This document shows positions 1 to 64,000 of a stretch of DNA of 64,000 nucleotides, in pieces. This DNA is from Jiella avicenniae. GTDB lineage: Bacteria; Pseudomonadota; Alphaproteobacteria; Rhizobiales; Rhizobiaceae. The notes under the pieces were generated by a model. It saw nothing but the letters and a program-made list of their open reading frames with translations, ran no database searches and was not told where the DNA came from. Position 1 is the first letter of the stretch; each line of letters opens with the position of its first letter. The position numbers and the translations under genes were made by a program. The DNA is taken from positions 372,001 through 436,000 of the forward strand of contig NZ_JAJUWU010000003.1 in NCBI RefSeq assembly GCF_021390325.1. The letters run 5' to 3'.

Positions 1-12
1 CGGAGTTGCCGC

Positions 13-786
13 ATGAAGCGCTGGTACAAGGAACGCTTCGCCTCCACGGCACTCATCGTCGGCTTCTTCCTCGTCTGGGAACTCGCCTGCGTCGCCTTCG
101 GCATCAGCGAGATCGTGCTGCCGCGGCCCTCGCAGATCATCGTCACGCTGTTCGACCGCTGGCCGGCCCTCGTGCCCCACACCGTCCAGACGCTCTACAC
201 GACGCTCGTCGGCTTCGCGCTGGGGGTCGGGATCGGGGTGGTGATCGGCATGATCATCGGCTCCTCGCGCGTCGCCTACGACGTCGCCTTTCCGCTACTC
301 GTCGGGCTGTCCTCCATCCCGAAGGTCGCGGTGGTGCCGATCTTCGTCCTGTGGTTCGGCGCCGGCACGGTGCCGGCAGTGCTGACCGCCATGGTGATCT
401 CGATCTTCCCGGTGGTGGTGAACGTCGCCACGGGTCTCGCCACCACGGAGCCGGAACTCGAAGACGTGCTGCGGACGCTCAGGGCGAGCCGGACGGATAT
501 CCTCGTCAATGTCGGCCTGCCGCGGGCGATGCCCTATTTCTTCGCCTCGCTGAAGGTCGCCGTGACGCTCGCCTTCGTCGGTTCGGTCATCGCCGAGACG
601 GTCGCCGGCAACAGAGGCATCGGCAACATGATGCTGATCGCCTCGGCCAATTTCAACGTGCCGCTGACCTTCGCCGGCCTGTTCATTCTCGCCGCGATGG
701 GGATCGGTCTCTATCTCGTCTTCGCCGCCATCGAGAAGCGGGTCACCGGCTGGGCCAACCGCAAGGCCGAGCTCGCCATGGGCTGA
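13..786 (+). CDS. ABC transporter permease, NitT/TauT family
   Basis: This is an inner-membrane permease of the SsuC/TauC/ThiX type (257 aa), which normally pairs with one ATPase and one binding protein to import small anions, sulfonates or pyrimidine-like compounds. It has about six hydrophobic segments. The family's cytoplasmic loop is seen around residues 150-180 (ELEDVLRTLRASRTDILVNV, then LPRAMPYFFASLK), the EAA loop that docks on the ATPase. A CGGAG ribosome site at 2-5 precedes the ATG. The partner genes must lie upstream of the window. Its neighbour downstream is an amidohydrolase, so the substrate could be an amide or N-heterocycle; this is inferred from context only. Confidence 0.9.
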   Translation: MKRWYKERFASTALIVGFFLVWELACVAFGISEIVLPRPSQIIVTLFDRWPALVPHTVQTLYTTLVGFALGVGIGVVIGMIIGSSRVAYDVAFPLLVGLSSIPKVAVVPIFVLWFGAGTVPAVLTAMVISIFPVVVNVATGLATTEPELEDVLRTLRASRTDILVNVGLPRAMPYFFASLKVAVTLAFVGSVIAETVAGNRGIGNMMLIASANFNVPLTFAGLFILAAMGIGLYLVFAAIEKRVTGWANRKAELAMG

Positions 787-806
787 GGCACTCGGAGGAA
801 AGCGAC

Positions 807-845
807 ATGGCAGGGACCAGCAGCAAGGGACATCGGAGACCATGA
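807..845 (+). CDS. Possible 12-codon leader ORF
   Basis: A short reading frame (MAGTSSKGHRRP) begins at ATG 807 behind the strongest Shine-Dalgarno sequence in the neighbourhood (GGAGGAAAG, 793-801). Its TGA overlaps the ATG of the following amidohydrolase in an ATGA. The arrangement would couple translation of the amidohydrolase to the leader. No family is recognisable and the peptide may have no function of its own. The strong site could alternatively be a relic of a former start. Confidence 0.35.
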   Translation: MAGTSSKGHRRP

Positions 846-2287
846 GCGAACGGACGATCCTCTGCGCCTCGACCGCCGAGGGCGAGGACTACGGGCTCCG
901 CCGCGGCCGCGCCATCACCCTCGCGGGCGGGCGCATCGCCGCGATCGACGGCGCGCCGGCGCACGAGCCGGGACTGTTCGCCATGCCGGCCCTCGTCAAC
1001 GCCCACGACCACGCCCGGCCGATCCGTTCGAGCGCCTTCGGCGCCGTCGGCATCCCGCTGGAACTCTGGCTGCAGTATCTGGCGCTGCTGCCGGCGGTCG
1101 ATCCCTATCTCGCGGCGGCCGCCTCGCTCGGGCGCAGCGCGCTCGGCGGCTGTGGCGCGGTGATGATCCATTACACCCGGACGAACGGGCTGACCCCGCT
1201 CCCGCAGGAAGCGGCCGAGGTCGCGCGGGCGGCGCGGGACGTCGGCGTGCGGATCGGCTTCGCCGTCGCCCTGAAGGACCGCAACCCGCTGGTCTACGGG
1301 CCGTCGGAGCCAGTGCTTGCGGCGATGCCCGAGACGGCGCGCCGGACCATCGAGCAGCGGCTGTCGAAACCGCAGCTCGCCCCGGCCGAGCAGATCGCGC
1401 TGGTGGACGAGGTCGCCGAGGCTGCCGGATGCGATCTCGTCGACGTCCAGTACGGGCCGACGGGCGTCCAGTGGTGCACGCCGGAGCTGCTCGAAGCCGT
1501 CGCGCAAGCCTCCGCCGAGACCGGGCGCCGCGTCCACATGCACTGCCTCGAGACCGGCTATCAGCGGGACTGGGCCGACCGGGAGTTCCCGGGTGGCATG
1601 CTGCCCTTCCTGAAGGAGATCGGCCTCCTTAGCCCGCGGTTGACGCTGGCCCACTGCACCCATGCCCGACCGGACGAACTGGAACTCATCGCCGGGTCCG
1701 GCGCGACGATCACCGTCAACACCCACTCCAATCTCGCACTCAAGTCCGGCATCGCCCCCGTCGCGGCCATGCTGAAGGCCGGATGCAACGTCGCGCTCGG
1801 TCTCGACGGCACCAGCTTCGACGAGGACGACGACGCCTTCAGCGAAATGCGTCTCGCCTTCGAACTGCATCGCGGCTGGGGTTTCGACGAGACGATCGCC
1901 GAGCCCGGAATGCTGCGCATCGCCACCCGCAACGGCCGGGCGAGCGTCACGGGCTCGGCCGATGGCGGTTTTCTCGCTGCAGGCATGCCGGCTGATATCC
2001 TCCTCCTCGACGAAGCCGCGCTCGACGAACACCGCCTCGTCGCCGATCTCTCGCCGGTGGATCAGCTGTTCACCCATGGCCGGGCGCGGCACATCGCCGA
2101 ACTCCTCGTCGCCGGCCGCTCGATCGTCAGGGACGGTCGGCTGACCGGCATCGATCACGCGGCGCTGCAAGGCGAACTCGTCGACCGCTTCCGGCACGGC
2201 ATGCGATCGGGCGGCCAGCTCGCCGCCGCGCTGCCGGAACTCGGCACGGCCATGCGCCGGCATTTCCGCGACCCGCCGTGCTGCTGA
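842..2287 (+). CDS. Amidohydrolase, deaminase/chlorohydrolase (ATZ/TRZ) type
   Basis: This 481-aa cytoplasmic metal-dependent amidohydrolase belongs to the cytosine deaminase/guanine deaminase/TrzN-like branch. Visible metal ligands are the HDH pair in NAHDHARP near residue 56, HMH in the middle (about residue 235), the AHC histidine (about 273) and the LDG aspartate (about 322). An N-terminal composite beta-sandwich is completed by the C-terminal segment. The ATG overlaps the stop of a 12-codon leader ORF, with a second weaker site (GGAGA) just before it. It follows an ABC permease on the same strand. The substrate is probably a nitrogen heterocycle or small amide; the sequence does not say which. 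Confidence 0.88.
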   Translation: MSERTILCASTAEGEDYGLRRGRAITLAGGRIAAIDGAPAHEPGLFAMPALVNAHDHARPIRSSAFGAVGIPLELWLQYLALLPAVDPYLAAAASLGRSALGGCGAVMIHYTRTNGLTPLPQEAAEVARAARDVGVRIGFAVALKDRNPLVYGPSEPVLAAMPETARRTIEQRLSKPQLAPAEQIALVDEVAEAAGCDLVDVQYGPTGVQWCTPELLEAVAQASAETGRRVHMHCLETGYQRDWADREFPGGMLPFLKEIGLLSPRLTLAHCTHARPDELELIAGSGATITVNTHSNLALKSGIAPVAAMLKAGCNVALGLDGTSFDEDDDAFSEMRLAFELHRGWGFDETIAEPGMLRIATRNGRASVTGSADGGFLAAGMPADILLLDEAALDEHRLVADLSPVDQLFTHGRARHIAELLVAGRSIVRDGRLTGIDHAALQGELVDRFRHGMRSGGQLAAALPELGTAMRRHFRDPPCC

Positions 2288-2403
2288 CGGCAAACGGCGA
2301 AGGCGCGGTTCCGATCGCCCGAACGCGGGATCAGCGGGCGAACGGCGGCAACGCGCCGGTCGATCTCATGCGAAATCCCGGCCGGACTTCGAACTCGCGG
2401 ACG

Positions 2404-2817
2404 TCACGCCCGCTCGAAGCGGATGTCCTGGGCGCCCTGCCACAACACCATCGGCCCGAGTTCGGCGAGGTTTTCGAGGCCCGAGGTCAGGGTGATGAAG
2501 TGATTGCCGGCGAGCTGGCCCATCTTCGAGGCGAAATGGACGCCGCCATAAGCGAGCAGGATCTCGGTCTCGCTGATGCCGCCCGGATAGAGGATGATCT
2601 GGCCGGGCGCCGGATAGCTGGTGTGGTTCTCGTAGCCGAGGCCGAAATCGTGGTCGCCGAGCGGGATCCAGACGCCCTCGCCGCTCCAGCGGACATGGAC
2701 GATCTTGCTCTGGTAGGGGAGCAATTTCGTGAAGGCCTCGCAGGTCTTCGGCGCCTTTTCGGTTTCGAGCCGGGCGTCGAAGGTGAACGGTCCGGCGGTG
2801 ATCTTCAGCTTGCTCAT
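2404..2817 (-). CDS. DUF3830 family protein (cyclophilin-like fold)
   Basis: This 137-aa protein has the features of DUF3830: an opening beta strand (LKITAGPFTFDARL), a TCEAFTKLLPY segment, then a beta-rich body with VRWSGEGVWIPLGD and YPGGISETEILLAYGG. The family has a cyclophilin-like barrel and no established reaction. It usually sits beside transporters and amidohydrolases of nitrogen-compound catabolism, as here. It is transcribed away from a LysR gene across a 145-bp intergenic region and is therefore a likely target of that regulator. No signal peptide or membrane segment is present. Confidence 0.85.
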   Translation of the reverse strand: MSKLKITAGPFTFDARLETEKAPKTCEAFTKLLPYQSKIVHVRWSGEGVWIPLGDHDFGLGYENHTSYPAPGQIILYPGGISETEILLAYGGVHFASKMGQLAGNHFITLTSGLENLAELGPMVLWQGAQDIRFERA

Positions 2818-2861
2818 GCGGGTCCTGCTTGCGGGAAAGGGGTGGCCGGGAGCGACCGGTC

Positions 2862-2874
2862 ACTCAAGATGAGT
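2862..2874. promoter_or_regulatory. Candidate LysR-type operator
   Basis: The short inverted repeat ACTCA-AGA-TGAGT lies in the divergent intergenic region between the DUF3830 gene and the LysR gene, 44 bp from the DUF3830 start. It has the dyad form of a LysR recognition site. It is a single occurrence, so the assignment is inferred from position and symmetry. Confidence 0.4.
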
Positions 2875-2962
2875 TCGAGCCTAGCGGCGCCGAGCGTGCG
2901 GCTCAAACGCCGATTGGCCGCTGGCGTGGTGCCGGAAGGTATACACGAGGAGACTGTGCGCG

Positions 2963-3883
2963 ATGCGTCACATGCGGATCTGGACCTATGTCGACGAAGC
3001 GGCCCGTCTCGGCTCGCTGCGCAAGGCGGCGGAAAAGCTGAACATCACTCCCTCGGCGCTGCAGCGGCGCATCCGCGACGTCGAGGAGGACCTCGGCACG
3101 CCGATCTTCGAGCGGACGGCCCAGGGCATCCACCTGACGGCCGCCGGCGAAGGCATGGTGCGCTGGATCCGCGGCCAGTCGGCGGATCTGGAGCGATTGA
3201 AGTCGCAGATCGAGGACATGTCCGGGCTCCGGCGGGGCAACGTCCGCATCGCCTGCAGCCAGGCGCTGGTGCCGTTCTTCCTGCCGCAGGAGATCTCCGA
3301 GTTCCGCAGCCGCTTTCCGCAGGTGCGCTTCTCCGTCGAGGTACAGGATCACGGCGTCGCCCTGCGCATGCTGCGCGACTTCGAGTGCGACCTCGCCATC
3401 GTCTTCCGCCCGGACCGCAGTCCCGACATCCATCCCCTGTTCGTCCTCGGCCAGCGGCTCGTCGCGATCATGCGCCGGGACCACCCCCTGGCCGAAAGGG
3501 ACCAGCTGCGCCTGCGCGACTGTGCCGCCTATCCGGTCGCGCTGCCGAGCAGCGGCTTCGGCACCCGCGCGATCATCGACGACCTCCTGGCGGGGAGCTC
3601 GACGCGCTTCGACGTCCAGCTCCAGTCGAATTCCTTCGAGATGCTGCGCAACCTCGCGTCGTCCGGCGACGTGGTCACCTTCCAGGCCGAGATCGGGGCG
3701 CCGCGCGAGGATCCGGACGGCGAGCTCGTCTACCGCGTCCTCAGCGACCGCGATCTCGCCCATGGACCGCTCGTCGTCTGCCAGCTGAAGGGCCGGACCC
3801 TGCCGGTGGCTGCGGCGAAATTCGCCGAGCAGCTGTCGCGCAGCCTGGAGGCGATCCGCAGCACGCCGGGGCCGGACGTCTGA
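2963..3883 (+). CDS. LysR-family transcriptional regulator
   Basis: A 306-aa LysR-type regulator. The N-terminal winged helix-turn-helix spans roughly residues 4-62 (GSLRKAAEKLNITPSALQRR, then LGTPIFERTAQG). A linker helix and a periplasmic-binding-protein-like effector domain from about residue 90 follow (RGNVRIACSQALVPFFLPQ). The start has a GAGGAGA site at 2947-2953. It diverges from the DUF3830 gene and is followed by an amidohydrolase on the same strand, so it probably responds to the compound these enzymes handle. Confidence 0.92.
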   Translation: MRHMRIWTYVDEAARLGSLRKAAEKLNITPSALQRRIRDVEEDLGTPIFERTAQGIHLTAAGEGMVRWIRGQSADLERLKSQIEDMSGLRRGNVRIACSQALVPFFLPQEISEFRSRFPQVRFSVEVQDHGVALRMLRDFECDLAIVFRPDRSPDIHPLFVLGQRLVAIMRRDHPLAERDQLRLRDCAAYPVALPSSGFGTRAIIDDLLAGSSTRFDVQLQSNSFEMLRNLASSGDVVTFQAEIGAPREDPDGELVYRVLSDRDLAHGPLVVCQLKGRTLPVAAAKFAEQLSRSLEAIRSTPGPDV

Positions 3884-3989
3884 GGACACACCACACGATG
3901 GCCACGCCGTCCCGGCACCGCCCCCGCGTTGCGATCGGCGACGCCGCCAAATCCTCCGCACCGCCCACGCCATGACGAAAGAGACCTCG

Positions 3990-5480
3990 ATGACCGCCAG
4001 ACCGAAGCTCGTCACCGGCGCGCGCGTCTTCGACCTCGACGGCGACGTCGACCAGCCGCCGCAGCACGACATCCTGATCGAGGCCGGCCGAATCGCCGCT
4101 CTCGGTCCCGAGGCGAGCGCCCGCGCGGCCGGGCGCCCCGAGGTCGAGCGCGTGCCGGCCGACGGCCTCATGGCGATCCCCGGCCTCGTCAACGCCCATT
4201 ATCACTCGCACGACGTACTTCTGCGCGGCCTGTTCGAGCAGATGCCGCTCGACGTCTGGGGCTTCTACAGCTTCCCGGCCAACTACACGCGGCGCAGCGG
4301 CCGGGAGGTGCGGCTGCGCACCCTTCTCGGCGCCGCCGACTGCCTCGCCAACGGCATCACCACGATCCAGGACATGGTGACCGTCGTCGGCCCCGACCGC
4401 GAGCATGTCGGCGAGATCCTCTCCGCCTATGGGGCGATCGGCACCCGCGTGGTACTGGCCCTGCAGCTCGGCGACCGCGCGGCGGAAGAGGCCGTGCCCT
4501 TCTGGGACGAACTGCCCGAGTCGGTGCGGGCCCGCCTGCCCGGCCGGCTCGACACGGCGCCGACGCGGGCGATGATCGAGGAGTTGCTGGACGAGAAGGC
4601 CCCGCCCCGCCTCACCTGGGGCCTCGGCCCCTCGGCGCCGCAACGCTCCTCCGACACGCTGCTCGAATGGACGGCGAAACAGGCCGAGCGGCACGGCCTG
4701 CAGGTCTTCACCCATCTCTACGAGGCCCGCTCCCAGGCGGTGCTCGCCCGCCGCGAAGGCGGTTCGCTCCTGTCGACGCTGGAGCGCTTCGGGCTGCTGT
4801 CGCCGCACCTCACGATCGCCCATGGGGTCTGGATCGACGATGACGAGATCGACCGCTTCGGCGCGTCCGGCGCCAGCCTTGCCTGCAATCCGATGAGCAA
4901 CATGAAGCTTCTGAACGGCTTCGCCCCCGTCCGCCGCTATGCCGATGCCGGCGCCAACCTGTCGCTCGGCTGCGACAATTGCAGCGGCAACGACGCCCAA
5001 AGCCTGTTCCAGTCGATGAAGATGTTCGCGCTCTATTGGGGGATGCAGACCGCCGCGGGCGAGACCGGCGCCGCGCGCGAGGCCTTTCGGGCGGCGACAC
5101 TCGGCGGGGCACAGGCGCTGGGCCTTGCCGGCGAAATCGGCGCGCTGAAGCCGGGCTACCGGGCCGACATGGTGCTGATCGATCTCGCCGCGCCCTGCTA
5201 TCGCCCGCTCAACAGCGCCCTGCGCCAGCTCGTCTATGGCGAGACCGGCACGGCGATCCGCAGCGTCATGGTGGAGGGCGAAATCGTGCTGCAGGACGGC
5301 CGGCTCGTCGGTCAGTCCGAGGCGCAGTTGAAGGCCGATGCCGAAGCGGCGCGGGGGGCATCGCGCGAAGAGATCGCCGCCATCGGCCGGCGCAATGCCG
5401 AATTCGTCGGCGACCTTCTCGCCGCCTACGAGCGGGCCGATGCCTATCCGCTGCCCTTCGACCGCTTCTCGATGCGCTGA
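3990..5480 (+). CDS. Amidohydrolase, deaminase type
   Basis: This 496-aa cytoplasmic amidohydrolase is related to guanine deaminase and s-triazine hydrolases. Metal ligands are seen in NAHYHSHD (HxH), FTHLYE, IAHGVW and the aspartate of GCDNCSGND, the position usually read GTDG. The C terminus (about 420-496) is longer than usual and helical. The start at 3990 is preferred to ATG 3972 because AAGAGA lies at the right distance before it. It is the second of three such enzymes in 10 kb and converges on the molybdenum hydroxylase operon, so the two may attack the same ring compound. Confidence 0.88.
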   Translation: MTARPKLVTGARVFDLDGDVDQPPQHDILIEAGRIAALGPEASARAAGRPEVERVPADGLMAIPGLVNAHYHSHDVLLRGLFEQMPLDVWGFYSFPANYTRRSGREVRLRTLLGAADCLANGITTIQDMVTVVGPDREHVGEILSAYGAIGTRVVLALQLGDRAAEEAVPFWDELPESVRARLPGRLDTAPTRAMIEELLDEKAPPRLTWGLGPSAPQRSSDTLLEWTAKQAERHGLQVFTHLYEARSQAVLARREGGSLLSTLERFGLLSPHLTIAHGVWIDDDEIDRFGASGASLACNPMSNMKLLNGFAPVRRYADAGANLSLGCDNCSGNDAQSLFQSMKMFALYWGMQTAAGETGAAREAFRAATLGGAQALGLAGEIGALKPGYRADMVLIDLAAPCYRPLNSALRQLVYGETGTAIRSVMVEGEIVLQDGRLVGQSEAQLKADAEAARGASREEIAAIGRRNAEFVGDLLAAYERADAYPLPFDRFSMR

Positions 5481-5511
5481 ACGCCGACGCCGGACCGGCC
5501 GAATGCCGCCG

Positions 5512-5997
5512 TCAGGCCCGCAGGCGCCCGGCGGCTTCCTCGACCGCCTCGACGATCGCCTGATAGCCGGTGCAGCGGCAGATGTTGCCGGAGAGCGCCG
5601 CCCGGATCTCGGCCCGGTCCGGCGCCGGAGTGTGCTCCAAAAGTTCCGCCGCCTGCAGGAGGATTCCCGGCGTGCAGAAACCGCATTGCAGCGCCGCCCG
5701 CTCAAAGAAGCAGTCCTGCAGCACGGCGACGCGCCCCGATCGCGTCGCCCCTTCGACGGTTTCGACGCGGGCACCGTCCGCCTGCACCGCCAGCATCAGA
5801 CAGCCGCGCACCACGCGCCCGTCCACCTGAACGTGGCAGGCGCCGCAGACGCCGTGCTCGCAGCCGACATGGCTCCCGGTCAGGCCGAGATCGTGCCGCA
5901 CCCAGTCGACCAGCGACCGGCGCACCGGCACGACGTCGCGCACGGCTTCGCCGTTGACGGTGCAGGTGATCGTCAGGGTTTCCTCGTCGACCGTCAT
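5512..5997 (-). CDS. Xanthine-dehydrogenase-family [2Fe-2S] subunit
   Basis: Small iron-sulfur subunit (161 aa) of a three-subunit molybdenum hydroxylase of the CoxS/XdhC-domain type. The plant-ferredoxin-like cluster is formed by GCEHGVCGAC plus the cysteine of VRGCLM. The second, helical cluster is formed by QCGFCTPG and NICRCTGY. It passes electrons from the molybdenum subunit to the FAD subunit. ATG 5997 overlaps the stop of the FAD-subunit gene in ATGA, so it is the last gene of a tightly coupled operon. Confidence 0.95.
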   Translation of the reverse strand: MTVDEETLTITCTVNGEAVRDVVPVRRSLVDWVRHDLGLTGSHVGCEHGVCGACHVQVDGRVVRGCLMLAVQADGARVETVEGATRSGRVAVLQDCFFERAALQCGFCTPGILLQAAELLEHTPAPDRAEIRAALSGNICRCTGYQAIVEAVEEAAGRLRA

Positions 5998-6863
5998 CGG
6001 GCGGCTTCCTCCTCGAGCTGGCGCCGGGTCTCCAGCAGCAGATTGCGCGCCAGGAGAAGCCGGTAGGCGGCGGGGTATTCGGCCCCCTCGATTGGATCCA
6101 GAACCGCGCCGAGGCCGTCGCCGGCTGCCCGCCACGCCTGCTCGTCCGAGACGGCGGCGCCCGCCAGTGCCGCTTCGACGGCGGCGAGGCGTCGGGGACT
6201 TTCCTCGACGCCAGCGAAGACGACGCGGCACTCGCCGACGCGGCCGGCCTCGATGCGTCCGGCAAAGGCGATCGCCGCCAGCGCGAAATCGCCGTGCCGC
6301 CGCGAGACCTCGCGGAAACAGAAGCGAAAATCCGGGCCGAGCGGGGCGAAGTCGACGCCGACGAGCAACTCCTCCGGCCGGAGCGCCGTCGTATAGACGC
6401 CTTCGAAGAACGAGGCCGCGGGGATCCGCCGCTCGCCGGTCGAGGAACGGGCGAGGATCGCGCCATCGAGGCAGACGGTGACGGCGGGGATTTCGGCGGC
6501 GGGATCGGCGAGCGCCAGGCTGCCGCCGAAGGTGCCGCGGTTGCGCACCGCCTCGTGCGCGACGTTGCCGAGGGCCAGCGCCAAAAGCGGCGCCGCACGC
6601 GCGACCGTCGCGGACCGGAGCACCTCGGCATGGCGGGCGCGGGCGCCGACATGCAGCCGCTCACCGATAATTTCGATCCGGTCGAGCCCGGCAATGCGGT
6701 TGACGTCGATCAGCACGGCGGGCTGCGCCATTCGCAGGTTGAGCATGGGAACGAGGCTCTGGCCGCCCGCGAGGACCGCCGCATCATCTCCCCACTCGGC
6801 GAGCATCGCCAGCGCCTCCTCCAGCGTCTCCGGCCTCAAATAACGAAACCGGGCGGGCTTCAT
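5994..6863 (-). CDS. Xanthine-dehydrogenase-family FAD-binding subunit
   Basis: FAD subunit (289 aa) of the same molybdenum hydroxylase, of the CoxM type. It opens with the family's MKPARFRYLRPETLEEAL and carries the FAD-binding signatures AGGQSLVPMLNLR (near residues 32-44) and RNRGTFGGSLALADP (near 110-125). A C-terminal CoxM domain follows. The ATG at 6863 overlaps the stop of the large-subunit gene by four bases. Length is normal for the family. Confidence 0.95.
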   Translation of the reverse strand: MKPARFRYLRPETLEEALAMLAEWGDDAAVLAGGQSLVPMLNLRMAQPAVLIDVNRIAGLDRIEIIGERLHVGARARHAEVLRSATVARAAPLLALALGNVAHEAVRNRGTFGGSLALADPAAEIPAVTVCLDGAILARSSTGERRIPAASFFEGVYTTALRPEELLVGVDFAPLGPDFRFCFREVSRRHGDFALAAIAFAGRIEAGRVGECRVVFAGVEESPRRLAAVEAALAGAAVSDEQAWRAAGDGLGAVLDPIEGAEYPAAYRLLLARNLLLETRRQLEEEAAR

Positions 6864-9268
6864 GGCGCCTCTCCCGCGCCGAGATCCCCGAGGGCGCGCA
6901 GGACCGACACCGGCTTGATCGGCAGCGCGGCGAGGCTGGCGCCATGCGGGGCGAGCGCGTCGTTGACGGCGTTCAGGATGGCGGCCGGGGCACCGCAGGT
7001 GCCCGCCTCCCCGGCCCCCTTGGCGCCGACGGACGATCCGCTGTAGGGCGTTTCGACATGGCCGATCGCGATCTCCGGCAGGTCGCCGGCCATCGGCACC
7101 AGATAGTCGGCGAGCGTGCCGCTGGTGAACTGGCCGGCCGCATCGTAGCGGCAGGCCTCGTAGAGCGCCTCGCCGATGCCCTGGACCACCCCGCCGCGGA
7201 TCTGCTCGTCGACGAGGAGCGGATTGATGATTCGGCCGCAATCCTCGACCACCCAGTGACCGAGCAGGCGGACGAAGCCGGTGGCGCGGTCGATCTCGAC
7301 CATCGCCGCCTGGATGCCGTTGGTCGGCAGGAACGGGTCGTCGTCGCGGTGATACTGCTCGGCGACGGTGAATTGCGGCCGCACACCCGCCGGAAGCTCG
7401 TGGCTGCGGAACAGGACGAGGTCGGCGAGATCGGCAAGCGTCATGCGCGGGGTGCCGGTCGCGACCTCGACGACCTCGCCGGCGCGGATGTCGAGATCCG
7501 CCGGTTTCGCCTGCACGAGCGCCGCGACGGCGGCCAGAATCTCGCCGCGCAGCCGGCGCCCGGCGCGCCAGGCCGCCTCGCCGGCGATGGCCGCGCCGCG
7601 CGAGGCCCAGGCGCCGCCGCCATGAGGCGCGGTGCGCGTGTCGCCCGTCTCGACCCGGACGTTCGACGGGTCGAGGCCGACGCCATCGGCCAGAACCTGC
7701 GCCAGCGCCTGCCGGACCCCCTGGCCGATCTCGCTGGCCGAAGCCTGCGCCCGGACCGAACCGGACGGCTCCAGCGACGCCACCACCGTGTCGCCGGCGG
7801 CGACCTTGACGCCGGCCGCGCCATAGGCCTGCGACCCGGTCGCGGTGAATTCGACGAAGCTGGCGAAGCCGAGGCCGAGCAGCCGCCCCGCGGCCCGGCC
7901 GGCGCGAACCTCCTCGCGCTTGGCATCGAGGTCGACGAGCCCGATCATCGCGTCGAGGCAGGCGTGGTGGGAGAGTTCGAACATCCGCCCGCCCGCCGGA
8001 TTGGTCCAGGGCATGGCCTCGACGGGGAGGAGATTGCGGCGTCGGAAGGCCAGCGGGTCCTCGCCGCGCCGCGCCGCAGCGAGGTCCACGAGGCGCTCGG
8101 TCACGGCGCAGGCGATCGGATGGCCGACGGAGCGGTACTGGCCGGTCAGCGACTTGTTCTGCAGCAGGCATTCGAGCCGCGCGCGATAGGCCTCGAACCG
8201 ATAGGGGCCGCCCATCGCCCGCAAGACGCTCATCGCCTCGGTGGTGCTCGACCGGGGGAAGACGGAATAGGCCCCGAGCCCTTGGACGTCGTGGATGTCG
8301 AAGCCGAGGATGCGGCCCTCGCCGTCCACCGCCATGCGGGCGTCGACCTGATGTTCGCGGGCGTGGATGTCGGTGGCGAGCGCCTCGATGCGGTCGGCGA
8401 CGAACTTCACCGGCCGGCCGAGCAGCTTTGCCGCCGCGCAGGTCGCGAGTTCGTCGGGATAGACGTGCATCTTGATGCCGAAGCCGCCGCCGACGTCGCC
8501 GCAGGCCACCCGCACCCGGCCGATCGGAAGGTCGAGCTGTTCGGCGATGTGGAGCTGCAGCTGGTGAGGCATCTGGTGGGAGATGCGGACGTCGAGGAGC
8601 CCCTCGGCGGGATCGAATTCGGCGAGCACCCCGCGCGGCTCCAGCGAGACGCCGGTCTTGCGCTCGAAGGCGAAGCGCTCCTCGACGACGAAGTCGGCGC
8701 CGGCAAAGACGGCGTCGAAATCGGCCGAGCCGAACTCCGTGCGCCAGGCGACGTTGTCGGCCAGCTCCGGATGCGTCAGGGCTTCGGCGGACAGGGCGGC
8801 GGCGAGGCTGGCGACGGCCGGCAACTCCTCCCAGTCGACCGCGATCAGATCCAGCGCGTCCTCGGCCCGGGCCCGGCTTTCGGCGACGACCATCGCCACC
8901 GGCTCGCCCTGGAAGGCCACCCGGCCGTCCGCAAGTGCCCGCTGCACCGGCGAGACCAATCCGGGAAAGGCGCCGGAGCGGCATTGCCAGGGCCGGCACA
9001 CCGGCGCGAGATCCGCCGCGGTCAGCACGGCGACGACGCCGCTCAGGCCGGCGGCCGTCGACGTATCGGCGATCGTGAAGCGGGCATGGGCGAAGGGGCT
9101 GCGCAGGAAGGCGGCGTGCAGGCAACCCCGTGGCGCGCCGTCGTCGACATAGCGCCCGCGCCCGGCCAGCAGCCGCCGCGTTTCGGCCCTCGGCATGGAG
9201 CGACCGATGGCGGGTGTATCGGTCCGGATCATGCCGATCGGCGCTGTGGTCTCGGGGGCGCTCGTCAT
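6860..9268 (-). CDS. Xanthine-dehydrogenase-family molybdopterin-binding subunit
   Basis: Catalytic large subunit (802 aa) of a molybdenum hydroxylase that inserts an oxygen from water into an aromatic or aldehyde carbon. Recognisable parts are the N-terminal aldehyde-oxidase hammerhead (RRLLAGRGRYVDD, AFLRSPFAHA), the cofactor loops GGGFGIKMH and TGQYRSVGHP, EIGQGV, and the C-terminal GAKGAGEAGTCG holding the catalytic glutamate. The active-site loop lacks the AYRCSFR motif of true CO dehydrogenase, so this is a hydroxylase. The start is taken at 9268 because it overlaps the upstream amidohydrolase stop in ATGA; a later ATG (MPRAETRR) is possible. Flanking deaminases suggest an N-heterocycle substrate. 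Confidence 0.93.
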   Translation of the reverse strand: MTSAPETTAPIGMIRTDTPAIGRSMPRAETRRLLAGRGRYVDDGAPRGCLHAAFLRSPFAHARFTIADTSTAAGLSGVVAVLTAADLAPVCRPWQCRSGAFPGLVSPVQRALADGRVAFQGEPVAMVVAESRARAEDALDLIAVDWEELPAVASLAAALSAEALTHPELADNVAWRTEFGSADFDAVFAGADFVVEERFAFERKTGVSLEPRGVLAEFDPAEGLLDVRISHQMPHQLQLHIAEQLDLPIGRVRVACGDVGGGFGIKMHVYPDELATCAAAKLLGRPVKFVADRIEALATDIHAREHQVDARMAVDGEGRILGFDIHDVQGLGAYSVFPRSSTTEAMSVLRAMGGPYRFEAYRARLECLLQNKSLTGQYRSVGHPIACAVTERLVDLAAARRGEDPLAFRRRNLLPVEAMPWTNPAGGRMFELSHHACLDAMIGLVDLDAKREEVRAGRAAGRLLGLGFASFVEFTATGSQAYGAAGVKVAAGDTVVASLEPSGSVRAQASASEIGQGVRQALAQVLADGVGLDPSNVRVETGDTRTAPHGGGAWASRGAAIAGEAAWRAGRRLRGEILAAVAALVQAKPADLDIRAGEVVEVATGTPRMTLADLADLVLFRSHELPAGVRPQFTVAEQYHRDDDPFLPTNGIQAAMVEIDRATGFVRLLGHWVVEDCGRIINPLLVDEQIRGGVVQGIGEALYEACRYDAAGQFTSGTLADYLVPMAGDLPEIAIGHVETPYSGSSVGAKGAGEAGTCGAPAAILNAVNDALAPHGASLAALPIKPVSVLRALGDLGAGEAP

Positions 9269-10716
9269 CGGCTCATCCTGCCGCCGGGGCGATCGAGCGC
9301 CGCCATGGCGTCGGCGAAGCGGCTCAGCTCGGGGTCGCGGCTGGCTGCCGCCGGCCTCGAACGGGCAAGCCGCAGCCGAACCTCGCGCAGCCGCTCCTCC
9401 GCCTCGGCGCTCCGTTCGTAGACGCTGCGCCCGGCCACCATGGTACGGCACACGGCACCGCCGCGGACGGCGAAGACCAGTTGCTGGACCGGATCGTTCA
9501 GTGGGCAGAGGGACGGATCGTCGAGATCGTAGAAGACGAGATCGGCGACCGCCCCCGCCTCGATCCGCCCGGTGACGCCCGGCTGGCGAAGAGCGCGCGC
9601 GCCGCCGACGGTAGCAAGGTCGTAGGCGTCGGCCGCGCCGATCCCCTTGCCCTCGCCGCGCGAGACGAGCGCCGCCAGCCAGATCGCCTCGTGCAGGTCG
9701 AGGCTGTCGCTGGTGCTGGCGCCGTCCGTGCCGAGGGCCACGGTGATCGCCTGATCGCGCATCGCCGCCACCGGCGCCGTTCCGACGCCGAGCTTGGCGT
9801 TGCTCGCGGGATTGTGCACCGGCACCGCGCCGGACGCGGCGAGTGCGGCCCGGTCGTCCTCGTCGACCCAGACGCAGTGGGCGAGCGACCAGCGGTCGGA
9901 GAGGATGCCCAACCGGTCGAGGCGCGCGACGTTGGAGACGCCGTGCCGCGCCCGGCTGATCTCCCGTTGCCGGCGGGTCTCCAGCATGTGCGCATGGAGG
10001 CCGAGATCGCGCGCCTCGGCGAGTTCGGCAGAAGCGCGCAGCAGGTCGTCGCTGCAGCGGAGCGGATTGGACGGGCCGGGCAGGACCGCGAGCCGGTCCC
10101 CGGCACCGTGCCAGCGCGCCGCCGCCTCGTCGCAGAGGCCGATCAGCCCGTCGATCGAGCCCGGCGCCAGCGGCGACGGGTCGGGCGGAACGAGACCAGT
10201 CGAGGGATCCGGCAGGATGTCGTCATAGGCGCCGTCGAAGATCCGCAGCGCCAGATTGCAGCGGATCCCGGCATCGAGATAGGCCTGCGCGGCGGCGTCT
10301 ATCATCTCGCGCGTCGGATTCTGCTCCGGGAAATGGTCGATCATCGCCGTCGTGCCGGTGGCCAGCGCCTCCAGCGCCTGGGCCAGCGCGTGATCGTAGA
10401 CCTCCTGCGGGTCGCGCCCGGCCGTGTCGGCCTGGTTGCGCCACATGAAGCCGACATGCCCCAGCCCGTCCGTCGTGCCGCGCAGCGAGGACAGCGGCGA
10501 ATGCGTATGGGCGTTGATCAGGCCCGGCGCGACGAGGCATCCCGCCGCGTCGACGATCGTCTCGCCGTCCTTCCGCGGCTCCTGCGGATCGCCGATCCGC
10601 CGGATCTGGCCGTCCTCGATCCACAGATCGCGCGCCAGCGCGCGCCACTGCGAACCCTCCCGAAGGAACACGAGAGCGCCGGCGATGCGGGTCACGGGGC
10701 TAGCGGTAGAGCGCAT
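9265..10716 (-). CDS. Amidohydrolase, 8-oxoguanine/guanine deaminase-like
   Basis: A 483-aa amidohydrolase of the ATZ/TRZ deaminase group. It carries the full ligand set: NAHTHSPLSSLRG near residue 70, HAHMLET, LAHCVWVDED and GTDGASTSD. NPASNAKLGVG is the conserved loop of guanine and 8-oxoguanine deaminases. It lies between a TRAP permease gene, overlapping its end by 17 bp, and the molybdenum hydroxylase, overlapping its start by 4 bp. Uptake, deamination and hydroxylation are therefore in one transcription unit. The exact purine- or pyrimidine-like substrate is not determinable. Confidence 0.88.
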   Translation of the reverse strand: MRSTASPVTRIAGALVFLREGSQWRALARDLWIEDGQIRRIGDPQEPRKDGETIVDAAGCLVAPGLINAHTHSPLSSLRGTTDGLGHVGFMWRNQADTAGRDPQEVYDHALAQALEALATGTTAMIDHFPEQNPTREMIDAAAQAYLDAGIRCNLALRIFDGAYDDILPDPSTGLVPPDPSPLAPGSIDGLIGLCDEAAARWHGAGDRLAVLPGPSNPLRCSDDLLRASAELAEARDLGLHAHMLETRRQREISRARHGVSNVARLDRLGILSDRWSLAHCVWVDEDDRAALAASGAVPVHNPASNAKLGVGTAPVAAMRDQAITVALGTDGASTSDSLDLHEAIWLAALVSRGEGKGIGAADAYDLATVGGARALRQPGVTGRIEAGAVADLVFYDLDDPSLCPLNDPVQQLVFAVRGGAVCRTMVAGRSVYERSAEAEERLREVRLRLARSRPAAASRDPELSRFADAMAALDRPGGRMSR

Positions 10717-11977
10717 CGGGCAACACCATCGAGATCCAGGGCACGTAGGTGATCACGAGCAGGCCGAGAAGGACGATCAGCGTGCTCGGCAGCACCGCCA
10801 GAGCGACGAAGTGGATCGGCTTGCGGGTGATCGCGCAGGCGACGAAGAGGTTCAGCCCGACCGGCGGCGTCATCATGCCGAGTTCGACGTTGACCAGAGT
10901 GACGATGCCGAAATGCACCGGATCGATGCCGACCGAACTGATGATCTTCAGCATCAGAGGCGCCAGGATGATGACCGCCGACGTCCCGTCGAGGAAGCAG
11001 CCGGCGACGATCAGGACGAGGTTGAACAGAAGCAGGATCAGCGCCGGATTGTCGGTCGTCCCCAGCACCTGCGCCGCGACGTCCCCGACGATGCCCTGGC
11101 TCGCGAGCAGCCAGGAGAGCGCCGAGGCACCGGCGGCGATCAGCAGCAGCGTCGCCGAGACGAGGCCGGATTCCTTCAAAACGCGCCCGAGCGCCGGAAG
11201 GTCGATGCTGCGATAGACGAGCATCCCGACGACGAGCCCGTAGGCGACCGCCACGGCGGCGGATTCGGTCGGCGTGAAGACGCCGGTATAGATGCCGCCG
11301 AGGAGAAGCACCGGCAGGCCGAGCCCGAAACCCGCGTCCTTGAAGGCCCTGCCGACTTCGCCGGCGCTCGGCCGCGGCTCCAGCGGCACCGCGTAGCGCC
11401 AGCCGGCATAGCCGCAATAAGCGATCAGCATGGCGGCCAGCATGATCCCCGGGACGAGACCGGCGGCGAAGAGCTGTCCGATCGAGGTGCCGGTGACGGC
11501 GCCGTAGATGATCAGCGTGATGCTCGGCGGAACGACGATCCCGAGGGAGCCGGCCGTGGTCATCAGGCCGATGGAGAAGCGCTCCGGATAGCCGGCCTTG
11601 ATCAGCGCACAGATCATGATGCTGCCGACGGCGGCGAGCGTCGCCGGGCTCGAGCCGCTGATCGAGCCGAAGAACAGGCAGGCGACGACACCGGAGGCCG
11701 CGAGCCCGCCGGGCAGCCAGCCGACCAGGACGCGCGCCAGCCGGATCAGCCGATCGGCGATGCCCGCGACGCGCATCAGGTCCGCCGCGAGCACGAAGAA
11801 CGGAATCGACATCAAGGTGAAGTTGTCGATGCCGGCGAACAGGCGCTGGGCGACGATCACCGGCGGCGTCGAGGTGAACAGGCCGATCCCGAGAAAGGCG
11901 GTGAGCGCCAGAGCCAGGAAGATCGGAACGCCGATCAGCAGCGTCGCGCCGACGAGGGTCAGGAGGATGACGGGCAT
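10700..11977 (-). CDS. TRAP transporter large permease (DctM)
   Basis: Large membrane subunit (425 aa) of a tripartite ATP-independent periplasmic transporter, with about 12 hydrophobic segments. Family motifs include SIPFFVLAADLM, GSISGSSPATLAAVGSIM, IPPSITLIIYGAVTGTSIGQLFAAG, GGIYTGVFTPTESAAVAV and the C-terminal GMMTPPVGLNLFV. Sodium-coupled solute import is the known role. It sits three bases after the small permease gene and overlaps the next amidohydrolase gene, so uptake is tied to that catabolism. Confidence 0.95.
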   Translation of the reverse strand: MPVILLTLVGATLLIGVPIFLALALTAFLGIGLFTSTPPVIVAQRLFAGIDNFTLMSIPFFVLAADLMRVAGIADRLIRLARVLVGWLPGGLAASGVVACLFFGSISGSSPATLAAVGSIMICALIKAGYPERFSIGLMTTAGSLGIVVPPSITLIIYGAVTGTSIGQLFAAGLVPGIMLAAMLIAYCGYAGWRYAVPLEPRPSAGEVGRAFKDAGFGLGLPVLLLGGIYTGVFTPTESAAVAVAYGLVVGMLVYRSIDLPALGRVLKESGLVSATLLLIAAGASALSWLLASQGIVGDVAAQVLGTTDNPALILLLFNLVLIVAGCFLDGTSAVIILAPLMLKIISSVGIDPVHFGIVTLVNVELGMMTPPVGLNLFVACAITRKPIHFVALAVLPSTLIVLLGLLVITYVPWISMVLPDALYR

Positions 11978-11980
11978 GGT

Positions 11981-12499
11981 TCAGACGCCCGCCTCGCGCG
12001 CCAGATGATCGATGTCGATGCGGGCCGTGCGGCGGCCGGTGTGAAGCTCCCAGCCGATCTGCGAAAACCGCACGAACTGCAGGACGCCGGCGATCGGCAG
12101 GATCAGATAGACCCAGCCCATCGGGATCCGCATCGCCGAAGAGAGCTGTCCCATCGCCAACGCATGACGCACCAGCGCGAGCCCGTACCAGAACAGGAGC
12201 ACGGAGAAGAGGCAGCCGATCACCACGCCGGCGAGCGCCACCAGGCGGGCCGGGCGCTCCGGCAGAAACGTCTGCAAGAGGTCGACGGAGATGTGCTTGC
12301 CGTTGCGCAGCCCCATGCCGGCGCCGATGAAGGCCGTCCAGACGATGGTGTAGCGGACGAGCTCCTCGGCCCAGAAGATCGAGCTGTTGAAGACGTAGCG
12401 CAGGACGACCTGGATCACGACGAGGACGGTGGCGAGCGCGAGCCCCGCCACCATCGCCGCGTCTTCCGTCCGGTCCAGAACCTTGAGGAAACGGCCCAT
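11981..12499 (-). CDS. TRAP transporter small permease (DctQ)
   Basis: Four-helix small membrane subunit (172 aa) of the TRAP transporter. It has the family pattern FNSSIFWAEELVRYTIVWTA and a GLRNGKHISVDLL loop. ATG 12499 is preferred over the preceding GTG because GGAGGGTG lies immediately upstream. It sits between the binding-protein gene and the DctM gene on the same strand. Confidence 0.93.
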   Translation of the reverse strand: MGRFLKVLDRTEDAAMVAGLALATVLVVIQVVLRYVFNSSIFWAEELVRYTIVWTAFIGAGMGLRNGKHISVDLLQTFLPERPARLVALAGVVIGCLFSVLLFWYGLALVRHALAMGQLSSAMRIPMGWVYLILPIAGVLQFVRFSQIGWELHTGRRTARIDIDHLAREAGV

Positions 12500-12525
12500 C
12501 ACACCCTCCGGTCGGCGGGGACGAT

Positions 12526-13512
12526 CTATTCGGTCGCCTCGTAGATCCGCTGCAGCAGTTCCGGCGTGACCACCGATTCGAAGTTCTCGTGCACGTCGCG
12601 GCTCGCCTCGACGAACTTGGCGCGGGCGTCCTCGCCGAGTTCATGCACGCGCATGCCCTTTTCCTCGAACTTGTCCACCAGCTTGGAATCGACGTCGGCG
12701 GTGAGCTGGCGGTTGTAGTCGCGCATCTCGGTGACAGTGTCCTGGACGACCTTCTGCAGGTCTTCCGGCAGCCCGTCCCAGGCCTGCTTGCTGACGATGA
12801 AGGCGTAGGGCAGATAAGCGTGGCCCGAAAGCGTCAGGTCGGACTGCACCTCGTAGAACTTCATCGTGTCGATCGAGGTGAGCGAGTTCTCCTGCGCATT
12901 GGCGACGCCGGTCTGCAGGGCGTTGTAGACCTCGGCGAACGCGATCGGGATCGGGTTGGCGCCCCAGCTGCGGTACTGGTCGATGATCAGCGGGCTGTCC
13001 ATCGTGCGGACCTTGACGCCCGAGAGGTCGGCGAGGCTCTCGATCGGATGGTCGGCGGTCAGGTGTTTGAAGCCGCTCTCCCAATAGGCGAGGCCCTTCA
13101 GGCCCTTCTCGTCGAGGGTGTCGAGCAGCTCCCGGCCGATCTCGCCGTCGAGGACGGTGTAGGCGGCCTCCGGCGTGGGAAAGATGAAGGGCAGATCGAA
13201 GACCTGCATGCGCGGCTCGAAATTGCCGAGCTTGGCCGTCGGCGGGATGCCCATCTGCACGGTGTCGAGCTGGATCTGCTCGATGATCTGGGCGTCGTCG
13301 CCGAGCTGCGCGGAGGGAAACACCTCGACCGACATGCGGCCGCCGGAGCGCTCTTCGATGAGTTCGGCGAGCTTCGCGGCAGCCTTGCCGGAGGGCGTGT
13401 CCGGGCTGACGATGTGGGCGAACTTCCAGTCGAAATCCGCAGCCGCGGCCGCCTGCGTCATGGCGAAGCCGGCAACGGCGATCGTGGCGAGATGAAAGGC
13501 TGTGCGTGTCAT
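12526..13512 (-). CDS. TRAP transporter substrate-binding protein (DctP)
   Basis: Periplasmic solute receptor (328 aa). A signal peptide occupies residues 1 to about 26 (hydrophobic FHLATIAVAGFAMTQ, then AAAA). The mature protein carries DctP signatures: KFAHIVSPDTPSGKAAAKLAELI, FPSAQLGDDAQIIEQIQL, a TMDSPL region with the ligand arginine, and NALQTGVANAQENSL. ATG 13512 has AAGGAGC upstream. It begins the operon DctP-DctQ-DctM-amidohydrolase-hydroxylase, and the 14-bp repeat shared with the second TRAP operon lies 33 bp before the start codon. Confidence 0.95.
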   Translation of the reverse strand: MTRTAFHLATIAVAGFAMTQAAAAADFDWKFAHIVSPDTPSGKAAAKLAELIEERSGGRMSVEVFPSAQLGDDAQIIEQIQLDTVQMGIPPTAKLGNFEPRMQVFDLPFIFPTPEAAYTVLDGEIGRELLDTLDEKGLKGLAYWESGFKHLTADHPIESLADLSGVKVRTMDSPLIIDQYRSWGANPIPIAFAEVYNALQTGVANAQENSLTSIDTMKFYEVQSDLTLSGHAYLPYAFIVSKQAWDGLPEDLQKVVQDTVTEMRDYNRQLTADVDSKLVDKFEEKGMRVHELGEDARAKFVEASRDVHENFESVVTPELLQRIYEATE

Positions 13513-13544
13513 GCCTTGCTCCTTCGGTGACGGCGATGGGCTGC

Positions 13545-13560
13545 ATCTCATTTTTGAGAT
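13545..13560. promoter_or_regulatory. Operator copy 1 before the first TRAP operon
   Basis: The inverted repeat ATCTCA-TTTT-TGAGAT lies in the 305-bp divergent region between the first dctP-type gene and the XRE regulator. Its 14-bp core TCTCATTTTTGAGA recurs exactly at 14844-14857 before the other TRAP operon. Two identical sites flanking one regulator gene indicate a binding site for that regulator. The rest of the region holds two further dyads, described separately. Confidence 0.75.
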
Positions 13561-13772
13561 AAGCTCGAACCTACCAAAGCCGCCGCATCGGCATAGTGCC
13601 GCCTTCCGACTGCGGCGTTGACGAAAAGTACACACGGCGGGCGAACCGGCCGGGAATGCCCGGGTCCGCGGCTTTTCCAGCCGGCCGCTGCGATCTCGCG
13701 CGGTGAAAGGGACGGACGCCTGCCTGTTCCGGTTCGCGCGGAGCTGGATTAATCCTCTCGGCAGAAACCCGT

Positions 13773-13806
13773 GAACCGAGCGGTTCGCCGCGCTCCGAAC
13801 GTTCGG
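13773..13806. promoter_or_regulatory. Two dyads upstream of the XRE regulator gene
   Basis: Two GAAC/GTTC-bearing symmetric elements precede the XRE gene: GAACCG-AG-CGGTTC (13773-13786) and the perfect palindrome CCGAACGTTCGG (13795-13806). The second ends 11 bp before the GTG start, against the ribosome site. They could be autoregulatory sites or part of the untranslated leader. Their sequence differs from the TCTCATTTTTGAGA repeats, so a different binding factor is possible. Confidence 0.35.
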
Positions 13807-13817
13807 GAGATCCTCGA

Positions 13818-14855
13818 GTGACACGCTCCGACCTGCATTCCACCCGAGACGAGACGCGGCTTTCCTCCGAAACCGACCTGACGGACGGGGTGCAGGCCGG
13901 CCGAAAGGAGGTGGGCGAGATATTGTCGGAGACGGGCGAAACCGCGCCCATCCGGCTGAGCGACATCGGCGCGCGGCTGCGCGCCTTTCGCATGGGCCGG
14001 GGACTGACGCCCGAGGCGGTCGCCGCCAGCCTCGGCATTTCGCGGGCGGCGCTCTACCGCGCCGAGAAGGGCGAGATCCCGAAGATCGAGACGCTGACGC
14101 GGATCGCCGACGTCCTCGGCACGTCGCTGCCCAGTCTCCTCGGCGTCGGCGTCGAATATGTCGACACGGCCATCGCCTTCTTCGAGCGCATGCGCCAGAT
14201 CGAGGAAGAGGCCGAGCAGATCATCGGCCTGTTCGGCCCGGTCTCCTATCTTCTCACCTCCGACGCCTATGACGGGATGCTCGAGGCGGTGATGCTGGAG
14301 GCGATTCCGCCCGGCGAGGACGCGTCCGCCGCAGCGCGCCAGTCGGTCGACGCCCTGATGGCCGTGCTGCGCCAGCGCAAGAACTGGTACAAGCGCCGGC
14401 AGCCACTGATCGTCAGCCTGATCGCCTCCTCCGACCTCGAGCGCTTTCTCCTGCATGGGGCGCTCGGCCGCCACGACCTGCCGGCCGAGACCGTTGCCGA
14501 GCGCCGCCGCCTCGCCAGGAGCGAGGTCGAGCGCATCGAAGCCCTCCTGCGCCACCCGCCTTCCGGGGTCCAGATCGGCATCGCCCGCGAGCCGACGCCG
14601 GCGACGACGTTCCAGATCTTCCGGCAGCGTCACCGCTCGACGCTGGCGATCAGTCCGTTCCGGCTCGGGGAGCAGCCGAACGTCAGGATCGGCGTCGCCC
14701 TGATCACCTCGGCGCCGGAGCCGATGCGCCTGCACGAGGACATCGCCCGCAGGTTGTGGGAGGGCGCCTTGAAGGGCGACGCCGCTGCCGACTTCCTGCG
14801 CGGCCTCGTCGCTCGATACGGGATCGACGGCAGCGGCGATCCGTCTCATTTTTGA
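13818..14855 (+). CDS. XRE-family helix-turn-helix regulator
   Basis: A 345-aa regulator with a Cro/CI-type helix-turn-helix at residues 50-105 (IGARLRAFRMGRGLTPEAVA, then LGISRAALYRAEKGEIPKIE). A C-terminal domain of about 230 aa follows; it is not a cupin and I do not recognise it, but it probably senses a ligand. GTG 13818 has GGGAGA upstream. The gene separates two TRAP operons that carry identical candidate operators. The second operator overlaps this gene's own last codons, so binding there could also affect the end of this message. Confidence 0.88.
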   Translation: MTRSDLHSTRDETRLSSETDLTDGVQAGRKEVGEILSETGETAPIRLSDIGARLRAFRMGRGLTPEAVAASLGISRAALYRAEKGEIPKIETLTRIADVLGTSLPSLLGVGVEYVDTAIAFFERMRQIEEEAEQIIGLFGPVSYLLTSDAYDGMLEAVMLEAIPPGEDASAAARQSVDALMAVLRQRKNWYKRRQPLIVSLIASSDLERFLLHGALGRHDLPAETVAERRRLARSEVERIEALLRHPPSGVQIGIAREPTPATTFQIFRQRHRSTLAISPFRLGEQPNVRIGVALITSAPEPMRLHEDIARRLWEGALKGDAAADFLRGLVARYGIDGSGDPSHF

Positions 14856-14857
14856 GA
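14844..14857. promoter_or_regulatory. Operator copy 2, overlapping the regulator stop codon
   Basis: TCTCATTTTTGAGA occurs here exactly as at 13546-13559. Its bases encode the last residues (SHF) and the TGA stop of the XRE regulator. Seven bases further on, after a T that extends the right arm, is TTGACA (14865-14870), a consensus -35 box for the downstream TRAP operon. A -10 box is weak (TCTTCT, 14888-14893, 17-bp spacing). A site directly upstream of -35 fits activation; repression is also possible. Confidence 0.75.
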
Positions 14858-14931
14858 TTTCCGCTTGACACCCCCGCCCCGGACGGCTCTTCTCTCGCCT
14901 TCCGTCAATCATGGGCAGGGGTAGTTCTTCG

Positions 14932-15954
14932 ATGTTTGGGACGCATTTTCGCATTGCCGGCGTGGTCGCTCTGGCGGCGACGCTTTTGGCCGGCACGGCG
15001 GCCGCGCAGGAATTCACGGCGCGCATCGGCCATCTGGAGTCGCCGCAGCAGGCGCGTCACCAGGGCCTCGAAATGGTCGCGGACCTCGTCAAGGAGCGCA
15101 CCAAGGGTGCGGTCGAATTCAGCATCTATCCGGCCGGCCAGCTCGGCCAGGCACGTGAGATGAACGAGGGCGTCCAGCTCGGCGTCATCGAGGGCACGGT
15201 CTCGCCCGCGGCCTTCCTCGCCGGCTTCAACCCGGCCGTCTCGATCCTCGACGTCCCCTTCCTCTACCCGGCCGACCGCAAGACGGCGGCCGAACTCCGG
15301 GACGGCCCCTTCGGCGACGCCGTGCTCGAAAGCTTCGAGCCGCTCGGCTTCAAGGCGGTGGCGATCTGGCCGAACGGCCGCAAGAGCTTCACTTCCAACA
15401 AGCCGATGGAGAGCGTCGACGCCTTCGACGGCCAGCGCTTCCGCGTGATGGATTCGCAGGTGCTGATGGCCCAGTTCGACGCCGTCGGCGCCTCGGCCGT
15501 GCCGCTGCCCTTCGGCGAACTCTACACGGCGCTGCAGACCGGCGTGGTCGACGGCCAGGAGAACGCGCTCGATACGATCGCGACGATGAAATACAACGAG
15601 GTGCAGAAGAACCTCCTCGTCTCCGGCCATGGCGCCAACGAGGACGTCGTCCTGTTCAACCCGGCCTGGTGGAATTCGCTTCCCGCCGAGTATCAGACGA
15701 TCATCGTCGAGGCTTTCGACGAGGTTCGCCCGAAGGTCGAGGCGATCAAGGAAGCCTCGCAGGACAAGGCGCTGCAGACCCTCGAGGACGCCGGCATGAA
15801 CGTGCGCGAGCTGACCGACGAGGAGCGCCGGAAGATGCGCGAGCTGATGTATCCGAAGGCGCGCGAGGCCTATCTCGCTCAGGCCGGCGATGCCGGCAAG
15901 GCGATCGTCGACGCCTACGAGGCCCAGTACGAGAAGGTCACCGGCGACAACTGA
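14932..15954 (+). CDS. TRAP transporter substrate-binding protein (DctP)
   Basis: Periplasmic solute receptor (340 aa from this start). A signal peptide ends after GTAAAQ. Family motifs are ARIGHLESPQQARHQGLEMV, YPAGQLGQAREMNEGVQLG, FRVMDSQVLMAQFDAVGASA with the ligand arginine, and LQTGVVDGQENALDTI. ATG 14932 is preferred to 14911 because CAGGGG lies nine bases before it. It opens the operon with PyrK/PyrD-type genes, so orotate, dihydroorotate or another carboxylated pyrimidine derivative is a reasonable ligand; this is inference. Confidence 0.93.
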   Translation: MFGTHFRIAGVVALAATLLAGTAAAQEFTARIGHLESPQQARHQGLEMVADLVKERTKGAVEFSIYPAGQLGQAREMNEGVQLGVIEGTVSPAAFLAGFNPAVSILDVPFLYPADRKTAAELRDGPFGDAVLESFEPLGFKAVAIWPNGRKSFTSNKPMESVDAFDGQRFRVMDSQVLMAQFDAVGASAVPLPFGELYTALQTGVVDGQENALDTIATMKYNEVQKNLLVSGHGANEDVVLFNPAWWNSLPAEYQTIIVEAFDEVRPKVEAIKEASQDKALQTLEDAGMNVRELTDEERRKMRELMYPKAREAYLAQAGDAGKAIVDAYEAQYEKVTGDN

Positions 15955-15970
15955 TCGCCGGCCTCTTCGC

Positions 15971-16005
15971 GCCCGCCGTGCGCCGCGCGGCGGGCCTTTT
16001 CTTTC
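15971..16005 (+). terminator. Hairpin with T-rich tail after the dctP-type gene
   Basis: GCCCGCCG pairs with CGGCGGGC around a 9-base loop and is followed by CTTTTCTTT. It has the form of an intrinsic terminator but lies inside the operon, between binding protein and DctQ. It would act as a partial terminator or 3' stabiliser that raises binding-protein message. Confidence 0.7.
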
Positions 16006-16028
16006 CGGAAGTCTGAAGGAAGTGCCGG

Positions 16029-16535
16029 ATGAAGGCGGTTCTCGAGACCTTGGGTCGAGTGGAAGAATTCCTGCTCGCCGGCATCATGGTCGTCATGACC
16101 GTGCTGTTCAGCGGGTCGGTGCTGGTCAGGGCCGTTTCCGACGAGCTGTTCCGCCAGATCGCCTGGGTCGACGAGGCGACGCGTTACCTGATGGTGTGGA
16201 TGGTCTTCCTCGGCCTCGGCCTCGCCCTCCAGCGCGGCCGCCACATCGCCATGGGCTCGCTGCTGGAACGCCTGCCGCAGCGGCTCCAGACCCTCGTGCG
16301 CAAGCTGATCGACTTCGCCGGCCTCGCCTTCAGCGGTTTCATCGCCTGGTTCGGCACCGACATCGCGCTCCTGGTGCTGCGCTCCGGCCAGTCTAGCCCG
16401 ACCCTCGGCGTCACGACGGCGCTCCTTTATGCCGCGCTGCCGGTCGGCTTCGCGCTTCTCGCCATCCGCTATCTCGCGAGCCTCGTCGGCGTCTTCGACC
16501 GCTGGGCGGCCACATCCCCGGCGGACGCCCACTGA
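16029..16535 (+). CDS. TRAP transporter small permease (DctQ)
   Basis: Small TRAP membrane subunit, 168 aa and four hydrophobic segments. It has the family pattern RQIAWVDEATRYLMVWMVFLG followed by LQRGRHIAMGSL. GAAGGAAG precedes the start. Its TGA overlaps the ATG of the large permease by one base (TGATG), coupling translation of the two membrane subunits. Confidence 0.94.
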   Translation: MKAVLETLGRVEEFLLAGIMVVMTVLFSGSVLVRAVSDELFRQIAWVDEATRYLMVWMVFLGLGLALQRGRHIAMGSLLERLPQRLQTLVRKLIDFAGLAFSGFIAWFGTDIALLVLRSGQSSPTLGVTTALLYAALPVGFALLAIRYLASLVGVFDRWAATSPADAH

Positions 16536-17818
16536 TGCTCGCCCTCGCCATCTTCCTCCTCGCCCTCGTCCTTCTGGGGCTCGGCTTCGAGATGTTTCTG
16601 GTGCTCGGGCTGCCGGGCCTCGCGATCAAGAGCGGCTATTTCGGCGCCCTGCCCGACATCGTCGTCGGCCAGAAGATCGTCGCCGGCATCAACCAGTCGA
16701 CGCTGCTCGCCATCCCCTTCTTCATCTTCGCCGCCGAACTGATGGCGAGCGGGCGGATCGCGCGCGACCTGACGAGCCTCGTCAAGGCCTTCCTCGGCCA
16801 TCGCGCCGGCGGCATCGGCTACACCACCATCGCCGGCTGCGCGGCCTTCGGCGCCGTGTCCGGCTCGGCGCCGGCCACCGTCGCGGCGCTCGGCCGGATC
16901 ATGTATCCGGAACTGATCAAGGCCGGATACCGCGAACGCTTCGCCCTCGGCCTGATCGTCTCCTCGGCCGAGACGGCGCTGCTGATTCCGCCCTCGATCA
17001 CGCTGATCATCTATGGCTGGCTGACCGGCACCTCGATCGCCGGGCTGTTCGCCGGCGGCCTCGTCATCGGCATCTTCCTCGCCCTCGCCTTCGCCCTCTA
17101 CGTCGTCGTCGACAGCATCCGGACCGGCCGCAAGGGCGGCGCGGCGATGCCCTGGGGAGAGCGGCTCGCGGTGCTCCGCGCCGCCGGATGGGCGCTCGGC
17201 CTGCCCGTCATCATCCTCGGCGGCATCTATGGCGGCATCTTCACCCCCACCGAGGCGGCGGCGGTCAGCGTCGTCTACGCCGTCCTCGTCGAGGCGGTCG
17301 TCTATCGCGAACTCGGCCTGCGCGACCTCTTCCGGGTCGCCGGACAGGCGGCGATCACCAATTCGGTGATCTTCATCCTCCTCGGCATGGGCAGCCTCGT
17401 CTCCTACTTCATCACGCTCGGCCAGTTCCCGGCGCTGGTGATCGACTTCATGCAGACGATCGGCGCCGACTGGCTGATCTTCCTTCTGATCGTCAACGTC
17501 CTGTTCCTCCTCGCCGGGATGTTCATCGACCCGAACTCGGCGCTGCTCCTGCTGGTGCCGGCGCTCTATCCGGTCGCCATGACCTTCGGCATCGACCCCA
17601 TCCATTTCGGCCTGATCGTCTGCCTCAACATCTGCATCGGCATGATCACGCCGCCCTTCGGGCTCGACATCTTCGTCGCCTCCTCGACCCTCGACAAGCC
17701 GGTCATGACCATCATCGCGGGCGTCTGGCCCTTCGTCCTGATCAACATCCTGACGCTCCTCGTCGTCACCTACGTGCCCCAGCTTTCGACCTTCCTGCCG
17801 AAACTGATTTTGGGCTGA
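16535..17818 (+). CDS. TRAP transporter large permease (DctM)
   Basis: Large TRAP membrane subunit (427 aa) with about 12 hydrophobic segments. Motifs are AIPFFIFAAELM, GAVSGSAPATVAALGRIM, IPPSITLIIYGWLTGTSIAGLFAGG, GGIYGGIFTPTEAAAVSV and GMITPPFGLDIFV. Although its motifs match the other two DctM proteins here, the intervening sequence differs, so the three are old paralogues. A PyrK-type gene starts ten bases after its stop. Confidence 0.95.
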   Translation: MLALAIFLLALVLLGLGFEMFLVLGLPGLAIKSGYFGALPDIVVGQKIVAGINQSTLLAIPFFIFAAELMASGRIARDLTSLVKAFLGHRAGGIGYTTIAGCAAFGAVSGSAPATVAALGRIMYPELIKAGYRERFALGLIVSSAETALLIPPSITLIIYGWLTGTSIAGLFAGGLVIGIFLALAFALYVVVDSIRTGRKGGAAMPWGERLAVLRAAGWALGLPVIILGGIYGGIFTPTEAAAVSVVYAVLVEAVVYRELGLRDLFRVAGQAAITNSVIFILLGMGSLVSYFITLGQFPALVIDFMQTIGADWLIFLLIVNVLFLLAGMFIDPNSALLLLVPALYPVAMTFGIDPIHFGLIVCLNICIGMITPPFGLDIFVASSTLDKPVMTIIAGVWPFVLINILTLLVVTYVPQLSTFLPKLILG

Positions 17819-17828
17819 GGAAAAACCG

Positions 17829-18677
17829 ATGCAAGCTGCGACCCTTCCCACGCCCGCTCCGACGCCGTCGCTCGTGGCGCCACGCGCCGGCGAATTCGAC
17901 GCGCGGATCCTTGCGAACGATCCCGTCAACGCCGAGTACCGGCTGATGACGGTCGCGGTGCCGGACGGCTCGGCGAATGCCCGGCCCGGTCAATTCTTCC
18001 AGATCCTCTGCCCCCACAGCGGCGCCCTGCAGCCGTTCTTCCGCCGACCGATGAGCATCTATCGCATCGAGCCCGAGGCGGGGCGGCTGTCGTTCCTCTA
18101 CAAGGTCACCGGCACCGGCACCCGCACCATGGCAGAGCTCGACCCCGGCGCCTCGATCAACCTTTTCGGCCCGCTCGGCAACGGCTTCTCGCTGCCGAAG
18201 GACGGCGCGCCGATCGCCCTTCTCGGCCGCGGCGTCGGCCTCGCCACCATGGCCCCGCTGGTCTCCCATGCCCGCGAGGCCGGTCACGCCGTCACCGCCA
18301 TCCTCAGTGCCCGGACGCCGGAACTGGTGATGTCGAAGGACGAGTTCCTGGAAGCCGGAGCCCGCGTCATGACCGTCACCGATTCGGAAGGAACCTCGGC
18401 GGTCGAGAACGTCGAGAACATGCTGCATGCGCTGCACGGCGAGGGCCGCCTCGGCGCCCTCTATGTCTGCGGCTCGAACCGGCTGATGCTGGCGGCGCAA
18501 CGGGTCTCCCGCCGCCTCGGTGTGTTCGGCGAGGCTGCGCTGGAGCAGCAGATGGCCTGCGGCGTCGGCATGTGCTTCTGCTGCGTCCGACCGTTCCGTC
18601 AGGGCGATGAGATCGTCCACCGCCGGGTCTGCAGCGAAGGCCCGGTCTTCCCCCTGCTGGAGGCGCTCGAATGGTAG
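17829..18677 (+). CDS. pyrK: Dihydroorotate dehydrogenase electron-transfer subunit (PyrK type)
   Basis: FAD and [2Fe-2S] subunit (282 aa) that links type 1B dihydroorotate dehydrogenase to NAD(H). It has the flavin motif RRPMS (about 72-76), an NAD-binding region GRGVGLATMAPL, and the diagnostic C-terminal cluster C244-x4-C249-x2-C252-x15-C268. It is somewhat longer at the N terminus than typical PyrK. GAGGAAA lies before the ATG. Its end overlaps the pyrD start by seven bases. A PyrK partner is uncommon in alphaproteobacteria, whose biosynthetic enzyme is normally the quinone-linked class 2. Confidence 0.88.
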   Translation: MQAATLPTPAPTPSLVAPRAGEFDARILANDPVNAEYRLMTVAVPDGSANARPGQFFQILCPHSGALQPFFRRPMSIYRIEPEAGRLSFLYKVTGTGTRTMAELDPGASINLFGPLGNGFSLPKDGAPIALLGRGVGLATMAPLVSHAREAGHAVTAILSARTPELVMSKDEFLEAGARVMTVTDSEGTSAVENVENMLHALHGEGRLGALYVCGSNRLMLAAQRVSRRLGVFGEAALEQQMACGVGMCFCCVRPFRQGDEIVHRRVCSEGPVFPLLEALEW

Positions 18678-19612
18678 ACCTCTCGGTCGACTGCGGCGGC
18701 ATCCGCCTCGCCAATCCGGTGATGCCGGCCTCCGGCACCTTCGCGTCCGAGCTCGCCGAGATCATCGCGCTCAAACGCCTCGGCGCCTTCGTCACCAAGA
18801 CCGTCACCCCCGGCAAGCGCCAGGGCAATCCGACGCCGCGCGTCTCCGAGGTTCCCGGCGGCATGCTGAATTCGATCGGCATCCCCTCGAAGGGCGTCGA
18901 TGCCTTCGTCGCCGAGACCATCCCGCTCTACGCCAATTTCGACGTGCCGCTCGTCGTCTCGATCTCCGCCGACACGCCGGACGGCTTCGCCGACATCTGC
19001 CGCCGCGTCAGCGTGCCGGGCGTCGCGGCGGTCGAGGTCAACATCTCCTGCCCGAACATCGAGGACGACGGGCGGGCCTTCGCGATGCGGCCGGAGACCA
19101 CCCTCGCCGTCATGCGCAAGCTGCGCCAGGCGACCGATCTGCCGCTCTGGGCGAAACTGACTCCCAACACAGGCGAGATGCCGGCCGTCGCCGAGGCGGC
19201 CGCGGCGGGCGGCGCCGACGCGCTGGTCGTCGCCAACACCATTCTCGCCATGAGCGTCGACATCCGCACCCGCCGCGCCAGCCTCGGCCGGGTCATGGGC
19301 GGGCTGTCCGGGCCGGCGGTCAAGCCGATCATCCTGCGCATGGCCTATCAGTGCGTGCGCGCCGTCGACATTCCGGTCATCGGCTGCGGCGGCATCATGA
19401 CCGCCGCGGACGCGCTGGAATATCTGATCGTCGGCTGCCGGGCCGTGCAGGTCGGCACCGCCACCTTCGTTCACCCCGGCGCGATGCTCACCGTCATCGA
19501 CGGGCTGGAGGACTACTGCCGGCAGAACGGGATCGAGCGCATCGCCGACCTCACCGGAACGCTGAGCGCCGAGGCCCACGACGCCTCGCTGGAATGGGAA
19601 GCCATCGCGTGA
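18671..19612 (+). CDS. pyrD: Dihydroorotate dehydrogenase, class 1B catalytic subunit
   Basis: FMN-dependent dehydrogenase (313 aa) interconverting dihydroorotate and orotate. The class 1 features are ASGTFASE, KTVTPGKRQGNPTPR, GGMLNSIGIPSKG and NISCPN with the catalytic cysteine at 127; class 2 enzymes have serine there. C-terminal FMN phosphate loops are IGCGGIMTA and VGTATF. Coupled to the PyrK-type subunit, it can work with NAD, and in organisms that ferment orotate this enzyme type runs in the catabolic direction. It overlaps the next hydrolase gene in GTGA. Confidence 0.9.
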   Translation: MVDLSVDCGGIRLANPVMPASGTFASELAEIIALKRLGAFVTKTVTPGKRQGNPTPRVSEVPGGMLNSIGIPSKGVDAFVAETIPLYANFDVPLVVSISADTPDGFADICRRVSVPGVAAVEVNISCPNIEDDGRAFAMRPETTLAVMRKLRQATDLPLWAKLTPNTGEMPAVAEAAAAGGADALVVANTILAMSVDIRTRRASLGRVMGGLSGPAVKPIILRMAYQCVRAVDIPVIGCGGIMTAADALEYLIVGCRAVQVGTATFVHPGAMLTVIDGLEDYCRQNGIERIADLTGTLSAEAHDASLEWEAIA

Positions 19613-20919
19613 GCCCGACGACCGCCATCGCCGAGGGTGCACGGTCCGGCGAGACACCCGACCTCCCGGACCTTGCAGGCCTCGCCGAGAAGATCTTCGC
19701 CGACGTCGCGGCGATGTCGCCGGACGTCCTCGGCGTGTCGCGTCCGGCCTACAGCACTGTCGAAACCGAGACGCTCGATTATCTGGAGCGCTTCGCCCGC
19801 GACTTCGGCCTCCGGACCTGGCGCGACGCCGGCGAGAACCTGGTGGTCGCCGCCCCCGGCGACACCTCGCCCGAGGCGCCCTGCGGCTACTTCGGCTCGC
19901 ATGTCGATTCGGTGCCCCAGGGCGGCAATTTCGACGGGCTCGCCGGCGTCGTCGCCGCGCTGCTGACGCTGATTGCGCTGGTACGGGAAGACGCGCCGAT
20001 GCGCGTTCCGCTGCGCGTCCTGGCTCTGCGCGGCGAGGAAAGCGCCTGGTTCGGCAACGCCTATATGGGCTCCCAGGCACTGTTCGGCCGGCTCGGCGAG
20101 AAAGCCCTTTCGACCCGCCGCCGGGACGGGCGCGGAACGCTCGCCGACGCCATGCGCGAGACCGGGATCGAGATGGCGAAGATCGAGGCGGGCGAGCCGC
20201 TGGTCGACGCCACGCAGATCCGCTTCTTCCTCGAACTCCACATCGAGCAGGGGCCGGTCCTCGTCGAGCGGCAGTGGCCCGTCGCGGCGGTGACGGGGAT
20301 TCGCGGCAACGTCCGCCACCGGGAGGTGCAGTGCATCGGCCAGGCCGGGCATTCCGGCGCGGTGCCGCGCTGGCTCAGGCGCGACGCGGTGTTCGCGACG
20401 TCCGAACTGATCATGCGAATGGACGACCACTGGGCGACCATTCAGCAGCATGGCGGCGACCTCGTCCTCACCGCCGGCATCTTCCAGACCGACCCCGCTC
20501 ATCATGCGATGTCGCGCATTCCGGGGGAGTGCAGCTTCAGCTTCGAGGCGCGCAGCCAGGATACCGGCACCCTGCGCGCCTTCGAGGAACTTCTGAAATC
20601 CGAGTGCCGAATCATAGAACGCGAACGCCGGGTGAAGTTCGTCTTCGACGAGGCCGTGCGCAGCGATCCCGCCGAGCTCGATCCGGCGATGATCGAGGCC
20701 ATCCTCACCGCCTGTTCCGCAGTGGGTCTGCCGGCGGAGGCGATTCCGAGCGGGGCCGGGCACGACGCCGCGATCTTTGCGCAGGCTGGCGTGCCGACCG
20801 GCATGATCTTCGTGCGCAACCGCAACGGCTCTCACAATCCCGACGAACAAATGGAGGTCGAGGATCTCGTCGCCGCCATCGGCGTGATGCGGCGGGTGGC
20901 GCGGGAGCTGACGCAATGA
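19609..20919 (+). CDS. M20-family Zn-dependent carbamoylase/ureidase
   Basis: A 436-aa binuclear zinc amidohydrolase of the N-carbamoyl-amino-acid hydrolase/allantoate amidohydrolase family. Ligands and conserved loops are GSHVDSVPQGGNFDG, RGEESAWFG, ELHIEQGPVL, GQAGHSGAVP and SGAGHDA. GTG 19609 overlaps the pyrD stop (GTGA). In this operon N-carbamoyl-aspartate (ureidosuccinate), the ring-opened product of dihydroorotate, is the most economical substrate. Ureidopropionate or another carbamoyl amino acid cannot be excluded. A dihydroorotase gene is not seen in the operon. Confidence 0.88.
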   Translation: MSPTTAIAEGARSGETPDLPDLAGLAEKIFADVAAMSPDVLGVSRPAYSTVETETLDYLERFARDFGLRTWRDAGENLVVAAPGDTSPEAPCGYFGSHVDSVPQGGNFDGLAGVVAALLTLIALVREDAPMRVPLRVLALRGEESAWFGNAYMGSQALFGRLGEKALSTRRRDGRGTLADAMRETGIEMAKIEAGEPLVDATQIRFFLELHIEQGPVLVERQWPVAAVTGIRGNVRHREVQCIGQAGHSGAVPRWLRRDAVFATSELIMRMDDHWATIQQHGGDLVLTAGIFQTDPAHHAMSRIPGECSFSFEARSQDTGTLRAFEELLKSECRIIERERRVKFVFDEAVRSDPAELDPAMIEAILTACSAVGLPAEAIPSGAGHDAAIFAQAGVPTGMIFVRNRNGSHNPDEQMEVEDLVAAIGVMRRVARELTQ

Positions 20920-21199
20920 GCCGATGTGCCGCAATCGCCCGAAACCTCGGCGCAGCGACCGCCCCGGCTCGGCCGGGAACCGCGGCCCGTCGCCATGCTC
21001 GGGCGTTTGCTGCTCTCGGCTTCGCCGCCGCCGCGGTCGCCCGCGAGGGCAAACCGGCGGAGGAAAGCGGCGCTCTTGATATTGAAGCCGGCTGCAGGGT
21101 GCGAGTAAGGGTGGGGAGGCCTGATGCGGATTTGCAGTGGTCGGAGAGAGCGTGGCGCTCGCCCGACGGGCCTCACTCATTCCAGGAAAGGCACCGGAC
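20920..21199. other. Intergenic region before pyrE
   Basis: These 280 bp hold no convincing gene. A compact hairpin CCCGGC-TCG-GCCGGG lies at 20963-20977, 44 bp after the hydrolase stop, without a T run. The pyrE ribosome site AGGAAAGG is at 21184-21191. No clear promoter was found, so it is open whether pyrE is read from the upstream operon. Confidence 0.5.
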
Positions 21200-21892
21200 T
21201 TGACGAGCTTCACCGACAAAACCCTGATCGCCGAAATGACCGCGAAGATGCTCCTCGAGGTCAAGGCGGTCCATTTTCGCGCGGACGAGCCCTTCCGCTT
21301 CACCTCCGGCTGGGCGAGCCCGGTCTATATCGACTGCCGCAAGCTGATCTCCTATCCGCGGGTGCGCAACACGCTGATGGACTTCGCGTCCTCGGTGATC
21401 CTCAGGGACATCGGCTTCGAATCCCTCGACGCCATCGCCGGCGGCGAGACCGCCGGCATTCCCTTCGCCGCCTGGATCGCCGACCGCCTGTCGATGCCGA
21501 TGCAGTACGTCCGCAAGAAGCCGAAGGGCTTCGGCCGCGACGCGCAGATCGAGGGCGACTACCGTGAAGGCTCGCGGATCGTGCTGGTCGAGGACCTTTC
21601 GACCGACGGCCGCAGCAAGATCCGCTTCTGCGAGGCGCTGCGCAAGGCCGGCCTGACGGTCGAGCACACCTTCGTCATCTTCCACTACGACATCTTCCCC
21701 GAGACCAAAGAAACCCTGAAGGAAAACGGCATCCAGATGCACGCCCTCGCCACCTGGTGGGACGTTCTGAAGGTGGCGCGGGACCAGGGCTATTTCGAAG
21801 AATCGATCCTGCAGGAAGTCGAAGCCTTCCTCCACAATCCGATGAGCTGGTCGGCCGCCCACGGCGGCGCCAGCTCCTATCCCAAGGACTAG
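21200..21892 (+). CDS. pyrE: Orotate phosphoribosyltransferase
   Basis: Transfers phosphoribose from PRPP to orotate, giving OMP. The 230-aa protein has the PRPP loop [13 protein letters not shown] and the family motifs [18 protein letters not shown] and [10 protein letters not shown]. Start TTG 21200 is inferred: AGGAAAGG lies eight bases upstream and the resulting N terminus matches rhizobial PyrE length, whereas the next ATG (21235) would trim the first helix. In this setting it could capture imported orotate for UMP synthesis, either as the housekeeping enzyme or as a second copy. Confidence 0.9.
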
Positions 21893-21904
21893 GAGCAGCC
21901 GTTT

Positions 21905-22219
21905 ATGTTGAGCGACGTCAAGCGCATCATCGCCGAGGGCCATCTCGGCGTCCGGACATACGAAGAGTTCGCCCAGTCCTGCCTCCAGAAGGCGGCCCGG
22001 GGCGAGGAGGACACCGTGGCGCTCTTCGTTTTGGCGAAGATCGTCCAGCCGTTCTGCGACTACTACTTCGATCAGGCGCTGAGCGAAGCGACCGCCGTCG
22101 CGTTTCGCCAGCAGATCCTCGAGACGATCGAGGCCTACGAGGCGGCCGGTAGCCTCGCCGACAAGAACGCCGCTCTCGCCCGCGCCGTGCAGAACAGCCT
22201 GGCCAGCGCGGACGTTTGA
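21905..22219 (+). CDS. Hypothetical protein, all-helical
   Basis: A 104-aa protein starting 12 bases after the pyrE stop, with AGGAGCAG just before its ATG. The sequence is charged and predicted mostly helical (SDVKRIIAEGHLGVRTYEEFA, then GEEDTVALFVLAKIV), with no signal peptide, membrane helix or known motif. The close spacing makes it part of the pyrE transcript. I do not recognise a family. Confidence 0.7.
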   Translation: MLSDVKRIIAEGHLGVRTYEEFAQSCLQKAARGEEDTVALFVLAKIVQPFCDYYFDQALSEATAVAFRQQILETIEAYEAAGSLADKNAALARAVQNSLASADV

Positions 22220-22267
22220 ACCCGCGCGCATGAGCATGGAGGCGGTCCGGTCGATCCGACCGGATCG

Positions 22268-22996
22268 TCAATCGCCTTCGCCAGCAAAAGTCGGGGAACC
22301 ATCCCAGGGGGGCAGGACCTCGCCGGCGGCCAGGCAGAGTTCGAGCCGGTAGATCGCGATGCGCCCCGCTTCGAAGCGCCTGCCCGTCTCGCTCGCCATC
22401 TTTTCGGAAAAGCCGGCGACCACGTCGGCGAGCGGCGCCGCATCGCCGGCCTCCGCCAGGAGGACGCCCGCCGGCAACTCGGGGGTCTCGCGGCGCAGGC
22501 CGTGTTCCGCCGTCTTCTCGCGGCTCGCATTGGCATCGCAGCGCAAGAGATGAAGGCCGGTCAGCGCGGATTGTGCGGCAAACAGCGCTTCGGCCGTCCG
22601 TTGCAGGGCGCTCCGGAAGGCCCCATCGGCATCGGCGAGTTCCGGCAGGACGGCGGTCGCGACGAAGCCGCCCACCCCCGCCCCGAGGCTGAACTCCACA
22701 CGGCACAACGCGCGCGAAGCCTGCCGGAACGCCGGCATGACGCGCCGCGTCCACGGGGTCGGGTCGTTCAGACGGCGCAGATACGCCCCGCCGAGAAACG
22801 CCTCGTTTTCGACCTCGTAGAGGGTGAAGAACTCCGGCCCGCCGGAGACCGCCCGGCCCCGCCGGCCGCGGCGAAAGCCCGCGATCGAGACCCGCTCGGG
22901 AACGTGTTCCCGGCCGTGCCAGGCGAGGAAGTCGGACCGTGCCTCGGGCGTGACGTCGTTCCAGATGACGACGGCCGCCTTGCCCGCGAGTGCCAT
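22268..22996 (-). CDS. Dimeric alpha/beta-barrel (EthD-like) protein
   Basis: A 242-aa protein built of two ferredoxin-like halves. The N-terminal half resembles EthD/DUF4286-type stress-barrel proteins (VVIWNDVTPEARSDFLAWH, GREHVPERVSIAGFRRGRR); the second half repeats the pattern more weakly. ATG 22996 is chosen because AAGGAGAAG precedes it; longer upstream reading adds only low-complexity sequence. It diverges from the RuBisCO-like gene, so it is probably part of the same pathway. No catalytic residue can be assigned. Confidence 0.75.
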   Translation of the reverse strand: MALAGKAAVVIWNDVTPEARSDFLAWHGREHVPERVSIAGFRRGRRGRAVSGGPEFFTLYEVENEAFLGGAYLRRLNDPTPWTRRVMPAFRQASRALCRVEFSLGAGVGGFVATAVLPELADADGAFRSALQRTAEALFAAQSALTGLHLLRCDANASREKTAEHGLRRETPELPAGVLLAEAGDAAPLADVVAGFSEKMASETGRRFEAGRIAIYRLELCLAAGEVLPPWDGSPTFAGEGD

Positions 22997-23192
22997 GCGA
23001 TCTTCTCCTTTCTTGCTGGACCGGTTCCACCGGAGCCGAGGCCCGGCATCGACTTCCTTCGCCTTGGCGGGCGTGCAGGCCGAAGACGAGCCGAGGCCGA
23101 CGGCCGGGAGATCGTAAGCGACATGCGCCTCGACCCGATTGCTCGCAAGCCCCATTCACGCGGCCTCCGATCGGCTCCGTGAATGGACGCGG

Positions 23193-23220
23193 CTTGTCGT
23201 GCGAAATCGACTGGTATAAC
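23193..23220 (+). promoter_or_regulatory. Promoter and CTGGTAT operator of the RuBisCO-like gene
   Basis: CTTGTC (23193-23198) and TATAAC (23215-23220) are spaced by 16 bp, with an extended TG before the -10 box. The overlapping 12-mer ATCGACTGGTAT (23206-23217) matches ATCAACTGGTAT at 33018-33029, before the ApnO-like gene, at 11 of 12 positions. The GGTATA core is the known recognition unit of NanR, and a NanR-like regulator is encoded at 33824-34576. Rightward, ATACAA completes an imperfect dyad. Confidence 0.55.
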
Positions 23221-23265
23221 GACATGATGATACAAGACGCCATCGACCACATCTCTCCCGCATCC

Positions 23266-24558
23266 ATGACCCAAACCGACATCGCCCCAGCGCGCAGCCA
23301 ACTCGCGACCGATCGGATCGAGGCCGACTATCTCCTCGAAACGCCCGTCGCGGTCGAGAGGGCGGCGGAGGTCATGGCCGGCGAACAGTCGAGCGGGACG
23401 TTTCTGCCCGTCCCCGGCGAGACGCCCGAACTGAAGGCGCGGGCGGCGGCCCGGGTCGAGCGGATCGCGGTGCTCGGCACCGTCGCGGAGCCCTCGCTGC
23501 CGGGCGCCGCGAAGCCCGCCGAGGCGGGGCGCTTCACCCGGGCCCGGGTGACGCTCTCCTGGCCGCTCGACAACATCGGCGCCTCGCTGCCGAACCTTCT
23601 CGCCACCATCGCCGGCAATCTCTACGAGCTGAAGCAGGTTTCCGGCCTGCGCCTTCTCGACGTCCGTCTGCCGCGCGCTTTTGCGGACAAATATCGCGGT
23701 CCGCAATTCGGCATCGCGGGCACCCGGAAGCTCGCCGGCGTCTTCGATCGCCCGCTGATCGGCACGATCGTCAAGCCGAGCATCGGGCTGACGGCGGAGG
23801 GAACGGCCGAAATCGTCGACACCCTCGCCGCCGCCGGGATCGATTTCGTCAAGGACGACGAACTCCAGTCGGACGGCCCCGGATGCCCCTTCGAGTCGCG
23901 TGCGCGGGCGGTGATGGCGGTGATCGACCGCCACGCCCAGCGGACGGGCAAGAAGGTGATGTTCGCCTTCAACATCACCGGCGACCTCGACGAAATGCGC
24001 CGCCGGCACGACCGCGTCCGCGATCTCGGCGGCACCTGCGTGATGGCGAGCATCAACTCCGTCGGCCTCGTCGGCATGATCGAACTCGCCCGCCATTCGG
24101 AGCTGCCGATCCATGCCCATCGCAACGGCTGGGGCTATCTCTCGCGCCACCCGGCCCTCGGCTGGTCCTACCGCGCCTGGCAGAAGATCTGGCGGCTCGC
24201 CGGCTGCGACCACATGCACGTCAACGGCCTTGCGAACAAATTCTCCGAGGACGACGACAGCGTCATCGAAGCGGCGCGCGCCTGCCTGACGCCGCTTTCC
24301 GACGACGCGCCCTGCCTCGCCATGCCGGTGTTCTCGTCAGGCCAGACGGCCCTGCAGGCACCGGAGACCTTCGCGCGGCTCGGCTCGAGCGACCTCATCC
24401 ACGCGGCCGGCGGCGGCATCATGGCGCATCCGCACGGCCCAGCCGGCGGCGTCGCCAGCATGCGCGAGGCCTGGGAAGCGGCGATGGCCGGCACACCGCT
24501 CGACGTCCATGCCAGGACGCATCCGGCGGTCGCGGCGGCCTTGGAGACGTTTCGCTAG
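23266..24558 (+). CDS. RuBisCO-like protein (form IV)
   Basis: A 430-aa member of the RuBisCO superfamily that is not a CO2-fixing enzyme. The N-terminal domain runs to about residue 130, followed by the TIM barrel. Active-site elements kept are TIVKPSIGLT (K170), FVKDDEL (K196 carbamylation site, D198, E199), IHAHRNGWG and the later GGGIMAHPHGPAGG phosphate loop. The middle barrel closely resembles the OiaX/OiaT enzymes that decarboxylate or cleave 3-oxo-isoapionate 4-phosphate. ATG 23266 is preferred because ATG 23224 would lie at the predicted transcript start. No OiaK-type kinase is present in the window. Confidence 0.88.
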   Translation: MTQTDIAPARSQLATDRIEADYLLETPVAVERAAEVMAGEQSSGTFLPVPGETPELKARAAARVERIAVLGTVAEPSLPGAAKPAEAGRFTRARVTLSWPLDNIGASLPNLLATIAGNLYELKQVSGLRLLDVRLPRAFADKYRGPQFGIAGTRKLAGVFDRPLIGTIVKPSIGLTAEGTAEIVDTLAAAGIDFVKDDELQSDGPGCPFESRARAVMAVIDRHAQRTGKKVMFAFNITGDLDEMRRRHDRVRDLGGTCVMASINSVGLVGMIELARHSELPIHAHRNGWGYLSRHPALGWSYRAWQKIWRLAGCDHMHVNGLANKFSEDDDSVIEAARACLTPLSDDAPCLAMPVFSSGQTALQAPETFARLGSSDLIHAAGGGIMAHPHGPAGGVASMREAWEAAMAGTPLDVHARTHPAVAAALETFR

Positions 24559-24618
24559 GCCTTGCAGGCAGGCGCGACTTGCGGCGAGCCGAAGGCGGTC
24601 GGGTCGCTGCCGCCGGGC

Positions 24619-25500
24619 TCATCCCTTCTGCCGGAACGCTTTTGCCGCCTCCGGCGCCATCGCCTCGCCGAAGCCGTTTTCGTTCAGCCATCCGAGCGCC
24701 GAGAGCACGCCGTCGGCGACGTCCCGGCGGGTTCCGGTCGCCTCGACGAGCTTGCCGTAATAGCTGATGTCTTTCAGCGCATTGGCATTGGTGAAGCGCA
24801 TCTGGCCGGTCTCGCCGTCGAGCAGGAAGGGCGCCACACGCTCGAGCGCCGCGCCATGTCCGCCGCCCCGGCGCAGACAGTCGACGAGGATCTCCGGCGA
24901 AATGCCGTTTTCGGCGGCGCAGGCGGCGGCTTCGCTGATCAGCGTCACGGTGCCGAGCGAGACGAAGTTGTGGATCAGCTTCAGCATCTGGCCGGAGCCG
25001 ACGGGGCCCGCATGAAAGCGGTTTTCCGAAAACGCCTCGAAGAGCGGAGTCAATTCGGCGACGATGGCGTCGTCCCCCCCGATCAGAAGGTTCAGCCGCC
25101 CCTCCTCGGCTTCCTTCGGCGTGCGCGTCATCGACGCGTCGACGAAGCGGCCGCCGGCCACCGCCACCCGCTCGGCCGCCTCGACGGTCACGGCGGGAAT
25201 GCCGGTCGAGCAGTCGACGACGATCGCGCCGGGGCGAAGCGCGTCCGCCAGGCTCGCCTCGCCGAGGATCAATTCCTCGATCTGCGCACTGCCGGTGACG
25301 CAGAGGATGACGACGTCGCTCCCTGAGACGAGGTCCTGCAGCGCATCGAAGCGCCGCGCGCCGGCCGCATCGAGATCGTCGGTCGGCTGGTTGCCGGGAT
25401 GGGCGAGATAGCCGAGCGGCCAGCCGGCCTTCAGGACGTTGCGGGCGATGCCGTGGCCCATCATGCCGATGCCGACGATGCCGATGGTCTGTTTGCTCAT
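24619..25500 (-). CDS. NAD(P)-dependent 3-hydroxyacid (HIBADH-family) dehydrogenase
   Basis: A 293-aa beta-hydroxyacid dehydrogenase related to 3-hydroxyisobutyrate and tartronate-semialdehyde reductases. It has the N-terminal Rossmann loop GIVGIGMMGHGIA (residues 7-19) and the catalytic lysine K174 in GPVGSGQMLKLIHN. The substrate loop, usually DAPVSGG, reads DASMTRTPKEA (121-131), which points to a distinct subgroup and substrate. It converges on the RuBisCO-like gene and is last in the operon with the isopropylmalate-type dehydrogenase and a TRAP transporter. Confidence 0.88.
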   Translation of the reverse strand: MSKQTIGIVGIGMMGHGIARNVLKAGWPLGYLAHPGNQPTDDLDAAGARRFDALQDLVSGSDVVILCVTGSAQIEELILGEASLADALRPGAIVVDCSTGIPAVTVEAAERVAVAGGRFVDASMTRTPKEAEEGRLNLLIGGDDAIVAELTPLFEAFSENRFHAGPVGSGQMLKLIHNFVSLGTVTLISEAAACAAENGISPEILVDCLRRGGGHGAALERVAPFLLDGETGQMRFTNANALKDISYYGKLVEATGTRRDVADGVLSALGWLNENGFGEAMAPEAAKAFRQKG

Positions 25501-25523
25501 CAAGGTCTTCCCGTTCTCGAATG

Positions 25524-26636
25524 TCAGGCGAGAGCCCGCAGGATCGCCTCGGTCATCTCGCTGCAGCGGGCCTTGCCGCCGAGATCGGTCGGCACGTGCT
25601 CGCCCGTTTCGAGCACCGTCTCCACCGCCCGTTCGATCCGCTCGGCATCCCGTGCCAGAGCCTCGTCGCCATGGCGGTCCGCCAGCCAACGCAGCATCAT
25701 CACGCCCGAGAGGATCGCTGCGATGGGGCTCGCCAGATCCTGGCCCGCAATGTCCGGCGCCGAGCCGTGGGCGCCCTGGAAGAGCGCATGGTCGTCGCCG
25801 ATCTCGCCGGAGGGCGAGATGCCCATGCCGCCGACGGTCGCCGCGCCGAGGTCGGAGATGATGTCGCCGAACATGTTCTCCGCGACGATGACGTCGTAGA
25901 AATCGGGCTTCTTCAGCAGGTGGACGGTGATCGCATCGGCATAGGCATAGTCGATGTCGATGCCGGGAAACTCCCGGTGGACCTCGTCGCAGACCGAGCG
26001 GAAGAAGGCGTAGCTGCGCAGGATGTTGGCCTTGTCGCAGACGGTCACGCGGCGCTTGCCGTCGCGCAGCGCGCCGCCCCGCTTGCCAGAGAGTTCGAAG
26101 GCGAAGCGCGCGACCCGTTCCGTGCCCTTGCGGGTGACGACGAGGCTGTCGGAGGCGAACTCGCCGCGCAGCAGGACCCCCGCGCCGCGGCTGGCATAAA
26201 GGCCCTCGGTGTTTTCGCGCACGATGACGTAGTCGATGCCCCCGCCCGCCATCGTCGCGTCGTGGTCACGCAGCGGCGAGCGGACGCCCTTCAGGAGCTT
26301 GATAGGCCGGACGTTGGCGTAGAGGTCGAGCTGGAAGCGGAGCTGCAGATGCAGTTCGTTGCCGACTTCCGTCCCGTCTGGATAGGTCACGCCCGGCAGG
26401 CCGGCGGCGCCATGCAGGGCCGCGTCGAGGTCGCGGCAGGCGGCGAGCGTCTCGGCGGGCAGCACCTTGCCCGTCGCCTGGTAGTGACCGACACCGCCCG
26501 GCACCATCACGAAGTCGAGGCGGTTACCGCCGCAGGCCTCCTTGAGCACGGCCATCGCCGAGCGCGTCACCTCCGGGCCGATGCCGTCGCCCTCGATGGT
26601 CGCAATGCGGTAGCTTGGCTTCGCGGTGTCGTTCAT
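25524..26636 (-). CDS. Isocitrate/isopropylmalate-family dehydrogenase, tartrate dehydrogenase-like
   Basis: A 370-aa NAD-linked, metal-dependent beta-decarboxylating dehydrogenase. Family marks are IEGDGIGPEV, YVIVRENTEGLYA, the catalytic tyrosine/lysine region (KANILRSYAFF) and NMFGDIISDLGA, with HGSAPDIAGQDLASPIA toward the C terminus. It belongs with the tartrate/D-malate/homoisocitrate side enzymes rather than biosynthetic LeuB, which would sit with leuCD. Neighbours are a second hydroxyacid dehydrogenase and a TRAP transporter, so a hydroxylated dicarboxylate or sugar acid is the likely substrate. Confidence 0.87.
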   Translation of the reverse strand: MNDTAKPSYRIATIEGDGIGPEVTRSAMAVLKEACGGNRLDFVMVPGGVGHYQATGKVLPAETLAACRDLDAALHGAAGLPGVTYPDGTEVGNELHLQLRFQLDLYANVRPIKLLKGVRSPLRDHDATMAGGGIDYVIVRENTEGLYASRGAGVLLRGEFASDSLVVTRKGTERVARFAFELSGKRGGALRDGKRRVTVCDKANILRSYAFFRSVCDEVHREFPGIDIDYAYADAITVHLLKKPDFYDVIVAENMFGDIISDLGAATVGGMGISPSGEIGDDHALFQGAHGSAPDIAGQDLASPIAAILSGVMMLRWLADRHGDEALARDAERIERAVETVLETGEHVPTDLGGKARCSEMTEAILRALA

Positions 26637-26682
26637 GGTTTCCAGCCTCGTTGCGGGATTTGGCCGAAGGCGCCCGACGGCC

Positions 26683-27957
26683 TCAGGTGAAGAGGTCGCG
26701 CAGGAACAGGGAAATCTCTGGCACGTAGGTGATGAGGAGCAGTGTCCCGAGGACGACGGTGACCGGGATCACCAGCGAGCCGAACATCCGCTGCACCGGG
26801 ATCTTGGCCACCTGGGCGGCGGCGAAGAGATTGACGCCGAGCGGCGGCGTGATCATGCCGAGCGCCAGGTTGACGATGACGACGATCCCGAAATGCACCG
26901 GATCGACGCCGAAGCCGACGGCGATCGGCGTCAGGATCGGTGCCAGCACGAGGATGGCCGCCGAGGTCTCGACGAACATGCCGACGACGAGGAGGAGAGC
27001 GTTGACGAACAGCAGGAAGCCGACGGCGCCGTCGAAATTCGCCTTGGCCCAGCCGCCGATCAGGTTCGGCAGGCCCGACAGGCTGATCAGGAAGGAGAAC
27101 AGCCCGGCGGTGGCGATGATCAGCATGATCGCCCCGGTCGACACCGCGGCCGAGCGGAAGATCTGCGGCAGGTCGGCGATGGTCATCTCACGGTAGACGA
27201 AGAGGCCGACGACGAGCGCATAGACCACCGAGACCGCCGCCGCCTCGGTCGGCGTGAAGACGCCGCCATAGATGCCGCCGAGGATGATGACCGGCAGCAT
27301 CAGCGCCCAGAAGGCCTCGACGAAGCTCGTGAGGATCGGCGCGCTCTCGTCACCGTCCTGCCGGCCGATGCCCTTCACCCGGCACCAGACCTGCGTCATC
27401 GCGACGAGCGCCGCCGCAACGAGGAGACCGGGGCCGATGCCGGCCATGAACAGCTGGGTGACCGAGGTCTCCGTCGCGACGCCGAAGATGATCATCGGCA
27501 CCGAGGGCGGGATGATGACGCCGAGTTCGGCGGAGGTCGCCTGTATCGTCGCGGCCATGGGCAACGGATAGCCGTGCCGCGCCATCGCCGGGACGAGGAT
27601 CGCGCCGATGGCGAAGGTCGTCGCCACGGACGAGCCGGAGATCGCCGCGAAGATCATGCAGGTGACGACGCAGGTCGAGGCGAGCCCGCCCTGGACGCCG
27701 CCGACCAGCGACTTGGCGAAGCCGACCAGCCGGCGCGAGACGCCGCCATGGGTCATCAGATTGCCGGCGAGGATGAAGAAGGGCACGGCGAGCAGCGGGA
27801 AGCTGTCGAGCGAGGTGAAGATCTTCTGCGGAACGACGAGCAGCGGCAGCGGCGAGAAGAAGCCGACACCGACGATCGCGGCGAGGCCGATCGCCACCCC
27901 GACGGGCACCGACAGGACGAAGAAGACGATCAGCGCCGAAACGAGGGCGGCGTTCAT
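26683..27957 (-). CDS. TRAP transporter large permease (DctM)
   Basis: Third DctM-type permease of the window (424 aa, about 12 hydrophobic segments). Motifs are AVPFFILAGNLMTHGGVSRR, AAISGSSVATTFAIGAI, IPPSVPMIIFGVATETSVTQLF, GGIYGGVFTPTEAAAVSV and GMITPPLGVNLF. Its ATG overlaps the stop of the DctQ gene in ATGA. It is transcribed with the two hydroxyacid dehydrogenases downstream. Confidence 0.95.
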   Translation of the reverse strand: MNAALVSALIVFFVLSVPVGVAIGLAAIVGVGFFSPLPLLVVPQKIFTSLDSFPLLAVPFFILAGNLMTHGGVSRRLVGFAKSLVGGVQGGLASTCVVTCMIFAAISGSSVATTFAIGAILVPAMARHGYPLPMAATIQATSAELGVIIPPSVPMIIFGVATETSVTQLFMAGIGPGLLVAAALVAMTQVWCRVKGIGRQDGDESAPILTSFVEAFWALMLPVIILGGIYGGVFTPTEAAAVSVVYALVVGLFVYREMTIADLPQIFRSAAVSTGAIMLIIATAGLFSFLISLSGLPNLIGGWAKANFDGAVGFLLFVNALLLVVGMFVETSAAILVLAPILTPIAVGFGVDPVHFGIVVIVNLALGMITPPLGVNLFAAAQVAKIPVQRMFGSLVIPVTVVLGTLLLITYVPEISLFLRDLFT

Positions 27958-28466
27958 TCGAACACCTCGTCGCGCGCCGCCGCCTCGTCGCGCACGCCGT
28001 CGATCGGCCTGAAGAATTCGAGTAGGACGCCGGGAACGGCCAGCGCCGCGCCGATGGGGATCGCCGCATAAAACCAGGAGATCGGCACGCCGAGCATCGC
28101 CACTTGCTGGGTCGAAACGCGGATCGTCATCGCCGTGCCGAACCAGACGAGGACGCCGAGAAAGACGAGGATCAGGGCCATCACGACGAAGCCGACGACG
28201 CGTTGGAATTTAGCCGGCAGCGCGCTCCGTACGAATTCCAGCGGGATCATCGCGCTCAAGCGAAAACCCGCGCCGGCGACGAGAAAGACCATCCAGATGA
28301 CGACGCCGCGGGCCAGAACCTCCGACCAGGCCGCCGCGTCGCCGAGGAGGAAACGGGTGACGACCTGCCAGAACACCAGCAGCGTCGCCAGAGCGAGCAG
28401 CAGCGCCGCGAGATTGTGGGTGAGCGAGATCACCCGCTCGGCGGCGTTGAGAGCGGTCTTGCGCAT
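27954..28466 (-). CDS. TRAP transporter small permease (DctQ)
   Basis: Small TRAP membrane subunit of 170 aa, four hydrophobic segments, with LLGDAAAWSEVLARGVVIWMV matching the family's conserved second region. ATG 28466 (GAAGGTG upstream) is chosen over an in-frame GTG three codons earlier. It overlaps the DctM gene by four bases. Confidence 0.92.
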   Translation of the reverse strand: MRKTALNAAERVISLTHNLAALLLALATLLVFWQVVTRFLLGDAAAWSEVLARGVVIWMVFLVAGAGFRLSAMIPLEFVRSALPAKFQRVVGFVVMALILVFLGVLVWFGTAMTIRVSTQQVAMLGVPISWFYAAIPIGAALAVPGVLLEFFRPIDGVRDEAAARDEVFE

Positions 28467-28596
28467 CGGCGGCACCTTCGATGATCAGCTTCGACGGCGG
28501 ACGGGCGGACACCGCACCGTCGAGGCGCGAGATCGGCGGGCCCGGCGTTTCCGGCAGATCGCGACGACGCCGAACGGGTCCGACGCGCCGAGCACA

Positions 28597-28629
28597 CGGC
28601 CCCGTCCCGCTTGCAGAAAGACGGGGCCG
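28597..28629 (-). terminator. GC hairpin between dctP-type and dctQ-type genes
   Basis: A perfect 10-bp stem, CGGCCCCGTC with GACGGGGCCG around a 13-base loop, begins 14 bp after the binding-protein stop on the transcribed strand. There is no T tail, so it is better read as an mRNA stabiliser or processing point than as a strong terminator. The remaining bases of the 176-bp gap (28467-28642) show no gene. Confidence 0.55.
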
Positions 28630-28642
28630 GGCGGCGCGACAT

Positions 28643-29620
28643 TCACTTCTGGGCGTCGCGGATCCGCTGGATCATCTGCTCGCCGTATTCCTTGCCGTAG
28701 CGCTCGTAGGTCGGCTCGACGGCGGACTGGAAAGCCGCCTTGTCGACGTCCTCGACGACTTCCATCCCATGCTCGCGCATGGTCTTCACGCCATCCGCCT
28801 CGGTCTGGTCGACGACCTTGCGCGTCGCTTCGACGGCGGCCTCGGAGGCCTCCCTGATCCAGCCCTTCTCCTCGTCGGAAAGCTGGTCCCAGTGGATCTT
28901 CGACATGGTGATCACCGCCGGCGAATAGACGTGGCCGGTGAGCGTCACGTATTTCTGCATGTCCCACATGTTGTTGGAGACGATGATCGGGATCGGGTTC
29001 TCCTGCCCGTCGATCGTGCCCTGCTGGAGCGAGGTCAAAACCTCCGTCCAGCTCATCGGCGTCGGCGAGGCGCCGAGTTCCTTGAAGGCGTCGATATGGA
29101 CCTGGTTCTCCATGGTCCTGAGCTTCAGCCCGGCGAGATCCTCCGGCGTCTTGACGGGATGGACCGAATTGGTGACGTGGCGAAAGCCGTTCTCGGACCA
29201 GGCGAGGCCGATCATGCCCTTGTCCTCGAACTTCGACAGGAGTTCGTCGCCGATCTCGCCGTCGAGGATCCTGCGGGCGCTGGCGTAGTCCTCGAACAGG
29301 AAGGGGAAGTCGAGGGCGTAGATCTCCGGCACGAAGGAGCCGACCGGCCCGGTCGAGGTCATGGCGAGTTCGATCGTGCCAATCTGCTCACCCTCCAGAA
29401 GCTCGCGCTCGCCGCCGAGCGAGCCGCCGGCCTTGACGTTGACGACGAAGTCGCCGCCCGAGAGCTCCTTCATCTTTTCGGCGAACGCCTTGGCGCCCTG
29501 GCCGTAGTGGCCGTCGGGCGGCGTGACGATGGCGAAGTTCACCTCCTTGGCGTCCGCCATCGTCGTGGCAAGCGCGCTCGTCGCCAGCAGCAGCCCGGCG
29601 AGCATCGACCTGCAAGTCAT
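28643..29620 (-). CDS. TRAP transporter substrate-binding protein (DctP)
   Basis: Periplasmic receptor (325 aa) with a signal peptide to about residue 22 (MLAGLLLATSALATTMADA). Family marks include YGQGAKAFAEKMKELSGG, GGERELLEGEQIGTIELA, LKLRTMENQVHIDAFKELGA with the ligand arginine, and LQQGTIDGQENPI. GGAGGAGAG precedes ATG 29620. It is the first gene of the TRAP-dehydrogenase operon and diverges from a GntR gene with a palindromic operator between them. Confidence 0.95.
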   Translation of the reverse strand: MTCRSMLAGLLLATSALATTMADAKEVNFAIVTPPDGHYGQGAKAFAEKMKELSGGDFVVNVKAGGSLGGERELLEGEQIGTIELAMTSTGPVGSFVPEIYALDFPFLFEDYASARRILDGEIGDELLSKFEDKGMIGLAWSENGFRHVTNSVHPVKTPEDLAGLKLRTMENQVHIDAFKELGASPTPMSWTEVLTSLQQGTIDGQENPIPIIVSNNMWDMQKYVTLTGHVYSPAVITMSKIHWDQLSDEEKGWIREASEAAVEATRKVVDQTEADGVKTMREHGMEVVEDVDKAAFQSAVEPTYERYGKEYGEQMIQRIRDAQK

Positions 29621-29719
29621 GGATCTCTCCTCCCTTTGACAGGGCCTCATGAATGCGCCGCGCGTCTCCCTCGCGCCGGGCGCCGGCCCGATCGGCCCAG
29701 TGTTTACACCAGATATCCG

Positions 29720-29734
29720 ATACGATATTCGTAT
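29720..29734. promoter_or_regulatory. GntR operator candidate ATACGATATTCGTAT
   Basis: A perfect inverted repeat (ATACGA-TAT-TCGTAT) lies in the intergenic region between the divergent dctP-type and GntR genes, 34 bp before the GntR start and 100 bp before the dctP start. Length and AT-rich centre fit an FCD-type GntR site, most simply for the adjacent regulator. Confidence 0.65.
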
Positions 29735-29767
29735 GAAAACTGAAGCCATCGGTCAAGGACGCGCTTT

Positions 29768-30487
29768 TTGGTCGCGAAGGACGCAACATCCGGCCCGGCC
29801 GCGGACTGGCGGCCCGAGGCGAAAGACCAGATTCCGCTGCGCCCGTCGCTGGGGGACGAGATCTATCAGCGCCTCGTCGACGATCTGATCTCGCTGCGCA
29901 TTCCGCCGGGCGAGCGGCTTTCCATCGACGGGCTGGCCCGGCGCTTCGGCGTGTCGCAGACGCCGACCAGGGCCGCCCTCATCCGCCTCGAAGCCGAGGG
30001 GCTCGTCGTCAAGAAGCAATATTCCGGCTGGAGCGTCGGGCCGCTCCCAACCCTCGACCAGTTCGAAAAGATCTTCGAACTGCGCAGCCTGATCGAACCG
30101 GCGAGCGCCGCGCGGGCGGCACGGCACGCCTCGCCGGAGGCACTTTCGGACCTCGGCACGATCGCCGAGGAAATGCGGACGCTCGCCGCCGAGAACATCG
30201 GCGGCCATCGCGCCAGGCTCGTCGTCCTCGACAGCCGCTTCCACACCGCGATCGCGCGGGCCTGCGGCAACGAGCTGATCGAGGACACGCTCGGCCGCCT
30301 GTTCACGCAGATGCACATCTTTCGCCTGCGCTATCACTCCGACGTCGCCCACGCGGTGATCGAGGAGCATCTCGACATTCTCGCCGCGATCGCCGCGCGC
30401 GATCCGTCCCGGGCCGAGACGGCGATGCGCGGCCACATCGACGCCGGGCGCGAGAGAATCGAGACGCACGTGCGCCGGAGCGACTGA
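29768..30487 (+). CDS. GntR-family regulator, FCD type
   Basis: A 239-aa FadR-subfamily regulator. The winged helix is at about residues 28-92 (GDEIYQRLVDDLISLRIPPG, then LARRFGVSQTPTRAALIRLE). The FCD effector domain from about 100 has metal-binding residues in DSRFHTAIARACGN, EEHLDILAAI and MRGHI. Start TTG 29768 has AAGGA eight bases upstream; an ATG at 29733 is out of frame. It most likely controls the divergent TRAP operon. Confidence 0.9.
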   Translation: MVAKDATSGPAADWRPEAKDQIPLRPSLGDEIYQRLVDDLISLRIPPGERLSIDGLARRFGVSQTPTRAALIRLEAEGLVVKKQYSGWSVGPLPTLDQFEKIFELRSLIEPASAARAARHASPEALSDLGTIAEEMRTLAAENIGGHRARLVVLDSRFHTAIARACGNELIEDTLGRLFTQMHIFRLRYHSDVAHAVIEEHLDILAAIAARDPSRAETAMRGHIDAGRERIETHVRRSD

Positions 30488-30611
30488 GCGGCGCAGGCCC
30501 GACGCCGCGCGCTGAAGCGCCGGGATCGGCGCGCTTCTGATTTCAAGAGCCGCCAAGGAAGAGCGCGTTTCGCGCCGGGTGGCTCGACACGTCAGGGAAG
30601 GACACGAGACG

Positions 30612-32072
30612 ATGACGATCCAGACGGGCCTGTGGTTCGACCCATCGAAGCTCCTCGTCGGCGGCCGATGGCGTCCGGCCGCATCCGGCGCCCTGATCCC
30701 GGTGGAAAACCCGTCCAACGGCGAGACGATGGCCAGCATCGCGGCCGGCACGGCCGAGGATGTCGAGGCCGCCGTCTCGGCCGCGGAGGCGGCCCTCGAC
30801 GGCGAATGGGGCGCGATGACCGCGACCGAGCGCGGACGCATCCTGATGCGCCTCGCCCGCCTCGTCGAGGACCGCGCCGAGACGCTCGCCCATCTGGAAT
30901 CGGCCGACGTCGGCAAGCCGATCGCCCAGGCCCGCAACGATGCGAAGGCCCTCGCCCGCTACTTCGAGTTCTACGGCGGCGCGGCCGACAAGGTGATGGG
31001 CGAGACCATCCCCTATCAGGCCGGCACCACCGTCCTCACTTTGCGCGAGCCGCACGGCGTCACCGCCCACATCATTCCCTGGAACTACCCGATGCAGATC
31101 CTCGGCCGCTCGGTCGGGGCGGCGCTCGCCATGGGCAATGCCTGCGTCCTGAAGCCGGCCGAAGACGCCTCGCTGAGCGCCCTCGCCGTCGCCGCGCTCG
31201 CCGAAGAGGCCGGGCTGCCGGCCGGCGCGCTCAACGTCGTCACCGGCTGGGGCCACGAGGTGGGCGCCGCGCTCTCGGCCCATCCGCGCGTCCATCACGT
31301 CTCCTTCACCGGCTCGGTCGGCACCGGCCGGCGCATCCAAAGCGCGGCGGCCGAGAACGTCGTGCCGGTGACGCTGGAACTCGGCGGCAAGAGCCCGCAC
31401 ATCGTCTTCGACGACTGCGATCTCGAAGCGGCGCTGCCGACCCTCGTCGGCGCCTGCATTCAGGCCGCCGGCCAGACCTGCTCGGCCGCCTCGCGGGTCC
31501 TCGTCCAGCGCGGCATCTATGAGACGGTCAAGGAACGGATGGCCGCGGCCTATCGCGCCCTCGTCGCCGGCCCGGCCTCGGAAGTCTTCGACCTCGGCCC
31601 GCTCGTCTCGGCCAAACAGAAGGACGTCGTCGCCCGCTACATCGCCAAGGGCCGCGCCGAACTGACGGTCGCCGCCGAAGGGCGGATCGACGCGAGCGCG
31701 CCGGCGGCGGGCCACTACGTCGCGCCGGTGCTCTTCGCAGACGTGCCGGCGGATCACGCGCTCGCCCGGGAGGAGATCTTCGGTCCGGTGCAGGTGATGA
31801 TCCCCTTCGACGACGAAGCCGACGCGATCCGCATCGCCAACGGCACGGATTACGGCCTCGTCGCCGGCGTCTGGACGCAGAATGGCGGCCGGCAGATGCG
31901 GATCGCCCGCAAACTCCATTGCGGCCAGGTCTTCGTCAACAATTACGGGGCCGGCGGCGGCGTCGAACTGCCCTTCGGCGGCGTCGGCAAGTCCGGCCAC
32001 GGGCGCGAAAAGGGCTTCGAGGCGCTCTACGGCTTCTCGCGGCTGAAGACCGTCTCCATCGCCCACGGCTGA
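30612..32072 (+). CDS. NAD(P)-dependent aldehyde dehydrogenase
   Basis: A 486-aa ALDH-superfamily enzyme that oxidises an aldehyde to an acid. Visible active-site residues are N158 in PWNYP, E256 in LELGGKSP and C290 in GQTC; the cofactor loop FTGSVGTG is near 232-239. Length is normal. The nearest relatives by motif are succinate-semialdehyde, betaine-aldehyde and sugar-aldehyde dehydrogenases; the substrate cannot be fixed. It follows the GntR gene and probably finishes a sugar-acid or C2/C4 aldehyde branch of the local pathway. Confidence 0.92.
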   Translation: MTIQTGLWFDPSKLLVGGRWRPAASGALIPVENPSNGETMASIAAGTAEDVEAAVSAAEAALDGEWGAMTATERGRILMRLARLVEDRAETLAHLESADVGKPIAQARNDAKALARYFEFYGGAADKVMGETIPYQAGTTVLTLREPHGVTAHIIPWNYPMQILGRSVGAALAMGNACVLKPAEDASLSALAVAALAEEAGLPAGALNVVTGWGHEVGAALSAHPRVHHVSFTGSVGTGRRIQSAAAENVVPVTLELGGKSPHIVFDDCDLEAALPTLVGACIQAAGQTCSAASRVLVQRGIYETVKERMAAAYRALVAGPASEVFDLGPLVSAKQKDVVARYIAKGRAELTVAAEGRIDASAPAAGHYVAPVLFADVPADHALAREEIFGPVQVMIPFDDEADAIRIANGTDYGLVAGVWTQNGGRQMRIARKLHCGQVFVNNYGAGGGVELPFGGVGKSGHGREKGFEALYGFSRLKTVSIAHG

Positions 32073-32092
32073 ACCAAGCGGGACGAGAGAAA

Positions 32093-32121
32093 GGGCCGGC
32101 GCGATCGTCTCGCCCCGGCCC
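32093..32121. terminator. Hairpin between convergent aldehyde dehydrogenase and ApnO-like genes
   Basis: GGGCCGG pairs with CCGGCCC across a 15-base loop, 20 bp after the aldehyde dehydrogenase stop, followed by GTTCCGTTTCT. The tail is only moderately T-rich. It lies between convergent genes and could end transcription from the left. Confidence 0.5.
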
Positions 32122-32155
32122 GTTCCGTTTCTCGATCACCGCGAGACGGCGGCGA

Positions 32156-32983
32156 TCAGGTGATCCGCTCGATGCTCGCCGCGATCTCGCCCGGCTCGAA
32201 GACCTTCTTCCAGTCGTCGCGCATCAGCATCGGCTTGCCGAATTCGATCGCCTTGTTGCAGGCATCGGAAAACACGCCGTCGACCTCCTCGAAGATCACC
32301 GCGCCGAGGATGTTCATGTGGCCGAGCAGGAAGTCGCGGGCGCATTCGCGCGGCACGCCGGTCTTGATCACCTCCTCCATCGCCTCGCGCATGACGACGA
32401 GGAGCGAGGCACAGACCGTCTCCGACAGGCCCGGCTCGAGATAGGCCATCTGCTCGACGGTGACCCGGTGCGTGCGGCAGACCGGCGCATAGATCGCCCG
32501 CGCCACCTCGTCGCCGATCGCATAGTGCTCGTCCGGCCCCTGCATCAGGGCGTTGACCACCGCCTGCTCGGCGGCGATGCCGCCGAAATGGTCGTTGCGG
32601 CCTTCCTCCGTCGTCTCCTTGGTGAAGATCGTCGGATGGCAGGGATGGGTGACGAAATAGGTGATGTCGGCGCGCTCCGGCAGATGGCCGGCGAAGGGCG
32701 CGGCGGCGTCGAGAATGACGACGATCGTGCCGGGGGCGACCTTCGGAACGACCATCCCGGCCACCTTGCCGATCGCCGTGTCGGGCACCGCGAGCACGAC
32801 CACCTCCGCCCCGTCGAGCGCCGCGTCCGGTTCGACGCAGTCGACGCCGACGGCCTCTTTCAACCGCGCCTGCCCGGCCGGCATGACCTCGACGTGCCGC
32901 ACGTCGAAATCGGTCTTGGCCAGGTTCTTCGACAGCCGAACCCCCATCTTTCCGCCGGCACCGAACAGCGCAATGCTCGTCAT
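32156..32983 (-). CDS. apnO: D-apionate oxidoisomerase-like protein (ApnO type)
   Basis: A 275-aa protein with an N-terminal Rossmann fold (IALFGAGGKMGVRLSKNL, glycines at 8-14) and a C-terminal helical domain of the phosphogluconate-dehydrogenase-like type. THPCHPTIF and EPGLSETVCASLL carry likely metal and catalytic residues. The sequence resembles ApnO, which oxidises and isomerises D-apionate to 3-oxo-isoapionate. Presence of a RuBisCO-like protein and an ApsD-like dehydrogenase nearby supports this. The start has GGGGAGAGA upstream. Promoter: TTGACA (33055-33060, minus strand) and TATCTC, 16 bp apart. Another sugar-acid oxidoreductase remains possible. Confidence 0.7.
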   Translation of the reverse strand: MTSIALFGAGGKMGVRLSKNLAKTDFDVRHVEVMPAGQARLKEAVGVDCVEPDAALDGAEVVVLAVPDTAIGKVAGMVVPKVAPGTIVVILDAAAPFAGHLPERADITYFVTHPCHPTIFTKETTEEGRNDHFGGIAAEQAVVNALMQGPDEHYAIGDEVARAIYAPVCRTHRVTVEQMAYLEPGLSETVCASLLVVMREAMEEVIKTGVPRECARDFLLGHMNILGAVIFEEVDGVFSDACNKAIEFGKPMLMRDDWKKVFEPGEIAASIERIT

Positions 32984-33017
32984 CGCAATCTCTCCCCTCG
33001 CCACCCGAAGGGGCGGC

Positions 33018-33060
33018 ATCAACTGGTATGATGAGATAACGATTGAAGAGACGATGTCAA
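33018..33060 (-). promoter_or_regulatory. Promoter and CTGGTAT operator of the ApnO-like gene
   Basis: On the minus strand TTGACA (33060-33055) is followed after 16 bp by TATCTC. Just downstream lies the 12-mer that reads ATCAACTGGTAT on the plus strand (33018-33029), nearly the same as the element at the RuBisCO-like promoter. The position over the transcript start suits repression by a GntR protein. Confidence 0.55.
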
Positions 33061-33151
33061 TTCGGCTTCCGTGCTGGCTCAGACCTGGAACAGACGACCG
33101 TACCCACTCACGCAGCGTTGAAAAACCCAACAAGCTGGGTAAACTGTGACG

Positions 33152-33382
33152 ATGATTACGGTGCTCCGTTCCGGCGCCCTGCGCGTCGTCATTTTCACGG
33201 ACGATCATCTGCCGGCACACGTGCATGTGTTCGGCGATGCAGAAGCGAAAATCGATATCTCCGGCTCGGAGCCCCGACTGATTTCGAACTCGATGCGGCA
33301 TGGCGAACTGCGCAGGGCGAGCGCGCTGGTCGCGGATCGACAAGCGTTTCTTCTCGAAAAATGGAGAGAGCTCCATGGCTGA
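33152..33382 (+). CDS. DUF4160 family small protein
   Basis: A 76-aa protein with the DUF4160 core, FTDDHLPAHVHVFGDAEAKI, in which the acidic and histidine residues are characteristic. A GTG two codons earlier (33146) is an alternative start. A small inverted repeat ACCCA-ACAAGC-TGGGT (33125-33140) precedes it and may be an operator. It overlaps the following DUF2442 gene by eight bases. Base composition is visibly less GC-rich than the neighbours, which suggests transfer. The pair is often found together, with a suspected but unproven toxin-antitoxin-like role. Confidence 0.75.
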   Translation: MITVLRSGALRVVIFTDDHLPAHVHVFGDAEAKIDISGSEPRLISNSMRHGELRRASALVADRQAFLLEKWRELHG

Positions 33383-33788
33383 ATTCGAGTTTCCGGAGGC
33401 GGACGTGGAAACGGCCATCCGTCGTGCCGAAGATGACAAATCCTCACGGCCGGAACCGCTGGACGTCCGCTATGATTCTGCTTCTGGCCGGGTCATCGTG
33501 GAATTCACCAATGGTTCGGCGTTCATGGTGCCGGCACGATCACTGCAGGGCTTGCAGCACGCCTCGGACGAAGAGTTGGCGGATGTCGAACTCGTGGGCA
33601 GCTACGGCCTTCATTGGGAAAAGCTCGATACGGACTTCACCATCCCCGGCCTGATGGCGGGTCTATTCGGAACGGCTCGTTACATGGCGGAGATCCAGTC
33701 CAAAGGGGGAATGTCCCGCTCGCCTGCCAAGACCGCGGCCGCCCGCCGAAATGGCAGGAAAGGCGGCCGACCCCAGAAGACGGCGTGA
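33375..33788 (+). CDS. DUF2442 family protein
   Basis: A 137-aa protein with the DUF2442 core (VRYDSASGRVIVEFTNGSAF, then ELVGSYGLHWEKLDTDFTIP) and a basic C-terminal tail, AARRNGRKGGRPQK, like that of DNA-binding antitoxins. GGAGAGAG precedes ATG 33375, inside the end of the DUF4160 gene. The two form a small unit that interrupts the sugar-acid genes and is not obviously connected with them. Confidence 0.78.
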   Translation: MAEFEFPEADVETAIRRAEDDKSSRPEPLDVRYDSASGRVIVEFTNGSAFMVPARSLQGLQHASDEELADVELVGSYGLHWEKLDTDFTIPGLMAGLFGTARYMAEIQSKGGMSRSPAKTAAARRNGRKGGRPQKTA

Positions 33789-33823
33789 CCCGACGAATGA
33801 GGAACTCGGACCCTCCGACGATC

Positions 33824-34576
33824 TTACGTCCCCGCCTCTGTCGGCCCCTCGCTCCGGGCGTAAAGCTCGAGCGAGCGGTCGAGATGGTCGCGCATCGTCG
33901 CCACCGCCCCTTCGGCGTCGTGGGCGGCGATGCGGTCGACGATGCGCGCGTGCTCGGCCAGGGTGATCTCCTCCTTGCCGGACCAGTGCAGCAGCGCGGT
34001 GTGGTACTCGAACAGCCAGCGCAGCATCGCCACCGAGACGGCGGCGATGATCGGATTGTCGGCGATTTCGGCGATGCGGGCGTGGAACGCCATGTCGGTC
34101 TGGATGAAGGGCACGGGATCGGTGCCGAGCAGCGCGCGCTGGCGGGCGACGAGGTCCCGCAGCTCCGCGACGTCGCCCTCCGTTGCCTTCTCGGCCGCGA
34201 GCCGAACGATGCCGAGTTCGAACATCCGCCGCGCCTGCTTGAGGTGCTCGAGATTGGACGGCACGGCGTCGAGCAGCAGCCGGGCGATCTCGTCCGAGCG
34301 GTCGAGGACGGTGCCGGCGGTGATTTCGTTCACCCGGCTGCGCTCGCCGTGGCTGATGGAGATCAGGCCGGAATTGTGCAGCGACTGCAGCGCCTCGCGC
34401 ACCGCCGGGCGGCCGACGCCGAAGCGCTCCATCAGCGCCCGTTCCGACGGCATCGCATCGCCGGGCTTCAACGCACCGGTCCGAATCATCTGGCGCAGCC
34501 GCGCGAGCACCTGGTCCGACAGTTTCCGGCGAACGATCTTGTCCCCCTCGGGGCCTGGGGAGAGTTGCGACGCCAC
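33824..34576 (-). CDS. GntR-family regulator, NanR-like
   Basis: A 250-aa FCD-type GntR protein whose sequence follows E. coli NanR along its length: RRKLSDQVLARLRQMI, MPSERALMERFGVGRPAVRE, HGERSRVNEITAGTV, then IQTDMAFHARIAEIADNPI in the effector domain. NanR binds GGTATA repeats, and CTGGTAT elements occur at the RuBisCO-like and ApnO-like promoters. GTG 34576 has GAGGAAAG upstream. It is likely the repressor of the apionate-type genes rather than of sialic acid genes, none of which are present. Confidence 0.88.
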   Translation of the reverse strand: MASQLSPGPEGDKIVRRKLSDQVLARLRQMIRTGALKPGDAMPSERALMERFGVGRPAVREALQSLHNSGLISISHGERSRVNEITAGTVLDRSDEIARLLLDAVPSNLEHLKQARRMFELGIVRLAAEKATEGDVAELRDLVARQRALLGTDPVPFIQTDMAFHARIAEIADNPIIAAVSVAMLRWLFEYHTALLHWSGKEEITLAEHARIVDRIAAHDAEGAVATMRDHLDRSLELYARSEGPTEAGT

Positions 34577-34749
34577 GGGCTTTCCTCGAATGCGCTTCGG
34601 CCGGCCGACGGTTTCTCGGACCAGTCATGGGGTTTCATCCACGAAGCGGCGCGGCGGTCAAGTTTGACGATGCGGCACCCGCCCGGCGTCAGTTGCGCGA
34701 CGCCTCCCCCGAGCGTTGCTCCATCGGCGTGAAGGGACCAGCCGCCCGC

Positions 34750-35769
34750 TCACAGATCCGCGGGCCGGACCGTCTGCCCGGTCGCGGCCGAGCGATAGGC
34801 CGCCTCGACCAGGGCGAGGGTCTTCAGATTGTCCCGGCCCGAAGTCTCGGGCTCCCGGCCGGCGGCGATGCAGTCGACGAAATGCCGCTGGATGATCGAT
34901 ACGCTCTCCTGGATGTTGTGCCACGGTTTCTCGGCCCACGGGAGGAGCGGCGGTTCGACGTCGGCAATGCTCTCGCCGCCCTTCGTCTGCACCGTGAGCC
35001 GATAGCCGGCATCGAGGCGGAGCGTCCCCTCGCTGCCGTCGATCTCGAGAAGCGTCTGGGGAAATGTCTCCGGCTGGCGCCGCGTCGCGTAGGAACAGTC
35101 GACGACGCTGCTAGCCCCTTGCGAATGCTGCAGCAGCATCGTCGCGACGTCCTCGCCGCGGATCTGCGGGTTGACGCGTTTCGTCGCGGCCGACAGCCGC
35201 TCGACGTCGCCGAAGAAGGCGCGGGCGATGTCGAGGATGTGGATGCCGAGATCCTCGATGATGAAGCGCTCGCCCTCGGCGAGATAGGGCTGGCCGGAAA
35301 AGACGTCGTAGCCCGAGCGGAACGAGATGCGCCCGAAGAAGGGCGCGCCGATCGCCCCTTCGCGCACCGTCTCGATCGCCCGGCGCACGGCCGACTGCCA
35401 ACGGAAGTTCTCGTGCACCATCAGGACGCGCCCGGCGCTCTCCACCGCCTCGACCATGGCTCGGGCATCCGCCATCGTCGCCGCGAAGGGCTTCTGGCAA
35501 ATCACGTCGAGGCCCGCCGCGGCCGCCATCTCCACAAGCGGCCGATGGCTCGGCACGGTGGTCGCGATGTCGACGAAATCGAGCTGCTCGGCCTCCAGCA
35601 TCGCTGCGGCATCGCGATAGGTGCGCGCGATCGCGAACCGCTCGGCGGTGTCTGACAGTCTCGTCCCGTCCTGGTCGCACAGGGCGACGATGTCGGCACC
35701 CTCGATCCCGGACCACGCGTGAAGCTGGTTCTGGGCGAAAAAGCCGCAGCCGATCAGCGCGCCTTTCAT
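34750..35769 (-). CDS. apsD: Gfo/Idh/MocA oxidoreductase, D-apiose dehydrogenase-like
   Basis: A 339-aa NAD-dependent sugar dehydrogenase. It has the Rossmann loop ALIGCGFFAQNQ (4-15), the CQKPFA lysine (K93) and the active-site segment EDLGIHILDI with the histidine. FRSGYDVFSGQPYLAEGERF and VVDCSYATR resemble ApsD, which oxidises D-apiose to apionolactone. An ApnO-like enzyme and a RuBisCO-like protein nearby support that reading. Other sugar dehydrogenases of the family remain possible. The gene has its own 336-bp upstream region, with TTGACA on the minus strand at 35986-35991. Confidence 0.72.
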   Translation of the reverse strand: MKGALIGCGFFAQNQLHAWSGIEGADIVALCDQDGTRLSDTAERFAIARTYRDAAAMLEAEQLDFVDIATTVPSHRPLVEMAAAAGLDVICQKPFAATMADARAMVEAVESAGRVLMVHENFRWQSAVRRAIETVREGAIGAPFFGRISFRSGYDVFSGQPYLAEGERFIIEDLGIHILDIARAFFGDVERLSAATKRVNPQIRGEDVATMLLQHSQGASSVVDCSYATRRQPETFPQTLLEIDGSEGTLRLDAGYRLTVQTKGGESIADVEPPLLPWAEKPWHNIQESVSIIQRHFVDCIAAGREPETSGRDNLKTLALVEAAYRSAATGQTVRPADL

Positions 35770-36105
35770 TCAGGAGATCTCCTCGTTTGCCGAGCACCGC
35801 TTCCGCCCGCAGCGCCGACCAAGCTCCGCGGCGACGCCAACCCTGATCGATGAAGACGGCGGCAGGTGTAGCGTCGGCGCTGCGCCCCCAGGACCCTGCC
35901 TCCGGCACGGGTACGGCCATCGGCGCCAGCATCGCAGGTCGGCGGCTCTTTTGTCAGGCAGATGACTCGATGTTTCTCGATCCCATGTCAACAGGTGTGA
36001 CGAGTATGCTGCATGGCGGCTCCTGGCCCGCCGATTGGCACGGCGGGACCCATGGGCAGTTCGCTCCAGGCCGGACCGCCCCCTCCCGCCACGCGGCCGC
36101 TTCGC
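35770..36105. other. Intergenic region upstream of the Gfo/Idh gene
   Basis: These 336 bp carry no supported gene. On the minus strand TTGACA (35991-35986) could be a -35 box; the matching -10 (AGTCAT, 18 bp away) is poor. The region separates the Gfo/Idh gene from the long sugar ABC operon, so it probably holds the promoter of the former and the end of the latter. No copy of CTGGTAT was seen here. Confidence 0.4.
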
Positions 36106-36984
36106 TCACGCGCCGAAGCGCGGCTCCGGCACGCCGCGGATGCCGAGATCGTGGATGGCGAAGAGGCTGCCGCGCATCACGCCGTCGCCGGGAAAGCGGG
36201 GCAGAGGCGGCTTCGCCATCGAGGTGACGTAGAGAATGTCGAGGTCGGGGCCGCCGAACATCACGCTGGTGACCTTCTTGACCGGCATGTCGATGATCCT
36301 CTCCACGGCGCCGTCGGGCGTGTAGCGGACCAGCTTGCCGGCATAGACGAGCGCGCTCCATAGGCAGCCCTCGGCATCGACCGTCGCGCCGTCGGCCGCG
36401 CCGCCGCCCGTCGTGTCGACCCTGGCGAAGGTGCGCCGGTTGGAGATCGTGCCGGTCCCGGCGTCGAAGTCGTAGGCCCAGATCTCGCCGGTCCACGTAT
36501 CGGTGAAGTAGAAGGTCCCGTCGTCCGGGGCGAAGCACGGACCGTTCGAGCAGATGATGTCGGTGTCGACTTTGGTGACGGAAAAATCCGGATCGAGCCG
36601 GTAGAGCGCGCCGAAAGGCCCCTCCTCCATCGTGTCCATGGAGCCGGCGAAGAACCGGCCCTTGCGGTCGACCTTGCCGTCGTTGATGCGGTTGGCCGGC
36701 CGGTCCGGCTCCGGATCGTGGATGAGATCGACGTCGCCGGTCCTGAAATCGAGGGTGTGGAAGCCGCCCTGCAGCGAGACGATCGCGCCCTCCCCGTCCT
36801 TTCTCAGAGCCATCGAGCCGATCTTTTCCGGCACGTCCCAGGCGCGCAGCTCGCGGCCGTCCGCCGTCGTGCGGAACACCCGGCCGTCGAAGCTGTCGAT
36901 GAAGTACAGCCGCTCTTGGCCGACGTCCCAGAGCGGGCCCTCGCCCAGCGTCGTCTTCACGTCGAGAAGAACTTCGATGCGCAT
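36106..36984 (-). CDS. SMP-30/gluconolactonase-family lactonase (copy A)
   Basis: A 292-aa six-bladed beta-propeller lactonase. Metal ligands are in LGEGPLWD (glutamate at about 14), the NRINDGKVDRKGRF asparagine and SNGPCFAPDDGTFYFTDT. It opens sugar lactones formed by dehydrogenases. The next gene encodes a paralogue of almost equal length, so two lactones or two steps may be served. Both are at the end of the sugar ABC operon. They could also hydrolyse the apionolactone expected from the neighbouring Gfo/Idh enzyme. Confidence 0.92.
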   Translation of the reverse strand: MRIEVLLDVKTTLGEGPLWDVGQERLYFIDSFDGRVFRTTADGRELRAWDVPEKIGSMALRKDGEGAIVSLQGGFHTLDFRTGDVDLIHDPEPDRPANRINDGKVDRKGRFFAGSMDTMEEGPFGALYRLDPDFSVTKVDTDIICSNGPCFAPDDGTFYFTDTWTGEIWAYDFDAGTGTISNRRTFARVDTTGGGAADGATVDAEGCLWSALVYAGKLVRYTPDGAVERIIDMPVKKVTSVMFGGPDLDILYVTSMAKPPLPRFPGDGVMRGSLFAIHDLGIRGVPEPRFGA

Positions 36985-36995
36985 CGCATTTGCTC

Positions 36996-37868
36996 CTATC
37001 CGAGAAAGCGTGGTTCCGGCAGGCCCCGCACGCCGAGGCCGATGACCGCGAACAGCCCGCCCGCCTCGCGGTGGCGGTGGTAGCTGCCCTGGTATGGCCG
37101 AGCCATGGAGGTGACGAAGACGACGTCGAGATCGGGACCGCCGAAGGTGAGACTGGTGGTGGATTCGACCGGCAGGTTGACGATCCGGTCGATCACACCG
37201 TTCGGATCGAAGCGCACGAGCCGGCCCGAATAGACCTCGACGCTCCAGACGAAGCCCTCGGCGTCGACCGTCGCGCCGTCCGGCAGGCCGCGCATTCCCT
37301 CGAAGCTCGCGAAGACGCGCCGCGAGCGGACCGCGCCGGTCGCCGTGTCGTAGTCATAGGCGTAGATGACGCGCCGGCCGGTGTCAGCGAAGTAGAGCGT
37401 CTTGCCGTCGGGGCTGAAGCAGGGGCCGTTGGAACAGACGATGCCGCGGTCGAGCTCGTGCACCGAAAGGTCCGGATCGAGCCGGAACAGCGCGCCGACC
37501 GGATCGCTCTCCTCGAAATCCATCGACCCGGCGAGAAAGCGGCCCTGACGGTCGACCTTGCCGTCGTTGAGCCGTGGGCGCAGCTCGCCCGGTTGGGTTT
37601 CGCAGATCCGCTCGACGGCGCCGGTGGCAAAGTCGAGGGTGAAGAAGCCCGAGCGCAGGGCGACGATCGCGCCGCCCTTTTCTCGGAGCGCCAGCGAACC
37701 GATCGGCTCCGGCACCGGCCAGCTCTTGCGCTCGCCCCCGCGCGCGTCGCAGGAATGGACCGCGGGCCCGTAGGAATCGATCCAGTAGAGCCTCTGTTCG
37801 TCGACGTCCCAGAGCGGGCCTTCGCCGAGGCTGTCCCGCTGGTCAGTGAGGAGTTCGATCCGCAGCAT
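36996..37868 (-). CDS. SMP-30/gluconolactonase-family lactonase (copy B)
   Basis: A 290-aa beta-propeller lactonase and tandem paralogue of copy A. Shared landmarks include LGEGPLWDVDEQRLYWIDS, LNDGKVDRQGRFLAGSMD and SNGPCFSPDGKTLYFADT, and the C-terminal YLG-like end (GLPEPRF) is common to both. Only 11 bases separate the genes. The copies differ throughout, which speaks for an old duplication with separate specificities. Confidence 0.92.
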   Translation of the reverse strand: MLRIELLTDQRDSLGEGPLWDVDEQRLYWIDSYGPAVHSCDARGGERKSWPVPEPIGSLALREKGGAIVALRSGFFTLDFATGAVERICETQPGELRPRLNDGKVDRQGRFLAGSMDFEESDPVGALFRLDPDLSVHELDRGIVCSNGPCFSPDGKTLYFADTGRRVIYAYDYDTATGAVRSRRVFASFEGMRGLPDGATVDAEGFVWSVEVYSGRLVRFDPNGVIDRIVNLPVESTTSLTFGGPDLDVVFVTSMARPYQGSYHRHREAGGLFAVIGLGVRGLPEPRFLG

Positions 37869-37884
37869 CGGCCATCTCCCCGCC

Positions 37885-38817
37885 TCAGAAGCCGACCTGA
37901 TCGCCGCCCTTCAGCGACAGGATCCGGCGTGCCTCGTCGGGGGTCGCGACTTCGAGACCGAGCCCCTCGATGATCTTGCGCACCATCGTGACCTGCTCGG
38001 CATTCGAGGTCGCGAGCTTGCCCTTGCCCGCCCACAGGCTGTCCTCCAGCCCGACGCGGACGTTGCCGCCGAGGGCAGCCGACTGTGCAGCGATCCTGAG
38101 CTGGCTCGCCCCGGCGCCGAGCACCGACCAGCGGAAGTCCGCCCCGAACAGTCGGTCGGCGGTGCGCTTCATGTGCTGGACGTCTTCGGGATGTGTGCCG
38201 ATGCCGCCGAGAAGGCCGAACACCGACTGGACGAAGAACGGCGCCTTGACGAGCCCGCGGTCGGCGAAATGCGCCAGATTGTAGAGATGGGCGATGTCGT
38301 AGCACTCGAACTCGAAGCGCGTGCCGTTGTCGTAGCAGGTCTCGAGAATGTACTCGATGTCCTTGAACGAGTTGCGGAAGACGAGGTCTTTGGTGGCTTC
38401 CAGATGCGGCTTTTCCCAGTCGAACTTGAAGCTGTCGTACTTCTGGACGAGGTGATAGAGGCCGAAATTGATCGAGCCCATGTTGAGCGAGGCGACTTCC
38501 GGTTTGAACTGCGCCGCCGGGCGGACCCGCTCCTCGACCTTCATGTAGGGGCTGCCGCCGGTGGTGATGTTGATCGCCGCATCGGTCCCCTGTTTGATGC
38601 GCGGCAGGAAGCGGGCGAAGGCCTCCGGCGTCTGGTCCGGCTTGCCGGTCTCGGGATCGCGGGCATGCAGATGCAGGATGGCCGCGCCCGCCTCGGCGGC
38701 ACCGATCGCCGCCTCGGTGATCTCGTCCGGTGTGATCGGCAGATGCGGCGACATGGTCGGCGTATGGATCGCGCCGGTCACCGCGCAGGTGATGATGACT
38801 TTGCCTTGGGTGCTCAT
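37885..38817 (-). CDS. BKACE family enzyme (DUF849, beta-keto acid cleavage)
   Basis: A 310-aa zinc-dependent TIM-barrel enzyme of the 3-keto-5-aminohexanoate cleavage family. These enzymes condense a beta-keto acid with acetyl-CoA and split it to acetoacetate and a new acyl-CoA. Zinc ligands are in ILHLHARDPETG near residue 46-52 and the glutamate of VRVGLEDS near 255. The upstream 3-dehydrogenase would produce such a beta-keto acid. The carnitine route uses the same pair, but here the partners are sugar genes, so a sugar-derived substrate is proposed. Confidence 0.88.
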   Translation of the reverse strand: MSTQGKVIITCAVTGAIHTPTMSPHLPITPDEITEAAIGAAEAGAAILHLHARDPETGKPDQTPEAFARFLPRIKQGTDAAINITTGGSPYMKVEERVRPAAQFKPEVASLNMGSINFGLYHLVQKYDSFKFDWEKPHLEATKDLVFRNSFKDIEYILETCYDNGTRFEFECYDIAHLYNLAHFADRGLVKAPFFVQSVFGLLGGIGTHPEDVQHMKRTADRLFGADFRWSVLGAGASQLRIAAQSAALGGNVRVGLEDSLWAGKGKLATSNAEQVTMVRKIIEGLGLEVATPDEARRILSLKGGDQVGF

Positions 38818-38834
38818 GGGAGTCTCGTCCTGTT

Positions 38835-39794
38835 TCAGCGGCCGGCGTCGTCGTCGGCGCGTTTCTTGTGGGCGGACAGCGCCATCAGGCGCCGGTCCCG
38901 CCAGAGCTGGCGCTCGGCCAGCCGATCCTCGGGCAGCCGGTCGCGCCGCGACTTGAGAACCGTGTCGAGCACCGGCCCCGACCAGTCGACGCGCTCCTTC
39001 ATCCCCTCGAACAGGCCGCGATAGAGGCCTTGATAGCGGGCGACGTAATCCTTCACGCCGCCGGGAGCGTTGAGATCGATCGTCTCGAACGGCCCCATGA
39101 ACGACCAGCGCAGCGCCAGCCCCTCGGCGATGCCGGCATCGACGTCCTCCGGCGAGGCGTAGCCGCCGGCGACCAGCCGGAACGCCTCCTCCAGGAGCGC
39201 GCCCTGCAGGCGGTTCATGATGAAGCCGTCGATCTCGCGCGCCATGACGAGGGGCGTCTGTCCGATGGCCCGCAGCAGGGCTTCGCCCCGCGACATCGCC
39301 TCGGCCGTCGTCCAGGGAGCGGGCACGAGCTCGACCGCCGGCACGAGATAAGGCGGATTGATCGGATGGGCGACGAGGCAGCGCGAACGGCCGGGCAGCC
39401 CCTCGGAGATCGCCGAGGGCAGAAGCGCCGAACTGGAGCTGGCGAGGATCGTTTCGGGCGCGGCGATGGCGTCGAGCCGGGCGAAGGTCTCGCGCTTCAC
39501 CGCGATCACCTCCGGTCCGCATTCCTGCACCCAATCCGCGCCGTCGAGCGCGTCTTCGATCTCCGCGTGGCAGCTGAGGCGGGACAGCGTCTCGGCCGGC
39601 GTCGAACCGAGCAGCAGATCGTTCGCGGCGAGATCGTCGGCCACCGTGCTGATGAAGGTCACCGCCTGTTCCGGCACGGCGGGATCGGGATCGAACAGCC
39701 GCGCCTTGCAGCCGGCGCGCGCGAAGGTGATCGCCCAGGCGCGGCCGATGAGGCCGGAGCCGACGATCGCGACCGTGGTCTGCGAGGGCACCAT
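38835..39794 (-). CDS. 3-hydroxyacyl-CoA dehydrogenase family, lambda-crystallin/L-gulonate 3-dehydrogenase type
   Basis: A 319-aa NAD-dependent dehydrogenase. Rossmann loop VAIVGSGLIGRAW (8-20), SSSSALLPS, the catalytic histidine in CLVAHPINPPYLVPAVELV and a C-terminal helical domain with EGLALRWSFMGPFETIDLN. The sequence follows mammalian lambda-crystallin (L-gulonate 3-dehydrogenase) through to QLWRDRRLMAL, better than fatty-acid enzymes. L-carnitine dehydrogenase is the other relative. ATG 39794 shares one base with the SDR stop (TGATG). The product, a 3-keto acid, would suit the BKACE enzyme downstream. Confidence 0.87.
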   Translation of the reverse strand: MVPSQTTVAIVGSGLIGRAWAITFARAGCKARLFDPDPAVPEQAVTFISTVADDLAANDLLLGSTPAETLSRLSCHAEIEDALDGADWVQECGPEVIAVKRETFARLDAIAAPETILASSSSALLPSAISEGLPGRSRCLVAHPINPPYLVPAVELVPAPWTTAEAMSRGEALLRAIGQTPLVMAREIDGFIMNRLQGALLEEAFRLVAGGYASPEDVDAGIAEGLALRWSFMGPFETIDLNAPGGVKDYVARYQGLYRGLFEGMKERVDWSGPVLDTVLKSRRDRLPEDRLAERQLWRDRRLMALSAHKKRADDDAGR

Positions 39795-40588
39795 CACAGC
39801 GTCTCCACGTTGCCGTCGACGCCGAGCGACTGGCCGGACAGATTGCGGCCGGCATTCGACAGGAGGAAGGCCGTCGTTGCCGCCACGTCTTCCGGCGTCA
39901 CCATCCGGCGCAGCGAGATCTTCTCGAGATAGCGCGCCTCCATCTCCTCGTAGGGAACGCCAAGCTGCACGGCCCGGTCGCGGATGACGCCCTCCATCCG
40001 CGGGCCCGACACGATGCCGGGCAGGATCGCGTTGACGCGGATCCCGGCGGGTCCGAGTTCCTTGGCGAGACTCTGGGTGAAGCCGATGACGCCGAACTTT
40101 GCCGAGGCGTAGGGCGTGCGGTAGGCATAGCCGTGTCGGCCGGCCGCCGAGGACATGTTGACGATCGCCCCCCCGCCGGCCGCCTTGAGAAGCGGCACGG
40201 CCAGCCGCGTGCACAGGAACTGGCCGGTCAGGCCGATGTCGAGGCAGCGGCGCCAGTCGGCGGGCGAGATCTCCTCGACGCCCCCGGTCGGCCCGGCGAT
40301 GCCGGCATTGTTGACCAGCGCGTCGAGACCGCCGAGACCGTCGGCGACGGCGGCGAAGAACCGTTCCACCCCAGCTTCGTCGGAGACGTCCGCCTCGACC
40401 GCGAGACAGCCGGGAAGCGCGGCCCGGGCCGCCTCCAGTGCCGCCGGCGAGATGTCGCAGATCGCCAGCCGGCAGCCCATCGCGTGAAGCAGCCTGGCGA
40501 TGGCGAGGCCGATGCCCGAGGCTCCGGCCGTCACGACGACGCGTTGGCCGGACAGTCCGGCGAGGATGTTGGGATCTTGATCTGCCAT
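39794..40588 (-). CDS. Short-chain dehydrogenase/reductase
   Basis: A 264-aa classical SDR. Cofactor motif TAGASGIG (20-27), NNAG, catalytic serine in NMSSAAG and YASAK with the active tyrosine and lysine. IRVNAILPG and a C-terminal SGQSLGVDG are typical. ATG 40588 is preferred to GTG 40609, which lies inside the permease gene; AGGA is upstream. It probably oxidises a sugar to a lactone, or a sugar acid, before the lactonases and the 3-dehydrogenase. Confidence 0.92.
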   Translation of the reverse strand: MADQDPNILAGLSGQRVVVTAGASGIGLAIARLLHAMGCRLAICDISPAALEAARAALPGCLAVEADVSDEAGVERFFAAVADGLGGLDALVNNAGIAGPTGGVEEISPADWRRCLDIGLTGQFLCTRLAVPLLKAAGGGAIVNMSSAAGRHGYAYRTPYASAKFGVIGFTQSLAKELGPAGIRVNAILPGIVSGPRMEGVIRDRAVQLGVPYEEMEARYLEKISLRRMVTPEDVAATTAFLLSNAGRNLSGQSLGVDGNVETL

Positions 40589-40589
40589 G

Positions 40590-42701
40590 TCAGGAGGTCC
40601 TGCGTTCACGAAGGGCGATGACCGCGGCGAGGACGACGCAGCCGAAGAGGATGGCCCGGAAGGCGTAGGGCAAGGTGGTGCCGGCCAGCAGCGTCTGCAG
40701 CGCCGTGAGCAGCAGCGCCCCGCCGAACATGCCGAGATAGTGTCCGCGGCCGCCGGTGATCAGCGCGCCGCCGACCACCACGACGGCGATCGAGGGCAGC
40801 AGATAGTCGTCGCCCATGCCGAGGCTGGCCTGGCCCGAAAAGCCGGTGAGGAGAATGCCGACCAGCGCCGCGCAGAGCGCCGACAAGACGTAGACCGCGA
40901 TGATCACCCTGCCCGTGCGGACGCCCGAAAGACGTGCCGCCTCCAGACTGTTGCCGATGGCGTAGACGCGGCGGCCGAAGCTGGTGCGTCCGAGCAGCAC
41001 CGTCGCGCCGATCACGAAGGCGGCGAGGAAGACGAGCACCGGCGTCACGCCGCCGAGATAGCCGGTCATGAACCAGCGCAGGGCGGGCGAGGCGAAGCCG
41101 GAGGGCGTGCCGTTCGAATAGAGCAGCGCGGCCCCCTGAAGGATGCCGTTCATCGCGAGCGTCACGACGATCGGCGACAGGCCGAGCATCACCACCCCGA
41201 TCCCGTTCGCCAGGCCGATCGCCGCCGCGACGGCGAAGACGAGCGGCAGCGCATAGACGAGCGCCGGGTCGGAGCCGCGCACCAGGCCGGCGAGGAGGAT
41301 GCCCGACAGGGCGATCGTCCAGGGCAGCGACAGGTCGAGGCCGCCGGTGAGGATCACCGCCCCCTGCCCGAGTGCCAGGATCGCCAGGAACGTCGAGAGG
41401 ACGAAGAGCGCGTTCCAGTAGCTGAAGTTGGTCAGCACGTTGCCGAGGACGAACTGCGTCGCGACCAGCACCAGCGCGAGTGCGACATAGGCCGGCGCGG
41501 CGTAACGGATCGTCTCGGCGTTGCGCTCAAGGAAGCCCGGGACGGGCGTTGCGGCCCCCGCTTCTGCGCCGCGCCGGGCGGCGAAGGCGAGCCGGTGGTC
41601 GACCTTCGGGCGCTGGGTCACGAGGAGGCCGGCGCTGCGTGCCCTGAGGGCGGCGAGGCCTTCGCGGATCTGTTCGGCAAGGACGGAGTCCCGCGACAGC
41701 GAGGCGAAGAGCACGGCGAGAAGCAGGACGCCGCCTTCGGCCACGGTCGAGAAATAGGCCGAGACGTTGAGGGCGAGGAGGATGTTGACGACGATCATCA
41801 GCGTGAAGGCGCCGAACACGCTGCCGACCGGGCCGCCCTTGCCGCCGCCGAGGCGCGTCCCGCCGATCACCACCGCCGCGAAGATCGACAGGAGCAGCGA
41901 ATTGCCGACCAGCGGGTCGCCCGAACCGGTCTGCGCGCTGATGAAGACACCGGCCAGTCCGTAGAGTCCGCCGGCGATGACGTAGGTGGCGAAGCGCACC
42001 CAGGGCACCGAGATGCCGATCGCCGCCGCCGAGGCCGGATCGCTGCCCGATGCGTAGAGGGCGAGGCCGTAGCGCGTGCGTTTGAGCCAGGCCCAGAGCA
42101 GCAAGACGACGCCGAGGAGCAGGATCGGCGCCGGGAGGAGGTTCGGCACGGCATCGCCCATGTAGAAGGCGCCGAGGCTCGGGGCGACGAAGCCGCCCGG
42201 CTGCTCGAGGACCAGCAGCGTGCCGCCCTGGACGATGAACATCGTCGACAGCGTCACGACGATCGGCTGCAGCCGCAGAAACGCGATGAAGAGGCCGTTG
42301 AACGCGCCGACGAGCATGCCGACGGCGATCCCGACGGCGGTCCATTCGACGACCGAGGCCTCCATGTCGGTCATGCTCATATTCGCGGCGAGAACCGCGT
42401 TGACGAGCGAGATCACCGCGCCGGCGGACAGATCGAAGCCGCCGGAGAGGATGACCAGCGTCTGGCCGACCGCGGCCAGCGCCAGCGTCGTGCCGCCGCT
42501 GGCGAGAAAGGAGACGTCGAAATAGGTGATCGGACCGGGGCTGATCCAGTCGGTCACGAGGAATAAAAGCGCGAAGACGACGATCGCGACCAGCGTCGCC
42601 CGGCTGCGCGCGGCGCTGCGTCCGATCCCGGCGTACCACGCCGGGGCCGCGTTCGGTGCTCGCGTCGGGCGGTTTTCGGTGACGACGGCGGCCTGGTTCA
42701 A
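40590..42701 (-). CDS. Sugar ABC transporter permease, two RbsC-type domains fused
   Basis: A single 703-aa reading frame holds two complete RbsC-like permeases. The first spans about residues 28-345 (VGQTLVILSGGFDLSAGAVISL, VIGGTRLGGGKGG). A hydrophilic linker of about 50 aa follows. The second spans about 395-700 (LGQGAVILTGGLDLSLPWTIAL, VVGGALITGGRGHYLG). Usually these are separate genes or a homodimer. The start is TTG 42701, whose TTGA overlaps the ATPase stop. One chain would form the whole transmembrane pore for the adjacent ATPase and sugar-binding protein. Confidence 0.88.
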   Translation of the reverse strand: MNQAAVVTENRPTRAPNAAPAWYAGIGRSAARSRATLVAIVVFALLFLVTDWISPGPITYFDVSFLASGGTTLALAAVGQTLVILSGGFDLSAGAVISLVNAVLAANMSMTDMEASVVEWTAVGIAVGMLVGAFNGLFIAFLRLQPIVVTLSTMFIVQGGTLLVLEQPGGFVAPSLGAFYMGDAVPNLLPAPILLLGVVLLLWAWLKRTRYGLALYASGSDPASAAAIGISVPWVRFATYVIAGGLYGLAGVFISAQTGSGDPLVGNSLLLSIFAAVVIGGTRLGGGKGGPVGSVFGAFTLMIVVNILLALNVSAYFSTVAEGGVLLLAVLFASLSRDSVLAEQIREGLAALRARSAGLLVTQRPKVDHRLAFAARRGAEAGAATPVPGFLERNAETIRYAAPAYVALALVLVATQFVLGNVLTNFSYWNALFVLSTFLAILALGQGAVILTGGLDLSLPWTIALSGILLAGLVRGSDPALVYALPLVFAVAAAIGLANGIGVVMLGLSPIVVTLAMNGILQGAALLYSNGTPSGFASPALRWFMTGYLGGVTPVLVFLAAFVIGATVLLGRTSFGRRVYAIGNSLEAARLSGVRTGRVIIAVYVLSALCAALVGILLTGFSGQASLGMGDDYLLPSIAVVVVGGALITGGRGHYLGMFGGALLLTALQTLLAGTTLPYAFRAILFGCVVLAAVIALRERRTS

Positions 42702-44251
42702 TGGACCATCTCCGGCCTTGACGCGACGACCGGATCGGCGCCGCCGAGCGCCGCCGCCATCACCGCAATTTCGCTGATCGCGTCTCGTTCGAGCCGGGCG
42801 ACGATCTCGCCTTCGTAGAGCACCGAGACGCGGTCCGAGAGATGGACCAGCTCCGGCACCTCGGTGGAGTGGAACAGCACCGCTCCGCCGGCATCGGCGA
42901 AATCGCGCATCAGCTGGTAGAGCTGATGCTTGGTCCCGACGTCGATGCCGCGCGTCGGGTCGAAGAGCAGGAGGATCCGGCTCTCGGCCAGGATCCACTT
43001 GGCGATGGCGATCTTCTGCTGGTTGCCGCCCGAAAACGAGCCGGCCGGCATGTAGATCGCCCGATCGTCCACCTCGACGGCGCGAAACGCGGCGAGCGTT
43101 GCCGCGCGCTCCGCCTCCCGATCGAGCAGTCCGTGCCGCGAAAACCTGGCGATGGTCGGCAGCGTCGCGTTCTTGCTGCCGTCGAGCTTCAGGAACAGGC
43201 CCTCGCTTTTGCGGTCTTCCGGCAGGAGGCCGATCCGCAGCGAGGGATGGAGGGCATCGGCCGGCGAGGACAGCCGCACCGCGCGCCCGTCGACCCGCAA
43301 CTCGCCGTCGAGGATCGGCGTCGCGCCGAAGCAGGCGCGGAACAAAGCGACCTGCCCCATTCCCTGGAGCCCGGCGACGCCGTGGATCTCGCCGGGCCGG
43401 AGGTCGAGGTCGATGCCGCGCAGCTTGGCGCCGGCCGAAACGCCTCTCAGTTCGAGCATGGGATCGGGCACCGGCGCGCCGGACGGCGCGGGCCTGGGTG
43501 GAAATGTCTTCGAGATCGAACGGCCGATGATTTTTTCCACCACCGCCGCGTCGGTGATGTCGTCGACGTCGCAGCTGACGATGTGGCGGCCGTTGCGCAG
43601 GATCGTCAGCCGGTCGCAGAACTCGCGCACCTCCGGCATCCGATGCGAGATGAACAGGATGGTGACGCCCCGGCGTCTGGCGTCGGCGACGATCCGCCCC
43701 AGCCATGCGACGTCGCCGCCGGCGAGCGCCGAGGTCGGCTCGTCGAGGAGGAGGATCCGCGGCTCGCGGAAGAGCGCCCGGGCGATCTCGATCTTCTGGC
43801 GCTCGGCGAGATCGAGCGAGGCGGCGAGCGCCTGCGGATCGATCGACACGCCGAGCCTGTCGAAATGCTCGGCGACCGCCCGTCCCGCCGCCCGCTTGCG
43901 CATCGTCCCGGCAAGGCCGACCGGCGCATAGGGCATGATCATGTTTTCCAGGACCGTCAGATCCGGAACCAGGGTCAGCTCCTGAAAGGCGGTCTGGATG
44001 CCGGCCCGGTGGGCGTCGCGCGGCCTGCGCAGGCGCATCGGACGGCCGTCGACATGGATCGTCCCGGCATCCGGCTCGATCAGTCCCGACAACAGCTTCA
44101 TCGTCGTCGACTTGCCGGCGCCGTTCTCGCCGAGCAGCGCATGGACGGTGCCGGGAGCGACCGTGAAGGATACGTCGTCGAGCGCCCTGGTGGCGCCGAA
44201 CGCCTTCGACAGACCCTCGATCGCGATCGCCGCTGGCCGATCGTCGGACAT
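42698..44251 (-). CDS. Sugar ABC transporter ATPase (RbsA type, two domains)
   Basis: A 517-aa ATPase with two nucleotide-binding domains. The first has Walker A GENGAGKST, an unusual signature (LDLAERQKIEIAR) and Walker B LLLDEPTSAL. In the second, Walker A is degenerate (AGLQGMGQVA), the signature SGGNQQKIAIAK is good, and Walker B reads LLLFDPTRG, with aspartate where the catalytic glutamate is expected. Such asymmetry is known in RbsA-type proteins. It lies between the binding-protein and the fused permease genes. Confidence 0.94.
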   Translation of the reverse strand: MSDDRPAAIAIEGLSKAFGATRALDDVSFTVAPGTVHALLGENGAGKSTTMKLLSGLIEPDAGTIHVDGRPMRLRRPRDAHRAGIQTAFQELTLVPDLTVLENMIMPYAPVGLAGTMRKRAAGRAVAEHFDRLGVSIDPQALAASLDLAERQKIEIARALFREPRILLLDEPTSALAGGDVAWLGRIVADARRRGVTILFISHRMPEVREFCDRLTILRNGRHIVSCDVDDITDAAVVEKIIGRSISKTFPPRPAPSGAPVPDPMLELRGVSAGAKLRGIDLDLRPGEIHGVAGLQGMGQVALFRACFGATPILDGELRVDGRAVRLSSPADALHPSLRIGLLPEDRKSEGLFLKLDGSKNATLPTIARFSRHGLLDREAERAATLAAFRAVEVDDRAIYMPAGSFSGGNQQKIAIAKWILAESRILLLFDPTRGIDVGTKHQLYQLMRDFADAGGAVLFHSTEVPELVHLSDRVSVLYEGEIVARLERDAISEIAVMAAALGGADPVVASRPEMVH

Positions 44252-44291
44252 GCTCAACCCTCGTCGTCTGAATGAGATGCGCCTAGCGTGG

Positions 44292-44322
44292 CGCCGCCGG
44301 CGGCTCGATCGTGCCGGCGGCG
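44292..44322 (-). terminator. GC hairpin between sugar-binding-protein and ATPase genes
   Basis: A perfect 10-bp stem, CGCCGCCGGC with GCCGGCGGCG and an 11-base loop, begins six bases past the binding-protein stop on the transcribed strand. There is no T tail. The position matches hairpins after other binding-protein genes here, suggesting mRNA stabilisation or partial termination. Confidence 0.55.
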
Positions 44323-44328
44323 GCCCGC

Positions 44329-45444
44329 TCAGGTCTCGGGCTGGCCGACCAGCGCCGCGTTCAGGCCGAGCTGCGGCAACTGATCGGAGAAGATCGAGCC
44401 GAACCAGCCGGGATTGGCGACGATCGACGGCTTGAAGGTGTTGCACCCGCTCTTCATCTCTTCCCAGCTGCCGGTCTCGCAGAGCTGGATCGTCTCGTTG
44501 GTGACGAGCGGCAGCGGCAGGGTCGTGTGATGCGGCACGTCCTTGCCCTCGATCATGTCGACCGCGAGCTTCAGCGCGAGCGCCCCCGAATAGGGCGGCG
44601 AAGCGTAGGAGATGCGCGGTGCGCCGAGCGGCGCATAGGGGCTGCTCGCGCCCTCGACCTCGGTCCCCTTCGCCAGCGCCTGGATGCGGCCGCCATTGGA
44701 GCCCTCGCCGGCGCAGGGGAGCAGCTCGTCGTCGGTCTTGCCCGCTTCCAGCTGCATGGCATTGGCGGTGTAACAGCCGACCTGCATCCACAAGCCGTCG
44801 ATGTCGTCCCACTTGCGCGTTGCAAGAAGCTTCGACAATTCGGTGCGGGCCACCGCCTGGCTCCACATGCCGACCGCCTCGCCGACGATCTTGATGTCGG
44901 GATGCTTGGCGAAGACCTCCTTCGCCGCCTTGGTCCGGGCGATGTCGACCGAGGTCCCCGGAACGCCGGTCACCAGGACGACGTCGCCCTTGCCGCCGAG
45001 CTTGTCGGCCAGCCATTCGGCCGTCTTGCGACCCGCCTCCTCCTGGTCGATCGTGACGTTGTAGGCGCAGGGCTCGGTGATCTCCGCGTCGTAGGCGACG
45101 ACCTTCACGCCCTTCGAACAGGCATTCTTGACCACCTGGTTCAGGGCCGTCGGCGAAATCGGGTAGACCACGATCGCCTCCGCCCCGGCCTGCACCATTG
45201 CGTTGATCTGCTGGATCTGGCGCTGGGCGTTGGGGCCGGCGACCTGCACCTGCAGATCCACCTTGTCCGCATAGTCCTTCGAGGCGGCGAGCGCCTTGAC
45301 CATGTTGGCCGCCTCGGCCTGCCAGTCATTGCCGATGTAGCTCATCGACAGAAACACCTTGTGTTTTTCGACAGCCTCTCCGCTGGCCGCAAAAGCACAG
45401 GTCAGTCCGGCGGCGAGCGCCAGCGACTTCACGATCGTCGTCAT
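44329..45444 (-). CDS. Sugar ABC transporter substrate-binding protein
   Basis: Periplasmic type-1 binding protein (371 aa) of the ribose/xylose class. A signal peptide runs to about residue 24 (LALAAGLTCAFAASGEA). The mature protein has SYIGNDWQAEAANMV, NAMVQAGAEAIVVYPISPTALN and VTGVPGTSVDIARTK. Several cysteines (four or five in the mature part) are unusual for the family and could form disulfides. GGGAGGATCC precedes the ATG. It is the first gene of a nine-gene minus-strand unit. Confidence 0.94.
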   Translation of the reverse strand: MTTIVKSLALAAGLTCAFAASGEAVEKHKVFLSMSYIGNDWQAEAANMVKALAASKDYADKVDLQVQVAGPNAQRQIQQINAMVQAGAEAIVVYPISPTALNQVVKNACSKGVKVVAYDAEITEPCAYNVTIDQEEAGRKTAEWLADKLGGKGDVVLVTGVPGTSVDIARTKAAKEVFAKHPDIKIVGEAVGMWSQAVARTELSKLLATRKWDDIDGLWMQVGCYTANAMQLEAGKTDDELLPCAGEGSNGGRIQALAKGTEVEGASSPYAPLGAPRISYASPPYSGALALKLAVDMIEGKDVPHHTTLPLPLVTNETIQLCETGSWEEMKSGCNTFKPSIVANPGWFGSIFSDQLPQLGLNAALVGQPET

Positions 45445-45516
45445 GTGGATCCTCCCGAAACCGTTCTTCGCCGAGCGGCCTCCCAGCCATGTGCCGACGA
45501 ATGCGATGCAGCCTGT

Positions 45517-45538
45517 TTGATTTTTGATCAAAAATCAA
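45517..45538. promoter_or_regulatory. Perfect 22-bp palindrome, GntR operator candidate
   Basis: TTGATTTTTGA is followed directly by its reverse complement TCAAAAATCAA. The site sits in the 166-bp divergent region, 72 bp before the sugar-binding-protein start and 72 bp before the GntR start, exactly midway. Symmetry, AT content and the TGATCA centre fit an FCD-type GntR site controlling both directions. Confidence 0.8.
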
Positions 45539-45610
45539 GGCCTGTTCACCTCGATCCGGAATCCCGCTATGACAGGTGGAAATTGCGGCCTGCGGAGCGT
45601 GAAGAGCGGA

Positions 45611-46273
45611 ATGTCGAAAATCGCGGACAAAGTCGTGCCGTTGCGTCGGGAAACGCTGCAGACGGGCGTCTATGCACGCTTGTGCGACCTCATCCTTCAG
45701 GGCGGCATCGCGCCGGGCGAATCGATCACCGTCGCCAGTCTCGCCAAGGCCTTCGGCGTCAGCCCGATGCCGGTCCGCGAGGCGCTGACGCGGCTGACGG
45801 CCGCAGGCGCCCTCACCGTCGTTTCAGGCCGGACGATCGGCGTTCCGAAACTGACGCGAGAGCGGCTGAACGACCTGCGCCGGGTGCGGATCGAGATCGA
45901 GATGATCGCCGCGGAATGGGCGGCCGCCAACACCACCGCCGCATTCACGGCCGACCTCGAGCGGCTCTACGGCCGTCTGGTCGAGAGCGAGGCGGCCGAC
46001 GACGCCAAGATGTATCTCGAAGCGAACTACGAGTTTCACTTCGCCGTCTACCGGCAATCCGGCTCGCCGACCCTGCTTTCGATCATCGAGAGCCTGTGGC
46101 TGCAGGTGAGCCCGTACTTCCACCTCCTGCGCGAATCGGGCAACTTCAGGATCTCCAACGACCACCATGCCCGGATCTTCCGGGCGATGGTCGATCGGGA
46201 CGGCGCATCGGCCCGGGCGGCGATCGCGAGCGACCTCGACGACGCCTATGCGGTCCTGGTGAGACTGGTCTAG
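45611..46273 (+). CDS. GntR-family regulator, FCD type
   Basis: A 220-aa regulator with a winged helix at about residues 15-80 (GVYARLCDLILQGGIAPGES, then LAKAFGVSPMPVREALTRL) and an FCD effector domain (YEFHFAVYRQSGSPTLL, NDHHARIFRAMV). ATG 45611 is taken over ATG 45524, which would lie within the operator. It diverges from the sugar ABC operon and is its likely repressor. Confidence 0.9.
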   Translation: MSKIADKVVPLRRETLQTGVYARLCDLILQGGIAPGESITVASLAKAFGVSPMPVREALTRLTAAGALTVVSGRTIGVPKLTRERLNDLRRVRIEIEMIAAEWAAANTTAAFTADLERLYGRLVESEAADDAKMYLEANYEFHFAVYRQSGSPTLLSIIESLWLQVSPYFHLLRESGNFRISNDHHARIFRAMVDRDGASARAAIASDLDDAYAVLVRLV

Positions 46274-46423
46274 GCGCTCGCCCCACCCCGCCTCGACGGG
46301 TGGCGATGACGGCTAGGGCAATCGGCGGCAGGACCGGCCCGCCATTTCGATGGTGGTCCGGGAATTGCATCGACGGCGGCGTACCGACAGGATCGACGAA
46401 CGAGAAACCCGAGGAAATCCGCG

Positions 46424-48055
46424 ATGCCCCAATCCCGAGCCGCCGTAGCGCCGCTGTTGACGGTGGACGCGCTGACCGTCTCGCTCCCCGGCGGGATGGA
46501 TCGCGATTTTGCCGTCGAGGCAGTCACCTTCGAACTCGCGGCCGGTGAAACCTTGTGCATCGTCGGGGAATCCGGCTCCGGCAAATCCGTCACCGCCAAT
46601 GCCATCATGGGCCTCCTGCCCGATGCGCTCGAGATCAAGGCCGGCCGGATCGTCCTGCGCGGCGAGGATCTTCTCGGCGCCTCGCCCTCCGAGTTGCGGG
46701 ACATGCGCGGGCGGATCGTCTCGATCGTCTTTCAGGACCCGCTGTCGGCCCTCAACCCGCTGATGACCATCGGCGACCAGATCGCCGAGGTCATCGACGC
46801 CCATCGCGGCCACGAGAGCATCGACAAGCGAGCCCGCGTCGTCGAGCTTCTCGACGAGGTCGGCCTGCCCGATCCCGAGGTCATCAAGGGGCAGTATCCG
46901 TTTCGGCTGTCGGGCGGACAGCGCCAGCGCGTGATGATCGCCATGGCGCTGGCGCTGGAGCCCGCCGTCTTGATCGCCGACGAGCCGACGACCGCCCTCG
47001 ACGTGACCACCCAGGCGCAGATCCTCGAACTGATCCGGACGATCCAGGCGCGCAAGGACATGGGCGTCATGTTCATCACCCATGATTTCGGCGTCGTCGC
47101 CGAGATTGCCGACCGGGTGATCGTCATGGAGCGCGGCCGCATCGTCGAGGAAGGCCGGGCGGCCGACGTCCTCGGCGCACCGGGCCACCCCTACACCCAG
47201 CGCCTCATCGCCGCCGTTCCGCGGATGAGTGAAGCCCATGCGGCGGGAGCGAGCGAGGCGCCTGTCGTGCTCGCGGCAAGCGGGCTGAAGAAGACCTTCA
47301 GCCTCCCCGGCGCCTTCTTCAAGCCGCCGCGCGTCGTCAAGGCCGTCGACGACGTCGGCCTCGTGGTGCGCAAGGGGCAGACGGTCGGCATCGTCGGCGA
47401 ATCCGGCTCCGGCAAATCGACGCTCGGCCGCATGCTGATGAAGATCCTCGATGCGGACGAGGGCTCGATCACCTTCGACGGCCAGGAGGTCGCGCGCATG
47501 CCGGAATCCGAGTTCCGCCGTCGCCGGCCGCTGATCCAGATGATCTTCCAGGATCCGTTCGCCTCCCTCAATCCGCGCCAGACCGTCGGGCGCATCCTCA
47601 CCGCGGGTCCGATGGCCCATGGCGTCTCCTCCGGCGAGGCGAAGATGAAGGCGCACCGGCTGTTGTCGCGGGTCGGGCTCGATCCCTCCGCCTTCGAGCG
47701 CTACCCGCACGAGTTTTCCGGCGGCCAGCGCCAGCGCGTCGGCATCGCCCGCGCGCTGATGTTCGACCCACAGCTGATCATCGCCGACGAGGCCGTCTCG
47801 GCCCTCGACGTCTCGGTGCAGGCCCAGATTCTCGACCTTCTGGCCGAGATCCAGGACGAGATGAAGCTCGCGATGATCTTCATCACCCATGATCTGCGCA
47901 TCGCCAGCCGCATCTGCGACGAGGTCGTCGTCATGCAGCATGGCCGCATGGTCGAGGCCGGCCCACCGGCACAGGTGTTCAGGGCGCCGCGCGAGGACTA
48001 CACGCGCACGCTCGTCGCGGCCATTCCGGGCGGACGCTGGGAAACAGCCGCCTGA
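46424..48055 (+). CDS. Peptide ABC transporter ATPase, fused DppD-DppF type
   Basis: A 543-aa protein with two complete nucleotide-binding domains. Domain 1: GESGSGKSV, SGGQRQRVMIAMA, LIADEPTTALD. Domain 2, from about residue 285: GESGSGKST, SGGQRQRVGIARA, IIADEAVSALD. The oligopeptide-type tails (HPYTQRLI, EDYTRTLVAAIPGG) close each half. GAGGAAAT precedes the ATG. The matching binding protein and permeases lie at 50.9-54.5 kb, with MarR, SDR and oxidase genes between, so one operon probably covers all of them. Confidence 0.93.
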   Translation: MPQSRAAVAPLLTVDALTVSLPGGMDRDFAVEAVTFELAAGETLCIVGESGSGKSVTANAIMGLLPDALEIKAGRIVLRGEDLLGASPSELRDMRGRIVSIVFQDPLSALNPLMTIGDQIAEVIDAHRGHESIDKRARVVELLDEVGLPDPEVIKGQYPFRLSGGQRQRVMIAMALALEPAVLIADEPTTALDVTTQAQILELIRTIQARKDMGVMFITHDFGVVAEIADRVIVMERGRIVEEGRAADVLGAPGHPYTQRLIAAVPRMSEAHAAGASEAPVVLAASGLKKTFSLPGAFFKPPRVVKAVDDVGLVVRKGQTVGIVGESGSGKSTLGRMLMKILDADEGSITFDGQEVARMPESEFRRRRPLIQMIFQDPFASLNPRQTVGRILTAGPMAHGVSSGEAKMKAHRLLSRVGLDPSAFERYPHEFSGGQRQRVGIARALMFDPQLIIADEAVSALDVSVQAQILDLLAEIQDEMKLAMIFITHDLRIASRICDEVVVMQHGRMVEAGPPAQVFRAPREDYTRTLVAAIPGGRWETAA

Positions 48056-48200
48056 CCGACGTCGAATGATGCCACCGCCGGGACGAGAGCCGGCGACCAC
48101 GCGAGAGCAGGCATCCGATGGACAGTCGGTGCAACGGGACGCTTCGCGCTGCACAATGGATGAGCAGTTCTTCTGCCGCCGAAATTCGCGGCAAAATTGA

Positions 48201-48229
48201 TTGACACTATCCACCATATTTTCGATAGT
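48201..48229 (+). promoter_or_regulatory. Promoter and overlapping MarR dyad
   Basis: TTGACA (48201-48206) and GATAGT (48224-48229) are 17 bp apart, a good promoter for the MarR gene. The arms ACTATC (48206-48211) and GATAGT (48224-48229) form an inverted repeat spanning spacer and -10 box, a typical autorepression arrangement. The rest of the 248-bp gap (48056-48303) shows no gene. Confidence 0.65.
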
Positions 48230-48303
48230 CGGTCCCGCAAGCAATCTGCGGCGGGAAGATCGGCGAAGCGCCGGTTCCCACCCACGGCCTCTCGGAGCCG
48301 GGC

Positions 48304-48819
48304 ATGGCGGCTGACGGAAAACGCGTTTCGACGCCCGCGGTGACGCGCGTCGAGGACGTCGATCTCGGGGTTCTCGACGACACTCTGAGCTTCTTCATCC
48401 GCGCGCTCAATCTCGCCGTGACCCGCGATCTCGACGCGAGGTTGGAGGGCATGGAGGTCGCGCGCGGAACCGGCAAGATCACCGCGCTCTTCCTGATCGA
48501 CCGTCACCCGGGCATTCGCCCTTCCGTCATCGCCGCGGCCGCGATGAAGGACCGTTCCGCCATGGCACGGATCCTCGACGACATGGAGAGGCACGGCCTG
48601 ATCCGGCGCGAGCCCGATCCCGAGGACGGCCGCGTCCAGGCCCTTCATCTGACGGAGAAGGGAAAGAAGGCGTCGCAGGAGGTCCAGGCCATCGTCCGCC
48701 AGTCCCGCGACTTCTTCCACGACATCTCCGACGAGGAATACACCCAGGTGATCGATCTCCTGCGGGGGCTCTACTGGCGCATCGTCAAGGCCCATCAGGC
48801 AAAGGGAACGAAGCTATGA
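48304..48819 (+). CDS. MarR-family transcriptional regulator
   Basis: A 171-aa winged-helix regulator. The DNA-binding part lies at about residues 65-120 (IDRHPGIRPSVIAAAAMKD, then RREPDPEDGRVQALHLTEKG, the wing with the DxR motif). Helices on both sides make the dimer. It overlaps the SDR gene in ATGA and has its own promoter with a dyad, so it is probably autoregulated together with the downstream oxidase and transporter genes. Confidence 0.92.
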   Translation: MAADGKRVSTPAVTRVEDVDLGVLDDTLSFFIRALNLAVTRDLDARLEGMEVARGTGKITALFLIDRHPGIRPSVIAAAAMKDRSAMARILDDMERHGLIRREPDPEDGRVQALHLTEKGKKASQEVQAIVRQSRDFFHDISDEEYTQVIDLLRGLYWRIVKAHQAKGTKL

Positions 48820-49511
48820 CCGCACGGCCCGTCGCGATGATCTCCGGCGCCAGCCGCGGCATCGGGCTCGCCGTCGCCCGGCGGCTCTCCGCCGACGGAT
48901 GGGCCCTTTCCCTCGGCATGCGAAAGCCTCTCGTGCCGGAGGGCGTCGATCCGGCCCACACCCATCTTTCCGCCTACGAGGCGGCCGTCGGTGGCGAAGA
49001 CGCCTGGACCGCGGCAACTCTCGAGCGCTTCGGCCGGATCGACGCGATCGTCGCCAATGCCGGGCTGATGATCCCGAAATCGGTGATCGAGGCGGAAGAC
49101 GACGATCTCGACGCGATGCTGGCGGTCAACGTCAAGGCGCCGCGCCGCCTGGTGAAGGCGGCCTTCGAGCCCCTCGCCGCCAGTGGCCGCGGCCGGGTGA
49201 TCATCCTCGCCTCGCTGTCCGGCAAACGGGTCAAGTCGGAAAAGTCCGGCCTCTACTCCATGACCAAGTTTGCCGCCGTGGCTCTCTCCCACGGCATTCG
49301 CCAGGCCGGCTTCGAGCACGGCATCAGGGCGACGGCCGTCTGTCCGGGCTTCGTCGCCACCGACATGGCGCGCACGGTCACCGACCGGGACACCGCGCTG
49401 ATGACCGACCCGGACGAACTCGCCGGCGTCGTCGCCATGCTGATCGGCCTGTCGAACACCGCGAGCGTCGCCGAATTTGCCGTGAACTGCCAGCTCGAGG
49501 AGCAATACTGA
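48816..49511 (+). CDS. Short-chain dehydrogenase/reductase
   Basis: A 231-aa classical SDR. It has SGASRGIG (10-17), ANAG, a serine in LASLSGK and YSMTKFA with the catalytic tyrosine and lysine. VCPGFVATDM follows in the substrate loop. It is shorter than most at the C terminus. It overlaps the MarR gene by four bases and precedes a FAD oxidase by two, so it probably acts on the carbonyl product of that oxidation. Confidence 0.92.
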   Translation: MTARPVAMISGASRGIGLAVARRLSADGWALSLGMRKPLVPEGVDPAHTHLSAYEAAVGGEDAWTAATLERFGRIDAIVANAGLMIPKSVIEAEDDDLDAMLAVNVKAPRRLVKAAFEPLAASGRGRVIILASLSGKRVKSEKSGLYSMTKFAAVALSHGIRQAGFEHGIRATAVCPGFVATDMARTVTDRDTALMTDPDELAGVVAMLIGLSNTASVAEFAVNCQLEEQY

Positions 49512-49513
49512 TC

Positions 49514-50845
49514 ATGCCCGGCCCATTCGTCACCCCCGTCCACGGTGATCTCGACCTGCCCGAAAAGGTCGACGTCGTCGTCATCGGCGGCGGGATCGTC
49601 GGCGTGTCGACGGCGCTCGAACTCGCCGAGCGCGGTGTCAGCGTGGCCCTCTGCGAAAAGGGCGGCATCGGCCAGGAACAGTCGAGCCGCAACTGGGGCT
49701 GGGTGCGCATCTCGCGCCGCGATCCGCGCGAAGTGCCGCTGATGGTCGAAGCCCTGCGCGTCTGGAAGGATCTCGACCGGCGGATCGGCCGCCCCACCGG
49801 CTACACCCGGTCCGGCATCGTCTTCGCCTGCGCGACCGACCAGGACGTCCGGAACTACACCAACTGGATCCGCCATCTCGAACCCTGGCAGATCGAATCG
49901 CGGATGCTGAGCCCCGACGAGTTCAAGGCGATGTTCCCTGCGGCGCAGTTCGACGTGAAGGGCGCGCTCTACACCCCCGCCGACGGGCGCGCCGAACCGC
50001 AGATCGCCGCGCCGGCCATCGCCGAGGCCGCGCGCGACAAGGGTGCCCATATCCTCACCGAATGTGCGGTCCGCGGCATCGAGACGAGCGGCGGCAAGGT
50101 CTCCGGCGTCGTCACCGAGCGCGGGCCGATCGCCTGCTCCTCGGTGGTGCTGGCGGGCGGCGCCTGGTCGAACCTCTTCTGCGGGCTCTACGGCCTCGAT
50201 CTGCCGCAGTTGACGGTGCTGGCTTCGGTGCTGAGGACGAAACCGCTCGAAGGCGGCCCGGACCAGGCGATCTGGGCGAAGGATTTCGCCTGCCGCAAGC
50301 GCAAGGACGGCGGCTACACGATCGCCTGCGGCCACGAGAACGTCGTCGACATCGTGCCGAACTCCTTCCGCTATGCCCGCCGCTTCCTGCCGGCGCTGCG
50401 CGAGGACTGGAACTCCCTCAATTTCCGGCTCTCCTCGCGCTTCTTCGAAGAGGCACGGACGCCGAAAAAGTGGTCGCTCGACGAAGCGAGCCCGTTCGAA
50501 TACTGCCGCGTCCTCGATCCGAAGCCCGAAAAGCGGCTGACGGACAAGGCGCTGACGGAACTCAGCCGCGCCTTTCCGGCCTTCGCCAAGGCCGAGATCG
50601 CCCAGCACTGGGGCGGCCGCATCGACGTCACGCCCGACGCCATCCCGGTGATTTCGGCCGTCGACGAGATCCCCGGCTTCCACGTCGCCACCGGTTTTTC
50701 CGGCCACGGCTTCGGCATCGGCCCCGGCGCCGGCCGCCTGATGGCCGACATCGTGATGAGCCGCACGCCGGTCGTCGACCCGCACGAATTCCGCTTCTCC
50801 CGCTTCACCGACGGATCGAAGGTTCGTCCCATCAGCGGGTTCTAG
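49514..50845 (+). CDS. FAD-dependent oxidoreductase, DAO family
   Basis: A 443-aa flavoprotein of the D-amino-acid oxidase/dehydrogenase superfamily. The ADP-binding loop VVVIGGGIVGVSTALELAE is at about 21-39, and the C-terminal FAD contact FSGHGFGIGPGAGRLMAD near 398-415. NWGWVRISRRD is characteristic of a subgroup found with peptide or opine transporters. It deaminates amines or D-amino acids in the known relatives. The gene is two bases after the SDR stop and upstream of a binding-protein gene. Confidence 0.92.
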   Translation: MPGPFVTPVHGDLDLPEKVDVVVIGGGIVGVSTALELAERGVSVALCEKGGIGQEQSSRNWGWVRISRRDPREVPLMVEALRVWKDLDRRIGRPTGYTRSGIVFACATDQDVRNYTNWIRHLEPWQIESRMLSPDEFKAMFPAAQFDVKGALYTPADGRAEPQIAAPAIAEAARDKGAHILTECAVRGIETSGGKVSGVVTERGPIACSSVVLAGGAWSNLFCGLYGLDLPQLTVLASVLRTKPLEGGPDQAIWAKDFACRKRKDGGYTIACGHENVVDIVPNSFRYARRFLPALREDWNSLNFRLSSRFFEEARTPKKWSLDEASPFEYCRVLDPKPEKRLTDKALTELSRAFPAFAKAEIAQHWGGRIDVTPDAIPVISAVDEIPGFHVATGFSGHGFGIGPGAGRLMADIVMSRTPVVDPHEFRFSRFTDGSKVRPISGF

Positions 50846-50883
50846 ACATCGCAGGCAGACCCTCCAACAGAAGGATCATCGGC

Positions 50884-52554
50884 ATGGCAGATCAGCACTT
50901 CTCCTCGTGGAGCCGCCCGTCGCGGCGCCGGGTTCTTTCCCTCATCGGCGCCTCTTCCGCCGCCCTCGTCGCCCCTGGCCTGTTCGGCAAGGGTTCGGCC
51001 ATGGCCGCCCCGCCGTCGGAGCCGACCGGTCAGGTCATCGTCGGCTTTTCCCAGGAGCCGACGATCTTCAACCCGCACATGCCGCATATCGAGGTGGACG
51101 AAGGCATCCACTTCTCGCTCTTCGACCCGCTGTTCATCGTCGACGACAAGGGCGAATTCCAGCCGTCCCTCGCCACGGAGGTACCGAGCGTCGAGAACGG
51201 CGGCATCTCGGAGGATGGCCTGCACTGGAAGATCAAGCTGCGCGACGACGTCAAATGGCACGACGGCAAGCCGTTCACCGCCGAGGACGTCAAGTTCACC
51301 ATCGAGCTTCTGGTCGATCCGGACTTCCGGAGCTGGCGGCGCGACGGCCACGAACTGGTCGAGAACCTGACGGTGGTCTCGCCGACCGAGCTGACCTTCG
51401 ACCTGAAGTCGCCATACGCGCCCTATCCGTCGATTCTGGCCGCGACCTTCATCGTGCCCAAGCACATCCTCGGCGAAGAAGCCGACAAGAACAACGCGCC
51501 CTACAACAATGCCCCCGTTGGCACCGGCCCGTTCAAATGGGTCGAGCGGATGGCGGGCGACCACATCACGCTCGAAGCCAACGAGGACTATTTCGGCGAA
51601 GGTCCCTATCTCAAACGGCTGATCTACAAGTACATCCCCGATCTCACCGTCCTCTACACCCAGTTCAAGACCGGCGACATCGACGTCGTCGGGCTGCAGT
51701 GGATCACGCCGGACAAGTACCAGGAGGCCAAGGATCTTCCCGGCAAGTCGGTCGCCGTCGTGCCCGCCGCCACGGTCGAATCCCTGTCCTTCAACATGGA
51801 CCGGCCGCAGTTCAAGGATCCGAAGGTTCGCCAGGCGCTCTACCACGCGCTCGACAAGCAGACGATCATCGACGCGCTCTATTACGGCCTGCCGACGCCG
51901 ACCGAAACCTTCATGCCGCAGCAATCGGCCTACTACAACGCCGACCTGCCAAAGCACGAATACGACCCGGAAAAGGCCAAGAGCCTGCTCGACGAAGCCG
52001 GTTGGATGCCGGGCGGCGATGGCATCCGTGAAAAGGACGGGGTGAAGCTCGCCTTCACCAACTCGACCACCGCCGGCAATCACATCCGCGAACAGGCCCA
52101 GCAGTTCATCCAGCAGTCGTTCAAGGAGATCGGCGTCGACATGTCGATCTCCAACCTGCCGCCGGCCGTCATGTGGGGCGATTACTGGATGATGTCGAAG
52201 TTCGATTCCGTCGTCGTCGGCATCAACTTCCTCACCGGCTCCGATCCGGACGTGTCGAACTACCTCGCCCCGACCTCGATCCCCGCCAAGGGCGGCGCCG
52301 GCCAGAACACCTGGCAGTACGACAGCGAGGAGGTCGGCAAGCTCCTGGACGAAGGCGGATCGACCTTCGTGACCGAGGAGCGCAAGGCCGCCTACATGAA
52401 GTTGCAGGAGGTCGTGCGCAGCGACCTGCCCTTCCTGCCGATGTTCCAATACGCCACGGTGCGCGGCCACAAGGAGGGCGTCGAGGGCGTCGTGCCGAAC
52501 ATCAACGTGCGGATCGACAGCTGGGACGTCGCCACCTGGTACTGGGACAAATAA
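50884..52554 (+). CDS. Peptide/opine ABC transporter substrate-binding protein
   Basis: A 556-aa extracytoplasmic binding protein (SBP family 5). The N terminus is a twin-arginine signal (SRRRVLSLIG near residues 13-22, hydrophobic stretch, AMAAP). The mature protein has the family's GFSQEPTIFNPHM, LRDDVKWHDGKPFTAEDV and FNMDRPQFKDPKVRQAL. Tat export suggests it folds in the cytoplasm. AGAAGGA lies upstream. It starts the transport part of the oxidase operon. Confidence 0.94.
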   Translation: MADQHFSSWSRPSRRRVLSLIGASSAALVAPGLFGKGSAMAAPPSEPTGQVIVGFSQEPTIFNPHMPHIEVDEGIHFSLFDPLFIVDDKGEFQPSLATEVPSVENGGISEDGLHWKIKLRDDVKWHDGKPFTAEDVKFTIELLVDPDFRSWRRDGHELVENLTVVSPTELTFDLKSPYAPYPSILAATFIVPKHILGEEADKNNAPYNNAPVGTGPFKWVERMAGDHITLEANEDYFGEGPYLKRLIYKYIPDLTVLYTQFKTGDIDVVGLQWITPDKYQEAKDLPGKSVAVVPAATVESLSFNMDRPQFKDPKVRQALYHALDKQTIIDALYYGLPTPTETFMPQQSAYYNADLPKHEYDPEKAKSLLDEAGWMPGGDGIREKDGVKLAFTNSTTAGNHIREQAQQFIQQSFKEIGVDMSISNLPPAVMWGDYWMMSKFDSVVVGINFLTGSDPDVSNYLAPTSIPAKGGAGQNTWQYDSEEVGKLLDEGGSTFVTEERKAAYMKLQEVVRSDLPFLPMFQYATVRGHKEGVEGVVPNINVRIDSWDVATWYWDK

Positions 52555-52567
52555 GGCCGTCCCGCCG

Positions 52568-52589
52568 CGGCCGATGATCCCGTCGGCCG
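52568..52589 (+). terminator. Hairpin after the first peptide-binding-protein gene
   Basis: CGGCCGA pairs with TCGGCCG around an 8-base loop, 14 bp after the binding-protein stop. The bases after it are not T-rich. It is in the same position relative to the binding-protein gene as other hairpins in the window. The 113-bp gap holds no gene. Confidence 0.45.
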
Positions 52590-52667
52590 TGGCCTCTTCG
52601 TTCCACTTCTCACCCCGTCGTCCGGCGCCCGCGGCCCGAGGCGGATCTTGCGGAAGCGAATTCGACG

Positions 52668-53618
52668 ATGCTGCGCTTTCTCTTCGGACGACTCTGGCAG
52701 AGCCTCGTTCTCCTCGTCATCGTCTCGGTGATCGGCTTTGCCGTGCTCAACCTCGCGCCCGGCGGCCCGCTGTCGCAATTTGCCCTGACGCCCGGCATGA
52801 CGCAGGCCCAGCTCGCCCGCATCGCCCACCAGATGGGCCTCGATCGCCCGCTCCCCGTGCAGTACTGGGAGTGGTTCACCCGGCTCCTGCAGGGTGACTG
52901 GGGCCGGTCCTACCGCGACAACCAGCCGGTGCTATCGGTGATCTGGTCGCATCTTATGGCGACGCTTCTCCTGATGGGGACCTCGACCCTCATCTCGGTG
53001 CTCATCGGGACGTGGGTCGGCGTCCTCGGCGCCTTGCGGCGCTACTCGATCTTCGACTACGCCGCGACCGTCGGCGCCATGGTGGCCCTGTCGATCCCGA
53101 CCTTCTGGTTCGGCCTGATCGCGATCTACCTCTTCTCGCTCCGCCTCGGCTGGCTGCCGGCCGGGAACATGTACACGATCGGCGACGGCTCGGTGCTCGA
53201 CTATGCGGTCCACCTGATCATGCCGAGCCTCGTCCTCGCCCTCGTCAACGTCGCCGTCTGGAGCCGCTACATGCGCACGGCGGTGCTCGACGTGATGAAC
53301 CAGGATTTCGTTCGCACCGCGCGGGCCAAGGGGCTCACCCGCTGGGCCGTCCTGACGCGTCACATCCTGCGCAATGCGCTGGTGCCGATGATCACCCTGC
53401 TCGGCCTGCAACTGCCGACGATCCTCGGCGGCGCCCTCGTCACCGAGACCGTGTTCACCTGGCCGGGCATGGGCCGGCTGTTCCTCGATAGCCTCGGCTA
53501 CAGCGACTATCCGGTGGTGATGGGGCTCTTGATGCTCTCGGCGATCCTCGTCCTCGTCGGCAATCTCATGGCGGACATCGCCGTCGCCGTCATCGATCCA
53601 CGCATCAGGCTCGGCTGA
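52668..53618 (+). CDS. Peptide ABC transporter permease (DppB type)
   Basis: A 316-aa inner-membrane permease. The N-terminal DppB helix (LWQSLVLLVIVSVIGFAVLN) is followed by the GGPLSQF and MGLDRPLPVQYWEW loop. Five further segments follow, with the EAA loop VRTARAKGLTRWAVLTRH near 220-237. VTETVFTWPGMGRL is the usual late motif. It works with the next permease and probably with the fused ATPase at 46.4 kb. Confidence 0.94.
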   Translation: MLRFLFGRLWQSLVLLVIVSVIGFAVLNLAPGGPLSQFALTPGMTQAQLARIAHQMGLDRPLPVQYWEWFTRLLQGDWGRSYRDNQPVLSVIWSHLMATLLLMGTSTLISVLIGTWVGVLGALRRYSIFDYAATVGAMVALSIPTFWFGLIAIYLFSLRLGWLPAGNMYTIGDGSVLDYAVHLIMPSLVLALVNVAVWSRYMRTAVLDVMNQDFVRTARAKGLTRWAVLTRHILRNALVPMITLLGLQLPTILGGALVTETVFTWPGMGRLFLDSLGYSDYPVVMGLLMLSAILVLVGNLMADIAVAVIDPRIRLG

Positions 53619-53629
53619 GGGGGCGCAAG

Positions 53630-54517
53630 ATGACCGACATGGCATTCAAGGCCGATCCCGCCCCGACGCAGCGCTGGTGGCAGCGGCGCGCGGTCAGGCG
53701 CTTCCTGCGGCATCGCCTCGCCTTGTTCGGGCTCGCGATCATCGTCCTCCTGGTGCTCGCCTGCGTCGTCGGGCCCTATCTCCTGCCCTTCGACGACCTC
53801 TACATCGACCTTCGCGCACGCTTCGCGCCGCCCCTCACCGGCTCGCACATCTTCGGCACCGATCCTCTGGGGCGCGATCTCGCCGCCCGGCTCTTCATGG
53901 CCGGCCGGATCTCGCTCCTCGTCGGCTTCGCCGCGATGTTGATCTCCACCGTCTTCGGCAGCCTGATCGGCATTCTCGCCGGCTATTACGGCGGCAAGGT
54001 CGGCGCGGTCCTGATGCGCTTCGTCGACGCGATGCTGTCCTTCCCGAGCATCTTCCTCCTGCTCGCGCTCGCGGCCTTCATCAAGCCGAGCCCGATCATG
54101 ATCACGGTCATCATCGCGGCGACGAGCTGGATGGAGATCACCCGCATCGTCGAGGCGGAGATCAAGTCGCTTCGCGAACGCGACTTCATCATGGCGGCAC
54201 GGACCCTGGGCCTGTCCAACGGCCAGATCATGTTCCGCGAGCTCCTGCCGAACGCCATGGGGCCGATCATCGTCGCGGCGACGCTCACCGTCGCGCGGGC
54301 GATCCTGCTCGAAGCCTATGTCAGCTTCCTCGGCTACGGCATCCAGCCGCCGCTGCCGAGCTGGGGCAACATGCTGAACGGCGCCCAGCAATATCTCGAT
54401 TCGGCGCCCTGGCTGGCGATCGTCCCCGGCGTCGCGATCACGCTGGCCGTCACCGGCTTCAACTTCGTCGGCGACGGCCTGCGCGACGCGCTCGACGCGC
54501 GCAGCGACATCGCCTGA
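53630..54517 (+). CDS. Peptide ABC transporter permease (DppC type)
   Basis: A 295-aa permease with six hydrophobic segments. Family landmarks are HIFGTDPLGRDLAARLFMAG, a helix with SLLVGFAAMLISTVFGSLIG, the EAA loop IMAARTLGLSNGQIMFRE and EAYVSFLGYGIQPPLPSWG. It is 11 bases after the DppB-type gene. No separate ATPase follows, which fits use of the fused ATPase upstream. Confidence 0.94.
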   Translation: MTDMAFKADPAPTQRWWQRRAVRRFLRHRLALFGLAIIVLLVLACVVGPYLLPFDDLYIDLRARFAPPLTGSHIFGTDPLGRDLAARLFMAGRISLLVGFAAMLISTVFGSLIGILAGYYGGKVGAVLMRFVDAMLSFPSIFLLLALAAFIKPSPIMITVIIAATSWMEITRIVEAEIKSLRERDFIMAARTLGLSNGQIMFRELLPNAMGPIIVAATLTVARAILLEAYVSFLGYGIQPPLPSWGNMLNGAQQYLDSAPWLAIVPGVAITLAVTGFNFVGDGLRDALDARSDIA

Positions 54518-54549
54518 GCCGCAGCCCTCATCCGGGCGGAGACACTTCC

Positions 54550-55872
54550 ATGAACCGCTTCTCGCCCTTCGAGGCCTCCCTCTGGTTTGCGACGGCCGAG
54601 CCGGCCCCGGCGACGCGGGCGCTGGCGGAAAGCCTCGACGCGGACGTCTGCATCGTCGGGGCGGGCTACACCGGCCTGACGACGGCACTGGAGCTGGCCA
54701 AGAAGAACGTCTCCGTCGTCGTTCTCGAAGCCCAGGAGGCCGGCTTCGGCGGGTCGGGCCGCAACGCCGGCCACTGCACGCCGACCTTCACCCACTATTC
54801 GCTCGGCGAGTTGCGCCGCATGCTGGGCGAGCCCTGGGCCGAGCGGCTGATCCAGCGCCAGACCCGCGCCAACGACCGGGTCGGGGCGATGATCCGCGAC
54901 TATCAGATCGCCTGCGAGTGGCAGCAGAACGGCTATGTGATGGGGGCGCTGCAGCCGGCCAACATCCCCGCGCTGGAGCAGAAGGTCGAGGAATACAACG
55001 CCGTCGGCGCGAGGACCCGGCTGCTGAATGACGGGGCGGCCCGGGAGATCACCGGTTCGCCGCGCCTCATCGGCGGCTGGCAACATGAGGAAGGCGGCCA
55101 TCTCAACCCGCTCGGCTATGCCCGCGGCCTTGCCCGTGCGGTGATGCAGGAGGGCGGCCGCCTGTTCACCCACTCGCCGGTCCGATCCGTCGAGCGACAG
55201 GCGGGACGATGGCGGGTCGAGACCCCGAAAGGCGCCGTTCTGGCCGACAAGGTCATCTTCGCCACGGGAGCCTACACGGTGGGCGGCTGGCCGAAGCTCG
55301 AGCAAACATTCAAGATCATGCGCGTCTTCGTCGCCGCGACCCAGCCGCTTTCGGAAGAGACGCGGCGCCACGTCCTGCCGCAGAACACGACGATGCACGA
55401 CGGGCGCGGCGACATCTACGTCTACAAATACGACCGCGACGGGCGAATCGTCGCCTCGATGTTCCCGATGGGCCGGCGCGGCGTCGACCTCGCCTACACG
55501 CGGCAGGTGATGACCGACCGGCTGAAATGGCTGCATCCGGACATTCGCGAAGAGATCCGCTGGGAGTATCTCTGGTTCGGCGAACTCGACATGCAGTACC
55601 GCACCGTGCCGCGGCTCTACGATCTCGCCCCCGGCATCGTCGGCCTCACGGGTCTGTCCGGACGCGGCGTTCCGACCGGCTCGATGCTCGGCGGCATCCT
55701 GTCGGAATGGGCCATGGACGTGCCGGAGAAGGATCTTTCCCTGCGGCTGGAGCCGCTGCGCGCCGCGCCCTTCTACATGGCCTTCGGGCCGCAGCTCTCG
55801 CTGCGCTATCACCGCGCGAAGGAGTGGCTGAGCGCCAGACGCAGCGGATCGCCCCTGCCGCCGCATGCCTGA
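54550..55872 (+). CDS. FAD-dependent oxidoreductase, PuuB/DAO type
   Basis: A 440-aa flavoenzyme similar to gamma-glutamylputrescine oxidase and related amine oxidases. It has VCIVGAGYTGLTTALELA (33-50), the GGSGRNAGHCTPTF segment that in PuuB relatives contacts FAD, and a late GLSGRGVPTGSMLGG. It is second of its kind in the operon and differs strongly from the enzyme at 49.5 kb. Imported amines or D-amino-acid derivatives are plausible substrates. Confidence 0.92.
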   Translation: MNRFSPFEASLWFATAEPAPATRALAESLDADVCIVGAGYTGLTTALELAKKNVSVVVLEAQEAGFGGSGRNAGHCTPTFTHYSLGELRRMLGEPWAERLIQRQTRANDRVGAMIRDYQIACEWQQNGYVMGALQPANIPALEQKVEEYNAVGARTRLLNDGAAREITGSPRLIGGWQHEEGGHLNPLGYARGLARAVMQEGGRLFTHSPVRSVERQAGRWRVETPKGAVLADKVIFATGAYTVGGWPKLEQTFKIMRVFVAATQPLSEETRRHVLPQNTTMHDGRGDIYVYKYDRDGRIVASMFPMGRRGVDLAYTRQVMTDRLKWLHPDIREEIRWEYLWFGELDMQYRTVPRLYDLAPGIVGLTGLSGRGVPTGSMLGGILSEWAMDVPEKDLSLRLEPLRAAPFYMAFGPQLSLRYHRAKEWLSARRSGSPLPPHA

Positions 55873-55968
55873 CGGCGGGCCGGGATTTCATGATGCGGCG
55901 AATGCGCCGCGTTGAAGATCGCGGGTTGCGACGACACATAAGCTGTCTTCCAACCATGAGGTTCAGCC

Positions 55969-56484
55969 ATGACGTCCAAGACCGAACGCGCCATTCTCGC
56001 CGGCGGCTGCTTCTGGGGCATGCAGCAACTCATCCGGCGGATGCCCGGCGTCGTCTCGACCCGGGTGGGCTATTCCGGCGGCAACGTCGAGAACGCCACC
56101 TACCGCGACCACGGCACCCATGCCGAGGCGATCGAGATCACCTTCGATCCCGACCGGACGAGCTTTCGCGATCTCCTCGAATTCTTCTTCCAGATCCACG
56201 ATCCGTCGACCCCGAACCGCCAGGGCAACGATCGCGGCATGAGCTATCGCTCGGCGATCTTCTACACCAGCGACGAGCAGAAGCGCGTCGCCGAGGAGAC
56301 GATCGCCGACGTCGACGCCTCCGGGATCTGGCCGGGCAAGGTCGTCACCGAAGTGGCGGAGGCCGGTGCGTTCTGGGAAGCCGAGCCGGAGCACCAGGAC
56401 TATCTGGAACGGATTCCGAACGGCTACACCTGCCACTTCGTCCGGCCGAACTGGAAGCTGCCCCGCCGTCAGTCGGCGGCGTGA
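55969..56484 (+). CDS. msrA: Peptide-methionine (S)-S-oxide reductase
   Basis: A 171-aa MsrA that reduces methionine-S-sulfoxide in proteins or free. It has the defining GGCFWG with catalytic C14. Further landmarks are [17 protein letters not shown] and [15 protein letters not shown]. There are no other cysteines toward the C terminus except C149 region (TCHFVRP), a possible resolving residue. It lies between two peptide transporter operons, which is unusual for this housekeeping repair gene. A small hairpin (GCGGCG-aatg-CGCCGC) precedes it. Confidence 0.95.
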
Positions 56485-56740
56485 CGCCGTCCAGGCCGCG
56501 ACCATCCGACAGGATCGCTCTCGCCGGCCGCGCGCCGGCGAAGCCGGCGCGGTGAGGCGAGACGGAGGAGAACCGGCGCGCCGTCGTGGAGCTTCACCGG
56601 ACGGCACGGCGGCGACGATCTGCGAGATCGGTGGACATGCGCTGAAAATGGGCTTGCCTCCCGAATGGGCGATGGCCTAGCTTCCTCAACGAGTTGAAAC
56701 GAGATCCCGGCAACGGACCGGGTGAGACGAAAGGCTGTTC
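56485..56740. other. Intergenic region with strong hairpin after msrA
   Basis: The 256 bp contain a perfect 9-bp stem CGCGCCGGC-GAA-GCCGGCGCG at 56531-56551, 46 bp after the msrA stop, without a T run. It could end msrA transcription by a GC-hairpin alone or be a repeat element. Toward the next gene, TTGCCT (56654-56659) and CTAGCT (56677-56682) could form a weak promoter with a spacing of 17 bp. No gene is seen. Confidence 0.5.
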
Positions 56741-58369
56741 ATGGGTTTCCTCCTGCCGTTCCCGTCCTCTCGCGCCATCCGTCGCACGGCGGCTGCGACG
56801 CTGCTGTCCGCCGCAGGCCTTTTCGCGGCGCCGGCCGCTTTCGCCGAAACGCCGGCGGACACGCTGGTCATCGCCAACACCATCGACGACCTGAAGAGCC
56901 TCGATCCCGCCGAGAGCTTCGAATTCTCCGGCGGCGACGTCATCAACAACCTCTACGACAAGCTGATCGAGCTCGATCCCCAGACGTTGAAGATGGGCCC
57001 CGGTCTCGCCACGAGCTGGGAAGTCTCGGAAGACGGCAAGACCTTCACCTTCAAGCTCGACACCAGCCGCAAGTTCGCTTCGGGCAATCCGGTGCGCGCC
57101 GAGGACGTCGTCTGGTCGCTCCGGCGCGTCGTCAAGCTCGACAAGACCCCCTCCTTCATCATCACCCAGTTCGGCCTGACCAAGGACAATGTCGACGAGA
57201 CCATCAAGCAGGTCGACGACGAAACCGTCAGCATCACGGTCGACAGGCCCTATGCGCCGTCCTTCCTCTACAACGCGCTGACCGCCGACGTCGGCGGCAT
57301 CGTCGACGAGAAGTTGGCGATGGAGAACGCCTCGGGCGACGACATGGGCAACGAGTGGCTGAAGACCCATTCCGCCGGTGCCGGTCCCTACACGCTGCGC
57401 GGCTGGAAGCCGAACGAATCGGTGATCATGGAGGCCAACGAGAACTATCCGAGCGCGCCCGCGATGAAGCGCGTCTTCGTCCGGCACGTGCCCGAACCGG
57501 CGACCCAGCGGCTGCTGCTGGAGCGTGGCGACATCGACATCGCCCGCAACCTCACGCCGGAGGACATCGCGGCCGTCGAGGGCAACGACAAGCTCAAGGT
57601 CTTCGAGCAGCCGCGCGGCCGAATCTACTACATTTCCGGCAATCAGAAGATGAAGGAACTCGCGACGCCCGGCGTCATGCAGGCGATCAAGTACCTCGTC
57701 GACTACGACGGCATCGCCAACTCGTTCCTGAAGGGTCAGGTCGTCGTCAATCAGCAGTTCCTGCCGATCGGCTTCCTCGGCGCGATCGACGACAAGCCGT
57801 TCAAGCTCGACGTCGAGAAGGCCAAGAAGATGCTCGCCGATGCCGGCTATCCCGACGGCTTCACGGTCGAACTCCTCGTGCGAAACGCCCAGGATCGCCT
57901 CGCCATCGCCCAGGCGGTGCAGAATACGCTCGGACAGGCCGGCATCAAGGTGAACATCAAGCCGGCGACCGGCTCGGAGGTTCTGTCCATCTATCGCGCC
58001 CGCAAGGCCGAGCTGACCCTTGAGGTCTGGGGGCCGGACTATCCGGATCCGAACACCAATGCCTCGGTCTTCGCCGAGAACCCGGACAATTCCGACGAAG
58101 CCCAGTTGACCGGCAATCTCTCCTGGCGCAACGCCTACGCCGCCGAGGCGACGACCAAGATGGCCGAGGACGCGGTGGTCGAGAAGGATACCGACAAGCG
58201 CGCCGCGATGTACGAGGAGATGCAGCGGATCGGCAACGAGAAGTCCCCCTTCGTCCTGATGTTCCAGCAGCAGGAGCAGGACGGCATGCAGAAGAACGTC
58301 GAGGGTTTCTCGACTGGCGGCGCCGTCTCCTCGGCCTTCTACAAGGCGGTGACGAAGTCGTCCGAGTGA
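56741..58369 (+). CDS. Peptide ABC transporter substrate-binding protein
   Basis: A 542-aa SBP-family-5 receptor. A signal peptide with a hydrophobic core (TLLSAAGLFAAPAAFAE) ends at about residue 36. The mature protein has TIDDLKSLDPAESFEFSGG, KLDTSRKFASGNPVRAEDVV and LEVWGPDYPDPN. It is the first gene of the second peptide importer. Sequence differs clearly from the receptor at 50.9 kb, so a different ligand is expected. Confidence 0.94.
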   Translation: MGFLLPFPSSRAIRRTAAATLLSAAGLFAAPAAFAETPADTLVIANTIDDLKSLDPAESFEFSGGDVINNLYDKLIELDPQTLKMGPGLATSWEVSEDGKTFTFKLDTSRKFASGNPVRAEDVVWSLRRVVKLDKTPSFIITQFGLTKDNVDETIKQVDDETVSITVDRPYAPSFLYNALTADVGGIVDEKLAMENASGDDMGNEWLKTHSAGAGPYTLRGWKPNESVIMEANENYPSAPAMKRVFVRHVPEPATQRLLLERGDIDIARNLTPEDIAAVEGNDKLKVFEQPRGRIYYISGNQKMKELATPGVMQAIKYLVDYDGIANSFLKGQVVVNQQFLPIGFLGAIDDKPFKLDVEKAKKMLADAGYPDGFTVELLVRNAQDRLAIAQAVQNTLGQAGIKVNIKPATGSEVLSIYRARKAELTLEVWGPDYPDPNTNASVFAENPDNSDEAQLTGNLSWRNAYAAEATTKMAEDAVVEKDTDKRAAMYEEMQRIGNEKSPFVLMFQQQEQDGMQKNVEGFSTGGAVSSAFYKAVTKSSE

Positions 58370-58386
58370 CCGCACCCGCAGCCCTG

Positions 58387-58412
58387 CGCCGGCGCGTCCG
58401 AGGGCGCCGGCG
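58387..58412 (+). promoter_or_regulatory. Hairpin directly before the permease start codon
   Basis: CGCCGGCGC pairs with GCGCCGGCG (9 bp, 8-base loop) and ends at the base before ATG 58413. The only Shine-Dalgarno-like bases (GAGGG) lie in its loop and second arm. It could both protect the binding-protein message and limit permease translation. Confidence 0.6.
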
Positions 58413-59510
58413 ATGAGCCAGACACACGGCGCCCACGATCCGGCGACGGCGGAAGAGGAATCCGCCATCGCCGGCACGTCGCTCCTGCCACGCATCGCGG
58501 GGCGTTTCGGCAAGACGCTGTTCAGCCTCGTCGTCACTTTGTTCGGGTTGCTGGTCGTGACCTTCGCGATCGCCCGCCTGGTGCCGATCGATCCGGCGCT
58601 CGCGGTCGTCGGTCCGCGAGCCACGCAGGCGCAATACGAGGCGGTGCGTACCGAGATGGGGCTCGACCAGCCGATCCCGGTGCAGTTCGCGACCTATCTC
58701 GGCGATGTCGTCCGGGGCGATTTCGGCCGCTCCAACCTGACCTCTCGCCCGGTGATCGAGGACGTTCGCTCGGCTTTCCCCGCGACGCTGGAACTCGCGA
58801 CGCTCGCGACCCTTCTCGGCGTGCTTCTCGGCGTTCCGGCCGGGGTGGTTTCGGCGGTCAATCAGGGGCGATGGCCGGACCACGTCCTGCGCGTCGTCGG
58901 ACTGCTCGGCTATTCCATGCCGGTCTTCTGGCTCGGCCTGATCGCGCTTCTGATTTTCTACGGCCAGCTCGGCTGGGTCGGCGGCCCCGGCCGGCTCGAC
59001 GTCTCCTACGAACTCTCCTACGAGCTCGACGTGACAGCCTACACGGGATCGATCCTGATCGACTCCGCTCTTTCGGGGGCCTGGGACGTCTTCTTCAACG
59101 CTCTCACCCACATCGCCCTGCCGGTCTTCGTTCTCGGCTATTTCTCGCTCGCCTACATCTCGCGGATGACCCGGTCCTTCATGCTGGAGCAGCTCGGCCA
59201 GGAATACGTCACCGCCGCCCGGGTGAAGGGCGTGCCGGAGCGGCGCGTCGTCTGGGTGCACGCGCTCGGCAACGCCATGGTGCCGCTGATCACGGTGATC
59301 GCGCTCTCCTATGCGGCGCTGCTGGAAGGCTCGGTTTTGACCGAAACCGTCTTCGCCTGGCCGGGGCTCGGCCTTTACATCACCCAGGCGCTGTTCGCCG
59401 CCGATCTCAACGCCGTCCTCGGCGGCACGGTGGTGATCGGCGTCGCCTTCATCGTGCTCAACCTTCTGTCCGACCTCCTCTACACCGTCGTCGATCCGAG
59501 GGCGCGATGA
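58413..59510 (+). CDS. Peptide ABC transporter permease (DppB type)
   Basis: A 365-aa permease, longer than usual through a 35-residue hydrophilic N-terminal extension and an insert (GRLDVSYELSYELDV) between membrane segments. Family motifs are LVPIDPALAVVG, MGLDQPIPVQFATYLGDVV, the EAA loop VTAARVKGVPERRVVWVHA and LTETVFAWPGLGLY. It overlaps the next permease in ATGA. Confidence 0.94.
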   Translation: MSQTHGAHDPATAEEESAIAGTSLLPRIAGRFGKTLFSLVVTLFGLLVVTFAIARLVPIDPALAVVGPRATQAQYEAVRTEMGLDQPIPVQFATYLGDVVRGDFGRSNLTSRPVIEDVRSAFPATLELATLATLLGVLLGVPAGVVSAVNQGRWPDHVLRVVGLLGYSMPVFWLGLIALLIFYGQLGWVGGPGRLDVSYELSYELDVTAYTGSILIDSALSGAWDVFFNALTHIALPVFVLGYFSLAYISRMTRSFMLEQLGQEYVTAARVKGVPERRVVWVHALGNAMVPLITVIALSYAALLEGSVLTETVFAWPGLGLYITQALFAADLNAVLGGTVVIGVAFIVLNLLSDLLYTVVDPRAR

Positions 59511-60436
59511 GCGACACCGTCTCCAAACCCGCCGGCGGTCTGAAGGCCTGGCTGACCAGCGACACCCCCGCCTCGCGCCTGCAGGCGCGGGCGATCGGCC
59601 TGTGGTTCGCCTGGAGCGATCTCGTCCGCAATCCGCTGGCCGTCGCCGGGCTCGTCATCGTCGTCCTTTTGATCCTGATGGCGATCTTCGCCCCGCTGAT
59701 CGCCACCGATCCGCCGAACCAGCAGAATCTGGCCGACCGGCTGATGGCGCCCGGCGTCGGCGGCCACATCCTCGGCACCGACGAACTCGGCCGGGACATC
59801 TGGAGCCGCATCGTCTACGGCTCGCGGGTGACGTTGCAGGTCGTCGCCCTCGTCGCGCTGACGGCGCCCGTCTTCGGCCTCGTCGTCGGCACCGTCGCGG
59901 GCACGATCGGCGGCTGGACCGACCGAGTGCTGATGCGCATCACCGACATCTTCCTCGCTTTTCCCCGGCTGATCCTCGCGCTGGCCTTCGTCGCCGCGCT
60001 CGGGCCCGGCATCGTCAACGCCATCTTCGCCATCGCCCTGACGGCATGGCCGCCCTATGCCCGCGTCGCGCGGGCCGAGACGCTCTCCGTGCGCCGCGCC
60101 GACTACATCGCCGCCGCGAGGCTGCAGGGCGCGGGAACCTTGAGGATAATCACCGGCCACATCATGCCGATGTGTCTGTCCTCGGTGATCATCCGTGTCA
60201 CCCTCGACATGGCCGGCATCATCCTCACCGCCGCCGGCCTCGGCTTTCTCGGCCTCGGGGCCCAGCCGCCGCTCGCCGAATGGGGCGCGATGATCTCGAC
60301 CGGCCGGCAATATCTCCTCAGCCACTGGTGGGTCGCGACCATGCCGGGCCTTGCCATCCTGACCGTCTCGCTCGGCTTCAACCTGCTCGGCGATTCGCTG
60401 CGCGACGTCCTCGATCCCCGCGGAGCACAGCGATGA
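59507..60436 (+). CDS. Peptide ABC transporter permease (DppC type)
   Basis: A 309-aa permease with six hydrophobic segments. Motifs are HILGTDELGRDIWSRIVYGS, the EAA loop IAAARLQGAGTLRIITGH and AAGLGFLGLGAQPPLAEWG. It overlaps both neighbours by four bases, so the operon is translated as a chain. Confidence 0.94.
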   Translation: MSDTVSKPAGGLKAWLTSDTPASRLQARAIGLWFAWSDLVRNPLAVAGLVIVVLLILMAIFAPLIATDPPNQQNLADRLMAPGVGGHILGTDELGRDIWSRIVYGSRVTLQVVALVALTAPVFGLVVGTVAGTIGGWTDRVLMRITDIFLAFPRLILALAFVAALGPGIVNAIFAIALTAWPPYARVARAETLSVRRADYIAAARLQGAGTLRIITGHIMPMCLSSVIIRVTLDMAGIILTAAGLGFLGLGAQPPLAEWGAMISTGRQYLLSHWWVATMPGLAILTVSLGFNLLGDSLRDVLDPRGAQR

Positions 60437-61281
60437 GCCGGGCACCGACCGAGGCGCCGCTTCTCGACGTCAAGAACCTTCGCGTCCGCTTCGAGACCCA
60501 TCGCGGCGTCACCGAGGCGGTGCGCGGCGTCTCCTTCACGGTCGGGCGCGAACGCGTCGGCATCGTCGGCGAATCCGGCTCGGGCAAGTCGATGACCGGC
60601 CGCGCCATCCTGCGGCTGGTCCGCCCGCCGGGCATCGCCACCGCCGACCGCCTCGCCTTCGAGGGAACCGATCTCACGGCGCTGTCCGAACGGCGGATGC
60701 GGGCGATGCGCGGACGCCGCATGTCGATGGTCATGCAGGACCCGAAATATTCGCTCAATCCGGTGATGCGCGTCGGACGGCAGCTGATCGAGGCCCTGAA
60801 GGTGCACGAGCGGATCTCCTCGAAAGAGGCCCGCCGCCGTGCGCTCGACATGCTGGCCGACGTCCAGATCCGCGACCCCGAGCGGGTGCTCGCCGCCTAT
60901 CCGCACGAGCTTTCCGGCGGCATGGGACAACGGGTGATGATCGCGATGATGCTGATCCCGCGGCCCGACCTCCTGATCGCCGACGAGCCGACCTCGGCGC
61001 TCGACGTGACGGTGCAGCTCGAAGTGCTGCGCATTCTCGACGATCTCGTGAAGGATCGCGGCATGGGGCTGATCTTCATCAGCCATGATCTCAGGCTCGT
61101 CTCGACCTTCTGCGACCGGGTGCTGGTGATGTATCTCGGCAAGATCGTCGAGGAGATCGAGGCGTCGCGTCTGAGCGAGGCGAAACATCCCTATACGCGC
61201 GGTCTGCTGGAATGCCTGCCGGAGATCGGCGCTCCGCGGACGCCGCTGAAGGTGCTGAAACGGGACGCGGCCTGGGCATGA
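60433..61281 (+). CDS. Peptide ABC transporter ATPase (DppD type)
   Basis: A 282-aa ATPase with Walker A GESGSGKSM, signature LSGGMGQRVMIAMM, Walker B LLIADEPTSALD and the H-loop FISHDLRL. The C-terminal oligopeptide region (HPYTRGLLECLPEIG) lacks the cysteine cluster of some DppD proteins. It overlaps its neighbours by four bases on each side. Confidence 0.94.
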   Translation: MSRAPTEAPLLDVKNLRVRFETHRGVTEAVRGVSFTVGRERVGIVGESGSGKSMTGRAILRLVRPPGIATADRLAFEGTDLTALSERRMRAMRGRRMSMVMQDPKYSLNPVMRVGRQLIEALKVHERISSKEARRRALDMLADVQIRDPERVLAAYPHELSGGMGQRVMIAMMLIPRPDLLIADEPTSALDVTVQLEVLRILDDLVKDRGMGLIFISHDLRLVSTFCDRVLVMYLGKIVEEIEASRLSEAKHPYTRGLLECLPEIGAPRTPLKVLKRDAAWA

Positions 61282-62054
61282 GCGAAACCAAGCACATGCC
61301 GGGGGCCAAGATCGCCGTTTCCGATCTGTCGGTCACCTTCGTCCAGGGCCGGCGCCCCGTCCGGGCGGTCAGGGACGTGAGCTTTTCGGTCAGGCCGCTG
61401 GAGTCTTTCGGCCTCGTCGGCGAGTCCGGCTCCGGCAAGTCGACGGTGCTGCGGGCGATCTGCGGCCTCGCCCCGGTCTCGGGCGGCGACATCCGGATCG
61501 ATGGCGGCGCCATCCCGCAGCCCCGCGACAAGGCCTTCGCCCGCAAGGTGCAGATGGTCTTTCAGGATCCCTACGGCTCGCTGCATCCGCGCCATACGAT
61601 CGACCGGGTCCTCTCCGAGCCGCTTTCGATCCACCGCTTCGCCGACCGCGAGGATCGCATCGTCCAGGCGCTGAAGGACGTCGGCCTCGACGCCCGCTTC
61701 CGCTTCCGCCTGCCCCACCAGCTGTCCGGCGGCCAGCGCCAGCGGGTCGCGATCGCGAGGGCGCTGATCGTCGAGCCGGAGATCCTCCTCCTCGACGAGC
61801 CGACCTCGGCCCTCGACGCCTCCATCCAGGCGGAGGTCCTGAATCTCCTCACGCGGCTGCGCGAGGAACGCAGCCTCACCGTCATCATGGTCAGCCACGA
61901 CCTCGCCGTGATCGACCACATGTGCGAGCGCCTCCTCGTCATGCGCGGCGGCGAGGCGGTGGAGGCGCTCGACCGGTCTGCGCTGGCCGACCGCAAGGTC
62001 GCGTCTGACTATACGCGCTCCCTTCTGACGGCGAGCGAGGGGTACGTGCGCTGA
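61278..62054 (+). CDS. Peptide ABC transporter ATPase (DppF type)
   Basis: A 258-aa ATPase with GESGSGKST, LSGGQRQRVAIARA, ILLLDEPTSALD and MVSHDLAV. It is shorter than most DppF proteins and ends soon after the YTRSLLTAS segment. It is the last transport gene of the second importer; ATG 61278 overlaps the upstream stop. Confidence 0.94.
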   Translation: MSETKHMPGAKIAVSDLSVTFVQGRRPVRAVRDVSFSVRPLESFGLVGESGSGKSTVLRAICGLAPVSGGDIRIDGGAIPQPRDKAFARKVQMVFQDPYGSLHPRHTIDRVLSEPLSIHRFADREDRIVQALKDVGLDARFRFRLPHQLSGGQRQRVAIARALIVEPEILLLDEPTSALDASIQAEVLNLLTRLREERSLTVIMVSHDLAVIDHMCERLLVMRGGEAVEALDRSALADRKVASDYTRSLLTASEGYVR

Positions 62055-62188
62055 ATTCTATTCCATTCGCGGCCCGATCGACCAAGCCGACGATCAGTCA
62101 TGCGAGGCTCGGGCGGAAAGGGTTGCCGACGGAACGGTCGCCCATGTCCAGATTCGCCTGACCTCCAGCATTTCGAGGACCCTACTCC

Positions 62189-63262
62189 ATGAATGCTCCA
62201 GTCGTCTTCGACGGGCACAATGACAGCCTGCTTCGCCTCCACGTCGACGGATCGCAGCAGGCGATCGACGCCTTCCTTGCCGGCACGGGACCAGGTCACA
62301 TCGACCTCGCCAAAGCCGAATCCGGCAACCTGCGCGGCGGGCTGTTCGCGATCTTTCCACCCTCACCGCAGGGCTCCATCGATTTTTCCCGCATGCCGCC
62401 GGGCGGCTACGAGATGCCGCTGCCGGCGCCGCTGGAGACGGCCATCGCCGAAGCGGCGACGATCGGCATGGCGTCGATCCTGTTCCGGCTGGAGCGCGGC
62501 TCGAACGGGCGACTGCGCATCTGCCGCTCGGTCGCCGACGTCCGTGCGGCCTGGGCGGCGGATGCGATGGCCGCGGTGCTGCACATCGAGGGCGCCGAGG
62601 CGATCGATCCCGATCTCGCAATGCTCGACGTCCTTCACGCCGCGGGCCTGCGCTCGATCGGCATGGTGTGGAGCCGCGACAACGTCTTTGCGCATGGCGT
62701 GCCGATGCGCTTTCCCTCGTCGCCCGACATCGGCGACGGTCTGACCGAAGCGGGCGAGCGGCTGGTGAAACGCTGCAACGACCTCGGCATCCTGCTCGAC
62801 CTGTCGCATCTCAACGAAAAGGGCTTCTGGGACGTCGCGCGCTTCACCGACGCACCGCTGGTCGCCACTCATTCCAACGTCCACGCGCTCTGCCCGGTCA
62901 GCCGCAACCTCACCGACCGGCAACTGGCGGCGATCGCCGAATCGAAAGGCGTCGTCGGGCTGAACTTCGCCACCGCCTTCCTGCGCGAGGACGGGGCGAT
63001 GGATGCAGACACCCCGATCGAAACCATGGTCCGGCACCTCGACGCCCTGGTCAATGCACTCGGCGAGGACGGCGTGGCGCTCGGCTCGGATTTCGACGGC
63101 GCCGTCATCCCGGCGCCCATCGGCGACGCGGCCGGCCTGCCCGCCCTCTTCGAGGCGCTGGATCGCCACGGCTACGGCAGTGCGCTCATCGAAAAGATCG
63201 CCCACGGCAACTGGCTGAACGTCCTCGAGCGCACGTGGAAGGCGCCCGGCGACCCTCGCTGA
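62189..63262 (+). CDS. M19-family dipeptidase
   Basis: A 357-aa metal-dependent membrane-dipeptidase-type enzyme, cytoplasmic here since no signal peptide is seen. Zinc ligands: H10 and D12 in FDGHND, the glutamate in HIEGAEA, histidines in ATHSNVH, and GSDFDGA. LLDLSHLNEKGFWDV is typical of the family. Members hydrolyse dipeptides, often with D-residues at the C terminus. Placement 134 bp after a peptide importer and close to two DAO-type oxidases supports a D-amino-acid-containing peptide route. Confidence 0.92.
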   Translation: MNAPVVFDGHNDSLLRLHVDGSQQAIDAFLAGTGPGHIDLAKAESGNLRGGLFAIFPPSPQGSIDFSRMPPGGYEMPLPAPLETAIAEAATIGMASILFRLERGSNGRLRICRSVADVRAAWAADAMAAVLHIEGAEAIDPDLAMLDVLHAAGLRSIGMVWSRDNVFAHGVPMRFPSSPDIGDGLTEAGERLVKRCNDLGILLDLSHLNEKGFWDVARFTDAPLVATHSNVHALCPVSRNLTDRQLAAIAESKGVVGLNFATAFLREDGAMDADTPIETMVRHLDALVNALGEDGVALGSDFDGAVIPAPIGDAAGLPALFEALDRHGYGSALIEKIAHGNWLNVLERTWKAPGDPR

Positions 63263-63331
63263 GGGACGAGCCATCAACGGGGCGAAGCTGTTTCCGTTCG
63301 CATTGCCCGAAACGGTGCAAGCCGCAGCGCG

Positions 63332-64000
63332 TCATCCCGCAATGTCGACGACGCCCGCCTCGCCGTTTTCCGCGCCGAAGGCGAGAAGGCCACCTTTCGC
63401 GTCCCAGGCCATCGTCCGCAGCGGCGAGCAGCCGCCCCGGCGCAGCAAGGCTTCCTTGGAATCGGCAAAGCGCACCGCAAGGATCATCCCGTCCTGATAG
63501 CCGATCGCCAGCATGTCTTCGGCGGGATGGCAGGCGACGGCAGTGACCATCGAGTCGCCCCTGGTGCCGAGTTCCAGCGGCGCCTTTCCCATCGGCCCGT
63601 CCTTGCCCGAGAACGGCCAGAGGATCGCCGCCGGCGCTCCGGAGGTGGCGAGGAACTTGCCTTTCGCCGACCAGGACCAGTCTTTCACCTTGGCCGGGTA
63701 GCCGGTCATGCGCATGTGCTTGCCGTCGTCGACCCGCCAGCCATGCAGGGCGTTTTCCTGCATGACGGTGACCAAAAAGCGCCCGTCCGGCGAAAAGGAC
63801 AAGCCGAGATGGGCCCCTTTCCAGTCGAGCGACACCGGCGCGGCGTCGGTCGCCGGGAAGAACAGCGAGGCGCCGTCGTAGCGGGCGGTGGCGAGGCGCG
63901 TCCCTTTCGGCGCGAAGGCCACGCCCTCCACGGTGCGATCGTGCTTGAGCTCCTTGAGATCGCCCTTCGCCGGCTTGAACCAGGCGCTGCGGCCCGATGC
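63332..64000 (-). CDS. WD40-repeat protein, C-terminal part
   Basis: At least 222 residues of a beta-propeller protein; the 5' end lies outside the window. Repeats are visible as VEGVAFAPKGTRLATARYDG, LGLSFSPDGRFLVTVMQENA, KDWSWSAKGKFLATSG, VTAVACHPAEDMLAIGYQDG and RTMAWDAKGGLLAFGAENGE, each about 40 residues apart. The end GEAGVVDIAG is a natural C terminus. The function is unknown. It converges on the dipeptidase gene across 69 bp and probably belongs to the next transcription unit. Confidence 0.85.
   Translation of the reverse strand, partial: ASGRSAWFKPAKGDLKELKHDRTVEGVAFAPKGTRLATARYDGASLFFPATDAAPVSLDWKGAHLGLSFSPDGRFLVTVMQENALHGWRVDDGKHMRMTGYPAKVKDWSWSAKGKFLATSGAPAAILWPFSGKDGPMGKAPLELGTRGDSMVTAVACHPAEDMLAIGYQDGMILAVRFADSKEALLRRGGCSPLRTMAWDAKGGLLAFGAENGEAGVVDIAG

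Follow-up and report, generated by a model that had tools for sequence, protein, structure and literature searches.

The eight-gene operon at positions 36106-45444 of the window (the analyzed 64,000-nucleotide stretch of a Jiella avicenniae contig) probably encodes a version of the oxidative deoxyribonate pathway that relies on an ABC importer and in which a 3HCDH-family enzyme (HADH) would serve as parallel second 3-dehydrogenase. Most likely, the cluster takes up and degrades 2-deoxyribonate, which is an oxidized form of the DNA sugar, or its lactone. The route itself has been described in other bacteria; the importer type is different and a dehydrogenase is added. On the basis of mutant fitness data, Price 2019 (PMC6365646) reported that the sugar acid 2-deoxyribonate is used via an SDR and a beta-keto acid cleavage enzyme (BKACE), and that the pathway also has a lactonase. 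Thus, the statement of the sequence-only reading that no sugar-acid pathway uses BKACE was wrong. It should be noted that in the same paper the carbon oxidized by the SDR could not be determined and that direct evidence for the cleavage step was lacking, so that the model pathway is itself partly inferred. With our assignment, a conserved, unlabeled operon acquires a candidate substrate that can be tested, deoxyribonate or deoxyribonolactone, together with a matching ABC importer. It also raises the question of why two dehydrogenases of unrelated families are kept, both of which seemingly feed BKACE.

Gene content and conservation of the operon

The genes for the importer, SDR, HADH, BKACE and two SMP-30 lactonases form one tight run on the minus strand, so that all genes named in the sequence-only reading were recovered as members of one tightly packed operon. 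A spacing of 77 bp follows the SBP gene and elsewhere the genes overlap by 4 bp (as do those for HADH and SDR) or are separated by 1 to 17 bp. The features are:

36106-36984, minus strand: SMP-30 lactonase 2 (SGL, 269 bits), kin of the Pseudomonas deoxyribonate-type lactonase
36996-37868, minus strand: SMP-30 lactonase 1 (SGL, 275 bits)
37885-38817, minus strand: BKACE, beta-keto acid cleavage enzyme (PF05853, NF053538)
38835-39797, minus strand: HADH, L-gulonate 3-dehydrogenase/lambda-crystallin type, substrate predicted (3HCDH_N and 3HCDH)
39794-40588, minus strand: SDR of the deoxyribonate-cluster subfamily, predicted 2-deoxyaldonate 3-dehydrogenase (adh_short; identities, alignment)
40590-42701, minus strand: fused double permease (BPD_transp_2, two stretches); its TTG start overlaps the ATPase stop
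42698-44251, minus strand: CUT2-type ABC ATPase (ABC_tran, two stretches)
44329-45444, minus strand: CUT2-type periplasmic binding protein, SBP (Peripla_BP_4, PF13407)
45519-45536, no strand: predicted operator, perfect palindrome GATTTTTGATCAAAAATC with TGATCA core
45524-46273, plus strand: divergent GntR/FCD regulator (PF07729 and PF00392, matched from 45584), open frame from TTG

A Gfo/Idh/MocA gene (34750-35769) was considered as candidate C1 dehydrogenase. In the loci compared, no match to it reached 90 bits, so that it probably lies outside the unit.

Among 26 further fetched loci that carry this importer, we found the SDR in all, HADH and a lactonase in 25 each, BKACE in 24 and GntR above threshold in 23; two SMP-30 copies were present in 10. 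The association of these genes in the importer loci is more than chance. The exceptions were L176 (HADH and BKACE absent), L171 (no lactonase above threshold) and L045, which has no linked BKACE and carries a 71% identical one elsewhere in its genome. For the SBP, identities of 77-82% were obtained in 17 loci from the gene-order sample, and its nearest solved chains are 4pe6, 4rs3 and 5hko. The best NCBIfam models for the ATPase were of the AraG, xylose and RbsA type, all of them below cut-off.

A scan with the SDR kept 80 loci, P. simiae itself not being among them. BKACE was present in 65 of these loci and absent from 15; among loci of at least 15 kb, it was absent from 6 of 54. One plasmid locus (L123) carries SDR and BKACE without HADH or importer. 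The SDR occurred in 34 of 398 genomes of the phylum sample (1e-60) and HADH in 16 of 198 genomes of the family of G077.

For the regulator, the TTG frame start, 45569 and 45611 are start candidates. The TGATCA core was detected in 23 of 26 GntR/SBP regions, the window included, and was absent from those of L041, L042 and L053; base-composition shuffles gave a mean of 1.1 and a maximum of 5 in 1000. Narrower regions lowered the count to 18 of 26, against a shuffle mean of 0.5 and maximum of 4; here the window palindrome escaped detection, as it contains the TTG at which the GntR frame starts. The combination of a GntR/FCD gene with a TGATCA-core palindrome is that of the P. simiae type, although the P. 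simiae-type operator GTGATCAC and the window sequence TTGATCAA agree in the core alone.

Relation to described deoxyribonate clusters

The cluster of P. simiae WCS417 (PS417_07240 to 07265; PMC6365646) shares with the window the GntR regulator with TGATCA-core palindrome, the SDR subfamily and the BKACE family. It differs in having two MFS transporters in place of the CUT2 importer and a single lactonase, and no 3HCDH-family enzyme has been described for it. Three Pseudomonas loci (L146, L153, L161) carry GTGATCAC, GntR, SDR, BKACE, SMP-30 and MFS genes in the order of PS417_07240 onwards and were used for comparison, counterparts being matched by gene order. Their SDRs are 52-54% identical to the window SDR and their BKACEs 65-66% to the window enzyme. 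Lactonase 2 is 69.5-70.7% identical to the lactonase of these P. simiae-order loci (70% when rounded) and lactonase 1 52-54%; the next lactonase in the own genome reaches 39%. In the SMP-30 tree, the three Pseudomonas lactonases fall within a largely unresolved group together with SMP2-like rows, and two outgroup rows and one paralogue sit on very long branches. The lactonase kinship therefore rests on the identities.

A second type of cluster has been described in Paraburkholderia bryophila and Burkholderia phytofirmans, the genes of which matter for growth on deoxyribonate and which have no close lactonase homologue (PMC6365646). This type is represented by Paraburkholderia L117 and Caballeronia L121 (AraC, BKACE, MFS, FabG-like reductase, SDR; order as P. 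bryophila 00640-00644). The window shares with it the SDR (53% identity to L117; 58% to Burkholderia L116) and BKACE (58-59% to L117 and L121), whereas the AraC regulator, the MFS transporter and the FabG-like extra dehydrogenase of L117 are different. Other SDRs in the counterpart loci were only 32-37% identical to the window SDR. The window combines a deoxyribonate-cluster SDR with BKACE, the HADH gene being located between them. An identity of about 53% allows for another substrate of the SDR.

Six Burkholderiaceae CUT2 clusters (L081, L140, L142, L144, L152, L155) share GntR, SDR, BKACE, CUT2 importer, HADH and SMP-30 with the window and differ in gene order and by an extra metallo-beta-lactamase-fold lactonase. 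In all five that were scanned (L140, L142, L144, L152, L155), GTGATCAC lies upstream. A study of these clusters was not found in the literature searched, nor was a publication on a CUT2 importer for deoxyribonate, on a 3HCDH-family enzyme in the deoxyribonate pathway or on an identified glyceryl-CoA hydrolase; most subscription journals lay outside the coverage. Since the described clusters are MFS-based and have neither a CUT2 importer nor a 3HCDH-family enzyme, the presence of both in the window may point to a substrate that is related to deoxyribonate but not identical with it.

The second dehydrogenase and alternative substrates

The closest solved chain to HADH is lambda-crystallin (3ado, 240.7 bits), and the enzyme passes NF004783 (456 bits, cut-off 347). 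The alignment indicated that both proteins share the stretches AHPxNPPY, VELVP and NRLQ, which places HADH in the same family. The lambda-crystallin chains nearest to it correspond to L-gulonate 3-dehydrogenase, an animal enzyme that is not known to have a BKACE partner. Among the 80 SDR-chosen loci, 37 carry BKACE and SDR without HADH; among 41 HADH-chosen loci, two carry BKACE and HADH without a deoxyribonate-type SDR. These counts fit parallel enzymes. Three HADH-only loci (L044, L051, L075) gave no clue to the substrate.

From these data we infer the following route. The GntR/FCD regulator would act on the TGATCA palindrome and control the operon. The importer would bring in a 2-deoxy compound with five carbons. 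The simplest candidate is 2-deoxyribonolactone, which is neutral, but deoxyribose or the acid may also be the cargo. Lactone opening by the SMP-30 lactonases would yield 2-deoxyribonate, which the SDR would oxidize at C3 to 3-keto-2-deoxyribonate, and BKACE would convert this product with acetyl-CoA to acetoacetate and glyceryl-CoA. HADH would be a parallel 3-dehydrogenase beside the SDR and would probably act on the opposite configuration at C3.

The sequence-only reading had arranged these enzymes in a different series: C1 oxidation of an ordinary sugar by the SDR, lactone opening, C3 oxidation of a C2-hydroxylated aldonate by HADH and BKACE cleavage to hydroxylated acetoacetate and a polyhydroxyacyl-CoA. 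In outline, lactone opening, hydroxy-acid oxidation and BKACE cleavage are supported, but the novelty, the C1 step and gulonate or galactonate as substrate are not. The series draws on the lambda-crystallin kinship of HADH and on the fact that neutral sugars or polyols are the usual cargo of CUT2 importers. However, we found no specific sign of gulonate or galactonate beyond the HADH family, the 37 loci with SDR and BKACE but without HADH speak against the series, and the BKACE substrates named in the section of PMC6365646 and the passages of PMC11961710 that were consulted carry no C2 hydroxyl. Moreover, the SDR subfamily is deoxyribonate-type and the purified P. simiae member oxidized deoxyribonate but not deoxyribose (PMC6365646). 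Given this kinship, the SDR more likely oxidizes an acid than C1 of a sugar, and the likelier substrate is an acid or lactone of the 2-deoxy type with five carbons. We therefore regard the series as improbable. Hardly better placed is a variant in which the importer takes up 2-deoxyribose or a similar 2-deoxy sugar and the SDR oxidizes this sugar at C1 to the lactone, HADH being the sole C3 dehydrogenase before BKACE. It accommodates importer, lactonases and both dehydrogenases in one line, and with 191 bits the SDR comes near, but stays below, the cut-off (215) of a model for a glucose 1-dehydrogenase subfamily; the inactivity of the P. simiae enzyme on deoxyribose and the lack of HADH in the fetched stretches of L146, L153 and L161 render it unlikely.

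A substrate outside the carbohydrate acids, such as a hydroxy- or oxo-hexanoate, appears more improbable still. BKACE, which matches PF05853 over its full profile (364 bits, 1-274 of 274), passes NF053538 (551 bits, cut-off 430), the model named 3,5-dioxohexanoate:acetyl-CoA acetone transferase. Its closest solved chains are 3e49, 8rio and 8rip, and according to parts of PMC11961710 the close relative Paracoccus BKACE15 (8rio) accepts such acids. However, the BKACEs of the deoxyribonate-type loci L117 and L146 also pass this model, which thus does not discriminate, and we set its name aside as substrate clue; the sugar-type importer and the SMP-30 lactonases indicate a sugar lactone. For carnitine degradation, which the sequence-only reading had named as one of its refuting cases, we see very little probability. 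A 3HCDH-family dehydrogenase does adjoin BKACE, as in the carnitine 3-dehydrogenase system, and HADH gives some signal on the carnitine 3-dehydrogenase models, but it fails both (NF005716, 183 bits of 592; NF005471, 150 of 414). The carnitine system differs by a thioesterase fusion, it has its own operon in this genome with a dehydrogenase scoring 843 bits, and it leaves no place for lactonases.

Proposed fate of glyceryl-CoA

In the deoxyribonate route, glyceryl-CoA would be hydrolyzed to glycerate, which would enter glycolysis via glycerate kinase. In the passages of the GapMind paper (PMC9007349) on this step, the hydrolase is called unknown. The gene run of two relatives (L077 from Agrobacterium and L078 from Rhizobium) goes on with a glycerate kinase gene and an enoyl-CoA hydratase/isomerase-family (3-hydroxyisobutyryl-CoA-hydrolase-family) gene, and the product of the latter is a candidate for this missing enzyme. 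More speculatively, the operon may serve stereo-convergent scavenging: the erythro 2-deoxypentonate (deoxyribonate, D-3-hydroxy) would be oxidized by the SDR and the threo form (L-3-hydroxy) by HADH to one beta-keto acid for BKACE, and lactones from oxidized DNA and acids from peroxide-damaged 2-keto-3-deoxygluconate and -galactonate would share the route. In this scheme, the operons of relatives would also encode the glyceryl-CoA hydrolase, and a nickel racemase encoded in the operon of one Rhizobium could convert L-glycerate to D-glycerate. We consider this extended scheme possible but doubtful. A glycerate kinase gene was found in 2 of 27 CUT2 cassettes within the fetched stretches and not in the window, and it follows BKACE and SDR in four MAG loci. 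Elsewhere in the own genome, there are one MOFRL-family gene for a predicted glycerate kinase and a full-length ECH_2 gene.

The operon and its kinship to deoxyribonate clusters

The gene set that the sequence-only reading had described was borne out, and all of its parts are present on the minus strand.

36106-45444, minus strand: eight genes for an importer, an SDR, a 3HCDH-family dehydrogenase of the L-gulonate 3-dehydrogenase/lambda-crystallin type (HADH), a beta-keto acid cleavage enzyme (BKACE) and two SMP-30 lactonases
45519-45536: predicted operator, a perfect 18-bp palindrome between the GntR gene and the binding-protein (SBP) gene

The importer is of the CUT2 type and involves a binding protein, an ATPase and a single permease carrying two BPD_transp_2 stretches. 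The SBP gene is followed by a gap of 77 bp, and all further gene boundaries are overlaps of 4 bp or spacers of 1 to 17 bp; given this tight spacing, the eight genes appear to form a single operon. Divergent from it is a gene for a GntR/FCD regulator. Downstream on the same strand (32156-35769), we found genes for a Gfo/Idh/MocA protein, a second GntR/FCD regulator and a PGDH_C oxidoreductase, none of which had an over-threshold match near the compared cassettes (order-sample and plasmid loci).

Mutant fitness data of P. simiae showed that an SDR and a BKACE are required on deoxyribose and deoxyribonate (Price et al., 2019, PMC6365646). The lactonase of this bacterium is needed mainly for deoxyribose, and its cluster carries a GntR gene at the head and a GTGATCAC palindrome (PMC6365646). 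Oxidation of deoxyribonate by the SDR was shown but the oxidised position was not, and the cleavage step is without direct evidence (PMC6365646). When we searched genome contigs with an SDR profile (first alignment row, a Paraburkholderia SDR), the best 80 of a larger number of loci were kept. Here, GTGATCAC was present at least once in all seven Pseudomonas-titled loci. Three loci (L146, L153, L161) share the order GntR, SDR, BKACE, SMP-30, MFS with P. simiae, although only one MFS gene was identified and the second P. simiae-type MFS gene was not. Paraburkholderia L117 and Caballeronia L121 follow the order of P. bryophila 00640-00644 (AraC, BKACE, MFS, FabG-like reductase, SDR); all these loci were equated with the two published clusters by gene order and operator. 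The second lactonase of the window shares 69.5, 70.5 and 70.7% identity with L146, L153 and L161, respectively, the first lactonase 52-54% and BKACE 65-66%. For L117 and L121, identities of 53% (SDR) and 58-59% (BKACE) were calculated.

Most likely, the operon encodes a form of the deoxyribonate beta-keto cleavage pathway that relies on an importer. The originally proposed logic (C1 oxidation by the SDR, lactone opening, C3 oxidation by HADH, BKACE cleavage) stands in outline, but the role assigned to the SDR is not supported, since this enzyme is kin to those of the deoxyribonate clusters (52-54% identity to L146, L153 and L161). The use of BKACE in a sugar-acid route, which had been considered novel, has a precedent, since P. 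simiae needs BKACE for deoxyribonate (PMC6365646). Pseudomonas L157 and L166 carry GTGATCAC palindromes together with SDR, HADH, BKACE and MFS genes and gave no SMP-30 lactonase match. About 28 kb ahead of the window, a separate carnitine operon (L072, G000:C24:334000-353900) involves a BKACE, a fusion of the carnitine 3-dehydrogenase type, which scored 843 bits against a cut-off of 592, and, as judged by eye, an AraC-type regulator and a betaine-type binding protein.

Conservation and predicted operator

HADH matches at 1e-40 were obtained in 94 of 297 genomes of the window's order, and the best 24 (including the window's own) shared 57-100% identity. Stretches of up to 20 kb were taken around 20 places and later around 16 more, which comprised more distant relatives and three places in the Jiella avicenniae genome. 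Besides the window, the importer is present in 26 loci, of which 17 stem from the order sample, three from plasmids of Agrobacterium, Rhizobium ruizarguesonis and Phyllobacterium (L077, L078, L122) and six from the SDR scan (L165, L170, L171, L176, L196, L201), including two Bordetella, one Skermanella and one Bosea. These 26 loci involve the SDR (26), HADH (25), BKACE (24), at least one lactonase (25), two lactonases (10) and an above-threshold GntR (23). L176 lacks HADH and BKACE, L171 an over-threshold lactonase and L045 an adjoining BKACE, but a 71% identical BKACE is encoded elsewhere in the latter genome. Outside this set, L058 carries SDR, HADH and BKACE without importer, plasmid locus L123 only SDR and BKACE, and six Burkholderiaceae loci a related CUT2 cluster of different gene order. 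In two Rhodobacterales plasmids (L079, L080), GntR, SDR, HADH and BKACE are combined with an ABC importer of the branched-chain-amino-acid type, additional SDRs and an alpha/beta hydrolase, which may point to sister pathways.

Of 26 loci, the window among them, 23 have TGATCA in the GntR-SBP region, whereas 1000 shuffles keeping base composition only gave 1.1 on average and never more than 5; with narrower regions, the count was 18 of 26. The centre of the window palindrome is TTGATCAA instead of the GTGATCAC of the P. simiae-type operator, and the predicted operator agrees with the latter in its core only. Both Bordetella cassettes carry the exact GTGATCAC.

Two dehydrogenases and the imported species

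Co-occurrence was counted inside the fetched stretches at identity thresholds of 55% (BKACE), 45% (SDR) and 44% (HADH). The best 80 SDR-chosen loci involved BKACE without HADH in 37 cases, both in 26, neither in 15 and HADH only in two. Among 41 HADH-chosen loci, 28 carried SDR and BKACE, two BKACE without a window-type SDR, one SDR only and ten neither. The frequency of SDR-BKACE pairs and the existence of HADH-BKACE pairs are more in keeping with parallel dehydrogenases than with a series in which C1 oxidation must precede C3 oxidation. D-3-Hydroxy acids are the substrates of SDRs such as 3-hydroxybutyrate dehydrogenase, and deoxyribonate is of the D type at C3. Enzymes of the 3HCDH family, which act on L-3-hydroxyacyl-CoA, L-gulonate or L-carnitine, accept substrates of opposite configuration, and by this analogy HADH would suit the threo epimer of deoxyribonate. 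This epimer could come from 2-keto-3-deoxygalactonate and peroxide; deoxyribonate itself has been proposed to arise in the same manner from 2-keto-3-deoxygluconate (PMC6365646). A third HADH setting, with a CUT2-type importer and a metallo-beta-lactamase-fold lactonase but no BKACE, was observed in L074 (Jiella avicenniae, contig C8), L067, L069 and Mesorhizobium ciceri L084, the last of which also carries an annotated histidinol dehydrogenase and LacI.

The usual cargo of CUT2 importers is a neutral sugar or polyol, and the binding protein scored about 100 bits or less against its nearest solved chains. Should the SDR act on the acid, a lactone would be the simplest neutral substrate because the cassette shows no evident C1 dehydrogenase; deoxyribose is a possible cargo.

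Glycerate kinase and ECH_2 genes

In Agrobacterium L077, the run extends into genes for a chemoreceptor, for a glycerate kinase with PF13660 and PF05161 and for an ECH_2 protein, whose score with the 3-hydroxyisobutyryl-CoA hydrolase subfamily model (425.9 bits) is above the cut-off of 274. Rhizobium ruizarguesonis L078 carries like-annotated genes, interrupted by larA, larC, an adenine nucleotide alpha hydrolase gene and larB, which lie ahead of the glycerate kinase gene (15398-19435); its LarA reached 340 of the 460 bits that the lactate racemase model requires. The two ECH_2-type proteins share 68% identity, while the other 138 plasmid records stayed below 60% (best listed, 54.6%). The ECH_2-family gene of these operons is a candidate glyceryl-CoA hydrolase, an enzyme entered as unknown in GapMind (PMC9007349). 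Price et al. (PMC6365646) studied four bacteria, and glycerate kinase was important in each of them for the use of deoxyribonate. In the best 80 SDR loci it was linked in four, all MAG loci in which it follows BKACE-SDR (L169, L177, L180, L183), and in the CUT2 cassettes in two of 27, a count bounded by the fetched stretches, which often stop 6-7 kb beyond the lactonase or earlier. These counts make the linkage suggestive, but it is not general. Elsewhere in its genome, Jiella avicenniae carries a MOFRL-type glycerate kinase and a full-length ECH_2 gene.
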